The notes beneath the pieces were generated by a model. It made no database searches, was not told the origin of the DNA, and was given only the letters and a program-made list of their open reading frames with translations. Both the position numbers and the translations under genes were made by a program. Positions 1 through 64,000 of a DNA stretch of 64,000 nt are shown in pieces. Position 1 is the first letter of the stretch. Each line of letters begins with the position of its first letter. The stretch is from Alphaproteobacteria bacterium (GTDB lineage Bacteria; Pseudomonadota; Alphaproteobacteria; Micropepsales; Micropepsaceae): assembly GCA_021325375.1 (NCBI GenBank), contig JAJPHG010000035.1, positions 1-64,000 of the forward strand, in the 5' to 3' direction.

Positions 1-505
1 GATCTGCGCGACCGAGGCCAGCGTCTCGGCCGGGATCTTCTTGTTGAGCTTGATGTACTGCTCGAAGTTCGTCTTGACCGTGCGGATCAGCGCCTCGGTC
101 TCGCGCGTCTCGCCGACATTCTCGGGGATACGCTCGATGTTGGCCTGAAAGAAATCCGAGCGCGGCAGGAAGCCCGTCACCTTCGCGCGCGACTTGCCCT
201 CGACGAGCACGCGCACGGTCTGGTCCGGCAGCTTGAGGAGCTGCAGCACCGTCGCCAGCGTGCCGATCGTGTGCAGGCCGTCGGGGCCCGGGTCGTCCTC
301 GGACGCGTTCTTCTGGGTGAGAAGCAGGATCTGCTTCTCCTCGCCCATCACTTCTTCCAGGGCGCGCACCGATTTCTCGCGGCCCACGAACAGCGGCACG
401 ATCATGTGGGGGAACACGACGATGTCGCAGCGGCAGCACCGACGCGACGTCTTCATTGCCGCCGGCGACGCCCTTGCCTGGGGGGGTACTCACCAAATCC
501 GTCAT
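1..505 (-). CDS. lon: ATP-dependent protease Lon, N-terminal part (partial, frameshifted)
   Basis: This is the 5' end of lon; the gene runs off the left edge of the window. Lon is the cytoplasmic AAA+ serine protease that degrades misfolded and regulatory proteins. The translated N-terminal substrate-binding domain reads LPLRDIVVFPH, then IVPLFVGREKSVRALEE, and later FEQYIKLNKKIPAETL, all typical of Lon. The start is ATG at 505, preceded by AGGAG at good spacing. The frame changes near 425-430: the codons before it end in LPL and the expected Arg codon has only one base left, so two bases are missing (or one is extra). As lon closes the conserved tig-clpP-clpX-lon cluster, a sequence error is more likely than a true pseudogene. 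Confidence 0.93.
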   Translation of the reverse strand, partial: MTDLVSTPPGKGVAGGNEDVASVLPLRHRRVPPHDRAAVRGPREIGARPGRSDGRGEADPASHPEERVRGRPGPRRPAHDRHAGDGAAAPQAAGPDRARARRGQVAREGDGLPAALGFLSGQHRAYPRECRRDARDRGADPHGQDELRAVHQAQQEDPGRDAGLGRAD

Positions 506-558
506 CTCTACTCCTATCCGGCCGCCCCTGGGCCGCCGGTTGATAAGGCATCATACCC

Positions 559-587
559 CTTATGGGCGTAGGAAACCTTGATTTAAG
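559..587 (-). promoter_or_regulatory. Candidate heat-shock (sigma-32) promoter of lon
   Basis: On the minus strand CTTAAA (587-582) is followed after 15 bases by CCCATAAG (566-559), close to the RpoH pattern CTTGAA and CCCCATNT. It lies about 54 bases before the lon start. RpoH control of lon is well known in proteobacteria; this particular site is inferred from pattern only. Confidence 0.4.
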
Positions 588-643
588 TCGCCCGAAATGG
601 GCCGACTCTCGGATGTCTAAAGTGGGGCGAGGCCGGATTGGTT

Positions 644-1736
644 TCAAGGCATGGGGTTAAGGCGCGGTAAACGCGCCATATTTTGCGTCCGGGAGGACAC
701 AAAAGGCGGGAACCTCAGCGCTGCGTCAACGGGGGCGGACCGCAGTTGTGCCGCGGCGACCGCCGTCGACGCCTCGCCATCCGTTTCGCGCCATCCCAGC
801 GCATAGGCGTGATTGAGCGCATCCGACACGGACCGCTCCAGGAAATGGAGACGATCCAAGCGCTCCGGCGGTATGTCGTCCTTGCGCGGGTATTTGCTCA
901 GATACTCTTCCCGCACCAGCGCCAGGGCCGCGTCGGCTGGGGTGAGCATGACCACAGGGTCATTGGGGTAATAGGGGCGCAGCAGCTCCGCGATGTCCCA
1001 AGCCTCCTGGTAGCGCCCGTCGGACATCTCCCGCTCGATGACGATCCCAGCGAGGATCACGAGCGCCTCCTTCCTGGTCAGCGTCTTCATATAGATGCCG
1101 TTGGCGACGGCTTCGTCGGTCATCGGCATGTTCTGGCGGATATAGACATCCCGCGCCGGGTAGGCGCCGCTGGTCGTCTCCAGATTGACGGTCTTGCCGG
1201 TCACATCGTCGGTGTATTTGACGAACATGTGCCCCGGTGCCGTGGAGAGCGTCGCTTTCAGGTGGAGGCGCTGCGCCAATGCGGCGAACAGGATCGGCAT
1301 GCTCACGCAATTGCCGCGATGGGTGAAGAGGTAGGTCGAAAGCAACCGGTTTTCCGGCTTGCGGGCCCATGGGGTCGGAGAGATCGTATTGAAACGGCTT
1401 GTTCGCGTTCCAGGGCCCGGGCTCGTAGATGTATTTGCGCAGCATCGTCAGACGCAGCCGCGCCGGCGCCGAAGGACCCGCCATCGCCGCGATCGTCTTG
1501 GCCATGCCGTCAATCTGCTTGAGCGAGCCTTCGATGTCGGTTTTGGAAGCATACAGTTTGTCGAAGGTCAGCTTCACTCTCGCAAGATCAATACGGCTCT
1601 GCGGCATCCGCATGACGAAGCGGACGGTCGCCAATGGGCTCATGCCGGCCTGTCGCGCGGGCTGTGCCCTTGCCGCGCCGGAGTTATCCGCCGCGAGCGA
1701 CAGAGCGAGGGCGGCCACGGCGAGCGCCGCTCTCAT
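644..1736 (-). CDS. Exported transglutaminase-like (cysteine-peptidase fold) protein, frameshifted
   Basis: The start is ATG at 1736, giving an Ala-rich signal peptide (MRAALAVAALALSLAA). Mid-protein the segment LLSTYLFTHRGNCVSMPILF contains the RGNCVSM motif with the likely catalytic Cys of transglutaminase-like/SirB1-type domains, and GHMFVKY about 35 residues later supplies the likely His. A C-terminal TPR-like segment follows. The frame breaks at about 1363-1365: removing one C from a CCC run gives the natural join DPMGRKPENRLLSTYL. I treat it as one gene of about 364 residues. It lies just upstream of lon on the same strand. Its substrate cannot be told; a protease- or amidase-like role in the envelope is an inference. 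Confidence 0.7.
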
Positions 1737-1967
1737 AGAGGCGGCGATGCGGCATCGCGCCGGATGTCCGCTGCAAATTCGGCTGTGGCAGCCATGGGGA
1801 GTAGCAGTTCCGAAATACACGCTATAGTATTATCTAAACAATAACAACTTTCAAGAGAGTTTTACCATGTCTGCGGTGCAAGAAGGCAATCGTTTCCGGA
1901 TCGAAGGAACTTGGGATGCGGGCTGCCGCTCTCTATCGCGTGACGTTGGCGGCATCAGGCGAACGGA
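1737..1967. other. AT-richer intergenic stretch with a possible 55-codon ORF
   Basis: No established gene lies here. It has an AT-rich patch (TATAGTATTAT around 1823) followed on the plus strand by ATG at 1867, opening a 55-residue ORF (MSAVQEGNRFRIEGTWDAG...) that ends at 2034 inside the 3' end of the facing gene. The second half of that ORF is low-complexity glycine, so only the first 25 or so codons look gene-like; it may be a truncated gene or chance. Confidence 0.25.
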
Positions 1968-2441
1968 TTATCTGGGCGGTGGCGGCGGAATCGGCAGAAT
2001 CGCGTCCTTCCCTTCGATGATGCTCAGCGAATAGACGTCGCGCAGAAGCAATTCCCCGTCCGGAGCCTCTTCGGAATGGGCGACAAAGGTCCCATAAAAG
2101 ATCGCCTTCACATGCCTATGCACCTCGGCAGTGGACGTGGCGAAGGCGTTTTGGATCATCGTCTCCAACTGGTCCAAATGCGGTTCGTTGGCGCGTGCAT
2201 CACCGCCCATTTCGATCCCCGGGGCGGAAAGGCAGTGCAGATCCGCGAGTTTCGGCGCATGAAGCCCGTTGCCTCTCACATCCGCTTTAACGATGACGAT
2301 CTTGTGGTCGTAGAAGCTCGCATGCGACGTCAGATCGCAAACGGAAGCGTGAAGAGCGCGAGGCGCCGCCGCAGCTTTCACCAGCGCTGGAAACAGCGCG
2401 ATCGCAAACGCCGTGCAGAGAACTCTCGCGGGCGTCACCAT
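1968..2441 (-). CDS. Hypothetical exported protein (157 aa)
   Basis: I do not recognise a family with certainty. The protein starts with a typical signal peptide (VLCTAFAIALFPALVKA, then AAAAP). Its mature part has a pattern C-DL-SHASFYDHKIVIVKADVRGNG, i.e. a short domain asking how an enclosed feature is set, also seen in its neighbour at 2472-2867 (HPKLYEGREVRIRGWVTL); this resembles the beta-barrel (OB-fold-like) start of small exported proteins. The C-terminus is a run of prolines (PIPPPPPR). It is co-directional with the RHS-tip gene and its base composition looks less GC-rich than the core genes. A periplasmic immunity or accessory role for the toxin-like gene is possible but unproven. 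Confidence 0.6.
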   Translation of the reverse strand: MVTPARVLCTAFAIALFPALVKAAAAPRALHASVCDLTSHASFYDHKIVIVKADVRGNGLHAPKLADLHCLSAPGIEMGGDARANEPHLDQLETMIQNAFATSTAEVHRHVKAIFYGTFVAHSEEAPDGELLLRDVYSLSIIEGKDAILPIPPPPPR

Positions 2442-2471
2442 GGCTTCATCAATCCACGCATCGTTTTTCGT

Positions 2472-2867
2472 TCAACGCCCTCGAAACGGCAGTTTGGACG
2501 TGTCCACCTCGATGGCTGAGTTGTTGCACATTCCGAGCTCCGTCGTGCGGTCCCCTTCGTATTGATGAAATACGCCTGAAATTGTCCGGACCTGACCATC
2601 GATGCTCTTGTCTCCGGTCCAACTCTGAACCCCAACGAGAGACACGCAGTGACTGAAATCATCCTTCAGATGCTCGAAATCATCTTTCGTGTCCCAAATG
2701 TTGCGATTCTCGACGCGCAAAGTTACCCAGCCTCGGATTCGAACTTCACGGCCCTCATACAGTTTGGGGTGAGCGTTGATCTCGCTAGGCAAATAGACAG
2801 GCTCCTGTGCGCAACCGGCGAGCAACCCAACCACGCAAAGCACGGCGAGCTTGTTGGTGACAGTCAT
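2472..2867 (-). CDS. Hypothetical lipoprotein (131 aa)
   Basis: The best start is ATG at 2867, giving MTVTNKLAVLCVVGLLAGC with a lipobox (LLAGC) and Cys19 as the lipidated residue; longer upstream readings would put extra residues before the signal peptide. The mature part contains EINAHPKLYEGREVRIRGWV, the pattern of a small OB-fold-like domain, and a later VSLVGVQSW strand. It is probably a sibling of the gene at 1968-2441, which shares the same opening motif after its signal peptide. It is encoded downstream of the secreted toxin-like gene on the same strand, which is where an envelope-anchored immunity protein would be expected; that role is inferred from position only. Confidence 0.6.
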   Translation of the reverse strand: MTVTNKLAVLCVVGLLAGCAQEPVYLPSEINAHPKLYEGREVRIRGWVTLRVENRNIWDTKDDFEHLKDDFSHCVSLVGVQSWTGDKSIDGQVRTISGVFHQYEGDRTTELGMCNNSAIEVDTSKLPFRGR

Positions 2868-3033
2868 AAGCAATTCGCAACTATTGGTGAGCAAAATGGT
2901 CTTCTAGCAGGCCTTGCTGCCGACACTCTTGCTTGAAGCGCTGCGCGCTGATCCAACGTCAAGCCTGCCATGCTCGGCAACCTATCGATTTGGCATTGCA
3001 GATTTTGGCCGCTTCCCGTCCAGCAAGAAGCAA

Positions 3034-3600
3034 TCAGTCCGAACATCTGCCGAAGGGATCGAGCGTTTCAAGTTCGAAGTGCTGAGATGAAGACCTGATA
3101 GCGGCCATCCGGCCCTGAGTTGCAAGGACGACAAGATTCTCATCTGCTTTTGCTAAATAGATTCCGCGTAGACCATTGCCCACCTCGTATTCGTAGACGG
3201 TACCTGGAAATCGTCCATCTCCCAGAACCAATATGGCCGATGGAGCATAGCTGTGAACACCCAAATCGTGTTGTTCCATATAGCGGAACAAGATGGCGGT
3301 CTTGACTCCGTTCGCAATCCACTCGCCACCGACATCAAATTTGGAACAGTGCCGTGGAAGAACGATGTGTAAATATCCTGCATAAGCGCAAAAGAACTCG
3401 GTCGTTGAACAATCCGCCAGCGTGTTTGTAATGGGCCCGAACACCTCCACTTTCTTTTGAAAATCAAAAACCAAATTGCCAAACGCAAAAACCCCTCGCG
3501 GTCCCCACGCCCCGGTTTCCGGCGATGACCCACTCTCTACTGCGACGCAAGGGCCTGCGAATCCCACGTATATCGCCAACAGCAGACTCAGAACGCGCAT
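3034..3600 (-). CDS. Hypothetical exported protein next to RHS-tip toxin-like gene (188 aa)
   Basis: The start is ATG at 3600 with GAAGGGAA upstream; it gives a clear signal peptide (MRVLSLLLAIYVGFAGPCVA). The longer open frame upstream of this is an overlap with the neighbouring gene. The mature domain has three well spaced Cys residues (DCSTTEFFCAYAG, and RHCSKF) and a C-terminal Cys (FGRCSD), consistent with disulfides in the periplasm. No family is recognised. It begins only 13 bases after the stop of the RHS-tip/zincin gene and is co-directional, the usual position of a cognate immunity gene, so that is my leading guess. Composition is visibly less GC-rich than the flanking core genes. 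Confidence 0.6.
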   Translation of the reverse strand: MRVLSLLLAIYVGFAGPCVAVESGSSPETGAWGPRGVFAFGNLVFDFQKKVEVFGPITNTLADCSTTEFFCAYAGYLHIVLPRHCSKFDVGGEWIANGVKTAILFRYMEQHDLGVHSYAPSAILVLGDGRFPGTVYEYEVGNGLRGIYLAKADENLVVLATQGRMAAIRSSSQHFELETLDPFGRCSD

Positions 3601-3613
3601 CGAGGTTTCCCTT

Positions 3614-4355
3614 CTATTGCTCCGGTGAGAAAATCGTAGAAGTCGGATTTGAAATCGGCTCTTTGACGGTTCCGCCAATCGCCTTCGCTGCATCATTTGC
3701 CGTAGTTTCGTTTCTCTCCCAATCTGGGTCGCCGGGACCCCAGACCTTTCCCGATATCTGACCTCGTCCAAAATGCTTCCATGTATCGTCGGTGGCCTTA
3801 AGACCGCCGGGCGTGTCATGACCGGCCTCATGGAAAAGCAGGAAGTTTTGAGCCGACAATCCATGCGCGGCATAGAACCACGCCTGAGAGGCATTCATAT
3901 TCACAAGCGCGCTTTTAAAATTTCCTGAGGTGTCTATCGTAACTTGATTTGCCCCCGCGCCGCCGTTGCCAAAACTCGACTGTGTATCGGTTAGATTGAA
4001 CGTCGTGTTGTTCCAAATCGTCTTCAACTGAGCGCCCGTCATCGTTGAGCCATCCCGCATCTGTATCTGCCGATCGTCATTCAAGGCATTGATCTTCGGC
4101 GTAACCGCGTTGTTGCGCGCCTTCAATACTCGCGCGGTTGTGCTGCACTGAGAGTTTCCGGAGGAACAACTATTCGTAATCGTGAGGAGACCCGTGGGGA
4201 TCCGTGCGGTCGGTCGGGTCGTCCGCCACATAGGTGTAAAGGTCCGGATCCACTTGGTAGCCCGCCGGATCGGTCTGCAGGAACCGCGCCTCAGCCGTTG
4301 AGCCGCAGGCCAACAGCGCGACCAATGCTGAACAGACGATCTTGCAATTCGCCAT
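3614..4355 (-). CDS. Secreted mini-RHS protein with C-terminal HExxH zincin domain (toxin-like), frameshifted
   Basis: The start is ATG at 4355, giving a signal peptide (MANCKIVCSALVALLACG...AEA). Right after it comes RFLQTDPAGYQ and LYTYVADDPTDRTDPHG, the end motif of RHS repeat-associated core domains, but without any preceding RHS/YD barrel. After a frame change near 4180-4195 (one extra or two missing bases) the sequence continues as a variable C-terminal domain with NFLLFHEAGHDTPGG, a HExxH zinc motif, and about 40 residues later WERNETTANDAAKAIGG, whose Glu can serve as third zinc ligand. RHS proteins typically end in polymorphic toxins, so an exported metallopeptidase toxin is plausible. 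The two frames together make about 247 codons. It sits inserted between clpX and lon. Confidence 0.68.
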
Positions 4356-4444
4356 CCGAGCCCCCGCCGCATGCGCAACCGGAAGTATTGCGCACCTCAG
4401 GGACACGCTGCAATAGCGAAGGACAGGTTTTGTGCCGTAAGGCC

Positions 4445-5709
4445 TCAGCTCGCCGTCTGCTCGCGCATGCCCTTGTCGGAGTAGGTGTAGAGCGGGCGCG
4501 CGCGGCCTTCGACGACGTCGGCGGTGATCACCACCTCCTGCACGCCGTTCAAGGTCGGCAACTCGAACATCGTCTCGAGCAGGATGTTCTCCATGATCGA
4601 GCGCAGGCCGCGGGCGCCGGTGCGGCGCGCGATGGCGCGGCGCGCGATCGCGTGCAGCGCCTCGTCCTGGAAGCGCAGCTTGACGTTCTCCATCTCGAAC
4701 ATGCGCTGATACTGTTTCGCCAGCGCGTTCTTCGGCCGCGTCAGGATCTCGATCAGCGCCGTCTCCTGCAGGTCGCCGAGCGTGGCGAGCACCGGCAGGC
4801 GGCCGATGAATTCCGGGATCAGGCCGAATTTGAGCAGGTCCTCGGGCTCGACCTCGCGCAGGATCTCGCCCGTGCCGCGCTCGTCCGGCGCACGCACCGT
4901 GGCGCCGAAGCCCATCGAGGTGCCCTGCGTGCGCGCGGAGATGATCTTGTCGAGGCCGGCGAACGCGCCGCCGACGATGAAGAGGATGTTGGTCGTGTCG
5001 ACCTGCAGAAACTCCTGCTGCGGATGCTTGCGGCCGCCCTGCGGGGGGACGCTGGCGATCGTACCTTCCATGATCTTGAGCAGCGCCTGCTGCACGCCCT
5101 CGCCCGACACGTCGCGCGTGATCGACGGGTTGTCGGACTTGCGGGAGATCTTGTCGACCTCGTCGATATAGACGATGCCGCGCTGCGCGCGCTCGACGTT
5201 GTAGTCGGCGTTCTGCAAGAGCTTGAGGATGATGTTCTCGACGTCCTCGCCGACATAGCCGGCTTCGGACAGCGTCGTCGCATCCGCCATGGTGAACGGC
5301 ACGTCGAGGATGCGCGCCAGCGTCTGCGCCAGCAGCGTCTTGCCGCAGCCCGTGGGGCCGATCAGCATGATGTTGGACTTGGCGAGTTCGACGTCCTGGT
5401 TCTTCCGGTGGCGTTGATGCGCTTGTAGTGATTGTGGACCGCGACCGAGAGCACCTTCTTGGCGTGGCCTTGGCCCACGACATAGTCGTCGAGGACCTTG
5501 TAGATCTCCTGCGGGCTCGGCACGCCCTCCTTCGACTTCATGAAGGAGGTCTTGTTCTCCTCCCGGATGATCTCCATGCACAATTCGACGCATTCGTCGC
5601 AGATGAAAACCGTCGGGCCCGCAATCAGCTTGCGGACCTCATGCTGGCTCTTACCGCAAAAGGAGCAATAGAGCGTATTCTTCGACTCGCCGCCGCCCGC
5701 CTTACTCAT
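4445..5709 (-). CDS. clpX: ATP-dependent Clp protease ATP-binding subunit ClpX (frameshifted)
   Basis: ClpX is the AAA+ unfoldase that recognises tagged substrates and feeds them to ClpP. The N-terminal zinc-binding domain shows [10 protein letters not shown] and [10 protein letters not shown] (four Cys), followed by DDYVVGQ. The AAA+ core has Walker A GPTGCGKT, Walker [11 protein letters not shown], and the sensor and C-terminal domain FIGRLPV and [10 protein letters not shown]. The reading frame breaks at about 5404-5407: one A is missing from an AAA run, since gga-aag-aac-cag-gac restores [11 protein letters not shown]. Everything else is full-length (about 422 residues). It is next to clpP and on the same strand. 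As ClpX is a core gene, the indel is probably a sequence error. Confidence 0.95.
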
Positions 5710-5830
5710 AGGCTTTTCCGGGCGTGAGCCCGTCCCTTAAACACCGCATTGACCCAAACCGTTTCCGGCACTGCAGGAACTGCGCCAGACCGACCGGGTT
5801 GCCCTCCCGATTCATTCGACCACGTTACGG

Positions 5831-5862
5831 CCCGCGGGATCAAGATTTGCTTAATCCGCGGG
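5831..5862. other. Inverted repeat between clpP and clpX
   Basis: CCCGCGGGAT (5831-5840) faces ATCCGCGGG (5854-5862) across a 13-base AT-rich loop. Six Ts follow on the plus strand at about 5872. On the minus strand, the direction of clpP to clpX, there is no T-run after the hairpin, so it may be an attenuator or processing site rather than a full terminator. The rest of the 186-base gap shows nothing else recognisable. Confidence 0.35.
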
Positions 5863-5895
5863 ATTCCGCCCTTTTTTGACGTCAACGGGTCGATT

Positions 5896-6528
5896 TCAGG
5901 ACCTCGCTTCCACGTTTTCCGGCCGCCGCTCCATGACCGTGTCGATCAGGCCGAAGGCCTTGGCCTCCTCGGCGGTCATATAGGTATCCCGATCCAGGGC
6001 CTTCTCCACCGCCTCGACGCTCTGGCCGGTATGCTTGGCATAGATCTCGTTCAGGCGCTTTTTCAGCTTCACGATCTCCTGCGCGTGGCGGGCGATGTCC
6101 GCCGCCTGGCCATAGTAGGAGGCCGAGGGCTGGTGCACCAGGATGCGCGAATTGGGCAGCGCATAGCGCTCGCCCTTCTTGCCCGCCATCAGCAGCAGCG
6201 ACGCCGCCGACGCCGCCTGGCCGACGCAATAGGTCTGCACCGCCGGGCGGATGTACTGCATCGTGTCGTAGATCGCCAAGCCCGCCGTGACGATGCCGCC
6301 CGGCGAGTTGATGTACATGGAGATTTCTTTCTTCGGGTTCTCCGCCTCGAGGAACAGCAGCTGCGCCGTGATCAGGCTGGCGCCGTAATCCTCGATCGGC
6401 CCGGTGACGAAGAGCACGCGCTCCTTGAGCAGGCGCGAATAGATGTCATAGGCGCGCTCGCCGCGGGCAGTCTGCTCGACCACCATCGGCACAAGCGTAT
6501 TCATATAGACGTTACGCGGGTCGGACAT
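5896..6528 (-). CDS. clpP: ATP-dependent Clp protease proteolytic subunit
   Basis: ClpP is the serine peptidase ring that degrades substrates unfolded by ClpX or ClpA. At 210 residues it has normal family length. Ser107 in GQAASAAS and His132 in ILVHQP are the catalytic pair, with the Asp expected in the DRDTYM segment near 180. SPGG (oxyanion region, near residue 75) is also present. The ATG at 6528 ([20 protein letters not shown]) matches ClpP starts. It is upstream of clpX on the same strand, separated by 186 bases with a hairpin. Confidence 0.97.
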
Positions 6529-6552
6529 GGAATTCCCTGATTCGTTGCAATC

Positions 6553-6580
6553 AGCCTAGGGCGCGCAAGCGCCCTGTCAA
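6553..6580 (-). promoter_or_regulatory. Candidate promoter of clpP
   Basis: On the minus strand TTGACA (6580-6575) is followed after 16 bases by TAGGCT (6558-6553), about 25 bases before the clpP start. The -35 is a perfect consensus; the -10 is weak. A GC palindrome (AGGGCGC-TTGC-GCGCCCT) fills the spacer and could bind a regulator. Confidence 0.4.
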
Positions 6581-6630
6581 CGCCCTATATAGGCATCCAC
6601 GGCGTTAATACGACCTTGCAAAGCAAAGGG

Positions 6631-6932
6631 TTATTCGGCGGCCACGGGAACTTTCGGGACGAGGCGCTTGAGCCTCGGCCTGCCCTTGCGCAGCCGGACT
6701 TGCGCGAGGTCGTAGTTCCCTGCATGCGAAGCCACGCATCGGCCGTGCTGCCGATCGCCTGCTCAAGCCGTACCGCCATTTCCGCGGAGATCGCACTCTT
6801 GCCGTTGACGACATTGTAGAGCTGCTGGCGGGTCACGCCCAAGCCCTTGGCGGCTTCGGCAATGGTAAGACCCAGGGCTTCAAGATCGTATCTGATGCCA
6901 TGTCCCGGATGGGGTGGGTTCTTCATCGGCAT
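6631..6932 (-). CDS. higA: HigA-type antitoxin / XRE-family regulator (frameshifted)
   Basis: A short helix-turn-helix protein of the HigA family: HPGHGIRYDLEALGLTIAEA, then AKGLGVTRQQLYNVVNGKSAIS (the HTH), then AVRLEQAIGSTADAWLRMQ. These proteins are DNA-binding antitoxins that neutralise a HigB mRNA interferase and repress their own operon. The frame breaks after WLRMQ: restoring one G in the GGG run at about 6712-6720 gives the family-like tail GNYDLAQVRLRKGRPRLKRL ending at 6631. No complete higB is found upstream; only a short segment reading SVDYHEARTA just before the ATG resembles the end of a HigB protein. Located between clpP and vapB. Confidence 0.75.
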
Positions 6933-7055
6933 TGCCGTTCTCGCCTCGTGATAATCGACGGAACTCCACCTGCCTCTCTCTAATGTTGACTATAACCATT
7001 CGCAAGAGGTACCGTCCATGGACTTTGACTTGCCGTGAACTGGCGCGCATTATCA

Positions 7056-7076
7056 ACCGGTCATTTAGACTGGTCA
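7056..7076 (+). promoter_or_regulatory. Candidate vapB operator (direct repeats)
   Basis: Two direct repeats, ACCGGTCA (7056-7063) and ACTGGTCA (7069-7076), 13 bases apart, lie immediately before the vapB start at 7081. Toxin-antitoxin operons are usually autorepressed from such repeats; the role here is inferred from position. Confidence 0.35.
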
Positions 7077-7080
7077 AACC

Positions 7081-7326
7081 ATGAGAGAAATACAATCCTC
7101 CGACGTGAAGGCCCGCTTGCCGGAGTTCCTCGACGCCGTCGAGCGCGGCGAAACCATCGTCGTGACGCGTCACGGCCGGCCCGTGGCGCATCTGGTTCCC
7201 GCCCCTGCTGCGAGCAAGGAACGCGTGCGGCAGGCCCTTGACGGGATCGCGGCACTGCGCCGCGGCACGCGCAAGACGACGCTGAAGGAACTGCTCTCGT
7301 TCCGGCACGAGGGGCATCGCTCCTGA
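7081..7326 (+). CDS. Type II antitoxin, Phd/YefM family (VapB partner)
   Basis: An 81-residue protein with the typical antitoxin opening MREIQSSDVKARLPEFLDAV and the GETIVVTRHGRPVAHLVP strand-helix pattern of the Phd/YefM fold. The N-terminal half should bind the operator and the C-terminal tail (RGTRKTTLKELLS) should wrap the toxin. Its TGA stop overlaps the ATG of the PIN toxin by one base (TGATG), a tightly coupled pair. It is transcribed opposite to the surrounding clp/tig cluster, so the pair is an insertion into that conserved order. Confidence 0.88.
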   Translation: MREIQSSDVKARLPEFLDAVERGETIVVTRHGRPVAHLVPAPAASKERVRQALDGIAALRRGTRKTTLKELLSFRHEGHRS

Positions 7327-7733
7327 TGTTCGCGATCGACACCTCCGTCGTCGCGAGCTGGTGTTTTCCGGATGAAATACACGCCAATGCCGACACAGCC
7401 TTCCGCCGCATCGCGAAAGACACCGCATGCGCGCCCGTCCTGCTGTGGTTCGAGCTGCGCAACGTGCTGCTCATGGGCGAAAGGCGCGGGCGCCTGACCG
7501 CAAGCCAGGTCGGCCGCTTCCTGGGCTACGTGGCAAATCTCCCCATCGAAACGGATCGCGATCCCGACGAAACGCGCATCTTCGGCTTGGCCCGATCCCA
7601 TCGGCTCTCGATCTACGACGCCGCCTATCTGGAGCTCGCCCAGCGCAGAGCAGTGCCGCTCGCGACTCTGGACGACGCGCTGATGAAAGCGGCACGCGCG
7701 GAGAAGATCGATCTGGTCGGCGAAAGCGCCTAG
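7326..7733 (+). CDS. vapC: PIN-domain ribonuclease toxin VapC
   Basis: A 135-residue PIN domain. Acidic metal-binding residues are visible: Asp5 (FAIDTS), Glu43 (LWFELRN), Asp98 (SIYDAAYLELA) and Asp116/117 (ATLDDAL). Such toxins cut RNA, often tRNA or rRNA, when the antitoxin is degraded; Lon and Clp proteases, encoded next door, are the usual antitoxin-degrading enzymes. Its TAG stop shares the palindrome CTAG with the TAG stop of tig, which faces it on the other strand. Confidence 0.9.
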   Translation: MFAIDTSVVASWCFPDEIHANADTAFRRIAKDTACAPVLLWFELRNVLLMGERRGRLTASQVGRFLGYVANLPIETDRDPDETRIFGLARSHRLSIYDAAYLELAQRRAVPLATLDDALMKAARAEKIDLVGESA

Positions 7734-9085
7734 GCGCTCTTCAGCTTCTCGGCCGCCTCGTCGGGGTCCATGAACAGGGTCTCGCGGTCCACTTTCCGCT
7801 CCGTGACCTCGGCAAGTTCGGCGATGAAGTCGACGACCTTGTCCTCGAAGATCGGCGCGCGGATCTCGGCCTGGGCCTGCGGGTTCTTGGAATAGAACTC
7901 GAAGACCTGCTGCTCCTGGCCGGGGAACTGGCGCGCGCGCTGGGCGATGGCGCGCTGCATCTCGTCGGCCGCGACGTTGAGGCCGTTCTGCTCGCCGAGC
8001 CGCGCGAGCACCAGGCCGAGACGCACGCGGCGCTCGGCGATGTCGCGATATTCCTTCTTGAGCTCGTCTTCGCTCTTGCCCTCGTCCTCGACGGTCTTGC
8101 CTTCGCGCTTCAGCTCGGCCTCGACCTGGCTCCAGATGCCGTTGAACTCGCCTTCAACCATCGCGGGCGGCAGCGGGAAGGAATGCTTGCCGTCGAGCGC
8201 ATCGAGGATGCGGCGCTTGAGATGGGTGCGGCTGGCGCGCGCGAAATCGAGCTTGACCTGCTCGCGCACGCGGTCCTTGAGCTGGCCGAGCGTGTCGATG
8301 CCGAGGCGCTTGGCGAGCTCGTCGTCGACCGCGATCGGATCGGGCGACTTCACTTCCTTCAGCGTCACGGCGAAGACGGCGTCCTTGCCCGCGAGCGATC
8401 CTTGAGGATAGTCGGCCGGGAACGTCACGTTCACGTCTCGCACGTCGCCGGTCTTGGCGCCGACGAGCTGCTCCTCGAAGCCCGGGATGAGCTGGCCCGA
8501 GCCGAGGGTGAGATTGAAATCGTCGGCCTTGCCGCCCGCGAACTCCTCGCCGTCGACGCGGCCGATGAAGTCGATGGTGACCATGTCGTCGAGCTTGGCG
8601 GCCTCGCCGCTCGGCGAATAGGTGCGGCTCTGCTCGGCGATGCGGCGCAGCGCCTCGTCGATGTCGGCGTCGGTGACCTCTGCGGTCAGCCGCTCGATCT
8701 TGAGCTTGGCGACGTCCGTCAGCTCGAAATCGGGCATCAGGTCGACCTTGATGGTGAATTCGAGATCGGCCTTGCCGTCGACGACCTTCTCGAGCTCGCC
8801 CATCGGCTCGACCTGCGGCGCGAAGGCGGGCTTCAAGGAATTGTCCTCGATCGCCTTCTTGCTCGCCTCGTTGACGACCTCCTCGACGACCTCGCCCATC
8901 ATCGACTTGCCGAACTGCTTCTTGAGGAAGGAGACGGGCGCCTTGCCGGGGCGGAAGCCCTTCAGATGCACCTTGGGCTTCATCTCCTCCAGCCGCGCCG
9001 TGACCTTGGCGTCGAGGTCGCCCATGGGCACGACGATCCTGTATTCCCGGCGAAGGCCTTCGGAGACGGTCTCGGTGATCTGCAT
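7730..9085 (-). CDS. tig: Trigger factor (ribosome-associated chaperone)
   Basis: 451 residues, full family length. The N-terminal ribosome-binding domain contains FRPGKAPVSFLKKQFGKSM, which includes the ribosome-docking signature (GFRKGKVP-like). The central FKBP-type prolyl isomerase domain starts around residue 160 (DMVTIDFIGRVDGEEF), and the C-terminal chaperone arms follow. Trigger factor binds nascent chains at the exit tunnel and folds or hands them on. Start is ATG at 9085. In many proteobacteria tig precedes clpP-clpX-lon; here a toxin-antitoxin insertion separates tig from clpP. Confidence 0.97.
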   Translation of the reverse strand: MQITETVSEGLRREYRIVVPMGDLDAKVTARLEEMKPKVHLKGFRPGKAPVSFLKKQFGKSMMGEVVEEVVNEASKKAIEDNSLKPAFAPQVEPMGELEKVVDGKADLEFTIKVDLMPDFELTDVAKLKIERLTAEVTDADIDEALRRIAEQSRTYSPSGEAAKLDDMVTIDFIGRVDGEEFAGGKADDFNLTLGSGQLIPGFEEQLVGAKTGDVRDVNVTFPADYPQGSLAGKDAVFAVTLKEVKSPDPIAVDDELAKRLGIDTLGQLKDRVREQVKLDFARASRTHLKRRILDALDGKHSFPLPPAMVEGEFNGIWSQVEAELKREGKTVEDEGKSEDELKKEYRDIAERRVRLGLVLARLGEQNGLNVAADEMQRAIAQRARQFPGQEQQVFEFYSKNPQAQAEIRAPIFEDKVVDFIAELAEVTERKVDRETLFMDPDEAAEKLKSA

Positions 9086-9220
9086 GGTCTTAAGTCCTTA
9101 TATCCAACCCAATCCTGCCCCGGCTGGCTTGCCAAGGCGAAGCTGCGCGAACCCACTCGGCGGCCCGGCTTCGCCCTGCGGGCTACGCCGCGGCAGTCTC
9201 CGCTGCTGCGCAGCGTAGAC

Positions 9221-9305
9221 TGGTGCGGGCGGAGGGACTTGAACCCCCACGACTTGCGTCACTGGAACCTAAATCCAGCGCGTCTACCAGTTCCGCCACG
9301 CCCGC
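9221..9305 (-). tRNA. tRNA-Leu (anticodon UAG)
   Basis: Read on the minus strand the acceptor is GCGGGCG paired to CGCCCGC, followed by A and an encoded CCA. The anticodon arm is CTGGA-TTTAGGT-TCCAG, so the anticodon is UAG, and a long variable arm (about GTGACGCAAGTCGT) marks class II tRNA-Leu. The T arm GGGGGTTCAAGTCCC is standard. It lies just upstream of tig on the same strand. Confidence 0.95.
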
Positions 9306-9446
9306 CTTTGGGGGTCCTCCGGGGAAGTCCCGGAAGGCGGGCCGTATAGCAGGGGTTTGCCGACCCTGCTAGGGGCAATTGCCCGGCGCCAGGCCATTAG
9401 ATTTTCCCGCAAATCGGTGCTCATATTGGGAAAATGGGAGAGTGAT

Positions 9447-10622
9447 ATGCGCGCGCAGGCTCTTGCGGCCCTTTCGGCGCTGCTGCTGGCCGGAACCCAT
9501 CCCGCGGGTGCCCAAACCGAGACGGTGCTCTACCGCTTCCAGGGCGTTCCGGACGGGGGCGTGCCCTTTGACCATATGCCGGTGCTGGACAAAGCGGGGA
9601 ATCTCTACGGCACGACGCTCTACGGCGGCACCGACAATCTCGGCACGCTGTGGAAGCTGACGCCGTCGGGCATCGAGACGGTGCTGTGGAGCTTCGGGAA
9701 CGGCACAGACGGCGCCCTGCCCCTCGGCTTGTTCATGGACAAAAGGGGCAATCTCTACGGCGCCACGCTCCAGGGCGGCACCGACAATCTCGGCACGGTC
9801 TTCAAGGTCACGCCGTCGGGGACAGAGACGGTTCTATGGAATTTCGGGAGTGGAACGGACGGAGCCGCACCTATGGGTGGGGTGACCGAGGACAAGGACG
9901 GGAATTTTTTTGGAACGACCTCGGCTGGGGGTGCCCACGATGGCGGAACGGTCTTCGAACTGACGTCGTCGGGGACGGAGAAAGTTCTCTGGAGCTTCGG
10001 CAACGGTACGGACGGGCTCGAACCCGACGGTCCCGTTCTGAACGTGAACGGAACTCTCTACGGCACGACCAGGCTGGGCGGTGCGATAGCGCCCAATCAA
10101 GGCACGGTGTGGAAGCTGACGCCATCGGGCACGGAGACGGTTCTTCACAGCTTCGGCTACACGCATGGGGTCCTGACAGACGACGGGCTCCAGCCCGACG
10201 GCAACGTGGTCATGGACGGGAAGGGAAACCTCTACGGTAACTGCCACACCGCCGGTCACTACGCCAACGGCACGACGTTCAAGCTGATGCCGTCGGGCAA
10301 ATTCAAGGTGCTCCATGCCTTCCAGGCCACCGAAGGGACCAATCCCTATGCCAGCGTCGCGCTGAAGAACGGAAGTCTCTACAGCACGGCCCATGCGGGC
10401 GGCGCCTACAACGGCGGCTCGGTCTGGCAGCTGACGCTGAAGGGAAAGCTGTCGGTTCTATGGAGTTTCGGGAACGGAACGGACGGAGATGAAACCACTT
10501 CCGGCGTCGTCTTGGACAAGTCGGGCAACGTCTACGGCTTGACCGACTATGGCGGCGGAACGCCGTGTCAATTCGACCGCGGCCACCCCGGTTGCGGCGT
10601 CGTCTTCAAAGTGACGCCTTAA
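9447..10622 (+). CDS. Exported GloVer tandem-repeat protein (seven units, no cysteines in repeats)
   Basis: Start ATG at 9447 follows GGGAG and gives a signal peptide (MRAQALAALSALLLAG...AGA). The rest is built of seven units of about 50 residues, each with a hook like VLWSFGNGTDG and a core like GNLYGTTLYGGTDN and GTLWKLTPSG. This is the choice-of-anchor/GloVer repeat family (TIGR03803). Seven similar units suggest a seven-bladed beta-propeller, an inference. Unlike the three other GloVer proteins in the window its units lack the paired Cys. Function of the family is unknown; an extracellular or periplasmic binding role is likely. It ends 4 bases before the facing Pit transporter. Confidence 0.88.
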   Translation: MRAQALAALSALLLAGTHPAGAQTETVLYRFQGVPDGGVPFDHMPVLDKAGNLYGTTLYGGTDNLGTLWKLTPSGIETVLWSFGNGTDGALPLGLFMDKRGNLYGATLQGGTDNLGTVFKVTPSGTETVLWNFGSGTDGAAPMGGVTEDKDGNFFGTTSAGGAHDGGTVFELTSSGTEKVLWSFGNGTDGLEPDGPVLNVNGTLYGTTRLGGAIAPNQGTVWKLTPSGTETVLHSFGYTHGVLTDDGLQPDGNVVMDGKGNLYGNCHTAGHYANGTTFKLMPSGKFKVLHAFQATEGTNPYASVALKNGSLYSTAHAGGAYNGGSVWQLTLKGKLSVLWSFGNGTDGDETTSGVVLDKSGNVYGLTDYGGGTPCQFDRGHPGCGVVFKVTP

Positions 10623-10625
10623 AAC

Positions 10626-12245
10626 TCAGACGAACTGGCGCAGCACCCAGTAGAGCCCGCCCGCGATGCCCATCGCGGCGGGGAGCGTGAGCGCCCAGGC
10701 CATCGCGATCGAGCGCACCGTGCTCCATTGCAGGCCCGAGCCGTTGGCCGCCATCGTGCCCGCGACGCCGCTGGAGAGGATGTGCGTCGTCGACACCGGC
10801 AGGCCGTACATCTCCGCCGCGCCGATGGTCGCCGCCGCGACGAGTTCGGCCGAGGCGCCTTGTGCATAGGTCAGATGCGTCTTGCCGATGCGCTCGCCGA
10901 CCGTCACCACGATGCGCTTCCAGCCGACCATCGTGCCCAGACCGAGCGCGATCGCGACGCAGATCTTGACCCAGAGCGGGATGAAGCGCGTGCCCGATTG
11001 CAGCCCGCCGGAATAGGCCTTGAGCGTCGCGGTTTCCGTGTCGTTGAACTTCACACCCTGCTTGGGCAGCAGGCGCACCGCCTCGCCCGTCAGGTACATG
11101 TCGTTGCGCAGGTTCGAGGTCGCGGCAGCGGGCACATGCGACAGCGCGCCGTAGCTCTTCACGTTCGTCGCGATATCGGCGGAGAGCGAGGCGAGGCTCG
11201 CGAAGACAAGCGGCTGGGTGAGCTTCTTGTCGCGCAGCGCGGTCCCGACGAGCTGCCGCGCCTTGTCCGGGGCGACCGCCGGCTGGCCGCCGCCATGGGC
11301 TGCGAACACCTGCTCCGCGGCGACGGTCGCCTGGATGAAGGCGGGCGTCGCCGAGTCCGGCATGGTGCGGTTGAGCGCATAGGCCGTGGGTGCCGCGCCG
11401 ATCAGGATCAGCATGATGAGGCCCATGCCCTTCTGCCCGTCGTTTCCGCCATGCGCGAAAGAGACGCCGGTGCAGGTGAAGATGAGGATCGCGCGGATCC
11501 ACCACGGCGGCGGCGCGTCGCTCTTGGGCTCTTCATAGAGCTTGGGCGAGCGGATGAGGAACTTCATCACCAGCAACAGGATCGCGGAGAACACGAAGCC
11601 CATCAGCGGGCTGAACAGCAGCGCCTGGGCGACGTTCATCGCCTGGTTCCAGTCGACGCCGGACGTCCCTTGACCCGCCGGCGCCATCAGCTGGTTGGCG
11701 AGGCCGACGCCCATGATCGAGCCGATCAGCGCATGGCTCGAGCTGTTGGGGATGCCCAGCGCCCAGGTGCCGAGATTCCAAACGATGGCCGCGATCAAGA
11801 GCGCGAAGATCATCGCATAGCCGGCATTGCTGCCGACCTGCAGGATCAGCTCGACGGGCAGGAGCGTGATGATGCCGTAGGCGACCGCGCCGGTGGAGAC
11901 CATCACGCCGAGGAAATTCCAGCACCCCGACCAGATGACCGCGACCACGGGCGCCATCGAATGGGTGTAGATCACGGTCGCGACCGCGTTGGCGGTGTCG
12001 TGGAAGCCGTTGACGAACTCGAAGCCCAGCGCGATCAGGAGCGCCAGCCCCAAAAGCGCGAAGACGCCGGTGGCCAGGGTCTCGTGGACGTTCGAGATGT
12101 CGTCGACCAGGCCGTGCACGCCATAGCCGATGCCCGCCGCGAGCAGCGCGCAGAAAACGATGACCGTCACGGGGCCGGTCTTGTGGTCGAGCCTGGGCGC
12201 GCCTTTGCCGCGATAAGCCTCGGTCGATACCGCCGCGTCCGCCAT
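10626..12245 (-). CDS. Inorganic phosphate transporter, PitA/PHO4 family
   Basis: A low-affinity phosphate (metal-phosphate):proton symporter of the inner membrane. The family signature GFEFVNGFHDTANAVATVIYT is near residue 80, and the repeated C-terminal half has GLPVSTTHILSSGVAG. It has a large internal hydrophilic stretch (about residues 300-430) between the two halves, and about ten to twelve membrane segments. The start is ATG at 12245 with GCGGGGA upstream; an upstream in-frame ATG gives five extra residues. Length 539 residues is on the long side for Pit, owing to the central loop. It is monocistronic, facing a GloVer gene. Confidence 0.93.
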   Translation of the reverse strand: MADAAVSTEAYRGKGAPRLDHKTGPVTVIVFCALLAAGIGYGVHGLVDDISNVHETLATGVFALLGLALLIALGFEFVNGFHDTANAVATVIYTHSMAPVVAVIWSGCWNFLGVMVSTGAVAYGIITLLPVELILQVGSNAGYAMIFALLIAAIVWNLGTWALGIPNSSSHALIGSIMGVGLANQLMAPAGQGTSGVDWNQAMNVAQALLFSPLMGFVFSAILLLVMKFLIRSPKLYEEPKSDAPPPWWIRAILIFTCTGVSFAHGGNDGQKGMGLIMLILIGAAPTAYALNRTMPDSATPAFIQATVAAEQVFAAHGGGQPAVAPDKARQLVGTALRDKKLTQPLVFASLASLSADIATNVKSYGALSHVPAAATSNLRNDMYLTGEAVRLLPKQGVKFNDTETATLKAYSGGLQSGTRFIPLWVKICVAIALGLGTMVGWKRIVVTVGERIGKTHLTYAQGASAELVAAATIGAAEMYGLPVSTTHILSSGVAGTMAANGSGLQWSTVRSIAMAWALTLPAAMGIAGGLYWVLRQFV

Positions 12246-12632
12246 GATCGTCCCCGCCAAAAAAAACCGGTGCGAACACTAGCGAGAGGCCTGCAACACA
12301 TTTATGACGCGCGCCGGCCCCGCGATTCGTGGCATTTCAAGCGCGGCTCTTTCCATTGTTGGGCGGCACGGGATCGCCACGGATAGCCGGCGGCGAGACA
12401 GTCTTCGCGCGAGGAGAAGACGAGGACCGAAATGCTGTTGCATTCTCGCAACGGCGAGAGGGCATGCCTTGATGGGAAGGCAAAGAGACTCTTCGCTAAG
12501 ACATTGAAAGCCGGAGCTATCTTCTGACGCTGGACTTGCCGTCGTCCTGAATTGTGGCTGGCCGCCCAAATTCAAACACGATTTCGCTTCGAACAAAAAG
12601 GAGAATTAACTAAGATCGCCTCTGGGGGAATT
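12246..12632. other. Intergenic region between pit and an unknown membrane protein
   Basis: About 390 bases without a gene I can support. It contains both divergent promoters presumably, but I see no clear -35/-10 pair, hairpin or repeat. An in-frame TTG (12552) and AAGGAG (12597-12602, followed by a TAA out of frame) precede the chosen start of the next gene. Confidence 0.4.
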
Positions 12633-13964
12633 GTGGACGACACCACCAAAGTTTTTGTTCCGCACGACGGCATGGATGGGCAATCCACCTCTGCTGCGCG
12701 TCCGTCCGTTGTCTCGCCTTCGCTTTGGAAGCGGCTGCGAAAGCGGCTGACGGTTCAATCGAGCGAGTGGGTGGTCGTCGACCGCCACAATTCGGGCTTC
12801 TACGAAATATCCGAAGTCAATTTCAAACCCACCGTCTCGATGGAGGATCTCGAGGTCGAGTTGCGCGGCACCCGCCAAGGTTCGATCGAGAAGTATTTCA
12901 CGACGCCGGTGGACATCTTCGTATCCAGCGTCACCTCGCGCAGATTCCCGCGCTGGCTGGTATGGCTCTTTCCCTTCCTGCGCCTGTGGCCGCCACCGCT
13001 GGAGCAGCGGCTGGCGAAATACGACGCCGAACGCTTCGGGGAAATCGAAAAGCCGTTCCGCGAGCTGATCGACAAGACCGTCGAAGTGTTCCTGTGCAAC
13101 ATGCTGAAGAACAGCATCGAAAAGCGGCGGCGGCAGTTCTTCGCAATTCTAGTCAACGCCGTTTTGAGCGTGGCGGCCGTGGACTGGCTGTTCGTCCGCT
13201 ACCCGACCCCGCTCTCCTGGGTTCTCGCGCCGGTGGGAATCGTGCTGCTGAGCTGGCAGGTCGTGCTTCGGGTTTACAAGAAGAAGAGCGGCGAGCGGTT
13301 CGACCTTTACCAATACGCGCTCCGGAGCTCGGTCGACAACGCGTCCCGCCCGATCATGGAGCGGATGTATTCGCTCGGCGGCTCCATCGAGCAATATGTC
13401 AGCCGCATCGATGGGCTGAGGACGGAAGGCGAAAAAGTTTCCGACCTCGACAAGAAGCAAGACCCGGATTTGAAGGACGGCCAGGCGTTCTTGTGGATGC
13501 AGATGATGCTTTGGCTCGGCATTCGCGACCTGGGGCTTGAGACGCATCTGCGAAACAAGATGGAAACGGCCGAGAAGATCCAGACGATCTACGATGCTTT
13601 CGGATACGTCATGGCCACGTTCGTGTTCCTTTGCGCGCTGGTGCCGGAGTCGGTGTTCGCCTATGGATATTTCATGGAAGCTCTGTCCCTCTCGCCGCAT
13701 CTCCACGACGTCCGGGCGCTCATGGGCTTGCTGCCGGTCATCTCCAAATTCATGATCATGGTGGCCGCCATCCTGTTCGCAGCCCGGATCAGCAGGCTCT
13801 CCTACATAAATTGGAGCTCGACGAGACACATATTGGAGAAGTATTTCCAAACCGAAAAGTGGACGACGTTTTCAAAGCTGAATCTCGACGTGCGTCTTGC
13901 GGCGCGCGTCCAAAAAGCCGTGGCGGAAATCAAGGTGCTGAAGGACAAGCTTGGACCGCATTGA
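12633..13964 (+). CDS. Unknown polytopic membrane protein (443 aa)
   Basis: I do not recognise the family. The chosen start is GTG at 12633 after GGGGGA; ATG at 12672 is an alternative. A soluble N-terminal domain of about 165 residues (SEWVVVDRHNSGFYEISEV) is followed by two close membrane helices (about 168-215: FFAILVNAVLSVAAVDWLF and WVLAPVGIVLLSWQ), a long helical soluble middle domain (about 220-320), then two more helices (about 324-345 and 368-385) and a short basic tail. The topology with a central coiled domain resembles signalling or stress-linked membrane proteins, but no catalytic motif is visible. Stop is 40 bases from the facing GNAT gene. Confidence 0.75.
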   Translation: MDDTTKVFVPHDGMDGQSTSAARPSVVSPSLWKRLRKRLTVQSSEWVVVDRHNSGFYEISEVNFKPTVSMEDLEVELRGTRQGSIEKYFTTPVDIFVSSVTSRRFPRWLVWLFPFLRLWPPPLEQRLAKYDAERFGEIEKPFRELIDKTVEVFLCNMLKNSIEKRRRQFFAILVNAVLSVAAVDWLFVRYPTPLSWVLAPVGIVLLSWQVVLRVYKKKSGERFDLYQYALRSSVDNASRPIMERMYSLGGSIEQYVSRIDGLRTEGEKVSDLDKKQDPDLKDGQAFLWMQMMLWLGIRDLGLETHLRNKMETAEKIQTIYDAFGYVMATFVFLCALVPESVFAYGYFMEALSLSPHLHDVRALMGLLPVISKFMIMVAAILFAARISRLSYINWSSTRHILEKYFQTEKWTTFSKLNLDVRLAARVQKAVAEIKVLKDKLGPH

Positions 13965-14004
13965 CTCTCATTGACGCTGCGAACCTTTTTCATGGCGCTT
14001 CTCT

Positions 14005-14508
14005 TCAATCGAAATTCCTCACGAACAGCGCCGTGTCCCAGAAGCGGCCGAACTTGCGGCCTATCTCGAGATAGAGCCCGACCTGCTCGAAGCCCAGGCT
14101 CCTGTGCAGCGCGACCGAGGCGTCGTTGGGCACCGTCACGCCTGCGAAGGCGCGGTGGATGTCCTCGTCCGCGAGAGCTTCGAAGAGCTTTTTGTAGAGC
14201 GCCCCGCCCAGGCCGCGCCCCACAGCGTCCGGCGCGAGATAGATGCTGGTCTCGATCGTCGTCTCGTAAGCTTCCTTCTCCTTGAACCGCGCGGAGCAGG
14301 CCCAGCCGATCGCGCGCCCACGGCGCTCGGCCGCGAAGCAGCGATAGCGGCCTTGGGACGAGAACTGGTCGAACCAGGCGCGGCGCTGCTCCAAGGTGCG
14401 CGGCTCGATGTCGAAGGTGACGGGCGTGGTCAGGACGTAGTGGTTGTAGATGTCGAGCAGCGCCGGCAGGTCAGCCGGTTCCGCCGGTCGGATGGTCGGG
14501 TCGGTCAT
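14005..14508 (-). CDS. GNAT N-acetyltransferase, phosphinothricin-acetyltransferase-like
   Basis: A 167-residue GNAT protein. It begins TIRPAEPADLPALLDIYNHYV, has TPVTFDIEPRTLEQRRAWF, the acetyl-CoA binding pattern LAPDAVGRGLGGALYKKL, and VTVPNDASVALHRSLGFEQVG, the arrangement of the Bar/Pat subgroup that acetylates small amino compounds such as phosphinothricin or methionine sulfone. Cytoplasmic. Its start overlaps the end of the NAD(P)HX repair gene by 38 bases, so they are probably co-transcribed. The substrate cannot be told from sequence. Confidence 0.88.
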   Translation of the reverse strand: MTDPTIRPAEPADLPALLDIYNHYVLTTPVTFDIEPRTLEQRRAWFDQFSSQGRYRCFAAERRGRAIGWACSARFKEKEAYETTIETSIYLAPDAVGRGLGGALYKKLFEALADEDIHRAFAGVTVPNDASVALHRSLGFEQVGLYLEIGRKFGRFWDTALFVRNFD

Positions 14509-15964
14509 CGATGCGGTCCCTCAAGTTCCGGAGGACCGCCGGCAGTTGCTCCGGCAGGTCCTCGGCGATCAATCCGGGCCCGAACCTCGACGCCGCCTCC
14601 CCGTGCAGCCAGGCGGCCATGGCGGCCGCTTCTTGAGACTCGATTGTTTGCGCCATGAGACCACCGATGAAGCCGGCGAGTACATCGCCGGAACCGGCGG
14701 TCGCCAATGCGGCAGGCGCATTGCTGTTGACGATGGCGCGGCCGTCCGGCGCTGCGATCACCGTGTCGGGGCCCTTGAGCAGGACCGTGCACTTCGCCCG
14801 CGAAGCGGCCGCGCGCGCGGCTTCAATCCGGTTCTTAGAGGCAGCAAGCAAACCACCGAAAACTCTGTCGAATTCGCCCTCGTGGGGCGTCAGCACACAG
14901 GGCTGCCGGAGCAGTGACAACATCGCATCCGGATCGTCCTTGAACGACGTCAGCGCGTCGGCATCGAGCACCACCGAGGCCTTGGTCGCGAGCACCGCCT
15001 TGACCATCTCGCGCGTCTGCGGCCCCACCCCGCAGCCGGGGCCTATGATCACGCTGTTGAGACGCTCGTCCTTCAGGAGTTCCGCAAGCCCCTCGGCGCC
15101 GGAGAACGGCTTGACCATGATCGCCGTCAGCGCCGCCGCATTGACCGCCACGGCATCGACAGGGCTGGCGACACTGACCAGCCCCGCCCCCATCCGCAGC
15201 GCGCCCCGCGCCGCCAGCCGCGCGGCGCCCGTCGCATGCGCCGGACCGCTCACCACGACGCAGTGCCCGCGCGCATATTTGTGCGCGCCGGGCCGCGGCC
15301 AGGGATAGGACCAGAGAGAGGGACCGTTCTCGAACAGCATCGCGCCCTTCGCCGCCGCCTCGGGGATCCCGATATCGGCCACGACCACCTCGCCGCACAG
15401 ATGGCGCCCCGGCATCAGGACGTGGGCGGGCTTCTTGCGGAAGAACGTCACGGTGAGATCAGCCATGATGCATGCGTCGTCCAGCGGACGCCCGACGTCG
15501 CCGTGCAAACCGCTCGGCACGTCTATGGCGACGACGGGGGTGCGGCTTGACGCTTCGGCGAACCGCCGCGCCGGACCTTCGAGCGGGCGCGAAAGACCGG
15601 CGCCGAACAGCGCATCGACATGGAGTTCGGCTGCAGAAGCGGAATTCGAAAACGCGACGGTCTTTCCGTCCCAACGTTTCCCCGTCTCGGCTGCGTCGCC
15701 TTTGAGCGAAGCGGCGTCGACGAGCGACTCCACCCACACATCCCAGCCACGCTCCTTCAACAGCCGAGCGACGACGAAGCCGTCGCCGCCATTGTTGCCG
15801 GGGCCGCAGAGAACGGCGGTGGGGCGCTTCGTCCAGCGCTTGCAGATTTCGTCGGCAACCGCGCGTCCGGCGTTCTCCATCAGCGTCAGCGACGGTGTGC
15901 CATGCGCCGCCGCATAGCGGTCGGCGGCGTACATCTCGTCGACGGTGAGGATCTCGTTGGGCAT
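14471..15964 (-). CDS. nnr: Bifunctional NAD(P)HX epimerase / ADP-dependent dehydratase
   Basis: 497 residues in two domains. The N-terminal YjeF-N/AIBP-like epimerase has LMENAGRAVADEI and GPGNNGGDGFVVARLL. The C-terminal carbohydrate-kinase-like dehydratase has VVSGPAHATGAARLAARGAL, VLTPHEGEFDRVFG and the key GSGDVLAGFIGGLMAQ motif. The enzyme repairs hydrated NADH and NADPH. The start is ATG at 15964 (MPNEILTVDEMYAADRYA). It overlaps the downstream GNAT gene and is separated from the upstream amidase by a palindromic repeat. Confidence 0.95.
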   Translation of the reverse strand: MPNEILTVDEMYAADRYAAAHGTPSLTLMENAGRAVADEICKRWTKRPTAVLCGPGNNGGDGFVVARLLKERGWDVWVESLVDAASLKGDAAETGKRWDGKTVAFSNSASAAELHVDALFGAGLSRPLEGPARRFAEASSRTPVVAIDVPSGLHGDVGRPLDDACIMADLTVTFFRKKPAHVLMPGRHLCGEVVVADIGIPEAAAKGAMLFENGPSLWSYPWPRPGAHKYARGHCVVVSGPAHATGAARLAARGALRMGAGLVSVASPVDAVAVNAAALTAIMVKPFSGAEGLAELLKDERLNSVIIGPGCGVGPQTREMVKAVLATKASVVLDADALTSFKDDPDAMLSLLRQPCVLTPHEGEFDRVFGGLLAASKNRIEAARAAASRAKCTVLLKGPDTVIAAPDGRAIVNSNAPAALATAGSGDVLAGFIGGLMAQTIESQEAAAMAAWLHGEAASRFGPGLIAEDLPEQLPAVLRNLRDRIDDRPDHPTGGTG

Positions 15965-15977
15965 GGGCGCCTTCTAC

Positions 15978-16106
15978 CACCCTCCCCTTGAGGGAGGGTC
16001 GACAATTTGCTGAGCGCAGCGAAGCAAATTTCGGGGAGGGGTGGCCGTCCTGCTTACCCCTCCCCGAAAACGCTTCGCGTTTTCGACCCTCCCTCAAGGG
16101 GAGGGT
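15978..16106. repeat. Palindromic intergenic repeat, family A copy 1
   Basis: Two inverted outer arms (CCCTCCCCTTGAGGGAGGG and its complement, each followed by TCGA) enclose two GC-rich stem-loops with GAGCGCAGCGAAGC and GAAAACGCTTCGCGTTTTC. Two other copies lie at 42022-42149 and 62614-62746, with the arms nearly identical and the middle about 20 bases variable. Likely a structured dispersed element and possible terminator. Confidence 0.85.
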
Positions 16107-16111
16107 TGGCT

Positions 16112-17518
16112 TCAAAACCCTTCCGGCACCTTGTCGAAGTGCGGATCGGCGGCTTCGTAGGCGGCGCTGGCGGCAAGCACGCCGGCATCGTCGAACATGC
16201 GGCCGACGATCTGCAGGCCCACCGGCAGGCCGTCGCGCGAGAAGCCGCAATTGATGCTCGCCGCCGGCTGCTGGGTCAGGTTGAAGGGGAAGCTGAACGG
16301 CGTCCACTGCATCCAGGCGCGGCCGTCGTCGTCGAGCGGCGAGAGCTGGCCCGTGTCGAACGCGACCGTCGCGGTCGCGGGCGTGAGGACGAAGTCGTAA
16401 CGCTCCATGAACTGGCGTAGCCTGCTGCCGTAGGCGCCGCGCGCCGCATTGGCCGCGAGATAGGTCCTGAGCGGGATCTTCGTGCCCTCCTGCGCCATCT
16501 TGCGCAGGCCGGGATCGAGCTTGGCCTGCTTCTCCTCCGGCAGATCGCCCAACAGGAAGCCCGCGCCGGCCCACCACAGTGTCTGGAACATGTCGGACGG
16601 ATCGTCCGTGGACGGATCGACCTGCTCGACGACGGCGCCCATCGCCTCGAAGCGCCTGGCGGCGGCGGCGACCAGCGCCTCCACGTCGGGGAGCACCTTG
16701 CGCGCGTAGCCGAGCCGCGGCGAATAGGCGATCCGCTTGCCTTTCATGCTCTCGCCAAGGCGCGCGGTGTAATCCGCGTCGCGGCCGGGAACGCAGAACC
16801 AGTCGCGCGCGTCGGACGCCGAGATCACGTTCATCATCAGCGCCGCGTCGCGCACGGTGCGCGTCATCGGTCCCACATGCGCCACCGTGCCGAAGGGCGA
16901 GAGCGGATAGGCCGCGACGCGGCCGAAGCTGGGCTTGAGGCCGTAGGTCGCGGTGAAGCTCGCGGGGATGCGGATCGAGCCGCCGCCGTCGGTGCCGAGC
17001 GCGAGGGGCGAGAGCCGCGCCGCCAGCGCCGCCGACGATCCGCCCGAGGAGCCGCCGGGCGTCTTCTTCAGGTTCCAGGGATTGCGCGTGACGCCGGTGA
17101 GCGGGCTGTCGGTCGAGCCTTTCCAGCCGAACTCCGGCGTCGTCGTCTTGCCGAGCAGAACGGCGCCGGCCTCCTTCAGGCGCGCGACGGTGGGCGCATC
17201 CTCCGTCCACGGACCGTTGGCGTCGACGGTCAGTGAGCCGCGCCGCGTCGCCCAGCCTTTCGTCAGCAAGAGGTCCTTGACCGCGACGGGGACGCCGTCG
17301 AGCGGCGACAGCGGCGCGCCCACCATCCAGCGCTCCTGCGAGGCCTCGGCTTGGGCAATCGTCGCGGGCGCGTCGATCAGGCAGAACGCATTGACCCGCG
17401 CATCCAGCGCCTCGATGCGGCCGAGCAGCGTCTCCGTCACCTCGACGGGGGAGAGCTCTTTGGACGCGTAAGCGGCGGACAATTCCGCGGCGCTCATCTC
17501 ATGCGGTTCTTTGCTCAA
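16112..17518 (-). CDS. Amidase (amidase-signature family)
   Basis: 468 residues of the amidase-signature family. The catalytic triad elements are visible: Lys in DGVPVAVKDLLL, and the Ser pair in TPGGSSGGSSAALAARLSPL, followed by LGTDGGGSIRIPASFTATYG. This family hydrolyses amides in small molecules; some members are GatA of the tRNA amidotransferase, but no gatB or gatC is nearby, so a catabolic or detoxifying amidase is more likely. Start is ATG at 17518 (MSKEPHEMSAAEL). It ends just after repeat family A. Confidence 0.92.
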   Translation of the reverse strand: MSKEPHEMSAAELSAAYASKELSPVEVTETLLGRIEALDARVNAFCLIDAPATIAQAEASQERWMVGAPLSPLDGVPVAVKDLLLTKGWATRRGSLTVDANGPWTEDAPTVARLKEAGAVLLGKTTTPEFGWKGSTDSPLTGVTRNPWNLKKTPGGSSGGSSAALAARLSPLALGTDGGGSIRIPASFTATYGLKPSFGRVAAYPLSPFGTVAHVGPMTRTVRDAALMMNVISASDARDWFCVPGRDADYTARLGESMKGKRIAYSPRLGYARKVLPDVEALVAAAARRFEAMGAVVEQVDPSTDDPSDMFQTLWWAGAGFLLGDLPEEKQAKLDPGLRKMAQEGTKIPLRTYLAANAARGAYGSRLRQFMERYDFVLTPATATVAFDTGQLSPLDDDGRAWMQWTPFSFPFNLTQQPAASINCGFSRDGLPVGLQIVGRMFDDAGVLAASAAYEAADPHFDKVPEGF

Positions 17519-17531
17519 TCAACCCTCCTTC

Positions 17532-17656
17532 CACCATGGCCGCCCTTGAGGCGGCCACCCAGCGCGCCCGCGCCTGCGGGCGCAAAAGATTCTTTAGATT
17601 CTCTTCACTCGTTGACACTCGCGGGCTGGGTGGCCGGGTCAAGCCCGGCCATGGTG
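17532..17656. repeat. Palindromic intergenic repeat, family C-like copy
   Basis: Inverted arms CACCATGGCCGCCCTTGAGGC (17532 onward) and its degenerate complement, ending ...GGCCATGGTG (to 17656), frame a GC-rich inner part and a short AT-rich middle (AAGATTCTTTAGATTCTC). It resembles the family at 33926-34020 and 43727-43916 in having CCACCCAG/CTGGGTGG arms and a catalogue of GGCC-rich stems, but is more diverged. It lies between the amidase and histidine-phosphatase genes. Confidence 0.7.
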
Positions 17657-17662
17657 ATTTTG

Positions 17663-18217
17663 TTAGTTCACCTTCGTCAGCGAAGCTTCGCTGCCCTTCT
17701 CGACCAGCTTCAAACTCGTCCCATCCGCCTCGAACACCGTCACCGAGCAATTGTCGGGCGAGAACACGACGACGCGATCATCCCCGGTCGCGGCCCCCGC
17801 CGCGACGTTGATCGCAACGTAGTGCGAGAAGATCACCGTGTCGCGATCGATGGCGGCGAGCGTCGCGACACAATGCTCGCGCCACTCAGCCAAGTCGCGC
17901 GGCACGTCGCGCCACGAGCCCGCCATCAATCTGCGCAGCCACGCGACGCGCTCCTCCAGCGTCATGCCTTTCGGCGACGGAATCTCGGCAACCGCGTCTT
18001 CGATCACGGGCGTGCAGTTCCAGAGCTTGGCAAGCGGTGCCGCGGTCTGTTGCGCGCGCTTGAGCGGGCTCGAGAGGATCGCAAGCGGCCCGCGCTCACC
18101 AAGCTTCGCCGCGACGGTTGCGGCCTGCTCGCGGCCGAGCACGTCGAGGCCGGGGTCCATCGACTCCCCGAAGCCCGCTTCCGCGCGTCCGTGGCGGACG
18201 AGATAGAGCTTCACCAT
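17663..18217 (-). CDS. Histidine phosphatase family protein
   Basis: 184 residues with the RHG signature LVRHGRAEAG at the N-terminus, the second-half VIFSHYVAINVAAG containing the catalytic-site His (FSHYVA), and SSPLKRAQQTAAPL (conserved Arg) between. These are phosphatases or mutases acting on small molecules or phosphoproteins; SixA and CobC are examples, but the substrate is unknown. The ATG at 18217 (MVKLYLVRHG) overlaps the end of the upstream GNAT gene by 7 bases, so the genes are co-translated. Confidence 0.92.
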   Translation of the reverse strand: MVKLYLVRHGRAEAGFGESMDPGLDVLGREQAATVAAKLGERGPLAILSSPLKRAQQTAAPLAKLWNCTPVIEDAVAEIPSPKGMTLEERVAWLRRLMAGSWRDVPRDLAEWREHCVATLAAIDRDTVIFSHYVAINVAAGAATGDDRVVVFSPDNCSVTVFEADGTSLKLVEKGSEASLTKVN

Positions 18218-18720
18218 GGCAACCCGCACAGATCGACGGCGCCGCGTTCGGGCGCGGCGCGCTTCGGCAGGATCATGGTCGGCATCATGTCGAAAAGGAA
18301 AGGCCCCGAAGGTTGCACGCAAGTGACGGTGCCGCCGAACACGCGCCAGCCGAGGCCCGCATAGAGCGCTGTGTTGTGCGGCTCGCAGAACAAGAGGCCG
18401 AAATCCACGCCCGTCATCGCCTCCGCCGCACGACGCATCGCGGCGCTGGCGTAGCCCCGCTTGCGCGCGGCCGGCACCGTCATCACGCCGCCGATGCCGC
18501 ACATCCTCGCAGGCCTCCCGTCGAGCGTTCCCTCGCGGAAGAACAGACCCGCATGACAGACCACGCGCCCCTCGTCGCGCACGACCACGCGCTTGTCGGC
18601 ATGTGCCCAGACGACGTCGCGCCAGATCGCCGTCGCCATGAATTGCGGCGAATAGACCTCGCGGTCGAGCGCCTGGACGATCTCCCAGCCTTCGCCGCCG
18701 TCGAGGAGCGCGATCTCCAT
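18211..18720 (-). CDS. GNAT-family N-acetyltransferase
   Basis: 169 residues. The acetyl-CoA binding core reads GGVMTVPAARKRGYASAAMRRA, typical of GNATs, followed by FGLLFCEPHNTALYAGLGWRV. It starts at ATG 18720, overlapping the stop of the upstream thiolase-like gene by one base (TGATG), and its own 3' end overlaps the phosphatase start. The function is unknown; the tight packing suggests a shared small-molecule pathway with the thiolase-like protein and the phosphatase. Confidence 0.85.
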   Translation of the reverse strand: MEIALLDGGEGWEIVQALDREVYSPQFMATAIWRDVVWAHADKRVVVRDEGRVVCHAGLFFREGTLDGRPARMCGIGGVMTVPAARKRGYASAAMRRAAEAMTGVDFGLLFCEPHNTALYAGLGWRVFGGTVTCVQPSGPFLFDMMPTMILPKRAAPERGAVDLCGLPW

Positions 18721-20261
18721 CACGCGAACCGGAACAGGTTCGTCGCGCCCGGCGTCACCTCGCCGGCGCGGCCGAGCATGTCTTCGCGCATCATCCAGTC
18801 GAGCGTCGCGTCGTCGTCCGGCGTGTGGGCGAGGAAGCGGCGGTCTTGCGCGTCGCGGCCCACCACGATGCCGAAACGCTTTCCCTTGCGGTCGGTGACG
18901 ACGGTGTAGGTCTCCACCCTGCCCCGGCCGGACGCCTGCTCGACGAATTCGGGATGCGCCTCTGCGTCGATGTCCTTCTGGTAGGATTTGGGATCGTCGC
19001 GCCGCCAAGCGCCCTCCCTGGGCGCGGTCGAATAGATGCCGGCGGAGTGCTTGGTCACGTACCAGCCGTTACCGGTGCAAAGCCCGAACGCGCCGGGACG
19101 GCTGCGCAGCTTCTCCATCATCGTGACGATGGAATGCATCACATAGTCGTTACCCGCGCCGCCGAAGTAGGGAAGCCCGCCGGTGACGGTCAGCCCGCGC
19201 GGGTCGCCGGTCTCGATGCCGAGCTCCCTGCACCCGATCTCGACCGCGCTCGGGAAGCAGGAATACAAGTCGATGAACGAAAGGTCCGCCGGCGTTTTGC
19301 CCGCCATCGCGAAGGCGCGCCGGCCGATCTCGCGGATCGCGGGCGAGGAAACGTAGTTCACGCGCTCCGTGACGTGCCAGATGTCGTTCGCGTCGCCGCA
19401 GCCGTGAAGATAGACCCATTTCGATTCCGCGATGCCGAGCGCGCGCGCCTTGGCCACGCTCGTCATCACCACCGCCGCCGCCTGGTCGACCTCGATCACG
19501 GCGTTGAGATACTTCGTGTACGGATAGCCGACGAAGCGGTTCTTCTCGGACGGCGTCGCTATCTCCTGCGGCGGACGAAAGGTCGGGAACCAGGCGTAAG
19601 GGTTCTGCGACGCGACCATCGAGAACGGCGAGAAGAATTTGCCCAGCCATTCGAGATGCTGCGCTGGCGTGCGCCGCGCCTCGCCGCGCAGCGCGTTCTC
19701 GAACAGCGGATAGACGTTCACTGGGAACTGGAGGCCATAGCGGCGCTCGTACTCGCTCGTGCCGGAACGCTGGTCGCCGATCTCTTGCGGATCGCTGCCC
19801 GGATCGTGATCGCCCCAGCGCAGATCGATGCCCTGCTTCATCGCGGCCAGCAGCGAGGCGATGTATTCGGCCCCCGCGAGCAGCGCGATCTCGCAATCGC
19901 CCTTGCTGATCTCCTCCGCCGTGCGGTTGACCAGCCATTGCGGCGTGTTGCCGCCGGTCGCCGTGTACAGCGCGCGCCTGGGCGCGAGGCCGAGATGGTT
20001 GGCCAGCGACAGCGGCGGGTTGCGGAACATGCGCTTGGGCAGGCGCCCCTGCTCGCCCGGCGAGTCCGCCGTGAAGCGCACGACGGCTACGGTGTCGGCT
20101 TGGGCCGCCAGCCCTGCGTCCGCGAACGCTTCGCGCGCGACCTTCGCCATCATCGCGATCGGCGAGAGGCTCTCTGCGACCTTGCCCTCGCGCGCCGTGC
20201 GCTGCGTGAACTGCGCGCAGCCCACGAGGATGGGCGTGCGGGGATCGATGCGATTGCTCAT
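18720..20261 (-). CDS. Thiolase-superfamily protein (acetyl-CoA acetyltransferase-like)
   Basis: 513 residues, thiolase fold of the SCP2-like/large acetyl-CoA acetyltransferase group. Recognisable: TPILVGCAQFTQR at the N-terminus; a site ALYTATGGNTPQWL (residues 98-110) where thiolases normally carry the nucleophilic Cys, here absent; GGLPYFGGAGNDYVMHSI and CTGNGWYVTKHSAG in the C-terminal half with conserved His and Cys. The start is ATG at 20261. Without the usual N-terminal nucleophilic Cys the catalytic reaction is uncertain. It heads a three-gene overlapping set with GNAT and histidine phosphatase. Confidence 0.85.
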   Translation of the reverse strand: MSNRIDPRTPILVGCAQFTQRTAREGKVAESLSPIAMMAKVAREAFADAGLAAQADTVAVVRFTADSPGEQGRLPKRMFRNPPLSLANHLGLAPRRALYTATGGNTPQWLVNRTAEEISKGDCEIALLAGAEYIASLLAAMKQGIDLRWGDHDPGSDPQEIGDQRSGTSEYERRYGLQFPVNVYPLFENALRGEARRTPAQHLEWLGKFFSPFSMVASQNPYAWFPTFRPPQEIATPSEKNRFVGYPYTKYLNAVIEVDQAAAVVMTSVAKARALGIAESKWVYLHGCGDANDIWHVTERVNYVSSPAIREIGRRAFAMAGKTPADLSFIDLYSCFPSAVEIGCRELGIETGDPRGLTVTGGLPYFGGAGNDYVMHSIVTMMEKLRSRPGAFGLCTGNGWYVTKHSAGIYSTAPREGAWRRDDPKSYQKDIDAEAHPEFVEQASGRGRVETYTVVTDRKGKRFGIVVGRDAQDRRFLAHTPDDDATLDWMMREDMLGRAGEVTPGATNLFRFA

Positions 20262-20324
20262 GCACGATATCTGACCTAAGAAGAGGCACGACGATAACGC
20301 AGCTTCGCGAAGGGGGAAATCGAC

Positions 20325-20765
20325 ATGAAGGCGATAGCGCTTGCCGTTACGGTATGCGGCGTTTTGGCCAGTGGCACGGTGCGGGCCGCCGACGACGCGA
20401 TGGCGCCGGTCAACCAGTTCATCGACGGCCTGAACGCGGGCGACGCGAAGAAGGCGGCCGCCGCGCACATGCCCGGCTCGCCGATCATCGACGAGTTCGC
20501 GCCGCATCACTGGAATTCGTTCGATGCCTGGCTCAAGGATTTCGAGAAGGACGCCAAGAAGAACAAAGTCACCGACGTGCACGTCGCGCTCGCCGCGCCG
20601 ACCACGAGCACGGTCGGACCCAAGGAGGCCTATGAGGTCGTGCCCAACACGATCACCGCCAAGGCCGACGGCAAGCCGAACGAGGAGAAAGGCATCTTCA
20701 CCTTCGCGTTGGTGAAGACGGCCAAAGGCTGGCGCATCGCGTCTTGGGCCTGGGCGAAGCAGTAG
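20325..20765 (+). CDS. Exported NTF2-like (SnoaL/ketosteroid-isomerase fold) protein
   Basis: 146 residues. Residues 1-22 form a signal peptide (MKAIALAVTVCGVLASGTVRA). The mature part starts with APVNQFIDGLNAGDAKKAAAA, a pattern of NTF2-like (SnoaL/DUF4440-type) small domains, and ends FALVKTAKGWRIASWAWAKQ, the usual final strand. Such domains bind small ligands or act as small isomerases or hydrolases; no catalytic residue can be assigned. Divergent from the thiolase-like gene with 63 bases between, and followed by a large palindromic repeat. Confidence 0.82.
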   Translation: MKAIALAVTVCGVLASGTVRAADDAMAPVNQFIDGLNAGDAKKAAAAHMPGSPIIDEFAPHHWNSFDAWLKDFEKDAKKNKVTDVHVALAAPTTSTVGPKEAYEVVPNTITAKADGKPNEEKGIFTFALVKTAKGWRIASWAWAKQ

Positions 20766-20772
20766 CACCCCC

Positions 20773-20902
20773 ATTGTCATTCCCGGCCAAGCGACGCGAC
20801 AGCGTCGCGAGGGGAAGGGAACCCAGGGGACTGGGCTCAATCCCCTGGGTCCCCTTCCCTCGCCTCGACGCTACCGCGTCGAGGCTCGCCGGGGATGACA
20901 AT
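20773..20902. repeat. Palindromic intergenic repeat, family B copy 1
   Basis: Outer arms ATTGTCATTCCCGGCC (20773) and GCCGGGGATGACAAT (ending 20902) with inner arms GGGAACCCAGGGGA and its partner TCCCCTGGGTCCCC. A second copy lies at 51464-51602, where TGTCATCCCCGGCGA and CCGGGGATGACA again flank GGGGACCCAGG and CCTGGGTCCCC. It separates convergent genes (NTF2-like and aminotransferase). Confidence 0.82.
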
Positions 20903-22062
20903 CAGTTGAAAAACTTCTCCAACCTTCCCACCGCGTCCTCGATCACCGCGCGGCGCTTGCAGAAGGCAAAGCGCACGAGGTTGACGGGCGTGCCGTCCGC
21001 GAAGAACACGCTCAAGGGGATCAGCGCCACGCCCGCCTCGCGCACCAGGCGCTCGCAGAACGCGCGGTCGCTCTCGTTCGTCAGCCCGCCGATGTCGGCG
21101 GTGAGGAAGTAGGAGCCCTCGCAGGCGAGCGGCTTGAAGCCCAGCCCCGAGATCGCCGCGCGCAGCACGTCGCGATTGGCTTGCAGCGCGCGCGTCAGGT
21201 TCAGCGTGAACGCCATCTCGTGCTCGAGGCCATAGGCGATGCCGAGCTGAAGCGCGGGCGAGGTCGTGAAGGTGATGAACTGGTGCGCGTTGGCGACGAC
21301 GCGCATCAGCGCCGCCGGACCTGTCACCCAGCCGACCTTCCAGCCGGTGAGCGAGAACATCTTGCCCGCCGAGCCGACGCGCAGGCAGCGCTCGCTCATG
21401 CCGGGCAGCGACGCGAGCGGGATATGCGCGCGTCCGTCGAAGACGAGATGCTCGTAGACCTCGTCGCAGATCGCCACCGCATCGCTCGCCGCCAGCACGC
21501 GCGCCAGCGCGTCCAGCTCGGCGCGGTCGAACACGCGCCCGATCGGGTTGAGCGGCGAATTGACCAGGATGGCGCGCGTCGCGGGCGTGAAGGCGGCGCG
21601 CAACGCCTCTTCCGTCAGCCGCCAGTCGGGCGCCGCGAGCTTCACCGTGCGCACGCGCGCGCCCATCGCCTCCACGATCGGACGATAGGAATCGTAGGAC
21701 GGCTCGATCAGAACCACCTCGCCGCCTTCGCCCGCGATCGCCATGATCGCCGCGGTCAGCGCCTCGGTCGCGCCCGAGGTCACGACGATATCGGTGTCGG
21801 GATCGAGGTCGAAGCTGTAGAAGCGCTTGGCGTGCGCCGCGAGCGCCTTGCGCAGCTCGATGCGGCCGCGCATGGGAGGATACTGGTTCGGCCCCTCGAT
21901 CAGCGCGCGCGAGGCCGCCTCGCGGATCGATTTTGGGCCGTCCTCATCGGGAAAGCCCTGGCCGAGATTGACCGCGCCATGCAGGGCGGCGAGCGCCGAC
22001 ATGTGGGTGAAGATCGTGGTCGGGAGAGAGGAAAAGACCGGGTTGGACGGGAATTTCGACAT
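20902..22062 (-). CDS. PLP-dependent aminotransferase, class I
   Basis: 386 residues, fold type I aminotransferase of the methionine/kynurenine/aromatic subgroup. Visible: LHGAVNLGQGFPDEDGP (substrate binding loop), VNSPLNPIGRVF (NP-x-G motif), AICDEVYEHLVFDG (PLP ring Asp and Tyr), and SAGKMFSLTGWKVGWVTG with the PLP Lys in GKMF. Start ATG at 22062. Convergent to the NTF2-like gene across a palindromic repeat and divergent from glnB. The amino donor cannot be told. Confidence 0.93.
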   Translation of the reverse strand: MSKFPSNPVFSSLPTTIFTHMSALAALHGAVNLGQGFPDEDGPKSIREAASRALIEGPNQYPPMRGRIELRKALAAHAKRFYSFDLDPDTDIVVTSGATEALTAAIMAIAGEGGEVVLIEPSYDSYRPIVEAMGARVRTVKLAAPDWRLTEEALRAAFTPATRAILVNSPLNPIGRVFDRAELDALARVLAASDAVAICDEVYEHLVFDGRAHIPLASLPGMSERCLRVGSAGKMFSLTGWKVGWVTGPAALMRVVANAHQFITFTTSPALQLGIAYGLEHEMAFTLNLTRALQANRDVLRAAISGLGFKPLACEGSYFLTADIGGLTNESDRAFCERLVREAGVALIPLSVFFADGTPVNLVRFAFCKRRAVIEDAVGRLEKFFN

Positions 22063-22207
22063 GGCCCACCTTGGCAAGGCCGGCGCGGCCGATCAACCAA
22101 GATCAAGAAATAGGCCGCCTGCCCGATTCTTGAGCAGGCTCGGGAGGGTGCGACGTCAAAGCGGGCGCTTATGCACCGAAAACGGCTGTGGATAGCGGCC
22201 CAGGCGG

Positions 22208-22222
22208 TGGCACGGACGCGGC
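22208..22222 (+). promoter_or_regulatory. Candidate sigma-54 promoter of glnB-glnA
   Basis: TGGCACGGACGCGGC has the exact GG-N10-GC spacing of sigma-54 (RpoN) sites, with the -24 half TGGCAC perfect and the -12 half CGGC instead of TTGC. The start codon of glnB follows 34 bases downstream. RpoN/NtrC control of glnB or glnA is well known; this site is a pattern match only. Confidence 0.42.
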
Positions 22223-22234
22223 GGACAGCGCTAG

Positions 22235-22594
<360 letters not shown>

Positions 22595-22612
22595 GACAAC
22601 AAGGGAAAGACC

Positions 22613-24031
22613 ATGGCCGAGAAGAAAGACGCCAACCACATCCTCAAGCTCATCAAGGACAAGGAGGTCAAGTTCGTCGATCTGCGCTTCACCGATCCGC
22701 GCGGCAAGTGGCAGCACGTCACCTTCGACCTGTCGCTGGTGGACGAGGACTTCCTGACCAACGGCACGATGTTCGACGGCTCGTCGATCGCGGGCTGGAA
22801 GGCGATCAACGAATCCGACATGACGCTGGTGCCCGACTGCGAGACCGCGGTCATCGATCCGTTCTTCGCGCAGAACACGCTGATCCTGACCTGCGACGTG
22901 GTGGAACCCACCACCGGCCAGCGCTACAACCGCTGTCCGCGCTCGATCGCCAAGGCGGCCGAGAAGTACATGGCGGCGGCCGGTGTCGGCGACACCGTCT
23001 ATTTCGGGCCCGAGGCCGAGTTCTTCATCTTCGACGACGTCCGCTTCGACGCCCAGATGAACAAGGCGTTCTACTACATCGACTCCGCAGAGGGCGCCTA
23101 CAACACCGGCACCGAATACGAGAGCGGCAATCTCGGCCACCGGCCGGGGGTCAAGGGCGGCTACTTCCCGGTGCCGCCGGTGGATTCGGCGCAGGACATC
23201 CGCAGCGAGATGCTCGCCATCATGGGCGACATGGGCATCGAGCCCGAGAAGCACCACCACGAGGTCGCCACCGCGCAGCACGAGCTTGGCTTCAAGTTCA
23301 ACACGCTGACCAAATGCGGCGACAACATGCAGATCTACAAATACGTGATCCACCAGGTCGCCGCCGCCTACGGCAAGACGGCGACGTTCATGCCCAAGCC
23401 CGTCTACGGCGACAACGGCTCGGGCATGCACGTGCATCAGTCGATCTGGAAGGGCGGCAAGCCGCTGTTCGCGGGCTCGGGCTATGCCGATCTGTCCGAC
23501 ACCTGCCTCTACTACATCGGCGGCATCATCAAGCACGCCAAGGCGCTCAACGCCTTCACCAACCCGCTGACGAATTCCTACAAGCGTCTGATCCCGGGCT
23601 TCGAGGCGCCGGTGCTGCTCGCCTATTCTTCGCGCAACCGCTCGGCGTCGTGCCGCATCCCGTTCTCGGCCAGCCCCAAAGGCAAGCGCATCGAGGTCCG
23701 TTTCCCCGACGCGGGCGCCAATCCCTACCTCGCCTATGCCGCGCTGCTCATGGCGGGCCTCGACGGCATCGAGAACAAGATCCATCCCGGCGATCCGATG
23801 GACAAGGACCTCTACGCGCTGCCGCCCGAGGAGCTCAAGGAAGTGCCGACGGTGTGCGGCAGCCTGCGCCAGGCGCTCGAATGCCTCGACCGCGGCCGCG
23901 CCTTCCTCAAGAAGGGCAACGTCTTCAACGACGACTTCATCGACAGCTACATCGAACTCAAGATGGGCGAGGTGCACATGTTCGAGCACACCCCGCACCC
24001 GGTCGAGTTCAAGATGTATTATTCGGTGTGA
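22613..24031 (+). CDS. glnA: Glutamine synthetase, type I
   Basis: 472 residues, GS-I size. It has [14 protein letters not shown] near the N-terminus, [10 protein letters not shown] and [19 protein letters not shown] (metal and ammonia site), [11 protein letters not shown] (ATP site) and [16 protein letters not shown]. The adenylylation Tyr401 is in [12 protein letters not shown]. The C-terminus is [11 protein letters not shown]. Makes glutamine from glutamate and ammonia; activity would be tuned by GlnE adenylylation and PII. The 3' end of this gene is partly duplicated about 1.1 kb downstream (25099-25188). Confidence 0.98.
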
Positions 24032-24052
24032 CGAGAGTTGTTTCGCCGATGC

Positions 24053-24080
24053 GAAGGGCCGGGAGCGATCCCGACCCTTC
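24053..24080 (+). terminator. Hairpin after glnA (terminator-like, no T-run)
   Basis: GAAGGGCCGGGA-gcga-TCCCGACCCTTC forms a 12-pair stem with one mismatch 21 bases after the glnA stop. The following bases are GTCTGTCC, so a T-run is lacking. A similar AAAGGGCCGG hairpin, with a T-run, follows the duplicated glnA tail at 25206-25237. Confidence 0.55.
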
Positions 24081-24097
24081 GTCTGTCCACCGTCCGC

Positions 24098-24352
24098 TTA
24101 TCGGCTGGCCAATTTCGTACATTGGCCGACAAAATACCCAGACACGCGCGGCGACTTGCTCGAGTCGTATTCTATCTCGCACATATATAGATTGGGGCCC
24201 TTTTGAAGGTAGACTTGGCTATTTCCCGCCGCCGCCTTGACCTCGTAGCCGCCGCTCAACAATGCTTCGATCTTAGTTGGCGGATCGCCCAATGCCGAAG
24301 AGCCTGAAAGCGAGAGCCCAAACGCCAAACCGAGTGTCACGCGTCGATGCAT
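24098..24352 (-). CDS. Hypothetical small exported protein (84 aa)
   Basis: Starts MHRRVTLGLAFGLSLSGSSALG, a signal peptide with AxA-like cleavage around residue 22. The mature part has KIEALLSGGYEVKAAAG and a C-x-I pattern (LYMCEIEYDS, and VGQCTKLA), so one disulfide is possible. No family recognised; similar short proteins of this type (one domain after a signal) are common in alphaproteobacteria. Located in the extra segment between glnA and its duplicated tail. Confidence 0.55.
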   Translation of the reverse strand: MHRRVTLGLAFGLSLSGSSALGDPPTKIEALLSGGYEVKAAAGNSQVYLQKGPNLYMCEIEYDSSKSPRVSGYFVGQCTKLASR

Positions 24353-24448
24353 TGCCTATCTCCATTCGCAAAGCGCAGCGACAATCGCACGCACGACTGC
24401 CGATGAGAAGCTGGTCGGCGCCGAGGCTCACGTTCGATTGTATAGACG

Positions 24449-24838
24449 TTAGACGACCTCCAGCCCGAGATGCTCCTGCATCGGTGCGAAATCGCGGCCG
24501 TCGTGCAGCAAGGCGTGGCGTTGCTCGATGCAGAACGTGCCGATGATGATATCGGCCGTCTTGCGGATCGTGATGCCGAGTTCCCTCAGCCTGCGATAGT
24601 TGCGCGCCGCTTGCGTCGCCAGATCGGCGCCCAACAGCGTCACGACCGCATATCGGCGCAAAGCCCGCTCGATGCGGACGGCTTGTGCCTCATCTCGGGC
24701 GCCTTGGAGGACCTCAAGCAGAATCAGATCGCCGATCAGAAGCGGCTCACGCGCGGCCGCGGCTTCCAATTTGACCGTTGCCGGCGTCGTCAAACCCTTG
24801 AGCTGTGCGATCCAGACGGAGCTGTCGACCAGAATCAC
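24449..24838 (-). CDS. vapC: PIN-domain toxin VapC (second pair)
   Basis: 129 residues. GTG start at 24838 overlaps the TGA of the upstream antitoxin (GTGA). MILVDSSVWIAQLKG gives Asp5, with Glu42 (LLEVLQGAR), Asp96 (KTADIIIGT) and C-terminal acidic residues (HDGRDFAPM), the PIN-domain set. The rest of the sequence looks normal for a VapC. A longer upstream reading (from 24880) would add ten proline/arginine-rich residues and destroy the overlap, so it is rejected. Located in the segment that carries a duplicated glnA tail. Confidence 0.88.
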   Translation of the reverse strand: MILVDSSVWIAQLKGLTTPATVKLEAAAAREPLLIGDLILLEVLQGARDEAQAVRIERALRRYAVVTLLGADLATQAARNYRRLRELGITIRKTADIIIGTFCIEQRHALLHDGRDFAPMQEHLGLEVV

Positions 24839-25035
24839 CGCACGCGGCCCCGACGCATCTTGTCGAGGTCGCCCTCCCATCCCAACCCTTTGAGCGAGGC
24901 CAACGCCCTGACCTGGCCCCGGATCCTAACGAGCAGGCGCAAGCCCTCCTCCACCGTCGCTCGCTTGGTCTTCAGGCCGGACACCGTCATGGCGCGGGAC
25001 AGCAACGTGTCGTCGATTTCGATATTCGTGCGCAT
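24835..25035 (-). CDS. vapB: VapB-family antitoxin
   Basis: 66 residues; MRTNIEIDDTLLSRAMTVSG with LKTKRATVEEGLRLLVRIRG is the ribbon-helix-helix VapB (pfam09957-like) opening. The ATG at 25035 is chosen because the alternative at 25068 would lie inside the palindromic operator at 25051-25078. It overlaps the toxin by the GTGA overlap. It should bind the toxin and repress the operon. Confidence 0.88.
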   Translation of the reverse strand: MRTNIEIDDTLLSRAMTVSGLKTKRATVEEGLRLLVRIRGQVRALASLKGLGWEGDLDKMRRGRVR

Positions 25036-25050
25036 CGCTCGGTCACCGTA

Positions 25051-25078
25051 TGTGTATGTGGAATTCATTTTATACACA
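25051..25078 (-). promoter_or_regulatory. Palindromic operator candidate of vapBC
   Basis: TGTGTAT (25051-25057) and ATACACA (25072-25078) form a perfect 7-base inverted repeat with a 14-base spacer, 16 bases before the vapB start. This is the usual position for an autorepressed toxin-antitoxin operator; the function is inferred. Confidence 0.5.
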
Positions 25079-25098
25079 TTGACCGCATTCGGCAACCG

Positions 25099-25188
25099 CT
25101 GCCGCCCGAGGAGCTCAAGATGGGCGAGGTGCACATGTTCGAGCACACCCCGCACCCCGTCGAGTTCAAGATGTACTATTCGGTCTGA
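25099..25188 (+). pseudogene. Duplicated, internally deleted glnA 3' end
   Basis: This stretch reads LPPEELK then [22 protein letters not shown] and stop, i.e. the last residues of GlnA with about 120 bases deleted between two GAGCTCAAG-like sites. Compared with the real glnA end the nucleotide differences are all third-position (for example gaa/gag, ccg/ccc, tat/tac, gtg/gtc), so the copy came from a coding glnA, not recent duplication of this exact gene. No start codon belongs to it; it is a remnant. It is followed by its own terminator. Confidence 0.85.
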
Positions 25189-25205
25189 GGACGCTGAAGG
25201 ACGCG

Positions 25206-25237
25206 AAAGGGCCGGATCGTCGATCTGGCCCTTTTTT
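25206..25237 (+). terminator. Rho-independent terminator after glnA remnant
   Basis: AAAGGGCCGGATC-gtc-GATCTGGCCCTTT, 13 pairs with one mismatch, followed by six Ts (25232-25237). It probably served the glnA copy whose tail it follows and now also closes the minus-strand gene ending at 25248. Confidence 0.8.
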
Positions 25238-25247
25238 CCTTTTGCGG

Positions 25248-25724
25248 CTACCGCCGAAACCACGTCAATATGCGCCGCCTTCTACGTGTGGCATATAGAA
25301 AGTCGCGAACGCGTCCTCGTGTGAGCGGGACAATCCGAACCATGAAGCGCCGGAGCCGGACACCGATGCCGGCCGTATCGCGAGGAATAAACCGGGCGAT
25401 GTTCCGGTCCAGTTTCGCGAGGACATCCAAATGGGTTCGCGAGAACACCCCGGCCTCGTCCTCCGGCCAATCCTGCAGCCATCCTGGCGCCCCGTAATCC
25501 AGGGTCAACTCGGTGACGAACCGCATCGCGCGCAAAATCTTGTCCTGCATCTCGCGATCGACCTCGCTCATATCCAGCAATCCAACGGCGCCGCCGCACG
25601 CGATCTCCTCGCAGAGGGCCTGGTCGTCCGGAAACGCCATCAGGACGTCCTCTTTGATCTGGCGATAATACCAGTTGGACATCACCTGATCGGTGCCGTC
25701 GGGAAAAACGACGATGACGGTCAC
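25248..25724 (-). CDS. Hypothetical protein (158 aa)
   Basis: Best start is GTG at 25724, preceded by GGAAGG; the nearby ATG is out of frame and stops at once. The sequence begins MTVIVVFPDGTDQVMSNWYYRQI and continues with AFPDDQALCEEIACGGAVGLLDMSEVDREMQ and a basic, Arg-rich C-terminus (FLYATRRRRRILTWFRR). No family recognised. No signal peptide or membrane helix. It faces the glnA remnant across a shared terminator. Confidence 0.6.
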   Translation of the reverse strand: MTVIVVFPDGTDQVMSNWYYRQIKEDVLMAFPDDQALCEEIACGGAVGLLDMSEVDREMQDKILRAMRFVTELTLDYGAPGWLQDWPEDEAGVFSRTHLDVLAKLDRNIARFIPRDTAGIGVRLRRFMVRIVPLTRGRVRDFLYATRRRRRILTWFRR

Positions 25725-25880
25725 GGCTCCATTTCCTTCCGCGATCGGTCGCGAGCCGCAAGCATAGGACGGCGCGGCCGCTCCACAACCATGGGACGCC
25801 GGACAAATGACCCAGATTTTCCGCCCGCGCTCCACCGAAAAGTGATACGCTCGACCGGCAACTAGGGCGGGACCGGGGCG

Positions 25881-27398
25881 ATGGTGGCGGAGACGTTTAC
25901 GCGGGCGCAAGGCGCGCCGTCCTCCTTCCGGATCCACTGGCCGCCGGTCAGGCGCATCGTGATCGGGCTGCTCCTGATGGCGGCCTTCACGGCGACCGGC
26001 GCGATGCTGCTGCTGATCGTCACCGCCATCCAGTTCCAGAACTTGATCGAGGCGCCGGAGTTCGACTCGCTCAAGATCTCCACCGGCTGGATCCGCCAGG
26101 ACGTGACCTATCTCGAGCATTACTGGACCGAGAGCGCCGCGATCGACAAGAAGGAGCACGAGGCGCAGGACGAAATATTCGCCATCGGACAGCGCGGCGC
26201 GAAGAACCGCGCCGCGATGTCCCACTCGGCGGAGGAGACGCGCAACTTCATCGACCTCAGCGATACCAATTACATCCTGCCGCCTCTGAAGCTGCGGTCC
26301 TTTCCGACGCCGGCCTCGCCTCCGCCGGTCCCGGCCTCACCCGACGTGACCAACGACACCGCGCCGCAGCATGGCGGCGATGCGGCCCAATCCGCTTCGG
26401 CCGGCGCCCAGCCGGCGGACCAGGCGCCGAGCGAGCCCAAGCCCGCGGCGCGGCAGGCGCCGACGGGGGTGAACTATCAAGTGGCGGTGCCGCCGCCCAT
26501 CTCCTACGGCTTCGGCAATGCCGTCGACGACTACTTCGACGCCTACTACGCCGAGCTCGACGGCGCGGCGAACGCCGACGCCGCGCGCAAGTCGCTCAAC
26601 GCCTTCAAGCTCGAGACCTACAAGCGCATGGAGCCTTATTTCGCGGCGCGCGCCCAGTTCGATTCCGACGCGAGCCAGGTCCGCGGCCTCAACGTCGAGC
26701 TGAACGCGCTCCAGGCCCAGCACAAGCAACTCGACGACAATTCGCAGGCGCCCGGCACGCCGCTCGCCAACGGCGCCTATTGGAGCCTGGCCGAGAATTT
26801 CCGCACCTTCAAATCGCTCGTCGGCAACACCGGCTACGACATCATCGCCCTGCCGCGCATGATGCTGGTGCTGCTGCTGTCGATCTTCATGGGGATCCTG
26901 GGCAGCCTCATCTACATCACCAAGGATTTCTATCAGGACCCCGACCGGCGCGGCTTCTGGAGCATCATCTTCCGCGTCGGGCTGGGCGCCGGCGTCGCGT
27001 TCGCGCTGTTCTTCTTCGCGGCCGCAGGCATGCTCGCGATGGCGCAGGCCAAGACCGGCGCGCAATCCGACATGAGCCCCTATCTCATCGCGTTCCTAGG
27101 CATCACCGGCGGCTATCTCTCCGACCGCGTGACGCAATGGATGCGCGAGATGGGCGAGAGCGCGTTCAAGATCAAAGGCGACGGCCCGCCCGACCGCTGG
27201 GCCGTGGGCCTCGCCGACGGATTGAAGGCAAGCGGTCTTGACAGCGCCGCGCTGGCATCTTCCGCTGGCGTCGCGTCCGCCGACGCCGATGCCTGGGTGG
27301 CGATGACCAAACCTGTCCCCGGCGACAAGCAGGCGCTGGTCGCCGCGTTCCTGAGGGAGCATCCGAGCCGGGTGTTCACGGACATCGCGCCTAATTAG
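25881..27398 (+). CDS. Unknown membrane protein with Pro/Ala-rich linker (505 aa)
   Basis: The start is ATG at 25881. One N-terminal membrane helix (about 25-50: VIGLLLMAAFTATGAMLLL), a large soluble region of about 280 residues including a Pro/Ala-rich linker (about 135-200: PTPASPPPVPASPD), a helical segment (VDDYFDAYYAELDGAANAD), then three closely spaced helices (about 326-415: MLVLLLSIFMGILGSLIYI, VGLGAGVAFALFFFAAAG, YLIAFLGITGGYLSD) and a cytoplasmic tail. No catalytic motif seen. It may be a membrane-anchored scaffold or a surface-remodelling protein. It is followed 12 bases later by a GloVer gene in the same direction. Confidence 0.7.
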   Translation: MVAETFTRAQGAPSSFRIHWPPVRRIVIGLLLMAAFTATGAMLLLIVTAIQFQNLIEAPEFDSLKISTGWIRQDVTYLEHYWTESAAIDKKEHEAQDEIFAIGQRGAKNRAAMSHSAEETRNFIDLSDTNYILPPLKLRSFPTPASPPPVPASPDVTNDTAPQHGGDAAQSASAGAQPADQAPSEPKPAARQAPTGVNYQVAVPPPISYGFGNAVDDYFDAYYAELDGAANADAARKSLNAFKLETYKRMEPYFAARAQFDSDASQVRGLNVELNALQAQHKQLDDNSQAPGTPLANGAYWSLAENFRTFKSLVGNTGYDIIALPRMMLVLLLSIFMGILGSLIYITKDFYQDPDRRGFWSIIFRVGLGAGVAFALFFFAAAGMLAMAQAKTGAQSDMSPYLIAFLGITGGYLSDRVTQWMREMGESAFKIKGDGPPDRWAVGLADGLKASGLDSAALASSAGVASADADAWVAMTKPVPGDKQALVAAFLREHPSRVFTDIAPN

Positions 27399-27410
27399 CC
27401 GGGAGCATTC

Positions 27411-28706
27411 ATGTCCTTCCCAGTACAGGTTTCGAAGGCGCTTCGCGTCGCGCCGGCACTCGTGCTGATGCTTGCGGGCGGGCTTGCGGCGAAGGCCAGC
27501 CAGTTGAACGTGTTCTATTCGTTTTGCGCGCAAACGAATTGCACCGACGGCAGAAATCCGACGGGAGGCGTGGTCCGCGATCCCGCAACCGGCAACCTGT
27601 TCGGCACGACGCCGAACGGCGGCCAGACCGGCAATTCCGGGACCGGCTTCGAGGTGATCCCGAAGGGCAAGAAGACAAAGTACGACGTGCTGAACACGTT
27701 CTGCCCGGACGGCAACTGTTCCGACGGCACGATCGAAGGCGGCCTGATCGAGGACGTCAACGGCACGATCTACGGCACGACCGCCACCGGCGAGGGCGCA
27801 AGCAGCGAGGGCATGGCCTTCTCGCTGACGCCCTCGGGCAAGAAATGGAAGTTCAAGACGCTCTACAGCTTCCCGGGCAAAGGCCAGGCCGCGACGAATC
27901 CGATCTATCTCACCTATGCGGGCGCGGACACAGGCGCTCTCTACGACGGCACCTCGCCGCTCTACGGCGTCGCGCAGAAAGACGGCATCGCCAGTGGCGG
28001 CGCGATCTTCGCACTGACGAAGAGCGGCAAGAAGTGGAAAGAGAGCTTGCTCTATAATTTCTGCTCTCAAAGCAATTGCACGGATGGGTTCTTCCCGAAC
28101 CCCGGCCTTGCCATCGACGGCTCCGGAAACATCTACGGCACCACCGGCGCCGGCGGCGCGAACACCAGAGGCACGATCTTCGAGCTTTCGCCGCAAGGCG
28201 GCGGAAGCTGGTCGGAGACGGTTCTCTACAGCTTCTGCTCCGGCTTCGGCTGCCCCGACGGCGCCGATCCGAAAAGCGGCGTCGTGCGCGATGCTTCGGG
28301 AAATCTCTTCGGAAACACCGCGCATGGCGGCGGCGACGGTATCAATCAGGGCACGGTCTACGAGTTCGCCGCGAACTCCCAATACACGGTGCTGCACAGC
28401 TTCTGCCTGGGCTCCTGCACCGACGGGATGAATCCGAATGCACCCTTGCTGCTGGACGGACAGGGCAACCTCTTCGGCACGACCGATTCCGGCGGCACGG
28501 GAATTGAGCCGGGAGGCGTCATATTCGAAATCCACAACGGACAGTTCATCCAGCTCTACAATTTCTGCGTGGACGGCTTCTGCACGGATGGAGAGGAGCC
28601 CTCGCCTTTCGCGCCGTTCGCCATCGACAGCGCAGGCAATCTTTACGGCACGACGGAAGGCGGCGGTGCGCACCGCGCGGGCGAGGTCTTCCAGTTCAAG
28701 CCCTGA
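27411..28706 (+). CDS. Exported GloVer tandem-repeat protein with Cys pairs
   Basis: 431 residues. Signal peptide MSFPVQVSKALRVAPALVLM...AAKA, then seven units of the type VFYSFCAQTNCTDG + GNLFGTTPNGGQ; six of the seven carry a FC(x4-5)C-DG pair. Family: choice-of-anchor/GloVer repeats (TIGR03803). The paired Cys suggest an intra-blade disulfide in an oxidising compartment. The seven-unit count and length fit a beta-propeller. Its stop is 10 bases from the facing histidine kinase. Function unknown. Confidence 0.87.
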   Translation: MSFPVQVSKALRVAPALVLMLAGGLAAKASQLNVFYSFCAQTNCTDGRNPTGGVVRDPATGNLFGTTPNGGQTGNSGTGFEVIPKGKKTKYDVLNTFCPDGNCSDGTIEGGLIEDVNGTIYGTTATGEGASSEGMAFSLTPSGKKWKFKTLYSFPGKGQAATNPIYLTYAGADTGALYDGTSPLYGVAQKDGIASGGAIFALTKSGKKWKESLLYNFCSQSNCTDGFFPNPGLAIDGSGNIYGTTGAGGANTRGTIFELSPQGGGSWSETVLYSFCSGFGCPDGADPKSGVVRDASGNLFGNTAHGGGDGINQGTVYEFAANSQYTVLHSFCLGSCTDGMNPNAPLLLDGQGNLFGTTDSGGTGIEPGGVIFEIHNGQFIQLYNFCVDGFCTDGEEPSPFAPFAIDSAGNLYGTTEGGGAHRAGEVFQFKP

Positions 28707-28715
28707 TCGCGCGGA

Positions 28716-30158
28716 TCACGCCGCGGCCGCCGCCATGTCGAGCTTGCGGTGCTCGCCTTCGAGCGGGAGCACGACATAGGCGCAGCAGCCCTTGCCCGGC
28801 TCGCTCTCCAGCCACGCGCGGCCGCCATGCAGCTCGGCGAGGCCGCGGATGAGCGCCAGCCCGAGGCCGGTGCCGCCCGCCTGGCGGTCGTAGCGGTTGT
28901 CGACCTGGCTGAACGGCGTGAAGATGCGGTCGAGCTTCTCGCGCGGGATGCCGGGGCCGTTGTCCTGCACCGAGATCTGGAAACCGCCGCCGCGCGCGGC
29001 GCTGCCCACGACCTGGATGCGCCCGCCTTCCGGCGTGAACTTCACCGCGTTGGAGACGAGGTTGATCAGGATCTGCTTGAGCGCGCGCTCGTCGGCGAAG
29101 AGCGGCGGCGCCGACGCGTCGACGGTGATCGTGAGCTCCTGGCGCTTCTCGCGCGCCTTGGCGCCGATCAGCTTGAGCGCGATGTCGAAGGTGCGGTGCG
29201 CCTCGAGCGGCTGCGGCTCGATCTCCATCTTGCCGGCCTCGATCTTGGCGACGTCGAGAAGGTCGTTGATCAGGCTCAAGAGATGCGCGCCGGAGGCGTG
29301 GATGTCGCCGGCATATTCCTTGTAGCGCGGCGAGCCCGCGGGCCCGAAGCATTCCTGCGCGATGATCTCGGAAAAGCCCAGGATCGCGTTCAGCGGCGTG
29401 CGCAGCTCATGGCTCATATTGGCGAGGAACGCGGTCTTCGACGCGTTCGCGGTCTCGGCCTCGAAGCGCTTGCGCAGCGCGTCGTCGCGCGTCTCCTCGA
29501 GCTCGCGCGCCAGGTCCTCGACCTGGAAGCGCAGGCGCGAGTCCTCGTCGAGGCGGTGCATCATGCGCCGTCCGTCGAAGAAGAGCTGGGCGGCGACGAG
29601 CGGGATGACGACCGCGGTGCCGTAATCGAGCGCCGAATTGCCGAACGCGAAGCGCAAGGACGCCATCGCGGTGAAGGGGATGAGGCTCGACAGGAACATG
29701 TCCATGTGGCTGGCGCGGCTGACGACGAGGCCGGCGAGGATGCTGATCGTGGCAGCCGCGAGGAAGACGTGGTTGAGGCTGCTCGCGTGGTCCCAGAGCA
29801 GCCACGGCATCAGGCCCCACACGACGCTGACGACGGCCTGCATCGCGACGAAGCGGCCGAACCAGCCCTGCGTGCGCTCCTGTGCGCCCGCGCCGGAGGT
29901 GTCGCGACGATAGAAGGAGACGGCCTTGTCCATCGCCACCATCGTCACGGCCAGCAGCACCGGCGCGATCAGCGCGCGCAGGATCCCCAGCTGCCCGATC
30001 AGGCCCACTTGGTCGGAGGCGAGCACCGCGATGAACAGGCACCAGGCCGGCGCGGAGATCCGCGTCGCGCGCAACGCTTCCGCGGTCATGTCGAGCTGCG
30101 ATTTGAGAACGCGCCCGTCCGCGCTTCTTTGGACGCGCAGGCGCTTGCCAAAACCCAC
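28716..30158 (-). CDS. Membrane-bound sensor histidine kinase (orphan)
   Basis: 480 residues: an N-terminal membrane region of about six hydrophobic segments (35-185) without a large periplasmic domain, a coiled linker (LEETRDDALRKRFEAETANAS), then H-box FLANMSHELRTPLNAILG (His near 252) and the ATPase N/G boxes NGPGIPREKLDRIFTPFS and GGTGLGLALIRGLAELHGG. No response regulator or receiver domain lies next to it. A close paralogue follows at 30415-31845, with the same layout and nearly identical H-box region. Both are minus strand, separated by a palindromic repeat. Signal sensed is unknown; a membrane or redox stimulus is possible. Confidence 0.9.
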   Translation of the reverse strand: MGFGKRLRVQRSADGRVLKSQLDMTAEALRATRISAPAWCLFIAVLASDQVGLIGQLGILRALIAPVLLAVTMVAMDKAVSFYRRDTSGAGAQERTQGWFGRFVAMQAVVSVVWGLMPWLLWDHASSLNHVFLAAATISILAGLVVSRASHMDMFLSSLIPFTAMASLRFAFGNSALDYGTAVVIPLVAAQLFFDGRRMMHRLDEDSRLRFQVEDLARELEETRDDALRKRFEAETANASKTAFLANMSHELRTPLNAILGFSEIIAQECFGPAGSPRYKEYAGDIHASGAHLLSLINDLLDVAKIEAGKMEIEPQPLEAHRTFDIALKLIGAKAREKRQELTITVDASAPPLFADERALKQILINLVSNAVKFTPEGGRIQVVGSAARGGGFQISVQDNGPGIPREKLDRIFTPFSQVDNRYDRQAGGTGLGLALIRGLAELHGGRAWLESEPGKGCCAYVVLPLEGEHRKLDMAAAAA

Positions 30159-30277
30159 GGGTGATCCCTCGTTTACCCTGCTCCGCGTGCGCGGACGATG
30201 AGGATCGTAGCTGCGCGGATGTTAAAATTTACTGAGAAATGGAAGACGTTATGCGTTTGAGCCCGAAGCGGATGGGT

Positions 30278-30380
30278 CATCCTTCGAGGCCCGCTACGCT
30301 CGCACCTCAGGATGACGCGCTCTTTATTCCAGTAGGCACGTCACCCTGAGGTGCCCGCCGAACGCGGGCCTCGAAGGGGT
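30278..30380. repeat. Palindromic intergenic repeat, family D
   Basis: Outer arms CATCCTTCGAGGCCCGC (30278) and GCGGGCCTCGAAGG (30365 on), with an inner pair CACCTCAGGATGACG and CGTCACCCTGAGGTG. CATCCTTCGAG...CACCTCAGGATG is a common kind of dispersed palindrome in alphaproteobacteria. Located between two histidine kinase genes. The remaining bases of this 256-base gap hold nothing recognisable. Confidence 0.72.
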
Positions 30381-30414
30381 CGCGAGCGGCAGCGTAGCGA
30401 CGTGCCGCTGGGCT

Positions 30415-31845
30415 CTATCTCATCGCGCGCCGCTGCAGCGCCGCCATCGGAACCGCTAACGGAAAGTAAACCGTGACCTTGGTTCCCACGCCGACCTCGC
30501 TCTCGATGGTGGCGTTGCCGCCATGGAGCTGGGCGAGGCCCTGGACGAGCGCGAGGCCCAGGCCGGTGCCGCCGCCGTTGCTGTCGTAGCGGTTGTCGAC
30601 CTGGCTGAACGGCTTGAACACCTTGGCGAGCTTTTCCTTCGCGATGCCCGGACCGTTGTCCTCGACCGTGATCGTGAAGCCGCCGCTGTCGGCGAGCCCG
30701 CAGCGCACCTGGATGCGTCCGCCGGCCGGGGTGAACTTGACCGCGTTGGAGACGAGGTTGAGCACGATCTGCTTGACCGCGCGCGGATCGGCGATGATCT
30801 GGCGCATGTTCCTGCCGAGATCGAAGTCGAGCACCTGGCCCTTGGCCGCGGCGCGCGAGCCCATCAGGCGGTGCACGTTCTCGAGCAGCGGCTGGGGGTC
30901 GAGCGGCTGCGGATCGATCTCCATCTTGCCCGCCTCGATCTTGGCGACGTCGAGCAGGTCGTTGATGAGGCTCAAGAGATGCGCGCCGGAATTGTGGATG
31001 TCGCGCGCGTATTCGCTGTAGCGGTCCATCGCCGGCCCGAAGGACTGCTCGGCGATGATGTCGGAGAAGCCCAGGATCGCGTTCAAGGGCGTGCGCAGCT
31101 CGTGGCTCATATTGGCGAGGAAGATGGTCTTCGACGCGTTCGCGGCCTCGGCCTCGAAACGCTTGCGCAGCGCGTCGTCGCGCGCGACCCGCAAGGCATC
31201 CGTCAAATCCTCGTTGGCGAAGCGCGCCGCCAGCATCTCGTCGACGCGATTGCGCGCGATGCCGCCGATCGCGACGATATAGAGCAGCCAGGCGGGCGCG
31301 AGCAAGGTCATGATATGCGCCGTCGTGCCGGGCGAGATCGCGAAGCGCGCCGTGAACACGACGCCGGCCGAAAGCGTTCCCACGACCAGGATGCGGCGCT
31401 GGGCGGCGCAGCGGAACGCGATCTGCCAGACGACGCAGACCATCAGGATCAGGACGTACATGTTGTTGACGGCGTTGCCGTCGACCCAGAAGCACCACGC
31501 CATCGCGCCGCAGCCGGCGGAATAGAGCATCTGGTAGGCGACCATCTCGCGCTCGCGCACGTGAAGGTCGCGCGCGTTGTCGCGGTTGGAGGTGTAGACG
31601 AGATGGCCGATCCCGGTCGTCACGAGCTGGATGGCGACGGCCGCGGCGATCGCGGCCCAGCCGACGGCTCCGAACGTGCCGGGGCCCAGCACGAAGACGA
31701 CGGCGGCGAACACCGTCATCAAGGGGTTGTAGATGATGGACGCGGGCAGGCTCGCCAGGATCTGCTTCTGGCGCGCGTCGAGGTCGCGCAAGTCTTCCTT
31801 GCGCTCCGCGACTTCCAGTCCAGTGCGATTTGCGTGCGTATCCAC
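30415..31845 (-). CDS. Membrane-bound sensor histidine kinase (paralogue of the previous)
   Basis: 476 residues with the same architecture as 28716-30158: about six membrane segments, a coiled linker (VARDDALRKRFEAEAANAS), the H-box FLANMSHELRTPLNAILGFSDII, and DNGPGIAKEKLAKVFKPFS plus GGTGLGLALVQGLAQLHGG. Probably the product of a tandem duplication; the H-box is nearly the same in both, the membrane domain has diverged. No response regulator adjacent. Divergent from parE with about 106 bases between. Confidence 0.9.
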   Translation of the reverse strand: MDTHANRTGLEVAERKEDLRDLDARQKQILASLPASIIYNPLMTVFAAVVFVLGPGTFGAVGWAAIAAAVAIQLVTTGIGHLVYTSNRDNARDLHVREREMVAYQMLYSAGCGAMAWCFWVDGNAVNNMYVLILMVCVVWQIAFRCAAQRRILVVGTLSAGVVFTARFAISPGTTAHIMTLLAPAWLLYIVAIGGIARNRVDEMLAARFANEDLTDALRVARDDALRKRFEAEAANASKTIFLANMSHELRTPLNAILGFSDIIAEQSFGPAMDRYSEYARDIHNSGAHLLSLINDLLDVAKIEAGKMEIDPQPLDPQPLLENVHRLMGSRAAAKGQVLDFDLGRNMRQIIADPRAVKQIVLNLVSNAVKFTPAGGRIQVRCGLADSGGFTITVEDNGPGIAKEKLAKVFKPFSQVDNRYDSNGGGTGLGLALVQGLAQLHGGNATIESEVGVGTKVTVYFPLAVPMAALQRRAMR

Positions 31846-31951
31846 GCTGGGAGGTTTACACGCCGCGCGTTAACGGAGACCTTCCCGAAACGGGTGCGCA
31901 CAGAGCAGCTTTTCGTTAACCTGAACAAATCCTTCGAATCATCTCAGGGCA

Positions 31952-33922
31952 ATGGCAAAAGCACCCGATCTCTTCGATTCCGCGCCCGCCTCGACCAAGG
32001 GCTACACCGCCAAGGACATCGAGGTCCTGGAAGGTCTGGAGCCGGTAAGGCGCCGGCCGGGCATGTACATCGGCGGCACCGACGAGCACGCCCTGCATCA
32101 TCTTGCCGCGGAGATCCTGGACAACGCGATGGACGAGGCGGTCGCGGGCTTCGCCAACCGCATCGAGGTCGATCTCGCGGCGGACGACGTGCTCACCGTC
32201 CGCGACAACGGCCGCGGCATCCCGATCGACCCGCATCCCAAGTTCAAGAACAAATCGGCGCTGGAAGTCATCATGACCACGCTGCATTCGGGCGGGAAGT
32301 TCGGCGGCAAGGTCTACGACACGTCGGGCGGGCTGCACGGCGTCGGCTCCTCGGTCGTCAACGCGCTGTCGGACTGGATGGAGGTCGAGGTCGCGCGCGA
32401 CCGCCGCGCCCACACCATGCGCTTCGAGCGCGGCAAGCCGATCGGGAAGCTGAAAGACGCGGGCGCGGTGAACCGGCGCGGCACCATCGTCTCGTTCCAC
32501 CCCGACCCGCAGATCTTCGGCAAAGAGACGCATTTCTCCGCCGCGCGCCTCTATCGCATGGTCAAGTCGAAGGCCTATCTCTTCCGCGGCGTCGAGATCC
32601 GCTGGAAATGCGATCCCGCCCTCGTCAAGGGCGACACGCCGGCCGAGGACACGCTGAAATTCCCCGGCGGACTGCTCGACTTCCTGCGCAGCGAGGTGGA
32701 GGAGCACGCCACCATCACGCCGCGCGAGTTCTTCGGCAAGCTCGAGAACCGCGATGGGAAGGGTGCCGTCGAATGGGCGGTGACGTGGACGCCGCAGATC
32801 GATCCGTTCGTCCATTCCTATTGCAACACCATCCCGACGCCGCAGGGCGGCACGCATGAGCAGGGATTGCGCAACGCGCTGACGAAGGCGCTGCGCAGCC
32901 ATGGCGAGCGCACCAACAACCGCAAGACCTCGCTGATCACCGCCGACGACGTGATGGGGGCGGCCTGCGCGGTGCTCTCGGTGTTCATCCGCGAGCCCGA
33001 GTTCCAGGGCCAGACCAAGGACAAGCTCTCGACGCCCGACGCGCAGCGCCTGGTCGAGAACGTGGTGCGCGACCATTTCGACCATTGGCTCGCCGAGAGC
33101 CCGGCCGACGCCGACCGCCTGTTCGCCTTCGTCGTCGATCTCGCCGAGGACCGCCTCAAGCGCCGCCAGGAAAAAGAGACGCAGCGCAAATCCGCGACGC
33201 GCAAGCTGCGCCTTCCCGGCAAGCTCGCCGACTGCACGCGCGACGGGCAGGTCGGCACCGAGATCTTCCTCGTCGAGGGCGACAGTGCCGGCGGCTCGGC
33301 CAAGCAGGCGCGCGACCGCGCGACGCAGGCGGTGCTGCCGTTGCGCGGCAAGATCCTCAACGTCGCCAGCGCCGCCGCGGGCAAGCTCGCGCAGAACCAG
33401 GAGCTCGCCGACCTGGTGCAGGCCTTGGGCTGCGGCACCGGCGCGAAGTATCGCGACGAAGACCTGCGCTACGAGCGCGTCATCGTCATGACCGACGCCG
33501 ACGTCGACGGCGCGCACATCGCCTCGCTCCTGCTCACCTTCTTCTATCGCGAGATGCCCAGGCTGATCGCCAAGGGCCACCTCCATCTCGCCATGCCGCC
33601 GCTCTACCGGCTGAGCCACGGCGCCACGACCGTCTATGCCCGCGACGACGCCGACCGCGCGCGGCTGACGAAGAGCGCATTCAAGCCCAACGCGAAAGTG
33701 GAAGTGTCGCGCTTCAAGGGCCTGGGCGAGATGATGCCGGCGCAGCTCAAGGAGACGACGATGCGCCCCGGCCACCGCACGCTGGTCCGCGTCGAGATCG
33801 CCGACGACGAGCGCAACAGCACGGAGAACCTCGTCGAGCGCCTGATGGGCAAGAAGCCCGAGCTGCGCTTCCAGTTCATCCAGGAGAACGCCCAATTCGC
33901 GGCGGCGGCGGTGGATGTGTAG
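31952..33922 (+). CDS. parE: DNA topoisomerase IV subunit B
   Basis: 656 residues, a GHKL ATPase plus TOPRIM protein. It opens EVLEGLEPVRRRPGMYIGG and ALHHLAAEILDNAMDEAVAG (ATP lid and catalytic Glu), has DNGRGIPIDPHP and SGGLHGVGSSVVNAL, and a TOPRIM with TEIFLVEGDSAGGSAKQAR and VMTDADVDGAHI. The length and the compact sequence after TOPRIM fit ParE rather than GyrB (about 800 aa). It decatenates chromosomes after replication, together with ParC encoded elsewhere. Divergent from histidine kinase 2. Confidence 0.95.
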   Translation: MAKAPDLFDSAPASTKGYTAKDIEVLEGLEPVRRRPGMYIGGTDEHALHHLAAEILDNAMDEAVAGFANRIEVDLAADDVLTVRDNGRGIPIDPHPKFKNKSALEVIMTTLHSGGKFGGKVYDTSGGLHGVGSSVVNALSDWMEVEVARDRRAHTMRFERGKPIGKLKDAGAVNRRGTIVSFHPDPQIFGKETHFSAARLYRMVKSKAYLFRGVEIRWKCDPALVKGDTPAEDTLKFPGGLLDFLRSEVEEHATITPREFFGKLENRDGKGAVEWAVTWTPQIDPFVHSYCNTIPTPQGGTHEQGLRNALTKALRSHGERTNNRKTSLITADDVMGAACAVLSVFIREPEFQGQTKDKLSTPDAQRLVENVVRDHFDHWLAESPADADRLFAFVVDLAEDRLKRRQEKETQRKSATRKLRLPGKLADCTRDGQVGTEIFLVEGDSAGGSAKQARDRATQAVLPLRGKILNVASAAAGKLAQNQELADLVQALGCGTGAKYRDEDLRYERVIVMTDADVDGAHIASLLLTFFYREMPRLIAKGHLHLAMPPLYRLSHGATTVYARDDADRARLTKSAFKPNAKVEVSRFKGLGEMMPAQLKETTMRPGHRTLVRVEIADDERNSTENLVERLMGKKPELRFQFIQENAQFAAAAVDV

Positions 33923-33925
33923 CTC

Positions 33926-34020
33926 CATTGTCGTGGCCCGCGACTGCGGGCCACCCGGGTGACACTGGCAGGATTGTGCAGAACCTAGCTGGGCGGCCCG
34001 CATCCGCGGACCGTGACAAT
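33926..34020. repeat. Palindromic intergenic repeat, family C copy 1
   Basis: Arms CATTGTCGTGGCCCGCGACTG (33926) and GGACCGTGACAAT (to 34020) enclosing GCGGGCCACCC and the complementary CTGGGCGGCCCGC; the unit GTGCAGAACCTAGCTGGG... occurs here and, in reverse orientation, at 43727-43770. Lies between the convergent genes parE and the M28 peptidase. Confidence 0.8.
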
Positions 34021-34037
34021 TGTGGTTTTCTGGAAAC

Positions 34038-36290
34038 CTACCTCTTGGGCACCTGAAGCTTCTTGACGATCAAGGTCACGTCGCCGGTCTGCGACGGGAT
34101 CGCCTGCGGCGGCCGCGCGGCGACGATCTTCGCGGCGAAATCCGGCAAGCCGAAGCGCTGCTCCACGATGGTGAGCGTGAACGCGGCGCGCGTCGCGGTT
34201 TCGATCGAGACGATCTCGTTCGCACAATCGCGCGAGGCGCAGGCGATCAGCGAGTCGTCGTCGAAGCCGGACGGCGCCACAAGATGCTGGCCGTGGATGT
34301 CGACCGTCCTGACCTTCGCCGCTTTCGGGATGACGATCCCCATCAGCGAGGCCTCAGCCGTGCCGTGCAGCGCGACGGTGACGCGCCGCCCGCCGCCGAA
34401 AGCGCCGTCGGCCGTGATCTCGGCCGCCGGCACCTTGTAGCGCGGCTTGTCGCCGGCCGGGGCGACATAGACCGACGGGAACGGTCCGTCGATCACCTTC
34501 TTCGGCTCGGCCGAGAATTTCGCCGCCGCGCGCAGAGGCGCGGGCAGCGGCGCGCCGGCATCGAGTGCCCATAGCGGCTGCGCCGCGACGCCCTCGGCAT
34601 AGCGGATGCTCAACCGCTGCGCCGTCGTCCTGCTGAAGGCGGGCTGGATGCCCGCAATGACGGTCGCGATCAGCGCGCCCATGACGGCCACGGCGAGACA
34701 AGCCTGCCACGCGCCGCGGCTCATCGAACGCATATCGAGCAGCGGCACCATCGTCATCGCCGCGAACGCCGCCGGCACCGTGAACAGCGGATGCAGCTTC
34801 AGGCCCATAAGCCCCTCGCCCGAGGCGACGAGACCGATCCAGATCACTGACGCCGCAAGCATCGGCACCGCGAAGGCCCAGCGGTTGCCGGTCAGCGCCG
34901 CGAGCGCGGCCAGCATCGCGGGGAACAGGAAATACGGACTGATGCCGGGAAGGAACGCGGCGGTGAGAACGCCGAGCACCGCGAACCAGATCCACACGCC
35001 CAGCGCCGCCGCGCGGGCATCGGCCATGCGCGCGGTGAGCAGCACCATGGCCGCGACGCCGAACACGAGGCCCTCGCGCAGCGCGATCGGATAGGCGTAG
35101 GACGGATCGGGCTGGCCGCAGATGATCTGCGCGACCGTGTGCAATACCCAACCTATCGCGCCGCAGGCGATCAGCATCGCGGGCGGCAGCAGCGCCGCGC
35201 GCACCCAGTCCCGCGCCGCGACGTCCTTCGCGCGCCATGCCGCGAAGAGAAGAAGAAGCAGCGACACGACCGCCGCGGGCAGCGCCCACGCCGCGGGCAT
35301 GCGCGGCACCGCATAGCCGAGGATGTCGAGATAGACCTCGCCATGCCCTTTGAGGCCGTCATAGGGCGTCTGCTCGAGCGCCGCCGCGACGCCCAGCATG
35401 TTGCTGCCCTGCTCCTGCAGCGTCAGCCGGCTGAGGTTGGAGCGGCGGTCGAGCGGCGTGTGGTAGTCGGCGACGTTGTCGGAGAAGGCGAAGTTGAAGG
35501 ACGGGAAACCCTGTTTGATGAAAAGCGTGAGATCGGTGTCGTTGGGCAGGAGCTTGTAGATCTCCGCGAACAGCGAGCTCGTCGAATAGAACCGCATGTT
35601 CGCCGCGTAGAGGTCGATCAGCTTGGAGTCCGCCGGGCTCGTCTGGAACAGCAGGCTGCGGCCCATCGTGCCGCGCGCCTCGACGTTCACGACCGCGCCG
35701 ACACGTGCTTTCAGGTCCTTGTTCTGCAGGAACGCCTCGGCGCCCAGAAGGCCCGCCTCCTCGCCGTCGGTGATCACGCCGATGACGGGATGCAGGCTCT
35801 TGCCCCCGCGTGCCTTGAGCGCGCGCGCCGTCTCCAGCACGATGGCGACGCCGGACTCGTCGTCGGACGCACCGGGACCGGCGGGCACGGAGTCATAATG
35901 CGCCAGCAACACGATCGCCTTGCCCTCGCCCGGCACGATCTCGGCGATGATGTCGGTCGTGGTGGCGCAAGGAACGGCGACGAAGCCGCGCCACGCATTG
36001 CAGGCGAACGCCTTGTAGGTCGAGGTCTTGACGCCGAGCTTGGTGAACTCGGCCTGGATGCGCGCGCGCACCGCCGCGTTCTCGTCGCTCGACACCGGAT
36101 GCGGCTTTTCGGGTCCCAGCAGGCGGCCGAGCCTGTCATAGGCGCGGCCGGCGGAGAACTCCGCCGCGGAGGCGTCCGCGCCAAGTACGGGCGGCTTCGC
36201 ATAGCCGTATTTGGTCGCGAACCAGAGCCCGACCGCCAGCACCGCGAACGCCAGCACGCGCGCCACCGCGCCGATATTTCCGTTTGCCAT
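34038..36290 (-). CDS. M28-family zinc aminopeptidase with C-terminal membrane domain
   Basis: 750 residues. An N-terminal membrane anchor (MANGNIGAVARVLAFAVLAVG) precedes an extracytoplasmic M28 peptidase domain with zinc ligands: LLAHYDSVPAGPGASDDESG (His and Asp), DGEEAGLLG (Glu), NVEARG (acidic), and SDNVADYHTPLDR (His). After about residue 390 come eight or nine membrane helices (about 395-620) and a C-terminal periplasmic domain. The arrangement resembles eukaryotic Fxna-type and bacterial M28 membrane peptidases. Start ATG 36290 has AGGGGAAG upstream; a longer upstream reading to 36488 lacks a ribosome-binding site. Substrate unknown; peptide clearance at the envelope is likely. Confidence 0.85.
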   Translation of the reverse strand: MANGNIGAVARVLAFAVLAVGLWFATKYGYAKPPVLGADASAAEFSAGRAYDRLGRLLGPEKPHPVSSDENAAVRARIQAEFTKLGVKTSTYKAFACNAWRGFVAVPCATTTDIIAEIVPGEGKAIVLLAHYDSVPAGPGASDDESGVAIVLETARALKARGGKSLHPVIGVITDGEEAGLLGAEAFLQNKDLKARVGAVVNVEARGTMGRSLLFQTSPADSKLIDLYAANMRFYSTSSLFAEIYKLLPNDTDLTLFIKQGFPSFNFAFSDNVADYHTPLDRRSNLSRLTLQEQGSNMLGVAAALEQTPYDGLKGHGEVYLDILGYAVPRMPAAWALPAAVVSLLLLLFAAWRAKDVAARDWVRAALLPPAMLIACGAIGWVLHTVAQIICGQPDPSYAYPIALREGLVFGVAAMVLLTARMADARAAALGVWIWFAVLGVLTAAFLPGISPYFLFPAMLAALAALTGNRWAFAVPMLAASVIWIGLVASGEGLMGLKLHPLFTVPAAFAAMTMVPLLDMRSMSRGAWQACLAVAVMGALIATVIAGIQPAFSRTTAQRLSIRYAEGVAAQPLWALDAGAPLPAPLRAAAKFSAEPKKVIDGPFPSVYVAPAGDKPRYKVPAAEITADGAFGGGRRVTVALHGTAEASLMGIVIPKAAKVRTVDIHGQHLVAPSGFDDDSLIACASRDCANEIVSIETATRAAFTLTIVEQRFGLPDFAAKIVAARPPQAIPSQTGDVTLIVKKLQVPKR

Positions 36291-36458
36291 TTGCCGCTCT
36301 TCCCCTGCCCTTTCCGCCAGCCTCGCGTGCTCCGGCGACAGGGTCAACGCTGCCGACATTGACATTGCCGGATCGCATCCATATATCGTGTCGATATAGG
36401 AATCGGCACCAATATGGGTCGCCGACTGGGCGCGTGACATGCGCCCGTTTAGGAGCGC

Positions 36459-38147
36459 ATGACGAACGTGACGAGTACCGGCGCGCAAGCCGGTGTTGTT
36501 GAAGCAAGCCTTTCGGGACCTTCAGACGACAATCCGGCAGCGATGCCGGGCGATGAAAAATCGCAAAACAAAAACGAAATATTGTTGCCCGAGGAACCCG
36601 TTCCTTCGGACCCGGCCGGAACTTTGGTTCCGGAACCGTCGGGTTTCGCCTCGCTCGGGCTCTCGGCCGACCTGCTGAAGGCCGTCGAGCAGAGCGGCTA
36701 CACCGTGCCTACGCCGATCCAGGCCCAGGGCATCCCGATCGTGCTCCAGCGCAAGGACATCATCGGCATCGCCCAGACGGGCACCGGCAAGACCGCCAGC
36801 TTCACGCTTCCGATGATCGAGCTTCTGGCGCGCGGCCGCGCCAAGGCGCGCATGCCGCGCTCGCTGATCCTGGAGCCGACGCGCGAGCTCGCCGCCCAGG
36901 TCGCGGAGAGCTTCGAGAAATACGGCAAGTACAACAAGCTCTCGATGGCGCTGCTCATCGGCGGCACCTCCTTCGACGACCAGGACCGCAAGCTCGACCG
37001 CGGCGTCGACGTGCTGATCGCGACCCCCGGCCGCCTGCTCGACCATTTCGGACGCGGCAAGCTGATGCTGAGCCAGGTCCAGATCCTCGTCGTCGACGAG
37101 GCAGACCGCATGCTCGACATGGGCTTCATCCCCGACGTCGAGGAGATCTGCAAGAAGCTGCCCTTCACGCGCCAGACGCTGTTCTATTCGGCCACCATGC
37201 CGCCCGAGATCCAGCGGCTGACCGAGAAGTTCCTGCACAATCCCGTGCGCGTGGAAGTGGCGCGTCCCGCCACCACCGCCGCCAACATCACCCAGGAACT
37301 GATCCAGGTCCCGGCCAACGACTGGGCCAAGCGCGAGGCCCTGCGCCGCCTGATCCGCGACAACGCCGTCAAGAACGCCATCGTGTTCTGCAACCGCAAG
37401 ACCGACGTCGACATCGTGGCCAAATCGCTGCAGAAGCACGGCTTCAACGCGGCGCCGCTGCACGGCGACCTCGACCAGTCCGTCCGTACACGGACTTTGG
37501 ACACGTTCCGCGCCGGCACGCTCGACTTCCTCGTCGCCAGCGACGTCGCGGCCCGCGGCCTCGACATCCCCGCCGTCAGCCACATCTTCAACTACGACGC
37601 GCCCCATCATCCCGACGATTACGTCCACCGCATCGGCCGCACCGGCCGCGCCGGACGCTCGGGCCACGCCTACATGCTCGTCACGCCGCGCGACGGGAAA
37701 TACGTCGAAGCCATCGAAAGGCTGATCGGCAAGAAGCTGGAATCGCGCAAGCTCGAAGGCCTGAGCGAGGCGGTGGAAGCACGCCCGCAACGCGACGAGC
37801 GCCGCGGCGGCGGCAGCCGCGATCGTGACCGGGGTCGCGGACGCAACAACGAGCGCGACCGCAAGCGCGAATATCCGATCAAGCCGCACGGCCAAGTCGC
37901 GCCGATGGAACCCGCGCCGCCTGCCGCCGCGAAACCTGCGCCGGCACCTGCACCCGTGCAGCGTTCCGATCACCGCCAAGACCATCGCCCGCACGCGAAG
38001 CCGCAGCGTCCTCAACAGCCTCCGCGTGAAGAGGCACAGGACACACGCAGCCAACTTCCCGCTTTCCTCTTGCGTCCCGTTCCGTTACCTAAGCAGCCCG
38101 AAAAGGTTGTCGGTCGGGCGAAAAAGAAAGAGGACGCGGCTCCCTGA
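36459..38147 (+). CDS. DEAD-box RNA helicase, RhlE-like
   Basis: 562 residues. The first about 65 residues are a low-complexity acidic/hydrophilic leader. Then the Q motif TPIQAQGIPIVLQ, motif I AQTGTGKTAS, PTRELAAQ, VVDEADRMLDMGF, SATMP, and the helicase C motifs NAIVFCNRKTDVD, ARGLDIPAVSHI and HRIGRTGRAGR. The C-terminal tail is rich in Arg, Gly, Asp and Pro (RRGGGSRDRDRGRGRNNERD), like RhlE/DEAD proteins that anneal RNA. Ribosome assembly or RNA turnover, especially in the cold, is the usual role. Divergent from the M28 gene. Confidence 0.95.
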   Translation: MTNVTSTGAQAGVVEASLSGPSDDNPAAMPGDEKSQNKNEILLPEEPVPSDPAGTLVPEPSGFASLGLSADLLKAVEQSGYTVPTPIQAQGIPIVLQRKDIIGIAQTGTGKTASFTLPMIELLARGRAKARMPRSLILEPTRELAAQVAESFEKYGKYNKLSMALLIGGTSFDDQDRKLDRGVDVLIATPGRLLDHFGRGKLMLSQVQILVVDEADRMLDMGFIPDVEEICKKLPFTRQTLFYSATMPPEIQRLTEKFLHNPVRVEVARPATTAANITQELIQVPANDWAKREALRRLIRDNAVKNAIVFCNRKTDVDIVAKSLQKHGFNAAPLHGDLDQSVRTRTLDTFRAGTLDFLVASDVAARGLDIPAVSHIFNYDAPHHPDDYVHRIGRTGRAGRSGHAYMLVTPRDGKYVEAIERLIGKKLESRKLEGLSEAVEARPQRDERRGGGSRDRDRGRGRNNERDRKREYPIKPHGQVAPMEPAPPAAAKPAPAPAPVQRSDHRQDHRPHAKPQRPQQPPREEAQDTRSQLPAFLLRPVPLPKQPEKVVGRAKKKEDAAP

Positions 38148-38167
38148 GTTCGCCGCCTGTACATTAC

Positions 38168-39046
38168 GTGTATCACCCGCATCAGCGTGTCTGGAACACG
38201 CTGAGCATGCCTTTCTTTCGCCGCATCGGATTGCGGCGGCTGCCGGTGATGACGGATTCCTTTCTGCTGCGTGTCCGCGCGCTGTTGCGGCGCGCAAGGA
38301 TCGCGGGGCTCGGACGCCTCGGCAAGATCGAGACCCCCAAGCGCAAGATCGTCTATATCGACGTCGGCCTGCACCGCTCCGCCGCCCAGATCGCGTCGAT
38401 GCTGGATTGGTTCATGCTGTCCACGAGCCTGCGGGTCTACGGCATCGAGGCGCATCCGCGCTATGTGCGCGAGTGCCGCCACCGCTTCGCCGGCGAGCGG
38501 CGCGTCAAGCTGTTCAACTACGCCCTCGTCGGCCCCGATCACAAGGGCGACACCGCGACGCTCTATCTCGACGGCAACAAGGGGCTGGGCAACAGCCTGT
38601 TCGCCGCGCGCGGCAATGAATCGATCGAGGTCCCCGCCATCCGCCTGTCGCAGCTCATCCGCGAGCACGACATCGCCTCGCCCGGCGACATCGTCCTGCT
38701 GCGCATGAACATCGAAGGCGCGGAGATGCAGGTCGTCGAGGACCTCGCCGAGGCCGGCATGGTCGGTCTCTTCGACGGCTTCTATGGGATGTGGGACGAC
38801 CTCTACAAGATCGATCCCGCGCTCGACGCCCAGTTCCGCGCGCTCCTGAAGCGCGAGAAGATCCGCAACTTCACCTTCAACGACCGCGACACCTCGCCGA
38901 TCGCGGGGCCCAAGCGCAAGGACATCATCCGCTACGATATCGCGACATCGATCTACCACGGCGAGAAACGGAAGCCCGAAACCACCGACAAGTGGAAAAT
39001 TCGCCGCCGCGAGCGCTTACAAAAGCGCTCGTCGTCTGTAAAGTAG
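38168..39046 (+). CDS. FkbM-family SAM-dependent methyltransferase
   Basis: 292 residues. IVYIDVGLHRSAAQIASMLDW and VYGIEAHPRYVRECRHRF form the SAM-binding motifs I and post-I; VVEDLAEAGMVGLFDGFYGMW and PGDIVLLRMNIEGAEMQVVEDL are typical of FkbM methyltransferases, which methylate hydroxyls of sugars or polyketides. The start is uncertain: GTG at 38168 (MYHPHQRVWNTLSM) or ATG at 38207. It begins 20 bases after the helicase stop and is followed 27 bases later by a GloVer gene, so they may be co-transcribed. A surface-glycan target is an inference. Confidence 0.85.
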   Translation: MYHPHQRVWNTLSMPFFRRIGLRRLPVMTDSFLLRVRALLRRARIAGLGRLGKIETPKRKIVYIDVGLHRSAAQIASMLDWFMLSTSLRVYGIEAHPRYVRECRHRFAGERRVKLFNYALVGPDHKGDTATLYLDGNKGLGNSLFAARGNESIEVPAIRLSQLIREHDIASPGDIVLLRMNIEGAEMQVVEDLAEAGMVGLFDGFYGMWDDLYKIDPALDAQFRALLKREKIRNFTFNDRDTSPIAGPKRKDIIRYDIATSIYHGEKRKPETTDKWKIRRRERLQKRSSSVK

Positions 39047-39073
39047 CGCGCTGCCATCAACCGGGAGTTCTCC

Positions 39074-40363
39074 ATGGGCGCGGTCCGCTGCGTTCCGATC
39101 GCACTTGCCGCCTTGGCGGCATTCGCCGCGACGCCGGCCCCGGCCGCGCATCTGTCGACGCTCTATTCCTTCTGCCGCCAAGCCGGCTGCGCCGACGGTT
39201 CCGGGCCGTACTCGGTCGCGCTGACGTCGTCCGGCGACGTCCTGGGAACCACGGTGCAGGGCGGCACGACTCAAAACGGCGTCGTCTATCAGCTGAGTCC
39301 GCCGGTGAGCGGGCGCAACTGGCGCGAGAAGGTCCTCCACGATTTCTGCAGCAAGCCCAACTGCACCGACGGCGACGAGGCGTTCAGCCAGCTCAATCCC
39401 GACGGACAAGGAAACTTCTTCGGCGCCACCGAGGAAGGTGACGGCGACAACGGCATCGTCTTCGAGCTCTCTCCCGACACGGGCCATTCCGGCTGGAACT
39501 TCCGCGCGATCTACAGCTTCTGCTCGCTGGCCAATTGCGCCGACGGCCTGAGGGGCGACGGCGCGATGGTCATCGATACGTCCGGCAACGTCTACGGCAT
39601 CGCCGCCGAGGGCGGCATCGTGGGCAAGGGCGTCGTCTACGAGCTGTCGCCGGTCACTGCGCCCGGACGCAAAGGCTATACGCAGAAGGTGCTCTACGAT
39701 TTCTGTTCGTCCGCGAACTGCGCCGACGGCGCCATTCCGACGAACGGCCTCACCTATGCGGGCGCATCGAGCGGCGCGCCCTATGACGGCACCACCCCGC
39801 TCTTCGGCACGACGAACCGGGGCGGCGCCGTCGACGGCGGCGTCGTGTTCTCGCTCACGCCGATGGAGAACGGGAACTGGAACGAGACCGTCCTGCACGA
39901 TTTCTGCGCGAGCGGCGTCTGCCACGACGGAGAGACCCCGGTCGCCGCGGGCGCGCTCGCCGTCGACGCCTCGGACAACATCTTCGGCGCGACCTATAAC
40001 GGCGGCGACAACGATTCCGGCGTGATCTACGAGGTGAGCTTCTCGAACCGCAAATGGCGCGAGACCACGCTCTACAGCTTCTGCTCGCTGCCGAGCTGCA
40101 CCGACGGCAAGGGCACCGCCAACATGATCCTGGATGCGGCCGGCAACCTATACGGCATGTCGGACGCGGCGCTGTTCCGCCTAGTCCCGGACGGGCGTCA
40201 TTCGACGTTCGAGGTGGTGCACCAGTTCTGCTCGAAGCCGAACTGCACCGATGGCGGCCAGCCCCAGGGCAACGTCGTCATGGACGCGTCCGGCAACCTC
40301 TACGGCGCCACGACCGCGGGCGGCGCGCATGGCGGCGGAACGGTGTTCAAATTGACGCCGTGA
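39074..40363 (+). CDS. Exported GloVer tandem-repeat protein with Cys pairs (tandem pair, first)
   Basis: 429 residues. Signal peptide MGAVRCVPIALAALAAFAATPAPA. Seven units, each LYSFC-x4-NCADG-like, all with a Cys pair, plus GNFFGATEEGDG/GNVYGIAAEGG/GTTNRGG-type cores. Family: GloVer repeats (TIGR03803). It is followed after 34 bases by another GloVer gene in the same direction; both are more similar in layout to each other than to the one at 9447. Possible extracellular beta-propeller; function unknown. Confidence 0.87.
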   Translation: MGAVRCVPIALAALAAFAATPAPAAHLSTLYSFCRQAGCADGSGPYSVALTSSGDVLGTTVQGGTTQNGVVYQLSPPVSGRNWREKVLHDFCSKPNCTDGDEAFSQLNPDGQGNFFGATEEGDGDNGIVFELSPDTGHSGWNFRAIYSFCSLANCADGLRGDGAMVIDTSGNVYGIAAEGGIVGKGVVYELSPVTAPGRKGYTQKVLYDFCSSANCADGAIPTNGLTYAGASSGAPYDGTTPLFGTTNRGGAVDGGVVFSLTPMENGNWNETVLHDFCASGVCHDGETPVAAGALAVDASDNIFGATYNGGDNDSGVIYEVSFSNRKWRETTLYSFCSLPSCTDGKGTANMILDAAGNLYGMSDAALFRLVPDGRHSTFEVVHQFCSKPNCTDGGQPQGNVVMDASGNLYGATTAGGAHGGGTVFKLTP

Positions 40364-40397
40364 GGAAATCCCGCGCGCGGGCGAAGAAGGATAAGAC

Positions 40398-41729
40398 ATG
40401 AACGGATATCTTTGGACGTTGGCGGCGGCCGCTCTCGCGCTGATGCCCACGGCGGCCTCGGCGTCCACGCTGACGACGCTGCACTCTTTCTGCTCGTCTT
40501 CTCCGCCCGCCTGCACGGACGGGGACACGCCCACCGAAGCCGTGGTCCTGACGCCGCAAGGAGACGTGCTGGGCAGCGTGCTGATGGGAGCGAAACTCGA
40601 CCATGGAGGCGTGTTCGATCTGCGCCGGAAGCCGGGCGGCGGCAAGTGGCACGAAAGCCTCGCCTACAGCTTCTGCCGCAAGAAGCACTGCAAGGACGGC
40701 AACGGCCTGTTCAGCGGCTTGACCGCGGACGCGTCCGGCAACGTCTATGGCGCCACGCAAGACGGCGGCCATCTCGACAGAGGCGTGGTCTTCAAGCTGA
40801 CGCCCGACGGCAGCGGCGGCTGGCGCTACAGCACGATCTACCGCTTCTGCCAGCTCAAGAGATGCCTCGACGGGCGCGGCGGCGACGGCACGCTGGTCTT
40901 CGATACGCAAGGCAATATCTACGGCACGACCTATGGCGGCGGCAGCGCGGGAAAGGGCGTGGCGTACGAACTGTCCCCGTCGCAGCGCGACCACGAATGG
41001 ACGCAGAAGGTCCTCTACAATTTCTGCTCGCAGCCGAATTGCGCCGACGGAAACCAGCCGCTGATCGGGCTGACCTATGTGGGTGCCGCGTCGGGCACGC
41101 CCTATGACGGCCTCTCGCCCCTCTACGGAACGACGTCGTTCGGCGGCAACGGCTCCGCTCCCGGCTCGGGCGTCGTGTTCTCCCTCACGCCGGGCGGCGG
41201 CACCTGGCAGGAGAGCGTGCTCTATGCCTTCTGCCCGGCGGGCGATCCATGCGCGGATGGAAGCGGTCCCGCGCAGGCAGGCCCATTGAGCTTCGACGGC
41301 CAGGGAAACATCTATGGCGCTACGATGTCGGGCGGCACCGGTCAGCTCGACGGCAAGGGCGTGCTCTTCGAGCTGAGCCGCAAAGGCGGCACGTGGAAGG
41401 AAAGCGTCCTGCACACCTTCTGCGTCGATACCTGCGACGACGGCGGCTTGCCTGCGGCCAATCCCATCATGGACGCGACCGGAAACCTGCTCGGGACCGC
41501 CGAGATCGGCGGCGCGCATCAGGACGGCGTCATCTACAAGCTCTCCACCGGCCGCAAGCCGGCGCTGACGACGCTCTACGACTTTTGCGCGCTGGCGAAC
41601 TGCGCCGACGGGCGAGGCCCGGGATCGGTCCTTCAGATGGACGCGGACGGCGACCTCTTCGGCACGACCCAGCAGGGAGGGACGAGTTCGAGCGATCCCG
41701 CGGGCACGGCGTTCGAGTTCACGCCCTAG
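40398..41729 (+). CDS. Exported GloVer tandem-repeat protein with Cys pairs (tandem pair, second)
   Basis: 443 residues. Signal peptide MNGYLWTLAAAALALMPTAASA. Seven units, each with a LHSFC...C-DG Cys pair (spacing between the Cys 3 to 6 residues) and a GNVYGATQDGG-like core. It is the second of a tandem pair. The same seven-unit pattern occurs in four separate genes of this window. Confidence 0.87.
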   Translation: MNGYLWTLAAAALALMPTAASASTLTTLHSFCSSSPPACTDGDTPTEAVVLTPQGDVLGSVLMGAKLDHGGVFDLRRKPGGGKWHESLAYSFCRKKHCKDGNGLFSGLTADASGNVYGATQDGGHLDRGVVFKLTPDGSGGWRYSTIYRFCQLKRCLDGRGGDGTLVFDTQGNIYGTTYGGGSAGKGVAYELSPSQRDHEWTQKVLYNFCSQPNCADGNQPLIGLTYVGAASGTPYDGLSPLYGTTSFGGNGSAPGSGVVFSLTPGGGTWQESVLYAFCPAGDPCADGSGPAQAGPLSFDGQGNIYGATMSGGTGQLDGKGVLFELSRKGGTWKESVLHTFCVDTCDDGGLPAANPIMDATGNLLGTAEIGGAHQDGVIYKLSTGRKPALTTLYDFCALANCADGRGPGSVLQMDADGDLFGTTQQGGTSSSDPAGTAFEFTP

Positions 41730-41780
41730 CTGGAACGCGAACCTGTCCGAAAGCGTTGTCCTTCCATAGAGGAGGACGCC

Positions 41781-42014
41781 ATGGCCGAGAAACCCAAGCG
41801 CGAGGCGGACGGCGCCATCCACAGCAAGCCCGGCTCCGTGGACCAGCAGTCGGAAGATTCGTTTCCCGCGAGCGATACGCCTTCGTTCTCTCCCGGCGCC
41901 ATCGGCGCGCCGACGGAGCGCAAGACCAAGCCCAAGACGGCCGAAAGCGGCTCGGTGAAAGCGGCCGAGAAGAAGGTCAAGACCGGCGACGCGAAGAAGC
42001 CGGAGACGTATTAG
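41781..42014 (+). CDS. Small hydrophilic protein with DSFPASD motif (77 aa)
   Basis: 77 residues, Lys/Ala/Pro-rich and probably disordered. It contains SEDSFPASDTPSFSPG (residues 24-39). Short proteins with the DSFPASDPPS motif occur in many alphaproteobacteria, usually of unknown function. The start is ATG at 41781 after GAGGAGG. It lies directly between the GloVer genes and the repeat at 42022. Confidence 0.75.
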   Translation: MAEKPKREADGAIHSKPGSVDQQSEDSFPASDTPSFSPGAIGAPTERKTKPKTAESGSVKAAEKKVKTGDAKKPETY

Positions 42015-42021
42015 CGACTCC

Positions 42022-42149
42022 ACCCTCCCCTTGAGGGAGGGTCGACAATTTGCGTAGCGCAGCGAAGCAAATTTCGAGGAGGGGCACCGGTGCAGGACCC
42101 CTCCCCGAAAAATGCTGCGCATTTTTCGACCCTCCCTCAAGGGGAGGGT
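42022..42149. repeat. Palindromic intergenic repeat, family A copy 2
   Basis: Near-identical arms to the copy at 15978-16106 (CCCTCCCCTTGAGGGAGGG), internal loops slightly different (GTAGCGCAGCGAAGC, and AAAAATGCTGCGCATTTTT). It separates the convergent small-protein gene and aldehyde dehydrogenase gene, and likely acts as a bidirectional terminator. Confidence 0.85.
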
Positions 42150-42153
42150 CGAT

Positions 42154-43608
42154 TCACCTCTTTATCCCGCCGTCCACCATCTTCTGGAACTTCGCCCCGT
42201 AGGGCGGGCGCATCATCGCGGTGATGTCGGACTTGGCCTGGTTGAACACCGCCTTGGCGTGGCTGAAGGTCTTGAAGCCGTCGATGCCGTGATAGGAACC
42301 CATGCCCGACGGCCCCACGCCACCGAACGGCAGGTCCTCCATCGCGACATGCATCACCACGTCGTTGACGGTCACGCCGCCCGAAGTCGTACGCGTGAGC
42401 ACGTGTTCCTGCTCCTTCGCGTCGTTGCCGAAGTAATAGAGCCCGAGCGGCCGCGCGTGGCCGTTCACATAGCCGACCGCCTCGTCGACCGTGTCGTAGG
42501 TCTTGACCGGCAACAGCGGCCCGAAGATCTCGTCCTTCATGATCTTCATGTCGTCGGTCGGGTTGAGCACCAGCGTCGGCGGGATCTTGTGGAAGGGCTG
42601 CTGGCGGAAATCCTCTTTCGCCGGATTGATCTCGACGATCTCGGCGCCCTTGGCCCTGGCGTCGTCGAGATAGCCCTGCAGACGGTCGTAATGGCGCTGG
42701 TTGATGACCGAGGTGTAGTCGGGATTGTCCTTGATCGTCGGATACATCGTCGTGACCGCCTTGGTCGCCTCGGCGACGAAGCTCGCGACCTTCTCCTTCG
42801 GCACCAGCATGTAGTCGGGTGCGAGGCAGATCTGGCCCGCATTCATCGTCTTGCCAGTCATCACGCGCTTGGCGGTGAGCGCCATGTCGGCGCTCTTGCC
42901 CACGATCACCGGCGACTTGCCGCCGAGTTCGAGCGTCGTCGGCACCAGGTTCTCGGCCGCGGCGCGCTGCACATGATAGGCGATCGAGGTCGCGCCCGTG
43001 AACAGCAGGTGGTCGAAGGCGAGCGTCGAGAAGGCATGGCCGACCTCGGGGCCGCCGAGGAACACCGCGACCTCGCTCTCGTCATAGGCCTGGTGGAACA
43101 TCCGCGCCATCAGCTCGGAGCAGCGCGGCGTGTACTCGCTCGGCTTGATCATCACGCGGTTGCCGGCGGCGAAGATGCCGGCGAGCGGGGTGAAGGTGAG
43201 ATTGAACGGGAAGTTCCACGGGCTGATGACGCCCACCACGCCCTTGGGCTGGTAGTCGACATAGGCCTTGGCGCCGAACAGGCCCAGGATCGACGGGCTG
43301 ACCTTGCGCCGCTCGCGCTTCATCCAGCTCTTCACATGGGCTTTCGCATGCTTGAGTGGGCCGATGGAGCCGGAGACGTCGGTGAACAGGCTCGTCTGCA
43401 CCGAGCGGTGGCCGAAATCCTGGCGCAGGGCGTCGGCGATGGCGTCGCGGTTGTCGACGATCAGCCCGACGGCGCGGTCGATCCATTCGATGCGCTTCTC
43501 CGCCGGCAGCGGGCCGTCCTTGATATGCGCCGCTTTCTGGCGCGCGAGCACGTCCCTCATGCGCTGGACTTCGTCGCCGGTATCTAGCTGGGCCTGGGGC
43601 ATGCTCAT
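42154..43608 (-). CDS. Aldehyde dehydrogenase, coniferyl-aldehyde-dehydrogenase-like
   Basis: 484 residues, NAD(P)-dependent aldehyde dehydrogenase of the class-3/CalB subgroup. VVGVISPWNFPFNLTFTPL (NAD site), FTGATSIAYHVQRAAAENL, the catalytic Glu in TTLELGGKSPVIV and the Cys in NAGQICLAPDY are visible, and the end has GGVTVNDVVMHVAMEDLPFG with YHGIDGFKTFSHAKA. It would oxidise aromatic or long-chain aldehydes to acids. Start ATG 43608 or 43602. Confidence 0.93.
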   Translation of the reverse strand: MSMPQAQLDTGDEVQRMRDVLARQKAAHIKDGPLPAEKRIEWIDRAVGLIVDNRDAIADALRQDFGHRSVQTSLFTDVSGSIGPLKHAKAHVKSWMKRERRKVSPSILGLFGAKAYVDYQPKGVVGVISPWNFPFNLTFTPLAGIFAAGNRVMIKPSEYTPRCSELMARMFHQAYDESEVAVFLGGPEVGHAFSTLAFDHLLFTGATSIAYHVQRAAAENLVPTTLELGGKSPVIVGKSADMALTAKRVMTGKTMNAGQICLAPDYMLVPKEKVASFVAEATKAVTTMYPTIKDNPDYTSVINQRHYDRLQGYLDDARAKGAEIVEINPAKEDFRQQPFHKIPPTLVLNPTDDMKIMKDEIFGPLLPVKTYDTVDEAVGYVNGHARPLGLYYFGNDAKEQEHVLTRTTSGGVTVNDVVMHVAMEDLPFGGVGPSGMGSYHGIDGFKTFSHAKAVFNQAKSDITAMMRPPYGAKFQKMVDGGIKR

Positions 43609-43726
43609 CGCGGGATTCCTTTAGGGAATGACAGTTTGTCAGGATAGAGGAGTTTGCGGTCTGGTTAAAGCTCGGAGCCTAGCGGCACGCCGCCCTTCGA
43701 GGCCTGCACATTGGGTTGGAACCCTG

Positions 43727-43916
43727 ATTGTCATGGCCCGCGAATGCGGGCCACCCAGCTAGGTTCTGCACGCTGAAGGAAGAAGATTCACGCGGAGACG
43801 CGGAGGGCACGGAATCGAGTTTTTCCTCCGCGACCTCCGCGTCTCCGCGTGAGCCCTTCTTGGAGAGAATAAAGTAGTCGTCACCTGGGTAGCCCGCATT
43901 CGCGGGCCATGACAAT
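43727..43916. repeat. Nested palindromic intergenic repeats, family C copy 2
   Basis: Outer arms ATTGTCATGGCCCGCGAATG (43727) and its partner CATTCGCGGGCCATGACAAT (to 43916), with CCACCCAG and CTGGGTAG. Inside them lies a different palindrome: TTCACGCGGAGACGCGGAGG (43787-43806) and CCTCCGCGTCTCCGCGTGA (43834-43852). The region 43620-44000 is otherwise free of genes. Confidence 0.8.
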
Positions 43917-43999
43917 CTGCGGTTTGGCACAAGCCTTGGCGCGGTTAACCGTTTCTTTCGAACCTATACGGAAACTGCATAAGAACGCGCCACCGAGCC

Positions 44000-45061
44000 A
44001 TGGACTTCATGCAGGCCTACCGCCAAGACCGCGAACAAGCGCTTGCGAAGACCGCGCTCGCCCTGATGGGCGATGTGGGCGTGGTGCCTTCGCCGGACAA
44101 TTACGAGCTGTTCTACACCTACGCTTCCGGCGCCAATCCGCAGGTCGGGCAGATCATCGACAAGATGATCTCCGAGCGGCGGCCGTTCACCAGCAACGTG
44201 CTCGACGATCTGCGCGGCCGCTGCCTGTCGAGCGAGCGCACGACGCAGGCCCTCGACAATGCGAGCAATCAGGTCGCAGCAACCTTGAACGCCCTGCTCG
44301 GGAAATTGGAGAGCGCCGGGCGCGACGCGGGCGACTACGGCCGCGCGCTGTCGCGCGCCAGCGGCGAGCTCGACGCCGCCCATTCGCCCGACGAGATCCG
44401 CCAGTTCGTCGACACCCTCGTCGCCGCCACACGCACCATGGAGGCGCGCACGCAGACGCTGGAAGACGAGCTGCACCGCTCCTCCGAGCAGGTCAACGTG
44501 CTGAAGAGCCAGCTCGAGGACGTGCGCAAGGAAAGCCTGACCGACTCGCTCACCGGCGTCGCCAACCGCAAGGCCTTCGACACCGAGTTGCTCGCGGCCA
44601 CAGCCGAGACGCAGGAGAACGGCGAGACCGTCGCGCTGGTGATGATCGACATCGACCATTTCAAGAGCTTCAACGACACCTGGGGCCACCAGACGGGCGA
44701 CCAGGTGCTGCGTCTTGTCGCCCAATGCATGTCGGAGAACGTCAAGGGCCGCGACACGGTGGCCCGCTTCGGCGGCGAGGAGTTCGCCATCATCCTGCGC
44801 CGCACGACGCTTCAGAACGCGACCAGGCTCGCCGACCAGATCCGCGCCTATGTGGAGAGCAAGAAGCTCATCAAGCGCTCGACCGGCGACGTGCTGGGGA
44901 CGATCACGGTCTCCGCCGGCGTCGCGCGCCTGGGCGAGCGCGACACCCCCGCCTCGCTCATCCAGCGCGCCGACAGCTGCCTCTACCGGGCGAAAAACAC
45001 CGGCCGCAACCGCGTCGTGGGCGAGGGCGAATCCGATCTATCCGAGATGGACGCGGCGTAA
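44000..45061 (+). CDS. Diguanylate cyclase (GGDEF protein)
   Basis: 353 residues. An N-terminal helical sensor-like domain of about 180 residues (no membrane helix) leads through a coiled coil (LEDELHRSSEQVNVLKSQLEDV) to a GGDEF domain: DSLTGVANRKAFDTELL, VMIDIDHFKSFNDTWGHQTGD, and the active site ARFGGEEFAIIL near residue 260. It should make cyclic di-GMP. The inhibitory I-site position reads KGRD rather than RxxD, so feedback inhibition may be absent. Start is ATG at 44000. Preceded by a palindromic repeat and followed by the M13 genes. Confidence 0.93.
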   Translation: MDFMQAYRQDREQALAKTALALMGDVGVVPSPDNYELFYTYASGANPQVGQIIDKMISERRPFTSNVLDDLRGRCLSSERTTQALDNASNQVAATLNALLGKLESAGRDAGDYGRALSRASGELDAAHSPDEIRQFVDTLVAATRTMEARTQTLEDELHRSSEQVNVLKSQLEDVRKESLTDSLTGVANRKAFDTELLAATAETQENGETVALVMIDIDHFKSFNDTWGHQTGDQVLRLVAQCMSENVKGRDTVARFGGEEFAIILRRTTLQNATRLADQIRAYVESKKLIKRSTGDVLGTITVSAGVARLGERDTPASLIQRADSCLYRAKNTGRNRVVGEGESDLSEMDAA

Positions 45062-45210
45062 CCTCCGCAGACAGAAGATTTCGCGTTTCGCACGCCGCCC
45101 TTTCCACAAAAACGGTTAACCCCAAACCCCAGGCAATAGTTCGCTCGCGCTTGCGTGATTTGCGTAGCTGGCCCTCAATGCCCAAATCGGGGTGGCTTCG
45201 GGAGACATAT

Positions 45211-47241
45211 ATGCGCATCAAACTGCTCGCGCTCGCGGGCTTGGCCGCGACCATGGTCGCCGCACAGGGGGACACGCCACGTCCCGCCTTCGGAAGCTGG
45301 GGCGTCGACCTCGCGACCATAGACAAGAGCGTCAAGCCGGGCGACGACTTCTTCCGCTACGTGAACGGCAACTGGCTCAAGACCGCCACCATCCCGCCGG
45401 ACCGCACCTCCACGGGCTCGTTCCAGGACCTGCAGATCCTGAGCGAGCAGCGCATGAAAGCCATCGTCGCCGAGCTGGAGGCGCGCAAGGAAAGCGAGCT
45501 CGACCCCGAGGCGAAGCAGCTGCGCGACCTCTACGACGCCTTCACCGACACCAAGGCGATCGACGCCGCCGGCCTCAAGCCGGCGCAGAAGGACCTCGAC
45601 GGCTTCGCGAAGATCAAGACGCTCGATGGCGTCGCGGAAGCGATGGGCCGTCCCGACGGCGGCACCGACAGCCTGTTCGCCGACCGCATCACGCCCGACC
45701 CGAAGAACTCCAACGTCTATGTCGTGACGCTGACCCAGAACGGGCTCGGCATGCCCGAGCGCGACTATTATCTGCGCGACGACAAGAACCTCGCCGCCGC
45801 GCGCGAGGCCTACAGGACCTATCTCACCACGATGCTGACGCTCGCGGCCGCCAAGGATGCCGCTTCGCGCGCGGGTGCGGTGTACGACCTCGAAGCCGCG
45901 ATGGCGAAGGTCGAATGGCCCGCCGCCAACCGCCGCGACGCGGACAAGACCTACAACCCGATGACGCCCACTGAGCTGGAAAAGTTCGCACCCGGCTTCC
46001 CGTGGCGCGCATTCCTGAAGGCGCAGGGCATCGCCGGCGAGCGCAAGCTGATCGTGCGCGAGAACAGCGCTTTCCCCGACATGGCCAAGATATTCGCCGC
46101 GACTCCCATCGCCGTGTGGCGCGATTGGCTGACCGTGCACTACCTGCACACCATGTCGCCCTATCTGCCCACCTCGTTCGATGACGCGGACTTCGCGTTC
46201 TACGGCAAGGTGCTGGGTGGGCAAGAGCAGAAGCTGCCGCGCGAGACGCGCGCGGTGCGCCTGCTCGACAACGTGCTCGGCCACCCGCTCGGCAAGCTTT
46301 ACGTCGCGCGCTACTTCCCGCCCTCGTCCAAGGCCAAGGTCGAGGCGCTGGTCGGCAACCTGCTCAAGGCCTACGACACCGACATCCGCGTCATTCCTTG
46401 GATGACGGACGCGACGCGCAAGAAGGCGCTCGACAAGCTGCACGCCTTCACGCCGCATATCGGCTATCCCGACAAGTGGCGCGACTATTCGGGCCTCGTC
46501 ATCAAGCGCGATGACCTCGTGGGCGACAGGGAACGCTCCGAAAAGTTCGAATGGGATTATCGTCTTTCGCGCATCGACCGGCCGGTCGACCGCAGCGAAT
46601 GGATCATGACGCCGCCGACGATCAACGCCTACTACACCCAATCGTTCAACTCGATCTTCTTCCCGGCCGCGATCCTGCAGCCGCCCTTCTTCGACCCCAA
46701 TGCCGACGACGCGGTGAACTATGGCGGCATCGGCGCGGTCATCGGCCACGAGATCGGCCACGGCTTCGACGACCAGGGCTCGAAATACGACGGCGCGGGA
46801 ATTCTCCAGAGCTGGTGGACCGACGAGGACCGCAAGGCGTTCGAGACGCGCACCTCATCGCTCGGCGCGCAGTTCGATTCCTACGAAGGGCTGCCGGGCC
46901 TGCACGTCAACGGCAAGCTGACCATGGGCGAGAACATCGGCGATTTGTCGGGCATCAACATCGCGCTCCAGGCCTATCACATCTCGCTGGAGGGCAAGCC
47001 GTCGCCGGTGCTCGACGGCTGGACCGGGGACCAGCGCTTCTTCCTGTCCTACGGCCAGATCTGGCGCAGCAAATACCGCGACGGCGCCCTGCGCCAGCAG
47101 ATCATCTCCAACCCGCACGCCCCGGCCGAGTTCCGCGTCATCGGCGCCACCCGCAACACCGACGCGTGGTACAAGGCCTTCGATGTGAAGCCGGGCGACA
47201 AGTACTACTTGCCGCCGGAGCAGCGCGTACACATCTGGTAG
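45211..47241 (+). CDS. M13-family zinc metallopeptidase (neprilysin/PepO-like), copy 1
   Basis: 676 residues. Signal peptide MRIKLLALAGLAATMVAAQG. Substrate site NAYYTQSFNSIFFPAAILQPPFF; zinc site VIGHEIGHGFDDQGSKYD (HExxH near 513); third ligand MGENIGDLSG; C-terminal GDQRFFLSYGQIWR. M13 enzymes cut small peptides outside the cytoplasm. It is the first of three tandem copies. The start is ATG at 45211 after GGGAG. The conserved length is the same as in the other two. Confidence 0.95.
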   Translation: MRIKLLALAGLAATMVAAQGDTPRPAFGSWGVDLATIDKSVKPGDDFFRYVNGNWLKTATIPPDRTSTGSFQDLQILSEQRMKAIVAELEARKESELDPEAKQLRDLYDAFTDTKAIDAAGLKPAQKDLDGFAKIKTLDGVAEAMGRPDGGTDSLFADRITPDPKNSNVYVVTLTQNGLGMPERDYYLRDDKNLAAAREAYRTYLTTMLTLAAAKDAASRAGAVYDLEAAMAKVEWPAANRRDADKTYNPMTPTELEKFAPGFPWRAFLKAQGIAGERKLIVRENSAFPDMAKIFAATPIAVWRDWLTVHYLHTMSPYLPTSFDDADFAFYGKVLGGQEQKLPRETRAVRLLDNVLGHPLGKLYVARYFPPSSKAKVEALVGNLLKAYDTDIRVIPWMTDATRKKALDKLHAFTPHIGYPDKWRDYSGLVIKRDDLVGDRERSEKFEWDYRLSRIDRPVDRSEWIMTPPTINAYYTQSFNSIFFPAAILQPPFFDPNADDAVNYGGIGAVIGHEIGHGFDDQGSKYDGAGILQSWWTDEDRKAFETRTSSLGAQFDSYEGLPGLHVNGKLTMGENIGDLSGINIALQAYHISLEGKPSPVLDGWTGDQRFFLSYGQIWRSKYRDGALRQQIISNPHAPAEFRVIGATRNTDAWYKAFDVKPGDKYYLPPEQRVHIW

Positions 47242-47251
47242 TATTCCGAAC

Positions 47252-47277
47252 CCGCGCGGCTTCGCGCCGCCGCGCGG
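47252..47277 (+). other. Hairpin between M13 copies 1 and 2
   Basis: CCGCGCGGC-ttcgcgcc-GCCGCGCGG, a perfect 9-pair stem shortly after the copy-1 stop; followed by CTTTCG with only three Ts, so it may reduce rather than stop transcription into copy 2. Confidence 0.5.
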
Positions 47278-47320
47278 CTTTCGTCCGACCTCTGGCGCGT
47301 TCGTTCTTAGGAGACTTTTG

Positions 47321-49357
47321 ATGCGAAGGACTTTGGTGGCGCTTCTCGGGGCCGGTGCCGTGATCACGGCGGCCTATGGCGACGCGCCCAAGACGGAATA
47401 CGGTACATGGGGTTTCGACACCGCGGCGATGGACAAGACCGTCAAGCCCGGCGACGACTTCTTCCTGTATGCCAACGGCAATTGGTACAAGACCGCGCAG
47501 ATCCCACCCGATCGCGCCTCGACCGGCTCGTTCCAGAACCTGCGCATCCTGAGCGAGAAGCGCATGCAGGAGATCGCGGCCTCGCTTGACGCCAAGCCCT
47601 ACGACCAGCTCAGCGCCGAAGAGAAGAAGCTGCGCGACCTCTACGACGCCTATGTCGACCAGACGGCCCTCGACGCCAAAGGAATCGGCGCCGCCAAGCC
47701 CGATCTCGACAGGATCGCGCACCTCAAGACGCGCGAGGATGTCGCCGCGATGCTCGGCGATCCGCGCCTGAACCTCGACTCGCCGATCAATTTCGGCATC
47801 GGCATCAACGACAAGAACCCGAACGCCTATTCGATCAATCTGGGCCAGGGCGGGTTGGGCATGCCCGACCGCGACTATTACCTGCGCGACGACGCCGAGC
47901 TCGCCAAGACGCGCGACGCCTACAAGACGCACATGGCCGACATGTTCAAGATGGCCGGCATCGCCGACGGCGAGAAGCGCGCGCAGGCGGTGTACGACCT
48001 CGAGCACAAGATCGCCGACGCCGAGTGGGCCAACGCCGACCGCCGCGACGAGGACAAGGTCTACAATCCGATGACCTATGCCGAGCTGAAGGCGATGGCG
48101 CCCCAGATGCCGTGGGACGCGCTCTTCAGCCGCAGCGGGCTCAAGATGGACGCCAACCGCCAGGTGATCGTGGCCGAGAAGTCGGCGTTCCCCAAGCTCG
48201 CCGCGATCTTCGCCGACACGCCGGTCGAAACCTGGCGCGACTACATGACGGTGCACTATCTGCACACCTACGCCGCCTATCTGCCGAAATCGTTCGACGA
48301 CGCGGACTTCGCGTTCTACGGCACGACGCTGCAGGGCAATTCGCAGCAGCTTCCGCGCAGCGCGCGCGCGGCGCATCTGGTCGACGGCGCGATGGGCGAG
48401 GCGCTGGGCAAGCTCTACGTCGCCAAGTACTTCCCGCCGGAAGCCAAGGCCAAGGCCGTCGAGCTGGTGCACAACCTGCTCAAGGCCTATGAGGCCGACA
48501 TCCAGACGCTCGACTGGATGAGCCCCGCGACGAAAGCGAAAGCAGAAGAGAAGATCCACAAGTTCACGATCAAGATCGGCTATCCCGACCATTGGCGCGA
48601 CTATTCGGCGCTGACGGTCAAGCGCGACGACCTCATCGGCGACATCCAGCGCGCCAACGAGTTCGAATGGAACCGCCAGTCGCGGCGCATCGACCAGCCG
48701 ACCGACAAGACCGAATGGGGCATGTCGCCGCCGACGGTCAACGCCTACAACAATTCGCAGTGGAACGAGATCGTGTTCCCGGCGGCGATCATGCAGCCGC
48801 CGTTCTTCGACCCCAATGCCGACGACGCGGTGAACTATGGCGGCATCGGTGCCGTGATCGGGCATGAGATCAGCCACGGATTCGACGACCAGGGCTCGAA
48901 GTTCGATTCCGACGGCAGCTTCAACAATTGGTGGACGCCGGAAGATCTTAAAGTCTTCCAGTCCAAGACCACCGCGCTCGGCAAGCAGTATGACAGTTAC
49001 GAGCCCCTGCCCGGCATCCACGTCAACGGCGCCTTCACGATGGGCGAGAACGTCGCCGACAACGCCGGCATCGCCATAGCCCTTAAGGCCTATCACATCT
49101 CGCTTCAGGGCAAGCCCGCGCCGGTGCTCGACGGCTTCACCGGCGATCAGCGCTTCTATCTGTCGTTCGGGCAGATCTGGCGCGGCAAGCTGCGCGACGG
49201 TGCGCTGCGCTCGCAGCTTCTGTCCAACGAGCACAGCCCGCCGATGCAGCGCGCGATCGGCGCCACCCGCAACCAGAACGAATGGTATGCGGCGTTCGAC
49301 GTGAAGCCCGGCGACAAATACTACTTGGCCCCGGACCAGCGCGTGCATCTCTGGTAG
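47321..49357 (+). CDS. M13-family zinc metallopeptidase, copy 2
   Basis: 678 residues, similar in layout to copies 1 and 3. Signal peptide MRRTLVALLGAGAVITAAYG, then MDKTVKPGDDFFLYANGNW; NAYNNSQWNEIVFPAAIMQPP; zinc site VIGHEISHGFDDQGSKFD near 514; MGENVADNAGIAIAL. The start is ATG at 47321 after TTAGGAGA. Its stop is followed by a strong terminator, which separates it from copy 3. Confidence 0.95.
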   Translation: MRRTLVALLGAGAVITAAYGDAPKTEYGTWGFDTAAMDKTVKPGDDFFLYANGNWYKTAQIPPDRASTGSFQNLRILSEKRMQEIAASLDAKPYDQLSAEEKKLRDLYDAYVDQTALDAKGIGAAKPDLDRIAHLKTREDVAAMLGDPRLNLDSPINFGIGINDKNPNAYSINLGQGGLGMPDRDYYLRDDAELAKTRDAYKTHMADMFKMAGIADGEKRAQAVYDLEHKIADAEWANADRRDEDKVYNPMTYAELKAMAPQMPWDALFSRSGLKMDANRQVIVAEKSAFPKLAAIFADTPVETWRDYMTVHYLHTYAAYLPKSFDDADFAFYGTTLQGNSQQLPRSARAAHLVDGAMGEALGKLYVAKYFPPEAKAKAVELVHNLLKAYEADIQTLDWMSPATKAKAEEKIHKFTIKIGYPDHWRDYSALTVKRDDLIGDIQRANEFEWNRQSRRIDQPTDKTEWGMSPPTVNAYNNSQWNEIVFPAAIMQPPFFDPNADDAVNYGGIGAVIGHEISHGFDDQGSKFDSDGSFNNWWTPEDLKVFQSKTTALGKQYDSYEPLPGIHVNGAFTMGENVADNAGIAIALKAYHISLQGKPAPVLDGFTGDQRFYLSFGQIWRGKLRDGALRSQLLSNEHSPPMQRAIGATRNQNEWYAAFDVKPGDKYYLAPDQRVHLW

Positions 49358-49364
49358 GATCATC

Positions 49365-49397
49365 GGGCGCCGCGCGAAAACGCGGCGCCCTTTTTTT
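49365..49397 (+). terminator. Rho-independent terminator after M13 copy 2
   Basis: GGGCGCCGCG-cgaaaa-CGCGGCGCCC, a perfect 10-pair stem, followed by seven Ts (49391-49397). Copy 3 starts 23 bases later, so it probably has its own promoter or depends on read-through. Confidence 0.92.
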
Positions 49398-49419
49398 CTT
49401 TCTCTCGGGGGAATTTCAG

Positions 49420-51450
49420 ATGAAGACGTTTTCCTATGCCGCGCTGCTGTGCGCCGCCGCGACCTTGGCCTATGCCGCGAGCCCGGCCGTCAAGCCCTGG
49501 GGCGTGGAGCTTTCCTATATCGACAAGAGCGTCGCGCCGGGAGACGACTTCTTCACCTACGCCAACAATGGCTGGCTCAAGACCGCAATCATCCCGCCGG
49601 AACGCTCCTTCGCCGGCGTGAACCTGGAGCTCGACAAGCAGAACGAGGAGCGCCTCAAGGCGATCGTCGCCGAGCTGCACACGCGCCGGGGCATCACCGA
49701 GGAGGAAGCCAAGCTGCGCGACCTCTACGACGCCTTCACCGACCGGGCGGCGATCGAGGCGGCGGGGCTGAGCCATGCCGACGCGGACCTCAAGGCGATC
49801 GCGTCCTTGAACGATGCCGCCGACGTCGCGCGCGCGATGGGCAATCCCAGGATGGGCCTCGACGGGCCGTTCGGCATCTATCTCGGCGTCGACGACAAGC
49901 ACCCGACGAACTACTCGGTCAATCTCTACCAGTCCGGTCTCGGCATGCCCGACCGCGACTACTATCTGCGCGACGACAAGGAGCTCGCCAACACGCGCGC
50001 GGCCTACAAGAAATATCTCTCGCAGATGCTGGGCTTCGCGGGCGTCAAGGACGCGGACGCCCGCGCGGACGCGATCTACAAGCTCGAGCACGATCTCGCA
50101 GACGCGTCGTGGCCGGCGCAGGACCGCCGCGACGCGGACAAGACCTACAACCCGATGAAGATCGCCGACCTTGCCAAGATGGCGCCGGATTTTCCGTGGG
50201 TCGAGTTCTTCGCGGCCTCCGGCGTTCCCGCTTCTTCGCCCAGGGGCGAGCGCATGGTGATCGTCGCCGAGCGCTCGGCGTTTCCGAAGCTCGCCGCCGT
50301 GTTCAAAGCCACGCCCATCGCGGTGTGGCGCGACTATCTGACGGTGCGCTACCTGCACACCTATTCGGCCTACCTGCCCAAGAAGATCGACGACGCCGAT
50401 TTCGCGTTCTACGGCGCGACGCTCCAGGGCAAGACCGCGCAGCTCGACCGCGCCACGCGCGGCGTCGACCTGCTCGACACCGAGATGGGCGAGGCGCTGG
50501 GCAAGCTCTATGCCGAAAAATACTTCCCGGCCGAGGCGAAGATGAAAGCCGACGCGCTGGTGCACAACCTGCTCAAGGCCTATGCGAGCGACATCAAGAC
50601 ACTCACCTGGATGACGCCCGCGACGCGGCAGAAGGCGCTGGAGAAGCTCTCCGCCTACATGCTTAAAGTCGGCTACCCCGACCATTGGCGCGACTATTCG
50701 GCGCTCAGGGTCGCGCGCGACGACCTCGTGGGCGACGTCAAGAACGCGACGGAGTTCGAATGGAAGCGCGAGCTGGCGCGCATCGACAATCCCGTCGACC
50801 GCACCGAATGGGGCATGTCGGTTCCGACCAACAACGCCTATTACAATCCGACGCTGAACGAGATCGTGTTCCCGGCCGGCATCCTGCAGCCGCCGTTCTT
50901 CGACGCGAACGCCGACGACGCGGTGAACTACGGCGAGATCGGCGCCACGATCGGGCACGAGATCAGCCACGGCTTCGACGACCAGGGCTCGAAATACGAC
51001 GGCACCGGCACGCTCAAGGATTGGTGGACGCCGCAAGACCGCAAGAACTTCGACGCGCGCACCACGGCGTTCGCCGCCCAATATGACGAGTACGAGCCGC
51101 TGCCCGGTATCCACATCAACGGCAAGCTGACGCTCGGCGAGAACATCGCCGATCTCGCGGGGCTGGTGATCGCCTACAAGGCCTATCACCTCTCGCTCGG
51201 CGGCAAGCCCGCGCCGGTGCTCGACGGCTACACGGGCGACCAGCGCTTCTACATCGCCTATTCGCAGAGTTGGCGCGAGAAGGACCGCGACGGGCGCCTG
51301 CGCGAGCGCCTGCTCTCGAACCCGCACAGTCCCGCCGCCTGGCGCGTCAACGGCGTGGTGCGCAACGACGACGGCTGGTACGCCGCGTTCAAGATCAAGC
51401 CGGCGGACAAGTTCTACCTGGCGCCGGACAAGCGCGTGCGGCTGTGGTAA
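49420..51450 (+). CDS. M13-family zinc metallopeptidase, copy 3
   Basis: 676 residues. Signal peptide MKTFSYAALLCAAATLAYA. NNAYYNPTLNEIVFPAGILQPP, the zinc site TIGHEISHGFDDQGSKYDG near 514, LGENIADLAGLVIAYKA, and GDQRFYIAYSQSWR. Start ATG at 49420, after GGGGGAATTTC. As with copies 1 and 2 all zinc ligands are present, so all three appear active. Confidence 0.95.
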   Translation: MKTFSYAALLCAAATLAYAASPAVKPWGVELSYIDKSVAPGDDFFTYANNGWLKTAIIPPERSFAGVNLELDKQNEERLKAIVAELHTRRGITEEEAKLRDLYDAFTDRAAIEAAGLSHADADLKAIASLNDAADVARAMGNPRMGLDGPFGIYLGVDDKHPTNYSVNLYQSGLGMPDRDYYLRDDKELANTRAAYKKYLSQMLGFAGVKDADARADAIYKLEHDLADASWPAQDRRDADKTYNPMKIADLAKMAPDFPWVEFFAASGVPASSPRGERMVIVAERSAFPKLAAVFKATPIAVWRDYLTVRYLHTYSAYLPKKIDDADFAFYGATLQGKTAQLDRATRGVDLLDTEMGEALGKLYAEKYFPAEAKMKADALVHNLLKAYASDIKTLTWMTPATRQKALEKLSAYMLKVGYPDHWRDYSALRVARDDLVGDVKNATEFEWKRELARIDNPVDRTEWGMSVPTNNAYYNPTLNEIVFPAGILQPPFFDANADDAVNYGEIGATIGHEISHGFDDQGSKYDGTGTLKDWWTPQDRKNFDARTTAFAAQYDEYEPLPGIHINGKLTLGENIADLAGLVIAYKAYHLSLGGKPAPVLDGYTGDQRFYIAYSQSWREKDRDGRLRERLLSNPHSPAAWRVNGVVRNDDGWYAAFKIKPADKFYLAPDKRVRLW

Positions 51451-51463
51451 ACTCAAACACACC

Positions 51464-51602
51464 TGTCATCCCCGGCGAGCATCGCCGTCAGGCGATGCGA
51501 GGTTAAGGGGACCCAGGCGGAAAGATCGAGACAAGTCTATCCACCTGGGTCCCCTTGACCTCAGATCGCTCGCGTCGCGAACGATCTTCGCCGGGGATGA
51601 CA
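51464..51602. repeat. Palindromic intergenic repeat, family B copy 2
   Basis: Outer arms TGTCATCCCCGGCGA and GCCGGGGATGACA (ending 51602), inner arms GGGGACCCAGG and CCTGGGTCCCC. The second copy of the family at 20773-20902. Lies between convergent genes, M13 copy 3 and the tfoX-like gene. Confidence 0.82.
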
Positions 51603-51608
51603 GTGTGC

Positions 51609-51950
51609 TTACGGCTTCTTCTTCGTCTTCTTCCGCGCCGCCGGCGTGGCCTGCGCGACCTCGAGCGCCGCGCGCGCCCACTGCGCCAGCTCCTCCGGAT
51701 CGTCGTACAGCCGGTCGGGCAGCGAGAACCACGTCGTCACCACCGTCTCGCCGCCCTTGTCGAAGGTGAAGGGCTTGCGCTTCTCGGCTTTGAACGCCTT
51801 GCGCGTCTCTTCGTCGGTCTTGAAGTAGATGACGTCGTCGAAGACCATGCCGATCATCGTGTCGCCGGCATAGATGCCGTCGCCGCCGAAGAAGCGCTTG
51901 ACCGTGATCCGCCCGAACTGCGCGAACAGATCGTCGAAGCGGCTGCTCAA
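51609..51950 (-). CDS. TfoX N-terminal domain protein
   Basis: 113 residues with the TfoX/Sxy N-terminal pattern (ITVKRFFGGDGIYAGDTMIGM, then VVTTWFSLPDRLYDD) and a Lys-rich C-terminal tail. This domain is best known from the competence regulator Sxy of gammaproteobacteria, but standalone small versions are widespread with unknown role. Its start (51950) overlaps the stop of sufA by four bases, so it is translated with the suf operon as its last gene. Confidence 0.85.
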   Translation of the reverse strand: MSSRFDDLFAQFGRITVKRFFGGDGIYAGDTMIGMVFDDVIYFKTDEETRKAFKAEKRKPFTFDKGGETVVTTWFSLPDRLYDDPEELAQWARAALEVAQATPAARKKTKKKP

Positions 51951-52336
51951 GCGGGCTTCGCCGGCGTGATCGAGACGCTTTCGCCGCAGCCGCAGGCGGC
52001 CGTCTGGTTCGGGTTGTTGAAGACGAAGCGCGCGCCAAGCTTCTCGCGCACGAAATCCATCTCGGTGCCGATCAGGAACAGGATCGCCTTGGGATCGATG
52101 AAGATCTTCACGCCCTTGTCCTCGACCACCTCGTCGAGCGGCTTCACGTCTTCGGCGTAGTCCATCGTGTAGCTCATGCCGGCGCAGCCGCCATTGGTGA
52201 CGCCGACGCGCACGCCGCGATACTTGCCGTCGGCGCCTTCCATGATCTCGCGGATGCGCGCAGCCGCGGCGTCGCTGAGGCGCACCGCTTTGGGGCGCTC
52301 GCGCCGGGGCTTGGTTGGGGTCGCTGTCGTTTCCAT
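51947..52336 (-). CDS. sufA: Iron-sulfur assembly A-type carrier (SufA/HesB/IscA family)
   Basis: 129 residues. The three A-type Cys are present: C51 (TNGGCAGMSY) and C115/C117 (ACGCGES). VKIFIDPKAILFLIGTEMDFV is the core. Carries an Fe-S cluster between scaffold and target apoproteins. ATG at 52336 overlaps the sufT stop (ATGA). Penultimate gene of the operon. Confidence 0.95.
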   Translation of the reverse strand: METTATPTKPRRERPKAVRLSDAAAARIREIMEGADGKYRGVRVGVTNGGCAGMSYTMDYAEDVKPLDEVVEDKGVKIFIDPKAILFLIGTEMDFVREKLGARFVFNNPNQTAACGCGESVSITPAKPA

Positions 52337-52695
52337 CAGAACATGTTCAATTCGAGTTTGGCCTCTTCGCTCATGCATTCCGGCGTCCATGGCGGATCGA
52401 AGGTCAGGTTCACCTTCACCGCGCCGATGCCTTCCACCGTCTTCAAGGCGTTCTCGACCATGCCGGGCATCTCGCCCGCCACCGGGCAATTGGGCGCGGT
52501 CAAGGTCATGTCCACCACGACGTCCTTGTTGTCGGCGACGTCCACCTTATAGATAAGCCCAAGCTCGTAGATGTCCACAGGGATCTCGGGATCGTAGACC
52601 GTCTTGAGCGCCGTCACCAATTTCTCGGTGAACGCGGCCAGCTCTTCCGGCGGCAGCGCCGATTGGGCTTGGGTCACGGGCGTCTGCACATTCAT
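52336..52695 (-). CDS. sufT: SufT-like DUF59 (MIP18) Fe-S assembly protein
   Basis: 119 residues. LKTVYDPEIPVDIYELGLIY and DMTLTAPNCPVAGEMPGMV, the DUF59/MIP18 pattern, with Cys83 of the conserved LTAPNCP motif. Involved in Fe-S cluster maturation. The ATG at 52695 overlaps the sufU stop, continuing the run of coupled starts. Confidence 0.93.
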   Translation of the reverse strand: MNVQTPVTQAQSALPPEELAAFTEKLVTALKTVYDPEIPVDIYELGLIYKVDVADNKDVVVDMTLTAPNCPVAGEMPGMVENALKTVEGIGAVKVNLTFDPPWTPECMSEEAKLELNMF

Positions 52696-53144
52696 TCGCT
52701 CTTGCCCTCCAGCGCCGATTTCATCGTATGCCAGGCCAAGGTCGCGCATTTCACCCGCATCGGGAACGCGCTCACCCCCGCCATCACTTCAAGCCTCTCG
52801 CGGTCGTCCGCGTCGAGCTCGCCGGTATCGGCCTCGCCCTTCACCAGATGCAGGAAGCCGCCCATCATCTTCTCGGCTTCCGCGACAGAGCGGCCCGTCA
52901 GCATGTCGGTCATCAGCGAGGCCGACGACTGGCTGATGGCGCAGCCCTTGCCTTCGAAGGTGATATCCTTGATGCGGCCCGCATCGTCGAGCGCCAGATA
53001 GATCTTCACGCGGTCACCGCAGAGCGGGTTGTAGCCTTCGGCCGTATGGGTCGCGCCCTCCAGCCGGCCGAAATGGCGCGGGTGGCGCGAGTGATCCAGG
53101 ATCACTTCTTGGTAGAGCTCGCGCAGGGAGTCGTCCATCGCCAT
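52692..53144 (-). CDS. sufU: SufU-type Fe-S scaffold / sulfur acceptor
   Basis: 150 residues. Conserved Cys42, Asp44 (YNPLCGDRV), Cys68 (GKGCAISQSSAS) and Cys133 (MRVKCATLAW) match SufU, which binds zinc and receives sulfur from SufS. The gene lies directly after sufS, as in other SufU-using bacteria. ATG at 53144 (MAMDDS) overlaps the sufS stop by one base (TGATG). Confidence 0.94.
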   Translation of the reverse strand: MAMDDSLRELYQEVILDHSRHPRHFGRLEGATHTAEGYNPLCGDRVKIYLALDDAGRIKDITFEGKGCAISQSSASLMTDMLTGRSVAEAEKMMGGFLHLVKGEADTGELDADDRERLEVMAGVSAFPMRVKCATLAWHTMKSALEGKSE

Positions 53145-54382
53145 CAACCCAATATCTTTCGCGCCTTTTGCAGGCCGTCGATCAGCGCGTCAACCTCGCC
53201 GCGCGTGTTGTAGAGCGCGAAGGAAGCACGCGTCGTGGAGACGACGCCGAAGCGCTCCATCAGAGGCTGCGCGCAGTGATGCCCCGCGCGCACCGCGATG
53301 CCCTCGCGGTCGAGGATGGTCGCCAGGTCGTGCGCATGCATGCCTTCGGTCTCGAAGGAAAGGATCGCACCCTTGCCCGGCGCGTCGCCGACGACGCGCA
53401 GCCAGTTGAACGCGCGCACGCGCTCGCGGGCATGGGCGAGCAGGTCGTGCTCATGCGCCTTCACCGCGGCGCGGTCGAAAGCCGAGAGATAGTCGAGCGC
53501 GGCGGCGAAGCCCACGCTTTCGATGATCGCGGGCGTGCCCGCCTCAAACCGCGCAGGGGGATCGGCATAGGTGACGATTTCGCGCGAGACCTCGCGGATC
53601 ATCTCGCCGCCGCCGTTGAACGGGCGCATGGCCTTGAGATGCGCGCGCTTGCCGTAGAGCGCGCCGATGCCCGTCGGTCCATAGAGCTTGTGCCCCGTGA
53701 CGCAGTAGAAATCGACGTCCAGGTCGCGCACATCCACGATCTCGTGCACCGCGCCCTGGCAGCCGTCGGCGAGGACGGGCACGCCCTTGGCATGGGCGCG
53801 CGCGACGATCTCTTTGAGCGGCGACACCGTGCCCAGCACGTTCGACATGTGCGAGACCGCGACGAGCCTGGTCTTCGGTCCGATCGCCGCGTCGACCGCC
53901 TCGGCGTCCAGCGAGCCGTCGTCGCCGACGTCGACCCAGCGCAGCACGGCGCCCTGGCGCTCGCGCAGGAAATGCCACGGCACGATGTTGGAATGATGCT
54001 CCATCGTGCTGAGCACGATCTCATCGCCCGGCTGGATGCGCGGGCTCAGATGCGAATAGGCGACGAGGTTCATCGCCTCGGTGCCGCCTTTGGTGAAGAC
54101 GATCTCGTCCGCATGCCCCGCGTTCAGGAACCGGCGCACGGTCTCGCGCGCCGCCTCATAGCGTTCGGTCGCGGCGGCGGAGAGGAAATGCACGCCGCGA
54201 TGGACGTTGGCGTATTCGCTGGAGGCGAAATCGCGCATCGCGTCGAGAACCTGGCGCGGCTTCTGCGCCGACGCCGCGCTGTCGAGATAGACGAGCGGCC
54301 TGCCGTACACCTCGCGCGACAGGATTTCGAAATCGGCGCGCGCCGATGCGGGATCGAAGATGGTCTTGGCGGGCGCGTTCAT
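53144..54382 (-). CDS. sufS: Cysteine desulfurase SufS
   Basis: 412 residues, fold type I PLP enzyme. HHSNIVPWHFLRERQGAVLRW, VSHMSNVLGTVSPL, and the PLP Lys in CVTGHKLYGPTGIGALYG. The catalytic Cys is in RAGHHCAQPLMERFG. It supplies sulfane sulfur for clusters. Its start (54382) overlaps the sufD stop. A separate IscS-like desulfurase occurs earlier in the same operon (58101-59147). Confidence 0.96.
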   Translation of the reverse strand: MNAPAKTIFDPASARADFEILSREVYGRPLVYLDSAASAQKPRQVLDAMRDFASSEYANVHRGVHFLSAAATERYEAARETVRRFLNAGHADEIVFTKGGTEAMNLVAYSHLSPRIQPGDEIVLSTMEHHSNIVPWHFLRERQGAVLRWVDVGDDGSLDAEAVDAAIGPKTRLVAVSHMSNVLGTVSPLKEIVARAHAKGVPVLADGCQGAVHEIVDVRDLDVDFYCVTGHKLYGPTGIGALYGKRAHLKAMRPFNGGGEMIREVSREIVTYADPPARFEAGTPAIIESVGFAAALDYLSAFDRAAVKAHEHDLLAHARERVRAFNWLRVVGDAPGKGAILSFETEGMHAHDLATILDREGIAVRAGHHCAQPLMERFGVVSTTRASFALYNTRGEVDALIDGLQKARKILG

Positions 54383-55452
54383 AGAAGCGCCTCCACGGGC
54401 TGCCAGAGGAATTCGCGCGTCTTCTCATCCTCTACGCCGCCGAGCGCCTCTTCCAGGAATGCACGGATCAGGAGCTTGCGCGCCTGCGTTTCCGGGATTC
54501 CGCGCGAGCGCAGATAGAACAGCGACTCCGCGTCCAGGTCGCCCACCGCCGCGCCATGCGCGCATTTGACGTCGTCGGCGAAGATCTCCAGCTCGGGCTT
54601 GAGGTCGGCTTCGGCGCCGATATCGAGCAGAAGCGCCTTCGCGGTCTGGCGGCTGTCGGACCCGTCCGCGCCTTCGCGCACCGTGATCTTGCCCTGATAG
54701 ACCGCGCGCGACTTGCCGCCCGCGACGTGCTTGAACAATTGCGTGCTCGCCGTGTCACCGACCGCGTGGTCGATATGCGTGGTGACGTCGGAATGCGCGT
54801 TGCCGCGCAGCATCGTCATCCCGGAGAGATGCGCTTGCGCGCGCTCGCCCTCAAGCGCGACATGGAGATCGAGCCGCGAAAGCTCGCTGCCGAGATTGGC
54901 GCAGGCGAGGCGGTAAGCACCGCCCCGCGCCACCGTCACGCCGCTGTCCTCGATCCGCACGCCCGTGCCCGGCTCGGCGAGGCGGGCATGTGCGACCCGC
55001 GCGTCCTTGCCGATCACGAACTCGCTGCCGATGTTCTGGAAGCCGTCGCCGGATAGCGTCTGCGTGTAGCGCAACGCCGCGCCGTCCTCGACGACGATCA
55101 GCACGCGGGCCTGGCCCTGTGTGAAGCGCACGCGCGCCTCGCCGGATTTCTTGACGCGCAGCGCAAAGCCCGCCTTGGCAAATGCGAGCGACGCCTCGCC
55201 CATGACGCCGTCGGGCGCGGTGCCGAGATGCGCCTTCACCCAATCGGGCGCCTCGCCGGAGGCAAAGTCGAACACCTCCACGCCATCGGATTCGAGCGAC
55301 CATTGCGCCGGCCCCGCCGACGCGATCGCATCCGCATCGACCGCGGAACGCAGGTCGGAATATTTCCACGCCTCGACGCGGCGATGCGGCACGCCCGCGG
55401 CGCGGAATGCGTCCGCCGCCTTCATGCGCCGCGTGTCGAGCCAGGCGTTCAT
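54379..55452 (-). CDS. sufD: Fe-S cluster assembly protein SufD
   Basis: 357 residues. It has [17 protein letters not shown] near the N-terminus, the SufBD core ([21 protein letters not shown], then [23 protein letters not shown]) and [25 protein letters not shown] followed by [14 protein letters not shown], all SufD landmarks. Forms the SufBCD scaffold with SufC and SufB. The ATG at 55452 overlaps the sufC stop. Confidence 0.94.
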
Positions 55453-56178
55453 GCCGCGTAGCCCTTTGCTTCGAGTTCGTGGGCGAGCTCCGGTCCGCCC
55501 TCGCGCACGATGCGCCCGCCCGAGAGCACATGGATGCGGTCGGGCACGATGTAGTCGAGCAGGCGCTGGTAATGCGTGATCACCAGCATCGCGCGGTCGG
55601 GCGCGCGCAACGCGTTGACGCCCTCGGCCACGAGCTTCAGCGCGTCGATGTCGAGGCCGGAATCGGTCTCGTCCAGGATCGCGAGCTTGGGCTCGAAGAG
55701 CGACATTTGCAGGATCTCCAGCCGCTTCTTCTCGCCGCCGGAGAAGCCGACATTGAGAGCGCGCTTGCATCTCTTCCGGCACCTTGAGCGCGGCCGCCTT
55801 GGCGCGCACGCGCTTGAGCACGCTCATCGCGTCCAGCTCCGTCTCGCCGCGCGCGCGGCGTTGCGCGTTGAGCGCGGTCTTGAGGAACGTCAGTGTCGTG
55901 ACGCCCGGGATCTCGACCGGATACTGCATCGCCAGGAACACGCCCTTCGCGGCGCGCACTTCGGGCGCGAGCGCGTTCAGATCCTCGCCATTCCACGAGA
56001 TGGAGCCCGACGTGATCTCATAGCCCGCGCGGCCCGCGAGCACGTAAGACAGCGTCGATTTGCCGGAGCCGTTCGGCCCCATGATCGCGTGCACCTCGCC
56101 CGGCTTCACGGCAAGGCTCAGGCCTTTGAGGATTTCCTTGCCCCCGACCTCGGCGTGCAGGTCTTTGATCTCAAGCAT
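55449..56178 (-). CDS. sufC: Fe-S assembly ATPase SufC (frameshifted)
   Basis: An ABC-type ATPase: [19 protein letters not shown], Walker [10 protein letters not shown], signature region [16 protein letters not shown] (partly reconstructed), Walker [19 protein letters not shown], and [20 protein letters not shown]. The frame is interrupted between 55766 and 55767: inserting two bases to give atg-ctg-aag-cgc restores the consensus. The upstream part ends EEMQ, and the downstream frame picks up with [10 protein letters not shown]. Total about 243 codons. ATG at 56178 lies within the last codons of the cupin gene. Confidence 0.9.
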
Positions 56179-56652
56179 CCTCGCCATCCCAATAATCGGC
56201 GGGCGTCAGACGGCCGCGCACCTTGTATGTCGCGTCGGTGTACGCGATCCCCTTCGCGCCGATGCGCATGCCGATCTTGCCGGAGTCCGGATACTCGACG
56301 AGATCGGACGCCGGATTGTTCGAAAGCCCCAGATAGCGAAGCTCGCTCTTGCCCGTGTTGAGGATCTGATGCGCCTCGCCGCCGGCGGGGGCGCCCAGGC
56401 AATCGCCCGCGCGCACGGGCATGCGCTTGTCGCCGATGCGATACTCGCCCTCGCCCGAGACGATGAAGAACATCTCGTCGCAGCCGTGATGGCGGTGATA
56501 GGGGAACGCCGTCTTGCCCGGCGGCACGATGTGCAGCATGCAGCCGAGCACGGTCAGCCCCAGCGCCTCGCCGACCTCGCCGCGCGTGACCGAGAACCGC
56601 GCGCCGTGCGACTCTGTCTCCAGCGGCAAGTCCGCGATGTTGACGACGGGCT

Positions 56653-56656
<4 letters not shown>
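56171..56656 (-). CDS. Metal-binding cupin protein within the suf operon
   Basis: 161 residues. Both cupin motifs are complete: [20 protein letters not shown] (motif 1, metal-binding His and Glu) and [19 protein letters not shown] (motif 2). The remaining His ligands are present, so it should bind a metal. It is inserted between sufB and sufC with overlaps to both (its ATG at 56656 overlaps the sufB stop and its end overlaps sufC), so it is translated with them. Its role in Fe-S assembly is unknown; sensing iron or small molecules, or a dioxygenase-type reaction, are possibilities. Confidence 0.92.
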
Positions 56657-58100
<1,444 letters not shown>

Positions 58101-58101
<1 letters not shown>

Positions 58102-59147
58102 TATGCAGCCTCCCGCCTGGCGACGAGGCGCCCGATCGAGGTGAGCGCCGCATCGACATCGGCCCCCGTCGAGTTCCATCCGAAGCTGACGCGCAAGGCG
58201 CAACGCGCGAGATCGTCGCTCACGCCCATGGCTTTCAGAACATGCGAAGGCTTGACGCTGCCCGAGGAGCATGCCGCGCCCGAACTCACCATCACGCCGT
58301 CGAGGTCGAGCGCCATCAGCGCCGTCTCGGCCGCGATCCCCGGCAGCGCGAAGTTCGAGGTGTTGGCAAGACGCGCCGCACCGGCACCGAAGACGACGGC
58401 CCGCGACGGCAGACCCGCCTCGAAACGGTCGCGCAACGTACTGTCGATGCGTGCGCAGGCGGCGACGGCGCCGAAGCCCGCGATCCCGGCGACGTTCGGC
58501 GTGCCGGCGCGAGGTGCCGCGAACGGCGCGCCGTCGCGCACGATCAGCGCGCCCACGCCTTGCGGTCCGCCGAGCTTGTGCGCGGAGAGCGAGACATAGC
58601 TCGCGTTGTCATAGCGGCCGGGCCTCTGCACGGCGTCGACGAAGAGCAGCGTGTCGACATTCTCCACCGGCTGGATGACGCCGGTTTCGTTGTTCGCCGC
58701 CATCATGGCCACGAGCGCGCGGCCCTTGCCTTCGCGCAACGTGGTTGCGCCGAGATCGGCCAAGCCGTCTTTGTTCACCGAGATCGTCTCGACCCGCAGG
58801 CCCGGCGCATGCTCGGCCAGATGGGCCACGGTCGCGAGAACACCGGGATGCTCGATCGCCGAGACGAACAAGCGCGTGATGCGCTCGCCGGCTTCGGCCG
58901 CGCCTTCGACGGCGCCGCGCAACGCAAGCGCATTCGCTTCCGTGCCGCCGCTGGTGAAGATCACCTCTTCGGGCTTGGCGCCAACGAGCGCCGCGACCTG
59001 CTCGCGCGCGCCTTCGACGATGCGGCGCGCGGCACGGCCGGCTGCGTGCACGGAGGACGGGTTGCCGCAAATGTCGAACGCGCGCTCCATCGCGGCCCGG
59101 GCCTCGGGGCGAAGCGGCGACGACGCGTTGTGATCGAGATAGTGCAC
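58101..59147 (-). CDS. IscS-like cysteine desulfurase (NifS/group I)
   Basis: 348 residues, PLP-dependent. [53 protein letters not shown], and PLP Lys in [14 protein letters not shown]. Catalytic Cys in [18 protein letters not shown], the group I loop. The start is GTG at 59147, six bases after an AGGA; the next gene upstream is iscR. Operon position after iscR and before sufB is the usual place in alphaproteobacteria. Confidence 0.94.
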
Positions 59148-59155
59148 TTGTTTCC

Positions 59156-59620
59156 TCACGCCGCCGCGCGGTCGGGGTTCGCCTCGCAGGGGCGCGCGCG
59201 GCCGAGCACGCGCTTCTCCACCACGTCGGCGAGCGAGACCGAGGACAGGAACACCTGGATCTGGCGCCCCAGCTCTTCCCACAGATCGTGCGTCACGCAG
59301 CGATGGCCGCTGCTGGTGCAGCCCTTCGGGCTTCCCGTCCGGCAGCGCGTCGCGCTGATCGGCTCGTCCACGGCGACGATGATGTCGGCGACGCGGATCT
59401 CGCCCGCGGGCCGGCTCAGCCGGTAGCCGCCGCCGGGACCGCGCACGCTGCGCACCAGCCCGCCGCGGCGGAGCTTGGCGAAGAGCTGCTCGAGATAGGA
59501 GAGCGAAATCTCCTGTCTCTGCGCCACGTCGGCGAGCGAGACGGGCCGCGCGCTCGCCTCGTGCGAGGCCAGATCGGCCATCGCCATCACCGCATATCGT
59601 CCCTTCGTGCTCAGCCGCAT
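59156..59620 (-). CDS. iscR: Rrf2-family Fe-S regulator, IscR type
   Basis: 154 residues. MRLSTKGRYAVMAMADLASH, wHTH helix SLSYLEQLFAKLRRGGLVRSV and GGYRLSRPAGEI are Rrf2 hallmarks. Three Cys (93, 101, 108) and His111 in RCRTGSPKGC...HRCVTHDLW form the [2Fe-2S] site as in IscR. It likely represses this operon when clusters are plentiful. First gene of the operon, from 59620 to 51609 on the minus strand. Confidence 0.94.
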   Translation of the reverse strand: MRLSTKGRYAVMAMADLASHEASARPVSLADVAQRQEISLSYLEQLFAKLRRGGLVRSVRGPGGGYRLSRPAGEIRVADIIVAVDEPISATRCRTGSPKGCTSSGHRCVTHDLWEELGRQIQVFLSSVSLADVVEKRVLGRARPCEANPDRAAA

Positions 59621-59717
59621 GGCCTAACTCCCGGCAGACATGCGCGTTTTCCTTGCTTTTCAGGGGGCCCTTTGGTGTACAAGCACGAGCCCGCGCGCAC
59701 GACGTTAATTCCATCCG

Positions 59718-59746
59718 GATATAGAATTCCCGAGTACCATGGTCAA
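59718..59746 (-). promoter_or_regulatory. Promoter and candidate IscR site of the suf operon
   Basis: On the minus strand TTGACC (59746-59741) is followed after exactly 17 bases by TATATC (59723-59718), about 100 bases before the iscR start. Around the -35 lies an imperfect inverted repeat ATACTTGACC-atgg-TACTCGGGAAT, a plausible autoregulatory IscR site. The first is a strong pattern match; the second is inference. Confidence 0.55.
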
Positions 59747-59834
59747 GTATTGAGCTGGAAAATGGCTGGAAACAAACATAATCGCTTGAAATACAAGGGT
59801 TTCCTGCGCTGCGGCAAAACCGAGCACACCCCTG

Positions 59835-60491
59835 ATGCCTGACATCATCCTACCCGGCCCGGCAGGGCGCATCGAAGCCCGCTATCAGCGCCAGAAGGCC
59901 CCCGGCGCACCGATGGCGCTGGTGCTGCATCCGCACCCGCAATTCGGCGGCACGATGAACAATCCGCTGGTCTACGACCTCTTCCACATGTTCCACGGGC
60001 TGGGCTGCACCACGGTGCGGTTCAATTTCCGCGGCGTGGGCCGCAGCCAGGGCACGTTCGATTCCGGCGCTGGGGAACTCTCCGACGCGGCGGCGATCCT
60101 GGACTGGATGAACACGCTCTATCCCAACCCCTCGCATGTCTGGGTCGCGGGCATCTCGTTTGGCGCCTGGATCGGCATGCAGCTTCTGATGCGCCGGCCG
60201 GAGATCACCGGCTTCGTCTCCATCGCGCCGCCGGCCAGCATGTACGACTTCGCGTTCCTCGCGCCCTGCCCGGCATCGGGCCTGATCGTCCACGGCACCA
60301 AGGACCAGGTCGTGCCCGAGCCCGACGTGCAGAAGCTCGTCGACCGGCTGACCGCGCAGAAGGGCATCAAGATCACCTACAGCAAGATCGAGGGCGCCAA
60401 CCACTTCTTCGACAAGCACGAGGCCGACGTCGTCGAGGTGGTGAAGGAATACGTCTCGCGCCTGATGAGCAGTCCGCGCGTGGGGCGGTGA
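59835..60491 (+). CDS. Alpha/beta hydrolase (YjfP/OsmC-neighbour-type, dienelactone-hydrolase-like)
   Basis: 218 residues. GNSAMALVLHPHPQFGGTMNN-like opening, VRFNFRGVGRSQGTFD, the nucleophile elbow AGISFGAWIG with Ser in GxSxG, LIVHGTKDQVVPEPD (acid) and EGANHFFDKHEAD (His). A serine hydrolase of the small soluble type, substrate unknown. The start is ATG at 59835; a 26-codon upstream ORF (MAGNKHNRLKYKGFL..., 59764-59842) overlaps it by seven bases and could couple translation. Divergent from the suf operon. Confidence 0.88.
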   Translation: MPDIILPGPAGRIEARYQRQKAPGAPMALVLHPHPQFGGTMNNPLVYDLFHMFHGLGCTTVRFNFRGVGRSQGTFDSGAGELSDAAAILDWMNTLYPNPSHVWVAGISFGAWIGMQLLMRRPEITGFVSIAPPASMYDFAFLAPCPASGLIVHGTKDQVVPEPDVQKLVDRLTAQKGIKITYSKIEGANHFFDKHEADVVEVVKEYVSRLMSSPRVGR

Positions 60492-60495
60492 TGCC

Positions 60496-61350
60496 ATGGC
60501 CCGAGGGATCATCGCAGCCGCGCTTCTCGTCCTGCTGACAAGCGTAGCCGCGCGCGCCGACGAATATGCGACGCTGATCAAGGACTGCCAGCACGGCGAC
60601 ACCGATCCTGACAAAGCGATCAAGGCATGCCCGCCGCTCGCCGAGATGCAGGGTGCCGAGCCGATCGAGCGGGCCTATGCCTACCAGAACCTGGCGATCG
60701 CCTATCAGGTGAAAGGCGACGACGGCACGGCCATCGCCTTTTTCGACAAGGCGCTGAAGAACTTTCCGGATTTCTGGCAAGCCCGCGCCGGACGTGTGCA
60801 GAGCGAGATCATGCGGGACGATCTCGACGCGGCGGTGGCCGATTTCGAGTTGCTCGGCAAGATGGACACGACGCTGTCGGACACGGCCAAGCTGCCTTTG
60901 GGCGTGCACTATTGGAGCGTCAAGAAGCACGTGGCCGACGATGGCGCGATTACGACGCCGGACGATCAAACGCCGCAAGGCATGATCGGCAGGTTGAAAG
61001 ACGATCTCGCCCGTGCGCTCACCGCGCGCTGCGCGATACGCGCGTCGAACCGGGCCTATGAGAGCGCGCTTCCCGACTGCAACCTCGCTTTCAGCTACAG
61101 GCCGTCGCTTCTGCAGGCGCGCGGTCTGCGCGGCTATATCGAATTCCGGCAAGGCCAGCTCCCCGCCGCGCTCGCGGATCTCGACGCCGTTCTCGCCGGC
61201 AACCCGAAAGCGGCCGCAGCGCTCTACACGCGCGGCGTCGTCAAGCACAGAATGGGCGACGCCAAAGGCGGCGATGGGGACATTCAAGCTGCGTTGGCGC
61301 TGGAACCCAATGTCGCCAAGAACCTCAACGCCAAAGGCGTGACGCCTTGA
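60496..61350 (+). CDS. Exported TPR-repeat protein
   Basis: 284 residues. Signal peptide MARGIIAAALLVLLTSVAARA, then TPR-type helices: AYAYQNLAIAYQVKGDDGTAIAFFDKALKNFPD, and DLDAVLAGNPKAAAALYTRGVVKHRMGDAKGGDGDIQAALALEPN. TPRs mediate protein-protein contacts in the periplasm. Begins 4 bases after the hydrolase and is followed by tyrS 10 bases on, so the three genes probably form one transcript. Function unknown. Confidence 0.85.
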   Translation: MARGIIAAALLVLLTSVAARADEYATLIKDCQHGDTDPDKAIKACPPLAEMQGAEPIERAYAYQNLAIAYQVKGDDGTAIAFFDKALKNFPDFWQARAGRVQSEIMRDDLDAAVADFELLGKMDTTLSDTAKLPLGVHYWSVKKHVADDGAITTPDDQTPQGMIGRLKDDLARALTARCAIRASNRAYESALPDCNLAFSYRPSLLQARGLRGYIEFRQGQLPAALADLDAVLAGNPKAAAALYTRGVVKHRMGDAKGGDGDIQAALALEPNVAKNLNAKGVTP

Positions 61351-61360
61351 GAACTGAGCC

Positions 61361-62608
61361 ATGACCGCCGTGTCCGATTTCAAGTCCCCGTTCCTGCGCG
61401 ATTTCGTGGCGCGCGGGCATTACTACGACTGCACCGACCGCGAGGCGCTCGATGCGCTGTTCCTGAAAGAGCGCGTCACGGCCTATATCGGCTTCGACTG
61501 CACCGCGCCCAGCCTGCATGTCGGCCACGCGATGCAGATCATGACCCTGCGCCGGCTGCAGCAGGCCGGCCATCGCCCCATCGTGGTGATGGGTGGGGGG
61601 ACGACCAAGGTCGGCGATCCCTCGTTCCGCAACGAGGCGCGGCCGCTGCTCAGCGAGGAGACCATCGAGACGAACAAGCAGGCGATCCTGAAATCGTTCA
61701 GGAACTTCCTCACCTTCGGCGACGGGCCGTCCGACGCGATCATGGTCGACAATGCGCAGTGGCTCGACAAGCTCGAATACGTCCCGTTCCTGCGCGAGAT
61801 CGGGCGGCACTTCTCGATCAACCGCATGCTGACGATGGAGAGCGTCAAGGCCAAGATCGACAACGACCTGCCGTTCTCGTTCCTCGAGTTCAACTATTCG
61901 ATCATGCAGGCCTACGATTTCGTCGAGCTCTACCGGCGCTACGGCTGCCGCCTGCAGTCCTCGGGCTCGGACCAGTGGGGCAACATCGTCAGCGGCATCG
62001 ATCTCGGACGTCGCGTCGAGAACATCCAGCTCTTCGGCCTGACCACGCCGCTGATCACCACCTCGTCGGGCGCCAAGATGGGCAAGACCGCGCAGGGCGC
62101 GGTGTGGCTGAACCCCGACATGCGCAGCCCTTACGACTACTGGCAGTTCTGGCGCAACACCGAGGACGCCGATGTCGGCCGCTTCCTGCGCATCTTCACC
62201 GACCTGCCCGAGGGCGAAATCGCGCGGCTCGAAAAGCTTAAAGGCGCGGAGTTGAACGACGCCAAGAAGATCCTCGCCACCGAAGCCACCGCCATCTGCC
62301 ACGGCCGCGCCGTCGCGGACGAAGCGGCGGAGACGTCGCGGCGCACGTTCGAGGAAGGCGCGATGGCGACAGGGCTGCCGAGCTTCAGCCTGAAATTGCC
62401 CGACGGCATCCTGAACCTCGCCGTCGCCACCGGGCTGGCGTCGTCGAACTCGGAGGCGCGCAAGCTCATCGCCAACAACGGCCTGCGCCTGAACGACGTC
62501 GCGGTGAGCGATCCCAAGATGCAGGTCGACGCGAGCGCGCTCAACCCCGACGGCGTGCTCAAGCTCTCCAGCGGCAAGAAGAAGCATGTGCTGGTGAGGC
62601 CGGCGTAG
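61361..62608 (+). CDS. tyrS: Tyrosyl-tRNA synthetase
   Basis: 415 residues, class I synthetase. HIGH-like motif SLHVGHAMQ (residues 51-58), then GGTTKVGDPSF, QLQSSGSDQWGN-like segment (RLQSSGSDQWGNIVSG) for tyrosine binding, and a KMSKS variant KMGKT (near 240). The C-terminal S4 domain has SNSEARKLIANNGLRLND. Charges tRNA-Tyr with tyrosine. Confidence 0.97.
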   Translation: MTAVSDFKSPFLRDFVARGHYYDCTDREALDALFLKERVTAYIGFDCTAPSLHVGHAMQIMTLRRLQQAGHRPIVVMGGGTTKVGDPSFRNEARPLLSEETIETNKQAILKSFRNFLTFGDGPSDAIMVDNAQWLDKLEYVPFLREIGRHFSINRMLTMESVKAKIDNDLPFSFLEFNYSIMQAYDFVELYRRYGCRLQSSGSDQWGNIVSGIDLGRRVENIQLFGLTTPLITTSSGAKMGKTAQGAVWLNPDMRSPYDYWQFWRNTEDADVGRFLRIFTDLPEGEIARLEKLKGAELNDAKKILATEATAICHGRAVADEAAETSRRTFEEGAMATGLPSFSLKLPDGILNLAVATGLASSNSEARKLIANNGLRLNDVAVSDPKMQVDASALNPDGVLKLSSGKKKHVLVRPA

Positions 62609-62613
62609 TTTCC

Positions 62614-62746
62614 ACCCTCCCCTTGAGGGAGGGTCGACAATTTGCGGAGCGCAGCGAAGCAAATTTCGGGGAGGGGCAAAGCGGCGCATCCGATACCCCT
62701 CCCCGAAAAACGCTTCGCGTTTTTCGACCCTCCCTCAAGGGGAAGG
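62614..62746. repeat. Palindromic intergenic repeat, family A copy 3
   Basis: Arms identical in type to copies 1 and 2 (CCCTCCCCTTGAGGGAGGG), internal loops GAGCGCAGCGAAGC and CGAAAAACGCTTCGCGTTTTTCG. It fills the whole gap between the convergent genes tyrS and the AsmA-like gene. Confidence 0.85.
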
Positions 62747-64000
62747 CTATTCCGGCTTCGGCGTTCCCGGCATCGCCGGCTGTGTAGCCGGCGGCGGCGG
62801 CGCTGCGGGCGCGGGCTGGTTGTTCGACGGCGCCTGGGTGCCGTTCGGCATCTTGCCTTCGAAGATGCGGCGCAGGATTCCCGGCGTCAGCACCGACAGC
62901 GGGTTCACGTCGGCATCGGGCTGATCGGCGTTGCCGTGCACCGAATAGGTCATGCCGAAAATGCCCTCGCCCTGCTTGCCGACGATCACGTCGCCGATCA
63001 CCGGGATGTGGCCGAGCACATTGTTGAGCATGAACAGAGGCGCGAGCGTGCCCTTGAGCGCGATCGCGTTCTTCGGCCGGTCGATATAGCCGTCGGCGGT
63101 GAAGCCGATGGCGGGGCCCGTCGCGCGCGCGCCCTTGATGTCGATGACGCCGTTGCGCGACGAGAACGGCGCCTCGAGCGTGTCGACGGCGATGCCCTGC
63201 CCCTGCATCAGGTTGATCAGCCCGTCGAGCGAGCCCGCGGTGAACAGGCGCGCGAGGAACGGCTGGTTCAGGACCTTGAAGTCCTTGAGCGTGAGCTTGC
63301 CCTGATAGTCGGGCGCGGCAGGGTCCTTCGGCGGATCGCCCGCCCTGCCGGGCAAGGTCGCCGCGAGATCGACCTTGCCGCCGCGCAGGCTCGAGAAGCC
63401 GAACAGGCCCTTGGCGAGCAGCCCCAGATCGCTCGTCTGGAATTTGAGATTGCGCCCCGTCTCGCCCTGCGCCATGTCGGCGGTCACCGTCGACTTGCCG
63501 AGCGTGCCGTTCAGCGACAGCGACGACGGGCGGTCGCCCACGCCGGTGACGTCGAGGGCAAGCGGGGTGACCGCCACGCCGTCGCGCAGCGTCAGCTTGT
63601 CGAGGCGCGCGCTCAGGTGGAACGGACCTTCGAGCGTCGTGTCGCCCGAGCCGCCCGTGCCGCGTCCGCCAAGCTTGGTGCCGTCGAGCGAGCGGCCGCG
63701 CACCGCGATATCGGTGCCCGCCGGCCCGCGCGTCATGTTGAACGAGAAATCGTCGATGGCGCCGAAATGGATGAGCGGAAAGGCGAGCTGCGTCATGTGC
63801 CCGTCCTTGTCGAAGCTCGCGCTCCCGTTCGCCGTGACGCCGGGGCCGCCGATTTTCATCGTCTCGGAGCGGATCGTGCTCTGCGGCCCGAAATTCGCGG
63901 TCACGCGCGCCGAGGTCGGGAAGCCCGCCGGCTTGTTGAGGCCGATGAGATCGAGCGACAGGGTCGACGGCGCAAGGTCGAGCGTCATGTCGGCGTTGAG
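62747..64000 (-). CDS. AsmA-like C-terminal domain protein (YhdP/TamB-type, partial)
   Basis: At least 418 residues; the frame stays open to the end of the window, so the start is outside it. The C-terminal part contains PSTLSLDLIGLNKPAGFP, a long run of beta-strand-type repeats, FLARLFTAGSLDGLINLMQGQGI and GDVIVGKQGEGIFGMTYSVHGNADQPDADVNPLSVLTPGILRRIF-type ending, which is characteristic of AsmA/DUF3971-like lipid-transport proteins spanning the periplasm. The extreme C-terminus is Pro/Ala-rich (APAAPPPPATQPAMPGTPKPE). Expected role: phospholipid traffic to the outer membrane. Confidence 0.8.
   Translation of the reverse strand, partial: LNADMTLDLAPSTLSLDLIGLNKPAGFPTSARVTANFGPQSTIRSETMKIGGPGVTANGSASFDKDGHMTQLAFPLIHFGAIDDFSFNMTRGPAGTDIAVRGRSLDGTKLGGRGTGGSGDTTLEGPFHLSARLDKLTLRDGVAVTPLALDVTGVGDRPSSLSLNGTLGKSTVTADMAQGETGRNLKFQTSDLGLLAKGLFGFSSLRGGKVDLAATLPGRAGDPPKDPAAPDYQGKLTLKDFKVLNQPFLARLFTAGSLDGLINLMQGQGIAVDTLEAPFSSRNGVIDIKGARATGPAIGFTADGYIDRPKNAIALKGTLAPLFMLNNVLGHIPVIGDVIVGKQGEGIFGMTYSVHGNADQPDADVNPLSVLTPGILRRIFEGKMPNGTQAPSNNQPAPAAPPPPATQPAMPGTPKPE

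Follow-up and report, generated by a model that had tools for sequence, protein, structure and literature searches.

An old array of M13 metallopeptidase genes in one bacterial genus and the partly polar S1' pocket of one of its copies

Genes of the locus and the hairpins between them

The window, which is the whole stretch of 64,000 nucleotides analysed here from an alphaproteobacterium of the family Micropepsaceae, contains three consecutive M13 metallopeptidase genes on the plus strand, namely A (P0001, 676 aa, 45211..47241), B (P0002, 678 aa, 47321..49357), and C (P0003, 676 aa, 49420..51450), which were characterised by ORF, Pfam and S1' alignment analyses and, for C, by a structural model. 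Pfam searches and neighbourhood comparison place them in a slot bordered upstream by a GGDEF (diguanylate cyclase-like) gene (44000..45061, plus strand) and downstream by a TfoX N-domain gene (51609..51950, minus strand) that is followed by suf genes. Both Pfam M13 profiles are matched from the first to the last position by all three proteins (PF05649 with E-values of 8.9e-114, 7.5e-120, and 4e-111, and PF01431 with 1.2e-67, 3.3e-66, and 2.6e-69, for A, B, and C, respectively), so that a chance match is excluded: A, B, and C are members of peptidase family M13 with both domains at full length. The preliminary description of three intact adjacent genes with HExxH, NAYY/NAYN, and zinc-ligand elements agrees with the sequences, which contain the zinc motifs HEIGH (A) and HEISH (B and C), the third-ligand motifs ENIGD (A), ENVAD (B), and ENIAD (C), NAYY in A and C and NAYN in B, and the downstream His and Arg in all copies. 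Their N-termini are hydrophobic, with plausible signal-peptide cleavage sites as judged by eye and no lipobox. Including two on another contig (C38), the genome has five M13 genes in all.

Hairpins or a terminator had also been described between the genes, and both gaps do contain such elements. In the 79-nt gap between A and B (whole-gap fold of -27.4 kcal/mol), a GC-rich hairpin with a weak T tail was read by hand (47252..47277, plus strand), and the 62-nt gap between B and C contains a clear terminator-like hairpin with 10 GC pairs and a T tract (49365..49390, plus strand; terminator scan and junction comparison). As the scan detected 7 terminator-like sites in 7 kb compared with 5.4 expected by chance, their number carries no meaning; the B-C hairpin, however, has by far the longest stem among them and is also conserved, since a similar hairpin was found at 10 of the 11 junctions leading from B or D (a further copy type in the genus) to C, the exception being G334. 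This comparison covered 25 junctions, 5 of them lacking a located start for the downstream gene; covarying pairs were left uncounted for the B/D-C hairpin, whose two types are placed out of register by the alignment. Neither sigma-70 promoters in 44800-51800 (0.9 expected by chance) nor Rfam matches at the gathering threshold in 44900-52000 were found. The hairpin before C is predicted to keep the expression of C lower or dependent on read-through.

Age and arrangement of the copies

Pairwise identities among A, B, and C are 59.5-61%, whereas each is 76-83% identical to the matching copy in another genome of the same genus (G331). All three fall within one M13 clade of 88 rows (SH-aLRT 100) that belongs to this genus only: the 215-row tree has 127 further rows, of which 101 come from outside the genus, and none of the 127 is placed inside the clade. 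The A, B, and C clades comprise 10, 11, and 13 rows, respectively, and every row within a clade comes from a different genome. Judged by identity and tree position, the three genes descend from old duplications within the genus and have been kept at one locus. The earlier proposal of tandem growth within the lineage is thereby upheld, as the distant clades of separate origin that a phylogeny might have revealed are not seen, but its word "recent" has to be dropped. A recent duplication in this strain might be suspected from the adjacency, shared strand, and near-equal length of the genes; it was rejected by the identity comparison and by the span of each clade over many genomes, and we give it next to no credence. 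Whatever else holds, the triplet is old and conserved. No near-identical tract indicative of gene conversion was found among the window copies in 60-column blocks. Over the first 120 columns clade A splits, with 4 changes instead of 1, a weak N-terminal signal hinting at exchange between copies.

Five short M13 fragments were dropped from the 117-row M13 tree; three L079 rows (duplicates of G331) were left out, as were 6 rows whose pocket columns contained a gap or X, and region L279 yielded no row. Some M13 genes of the genus lie outside the trees, and 20 such regions, which were classed by best BLAST hit, were all assigned to types N or O and excluded from the pocket counts.

Across the genus, the slot consists of the GGDEF gene, one to three M13 genes, and TfoX/suf, and its M13 content varies between species. 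Seven triplets, eleven pairs, and many singles were observed. Triplets are ordered D-C-A (G022, G041, G343, G344, and G345) or A-B-C (G000 and G331), and the pairs are B-A (G023 and G004, where the array ends at the contig end), B-C (G326 and G336), D-A (G340), D-C (G322 and G334), and D-D (G010, G316, G317, and G342). Rotating the usual order (B/D)-C-A by one place gives the A-B-C of the window; A, last in an ancestral (B/D)-C-A array, may have been relocated to its front, or the array may have been doubled and parts of it then deleted. M13 genes had been said to occur usually singly or in scattered copies. This description fits the majority of genomes, yet pairs are by no means rare: runs of two or three M13 genes are present in at least 18 of the genus's 69 genomes, and among other genomes with M13 genes an adjacent same-strand pair was counted in at least 6 of the 92 listed. 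The many single-copy genomes indicate that copies have often been lost and, therefore, that no single copy is essential across the genus. These 69 genomes, in which the same slot has one, two, or three copies, form a natural series for studying how a set of peptidases is assembled and trimmed.

B and D were not found together in any of the 11 B carriers (one short G338 fragment is unplaced), and the M13 genes of these carriers that were added late are of the N and O clades; the mutual absence is expected if B is the orthologue of D in part of the genus. A tree of GS and trigger factor is compatible with one clade of B carriers (p-AU 0.12), but a single B-carrier clade is rejected once TyrRS is added as a third marker (p-AU 0.011); B may thus be either the orthologue of D or a lineage separate from it. 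A fourth marker, rpoB, was dropped from the species tree (match in 23 of 30 genomes, none in G000). The discord between TyrRS and the other two markers implies that genes move or recombine within the genus, which could be taken to favour separate horizontal transfers as the source of the copies. However, the M13 clade is free of extra-genus rows in the 215-row tree and the flanks are common to the arrays, making such a gathering of transferred genes very improbable.

The S1' pocket of copy C and its recurrence

Pocket positions were taken from excerpts of PMC4701951 and a printed Zmp1 alignment. The S1' pocket is canonically hydrophobic at all seven positions in A (F71, I488, F493, A509, V510, I617, and W618) and in B, but partly polar in C (N68, T510, and S617; also N471). 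In neprilysin numbering, F106, V580, and V692 are replaced by N, T, and S in all C orthologues whose sequences cover these positions: the F106 equivalent is N in 13/13 C rows and F in 10/10 A, 11/11 B, and 50/51 D rows, while T and S each occupy their positions in 12/12 C rows. I558, F563 (in the window), A579, and W693 are retained in C, so the pocket appears only partly polar. This partial loss of the hydrophobic S1' pocket (F106N/V580T/V692S), as read from the alignment, is fixed among C orthologues. An AlphaFold model, made for C only (pLDDT 93.5), has TM scores of 0.93 to Zmp1 (3zuk) and 0.89 to neprilysin (1dmt), and C is thus predicted to have a neprilysin-like fold.

It might be argued that the changed pocket residues reflect decay, C being a repurposed or weakly active M13 protein such as a binding protein or decoy, and the hairpin before C could in that case mean low expression. 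Such decay seems unlikely, given that both zinc His residues, the catalytic Glu, the third-ligand Glu, and the equivalents of Asp650, His711, and Arg717 are kept in 12/12 C rows with residues there. The array might also simply provide dosage, with all copies doing the same job and raising peptidase output while the pocket of C drifts under tolerance. The free loss of array subsets across the genus would fit, as would the loose P1' choice in M13 enzymes indicated by excerpts on PepS. However, 3 of the 5 radical fixed switches of C lie within the seven S1' columns (P = 5.9e-5), A and B have canonical residues and no radical fixed switch in the four testable S1' columns, and other lineages have acquired the same combination of residues. 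We consider dosage possible but doubtful. The pocket lends real support to the earlier suggestion of specialised peptide use, for C only.

The combination of non-F106, T580, and S692 recurs in other M13 lineages, with 8 changes on the tree, 7 of them forced. S692 occurs together with F106 in none of 150 rows. Fisher's test on a new sample gives P = 4e-7 for this pair but ignores relatedness; the independent-pairs test, which we prefer, gives a median p of 0.016 (range 0.004-0.125). Coupling between 106 and 692 is strong, and that between 106 and 580 only marginal after correction for relatedness (median p 0.0625). At sites 106/580/692, the M13 genes of this genome have F/V/I (A and B), N/T/S (C), and G/T/S and R/I/A (the two on contig C38). 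No clear difference was found between extra-genus rows in tandem arrays and other extra-genus rows in the frequency of non-F106 pockets (7/27 and 15/74, counted by hand from pocket signatures). Tentatively, and with the balance slightly against it, we propose that a polar-pocket M13 subclass evolves repeatedly by joint switching of these three sites, and that in some genomes it is retained alongside canonical copies as part of a set of complementary cutters. If true, the five M13 genes of this genome would span four S1' types, and a coupled three-residue switch recurring in bacteria would be a simple code for predicting rule-breaking M13 enzymes.

Proposed roles and known M13 enzymes

In excerpts of PMC2259306 and PMC4701951, cleavage before bulky hydrophobic residues is given as the rule for M13 enzymes, a rule that follows from an S1' pocket that hardly varies. 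We somewhat favour the view that the slot holds one to three exported oligopeptidases from old genus duplications acting as complementary cutters, in which C cleaves bonds that precede small or polar residues. All three enzymes are predicted to act on short peptides outside the cytoplasm, with A and B cleaving before bulky hydrophobic residues by analogy with other M13 enzymes; C, from its pocket residues, probably cuts at different sites from both, and the set would thereby cover more peptide bonds. No paper on tandem bacterial M13 arrays or on polar S1' pockets in bacterial M13 enzymes was found among the best matches in the open-access literature.

According to the excerpted text of PMC4701951, PepS of Shewanella sp. 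E525-6 is a bacterial extracellular M13 enzyme with the same catalytic residues as A, B, and C and a fully hydrophobic S1' pocket (F88, I506, F511, A527, V528, I635, and W636), to which A and B correspond and from which C differs at three positions; it was studied there as one enzyme, in contrast to the three-gene array of the window. As PepS cleaves some bonds with a non-hydrophobic P1' residue (PMC4701951, same excerpts), the pocket predicts specificity only loosely. The closest solved fold to C is that of Zmp1 from Mycobacterium tuberculosis (44% identity), which keeps F, V, and I where C has N, T, and S. PepO of Porphyromonas gingivalis and Tannerella forsythia (9fma, 9kn2, and 9eyg) shares the M13 fold at 36-37% identity to C, and A, B, and C score 318.6, 337.2, and 295.2 bits, respectively, far below the 1000-bit cut-off of the NCBIfam PepO equivalog NF052391. 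Human neprilysin, which carries a membrane anchor, resembles C in fold and catalytic set. Its S1' pocket is hydrophobic, with Phe106 and Trp693 (PMC4908401, excerpts). A more polar S1' pocket is reported, in excerpts of PMC2259306, for the honeybee M13 protein Ame7, an insect protein in which Glu replaces Ile, Tyr replaces Phe, and Ser replaces Val, a set of substitutions that differs from the N/T/S of C.

The three M13 genes and their descent

Genes A (45211-47241, 676 aa), B (47321-49357, 678 aa) and C (49420-51450, 676 aa), all complete and on the + strand, encode members of family M13: a profile search covers both Pfam M13 profiles end to end in each, and all three retain an intact HExxH, third zinc ligand and NAY motif, together with the downstream His and Arg. 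The preliminary description of three consecutive genes of these lengths with HExxH, NAY and zinc ligands was confirmed, as were the hairpins or terminator it placed between the copies: the 79-nt A-B gap contains a GC hairpin with a weak T tail, and the 62-nt B-C gap a terminator-like hairpin of 10 pairs followed by a T tract. In the window, a GGDEF gene lies 5' of A, and a TfoX-domain gene and suf genes lie 3' of C on the opposite strand. The window's own genome (4.77 Mb in 45 contigs) carries two further M13 genes, both on contig C38.

The phylogenetic tree comprised 117 M13 proteins, of which 3 came from one outgroup genome and 114 from the genus (69 genomes sampled, 65 with an M13 match). 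It drew on part of the M13 matches of the genus; by best BLAST hit, all 20 regions fetched later fall in N or O. In this tree, the A, B and C clades sit in one clade of 88 rows (SH-aLRT 100), which is divided into A (10 rows), B (11), C (13), E (3) and the remainder, D (51). N (19 rows) and O (7 rows) are two further M13 clades of the genus and contain the C38 genes. These two genes are 8 kb from each other and in opposite orientation (59313, -, and 67326, +; O and N clades), and the same O/N arrangement is also present in two other genomes, G013 (contig C6) and G331 (contig C9). Over the aligned part, the window paralogues are 60.8% (A-B), 59.5% (A-C) and 60.9% (B-C) identical, versus 77%, 83% and 76% for A, B and C and their partners in G331. 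By this difference, the duplications predate these species, yet they are restricted to the genus in the sequences examined. Of the recent tandem growth originally proposed, growth within the genus is upheld by the single clade, but its recency is contradicted by the identities. By pattern, a lipobox was found in 16 of 43 D copies with a start found (e.g., in region L036), in 1/9 A, 1/9 B and 1/10 C copies, and in none of the window's three; since it is present in some D copies and absent here, membrane anchoring may vary between copies.

A chromosomal slot with changing content

M13 arrays are present in 18 genomes of the genus. In 14 of these, the array is bordered upstream by a GGDEF gene and downstream by TfoX or suf genes (suf without TfoX in G316 and G317). 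Among the other four, only the upstream border is seen in G004 and G334, only the downstream one in G023, and neither in the piece of G322 examined. The order is A-B-C in the window's genome and G331, D-C-A in five genomes, D-D in four, B-A in two (one at a contig end), B-C and D-C in two each, and D-A in one. Single D or B genes occur in many genomes, and G229 has a lone C in the slot; for the 22 rows of one large subclade of D genes that occur singly, no match to the slot flanks was found in the pieces examined. In the 12 mixed-type arrays besides A-B-C, B or D always comes first and A, if present, is at the end; relative to (B/D)-C-A, the A-B-C order is circularly shifted. Because none of the 11 B carriers was found to have a D as well, B may represent the orthologue of D in some members of the genus. 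A single B clade is not rejected by glutamine synthetase (GS) plus trigger factor (p-AU 0.12) and is rejected once TyrRS is added (p-AU 0.011). TyrRS (61361-62608) groups genomes otherwise than GS and trigger factor, a conflict suggesting that this gene was replaced or exchanged within the genus; window-to-G331 identity is 72% for TyrRS versus 94% for GS and 84% for trigger factor. Of 30 genomes searched for rpoB, 7 gave no match; among these is the window's own, with a completeness rating of 100%.

In 10 of 11 arrays (all but G334), the B/D-to-C junction carries a GC stem with a T-rich tail, starting 4-13 nt past the stop codon; at least two sequence types occur, and the T tract lies some 15-30 nt from the C start by eye. 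The five C-to-A junctions of D-C-A arrays (23-31 nt) lack a hairpin, their fold energies lying between 0 and -2.9 kcal/mol. Terminator-like sites, scored as pattern matches by the same script, follow A in 8/9, B in 7/11, D in 13/48 and C in 1/11 cases. This pattern suggests that C, and A when it follows C, relies on read-through, or else on a promoter within the upstream gene.

Several other features of the window were observed. Within 23954-25263, a VapBC-like pair on the - strand (PIN domain 24449-24880, VapB antitoxin domain in 24835-25263) has the 3' end of the GS gene on one side and, on the other, an additional 81-nt copy of that end (25111-25191, 94% identical), an arrangement that looks like an insertion at glnA. 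Both clpX (4445-5709; zinc finger and AAA domain in different frames) and sufC (54379-56187; the ABC domain breaks off and the frame continues into SufD) look frameshifted, likely through sequencing or assembly error since both are housekeeping genes. GloVer-type tandem-repeat proteins are encoded by direct neighbours (TIGR03803 matches at 39074-40363 and 40398-41729), and two further frames resemble them, one (27411-28706) by the look of the sequence.

The S1' pocket of copy C and its recurrence

We take the seven S1' residues of PepS to be neprilysin 106, 558, 563, 579, 580, 692 and 693, by spacing from the zinc ligands. According to the PepS paper, these seven residues form the S1' pocket of M13 enzymes and are all hydrophobic in PepS (F88, I506, F511, A527, V528, I635 and W636; PMC4701951). 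The sites to inspect were fixed before counting, but C's deviation near 106 had already been spotted by eye. Clade C has N106 in 13/13 rows, and T580 and S692 in 12/12 each (one row lacks sequence there), corresponding to N68, T510 and S617 in the C protein; position 563 is Y in 10/13 and F in the window's C. Among A, B and D rows, F106 is found in 71/72, and V580 and V or I at 692 in all rows with a residue. Over the whole protein, C has five fixed chemical-class switches among 328 class-conserved columns, three of them in S1' columns (hypergeometric P 5.9e-5), and a fourth at the residue preceding NAYY. The same test gave three switches for A and one for B, none in the four S1' columns that qualified for them. 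The C38 genes have G106/T580/S692 (O) and R106/I580/A692 (N).

Sixty regions from class and phylum survey match lists were added, 59 of which gave 67 proteins; being hand-picked along score-ranked lists, with adjacent pairs included deliberately, the sample is broad but non-random. Among 209 scorable pockets of 215 proteins, 138 are canonical, 24 have the triad (non-F106, T580 and S692) and 47 are others; S692 accompanies F106 in 0/150 and T580 in 1/150 F106 rows. Outside the genus, the triad occurs in 9/101 rows. Five are from genomes of the same class (D106 in four, N106 in one); one has S106 and is the downstream member of an adjacent pair in G706, which belongs to another class of the same phylum; two have glycine at 106 and are the second genes of adjacent pairs in two Nocardia wallacei strains; and one with glycine at 106 in a Verrucomicrobia record. 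Non-F106 pockets lacking the full triad are as common there (13/101). A FastTree tree built with the pocket columns blanked requires 8 changes for the triad, and well-supported branches force 7 of these. Loss of F106 coincides with S692 in about 7/16 independent pairs and never runs the other way (median p 0.016, range 0.004-0.125); median p is 0.031 for T580 with S692 and 0.0625 for F106 with T580. Given these values, coupling of the three positions appears likely but not overwhelmingly so.

Predicted function and comparison with known enzymes

Nutrition is a role of bacterial extracellular peptidases such as PepS, as described in PMC4701951. A and B would cut before bulky hydrophobic residues, and C is predicted to accept small or polar residues before the cut; from the differing pockets of A/B, C and the C38 genes, the array is best read as belonging to a group of peptide cutters that complement one another, with predicted cut sites. 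The same paper describes PepS as not strict at P1', which weakens forecasts from pocket residues alone.

Among the matches listed in a literature search, none described M13 genes arrayed in tandem in bacteria, or C's residue set. The AlphaFold model of C (mean pLDDT 93.5) resembles Zmp1 (3zuk, TM 0.93) and neprilysin (1dmt, TM 0.89) in fold. Zmp1 has F, V and I at the three switched positions in the printed alignment. In PMC2259306, S1' is described as relatively invariant and hydrophobic, with the honeybee protein Ame7 as a named exception, and it is from this description that C's pocket departs.
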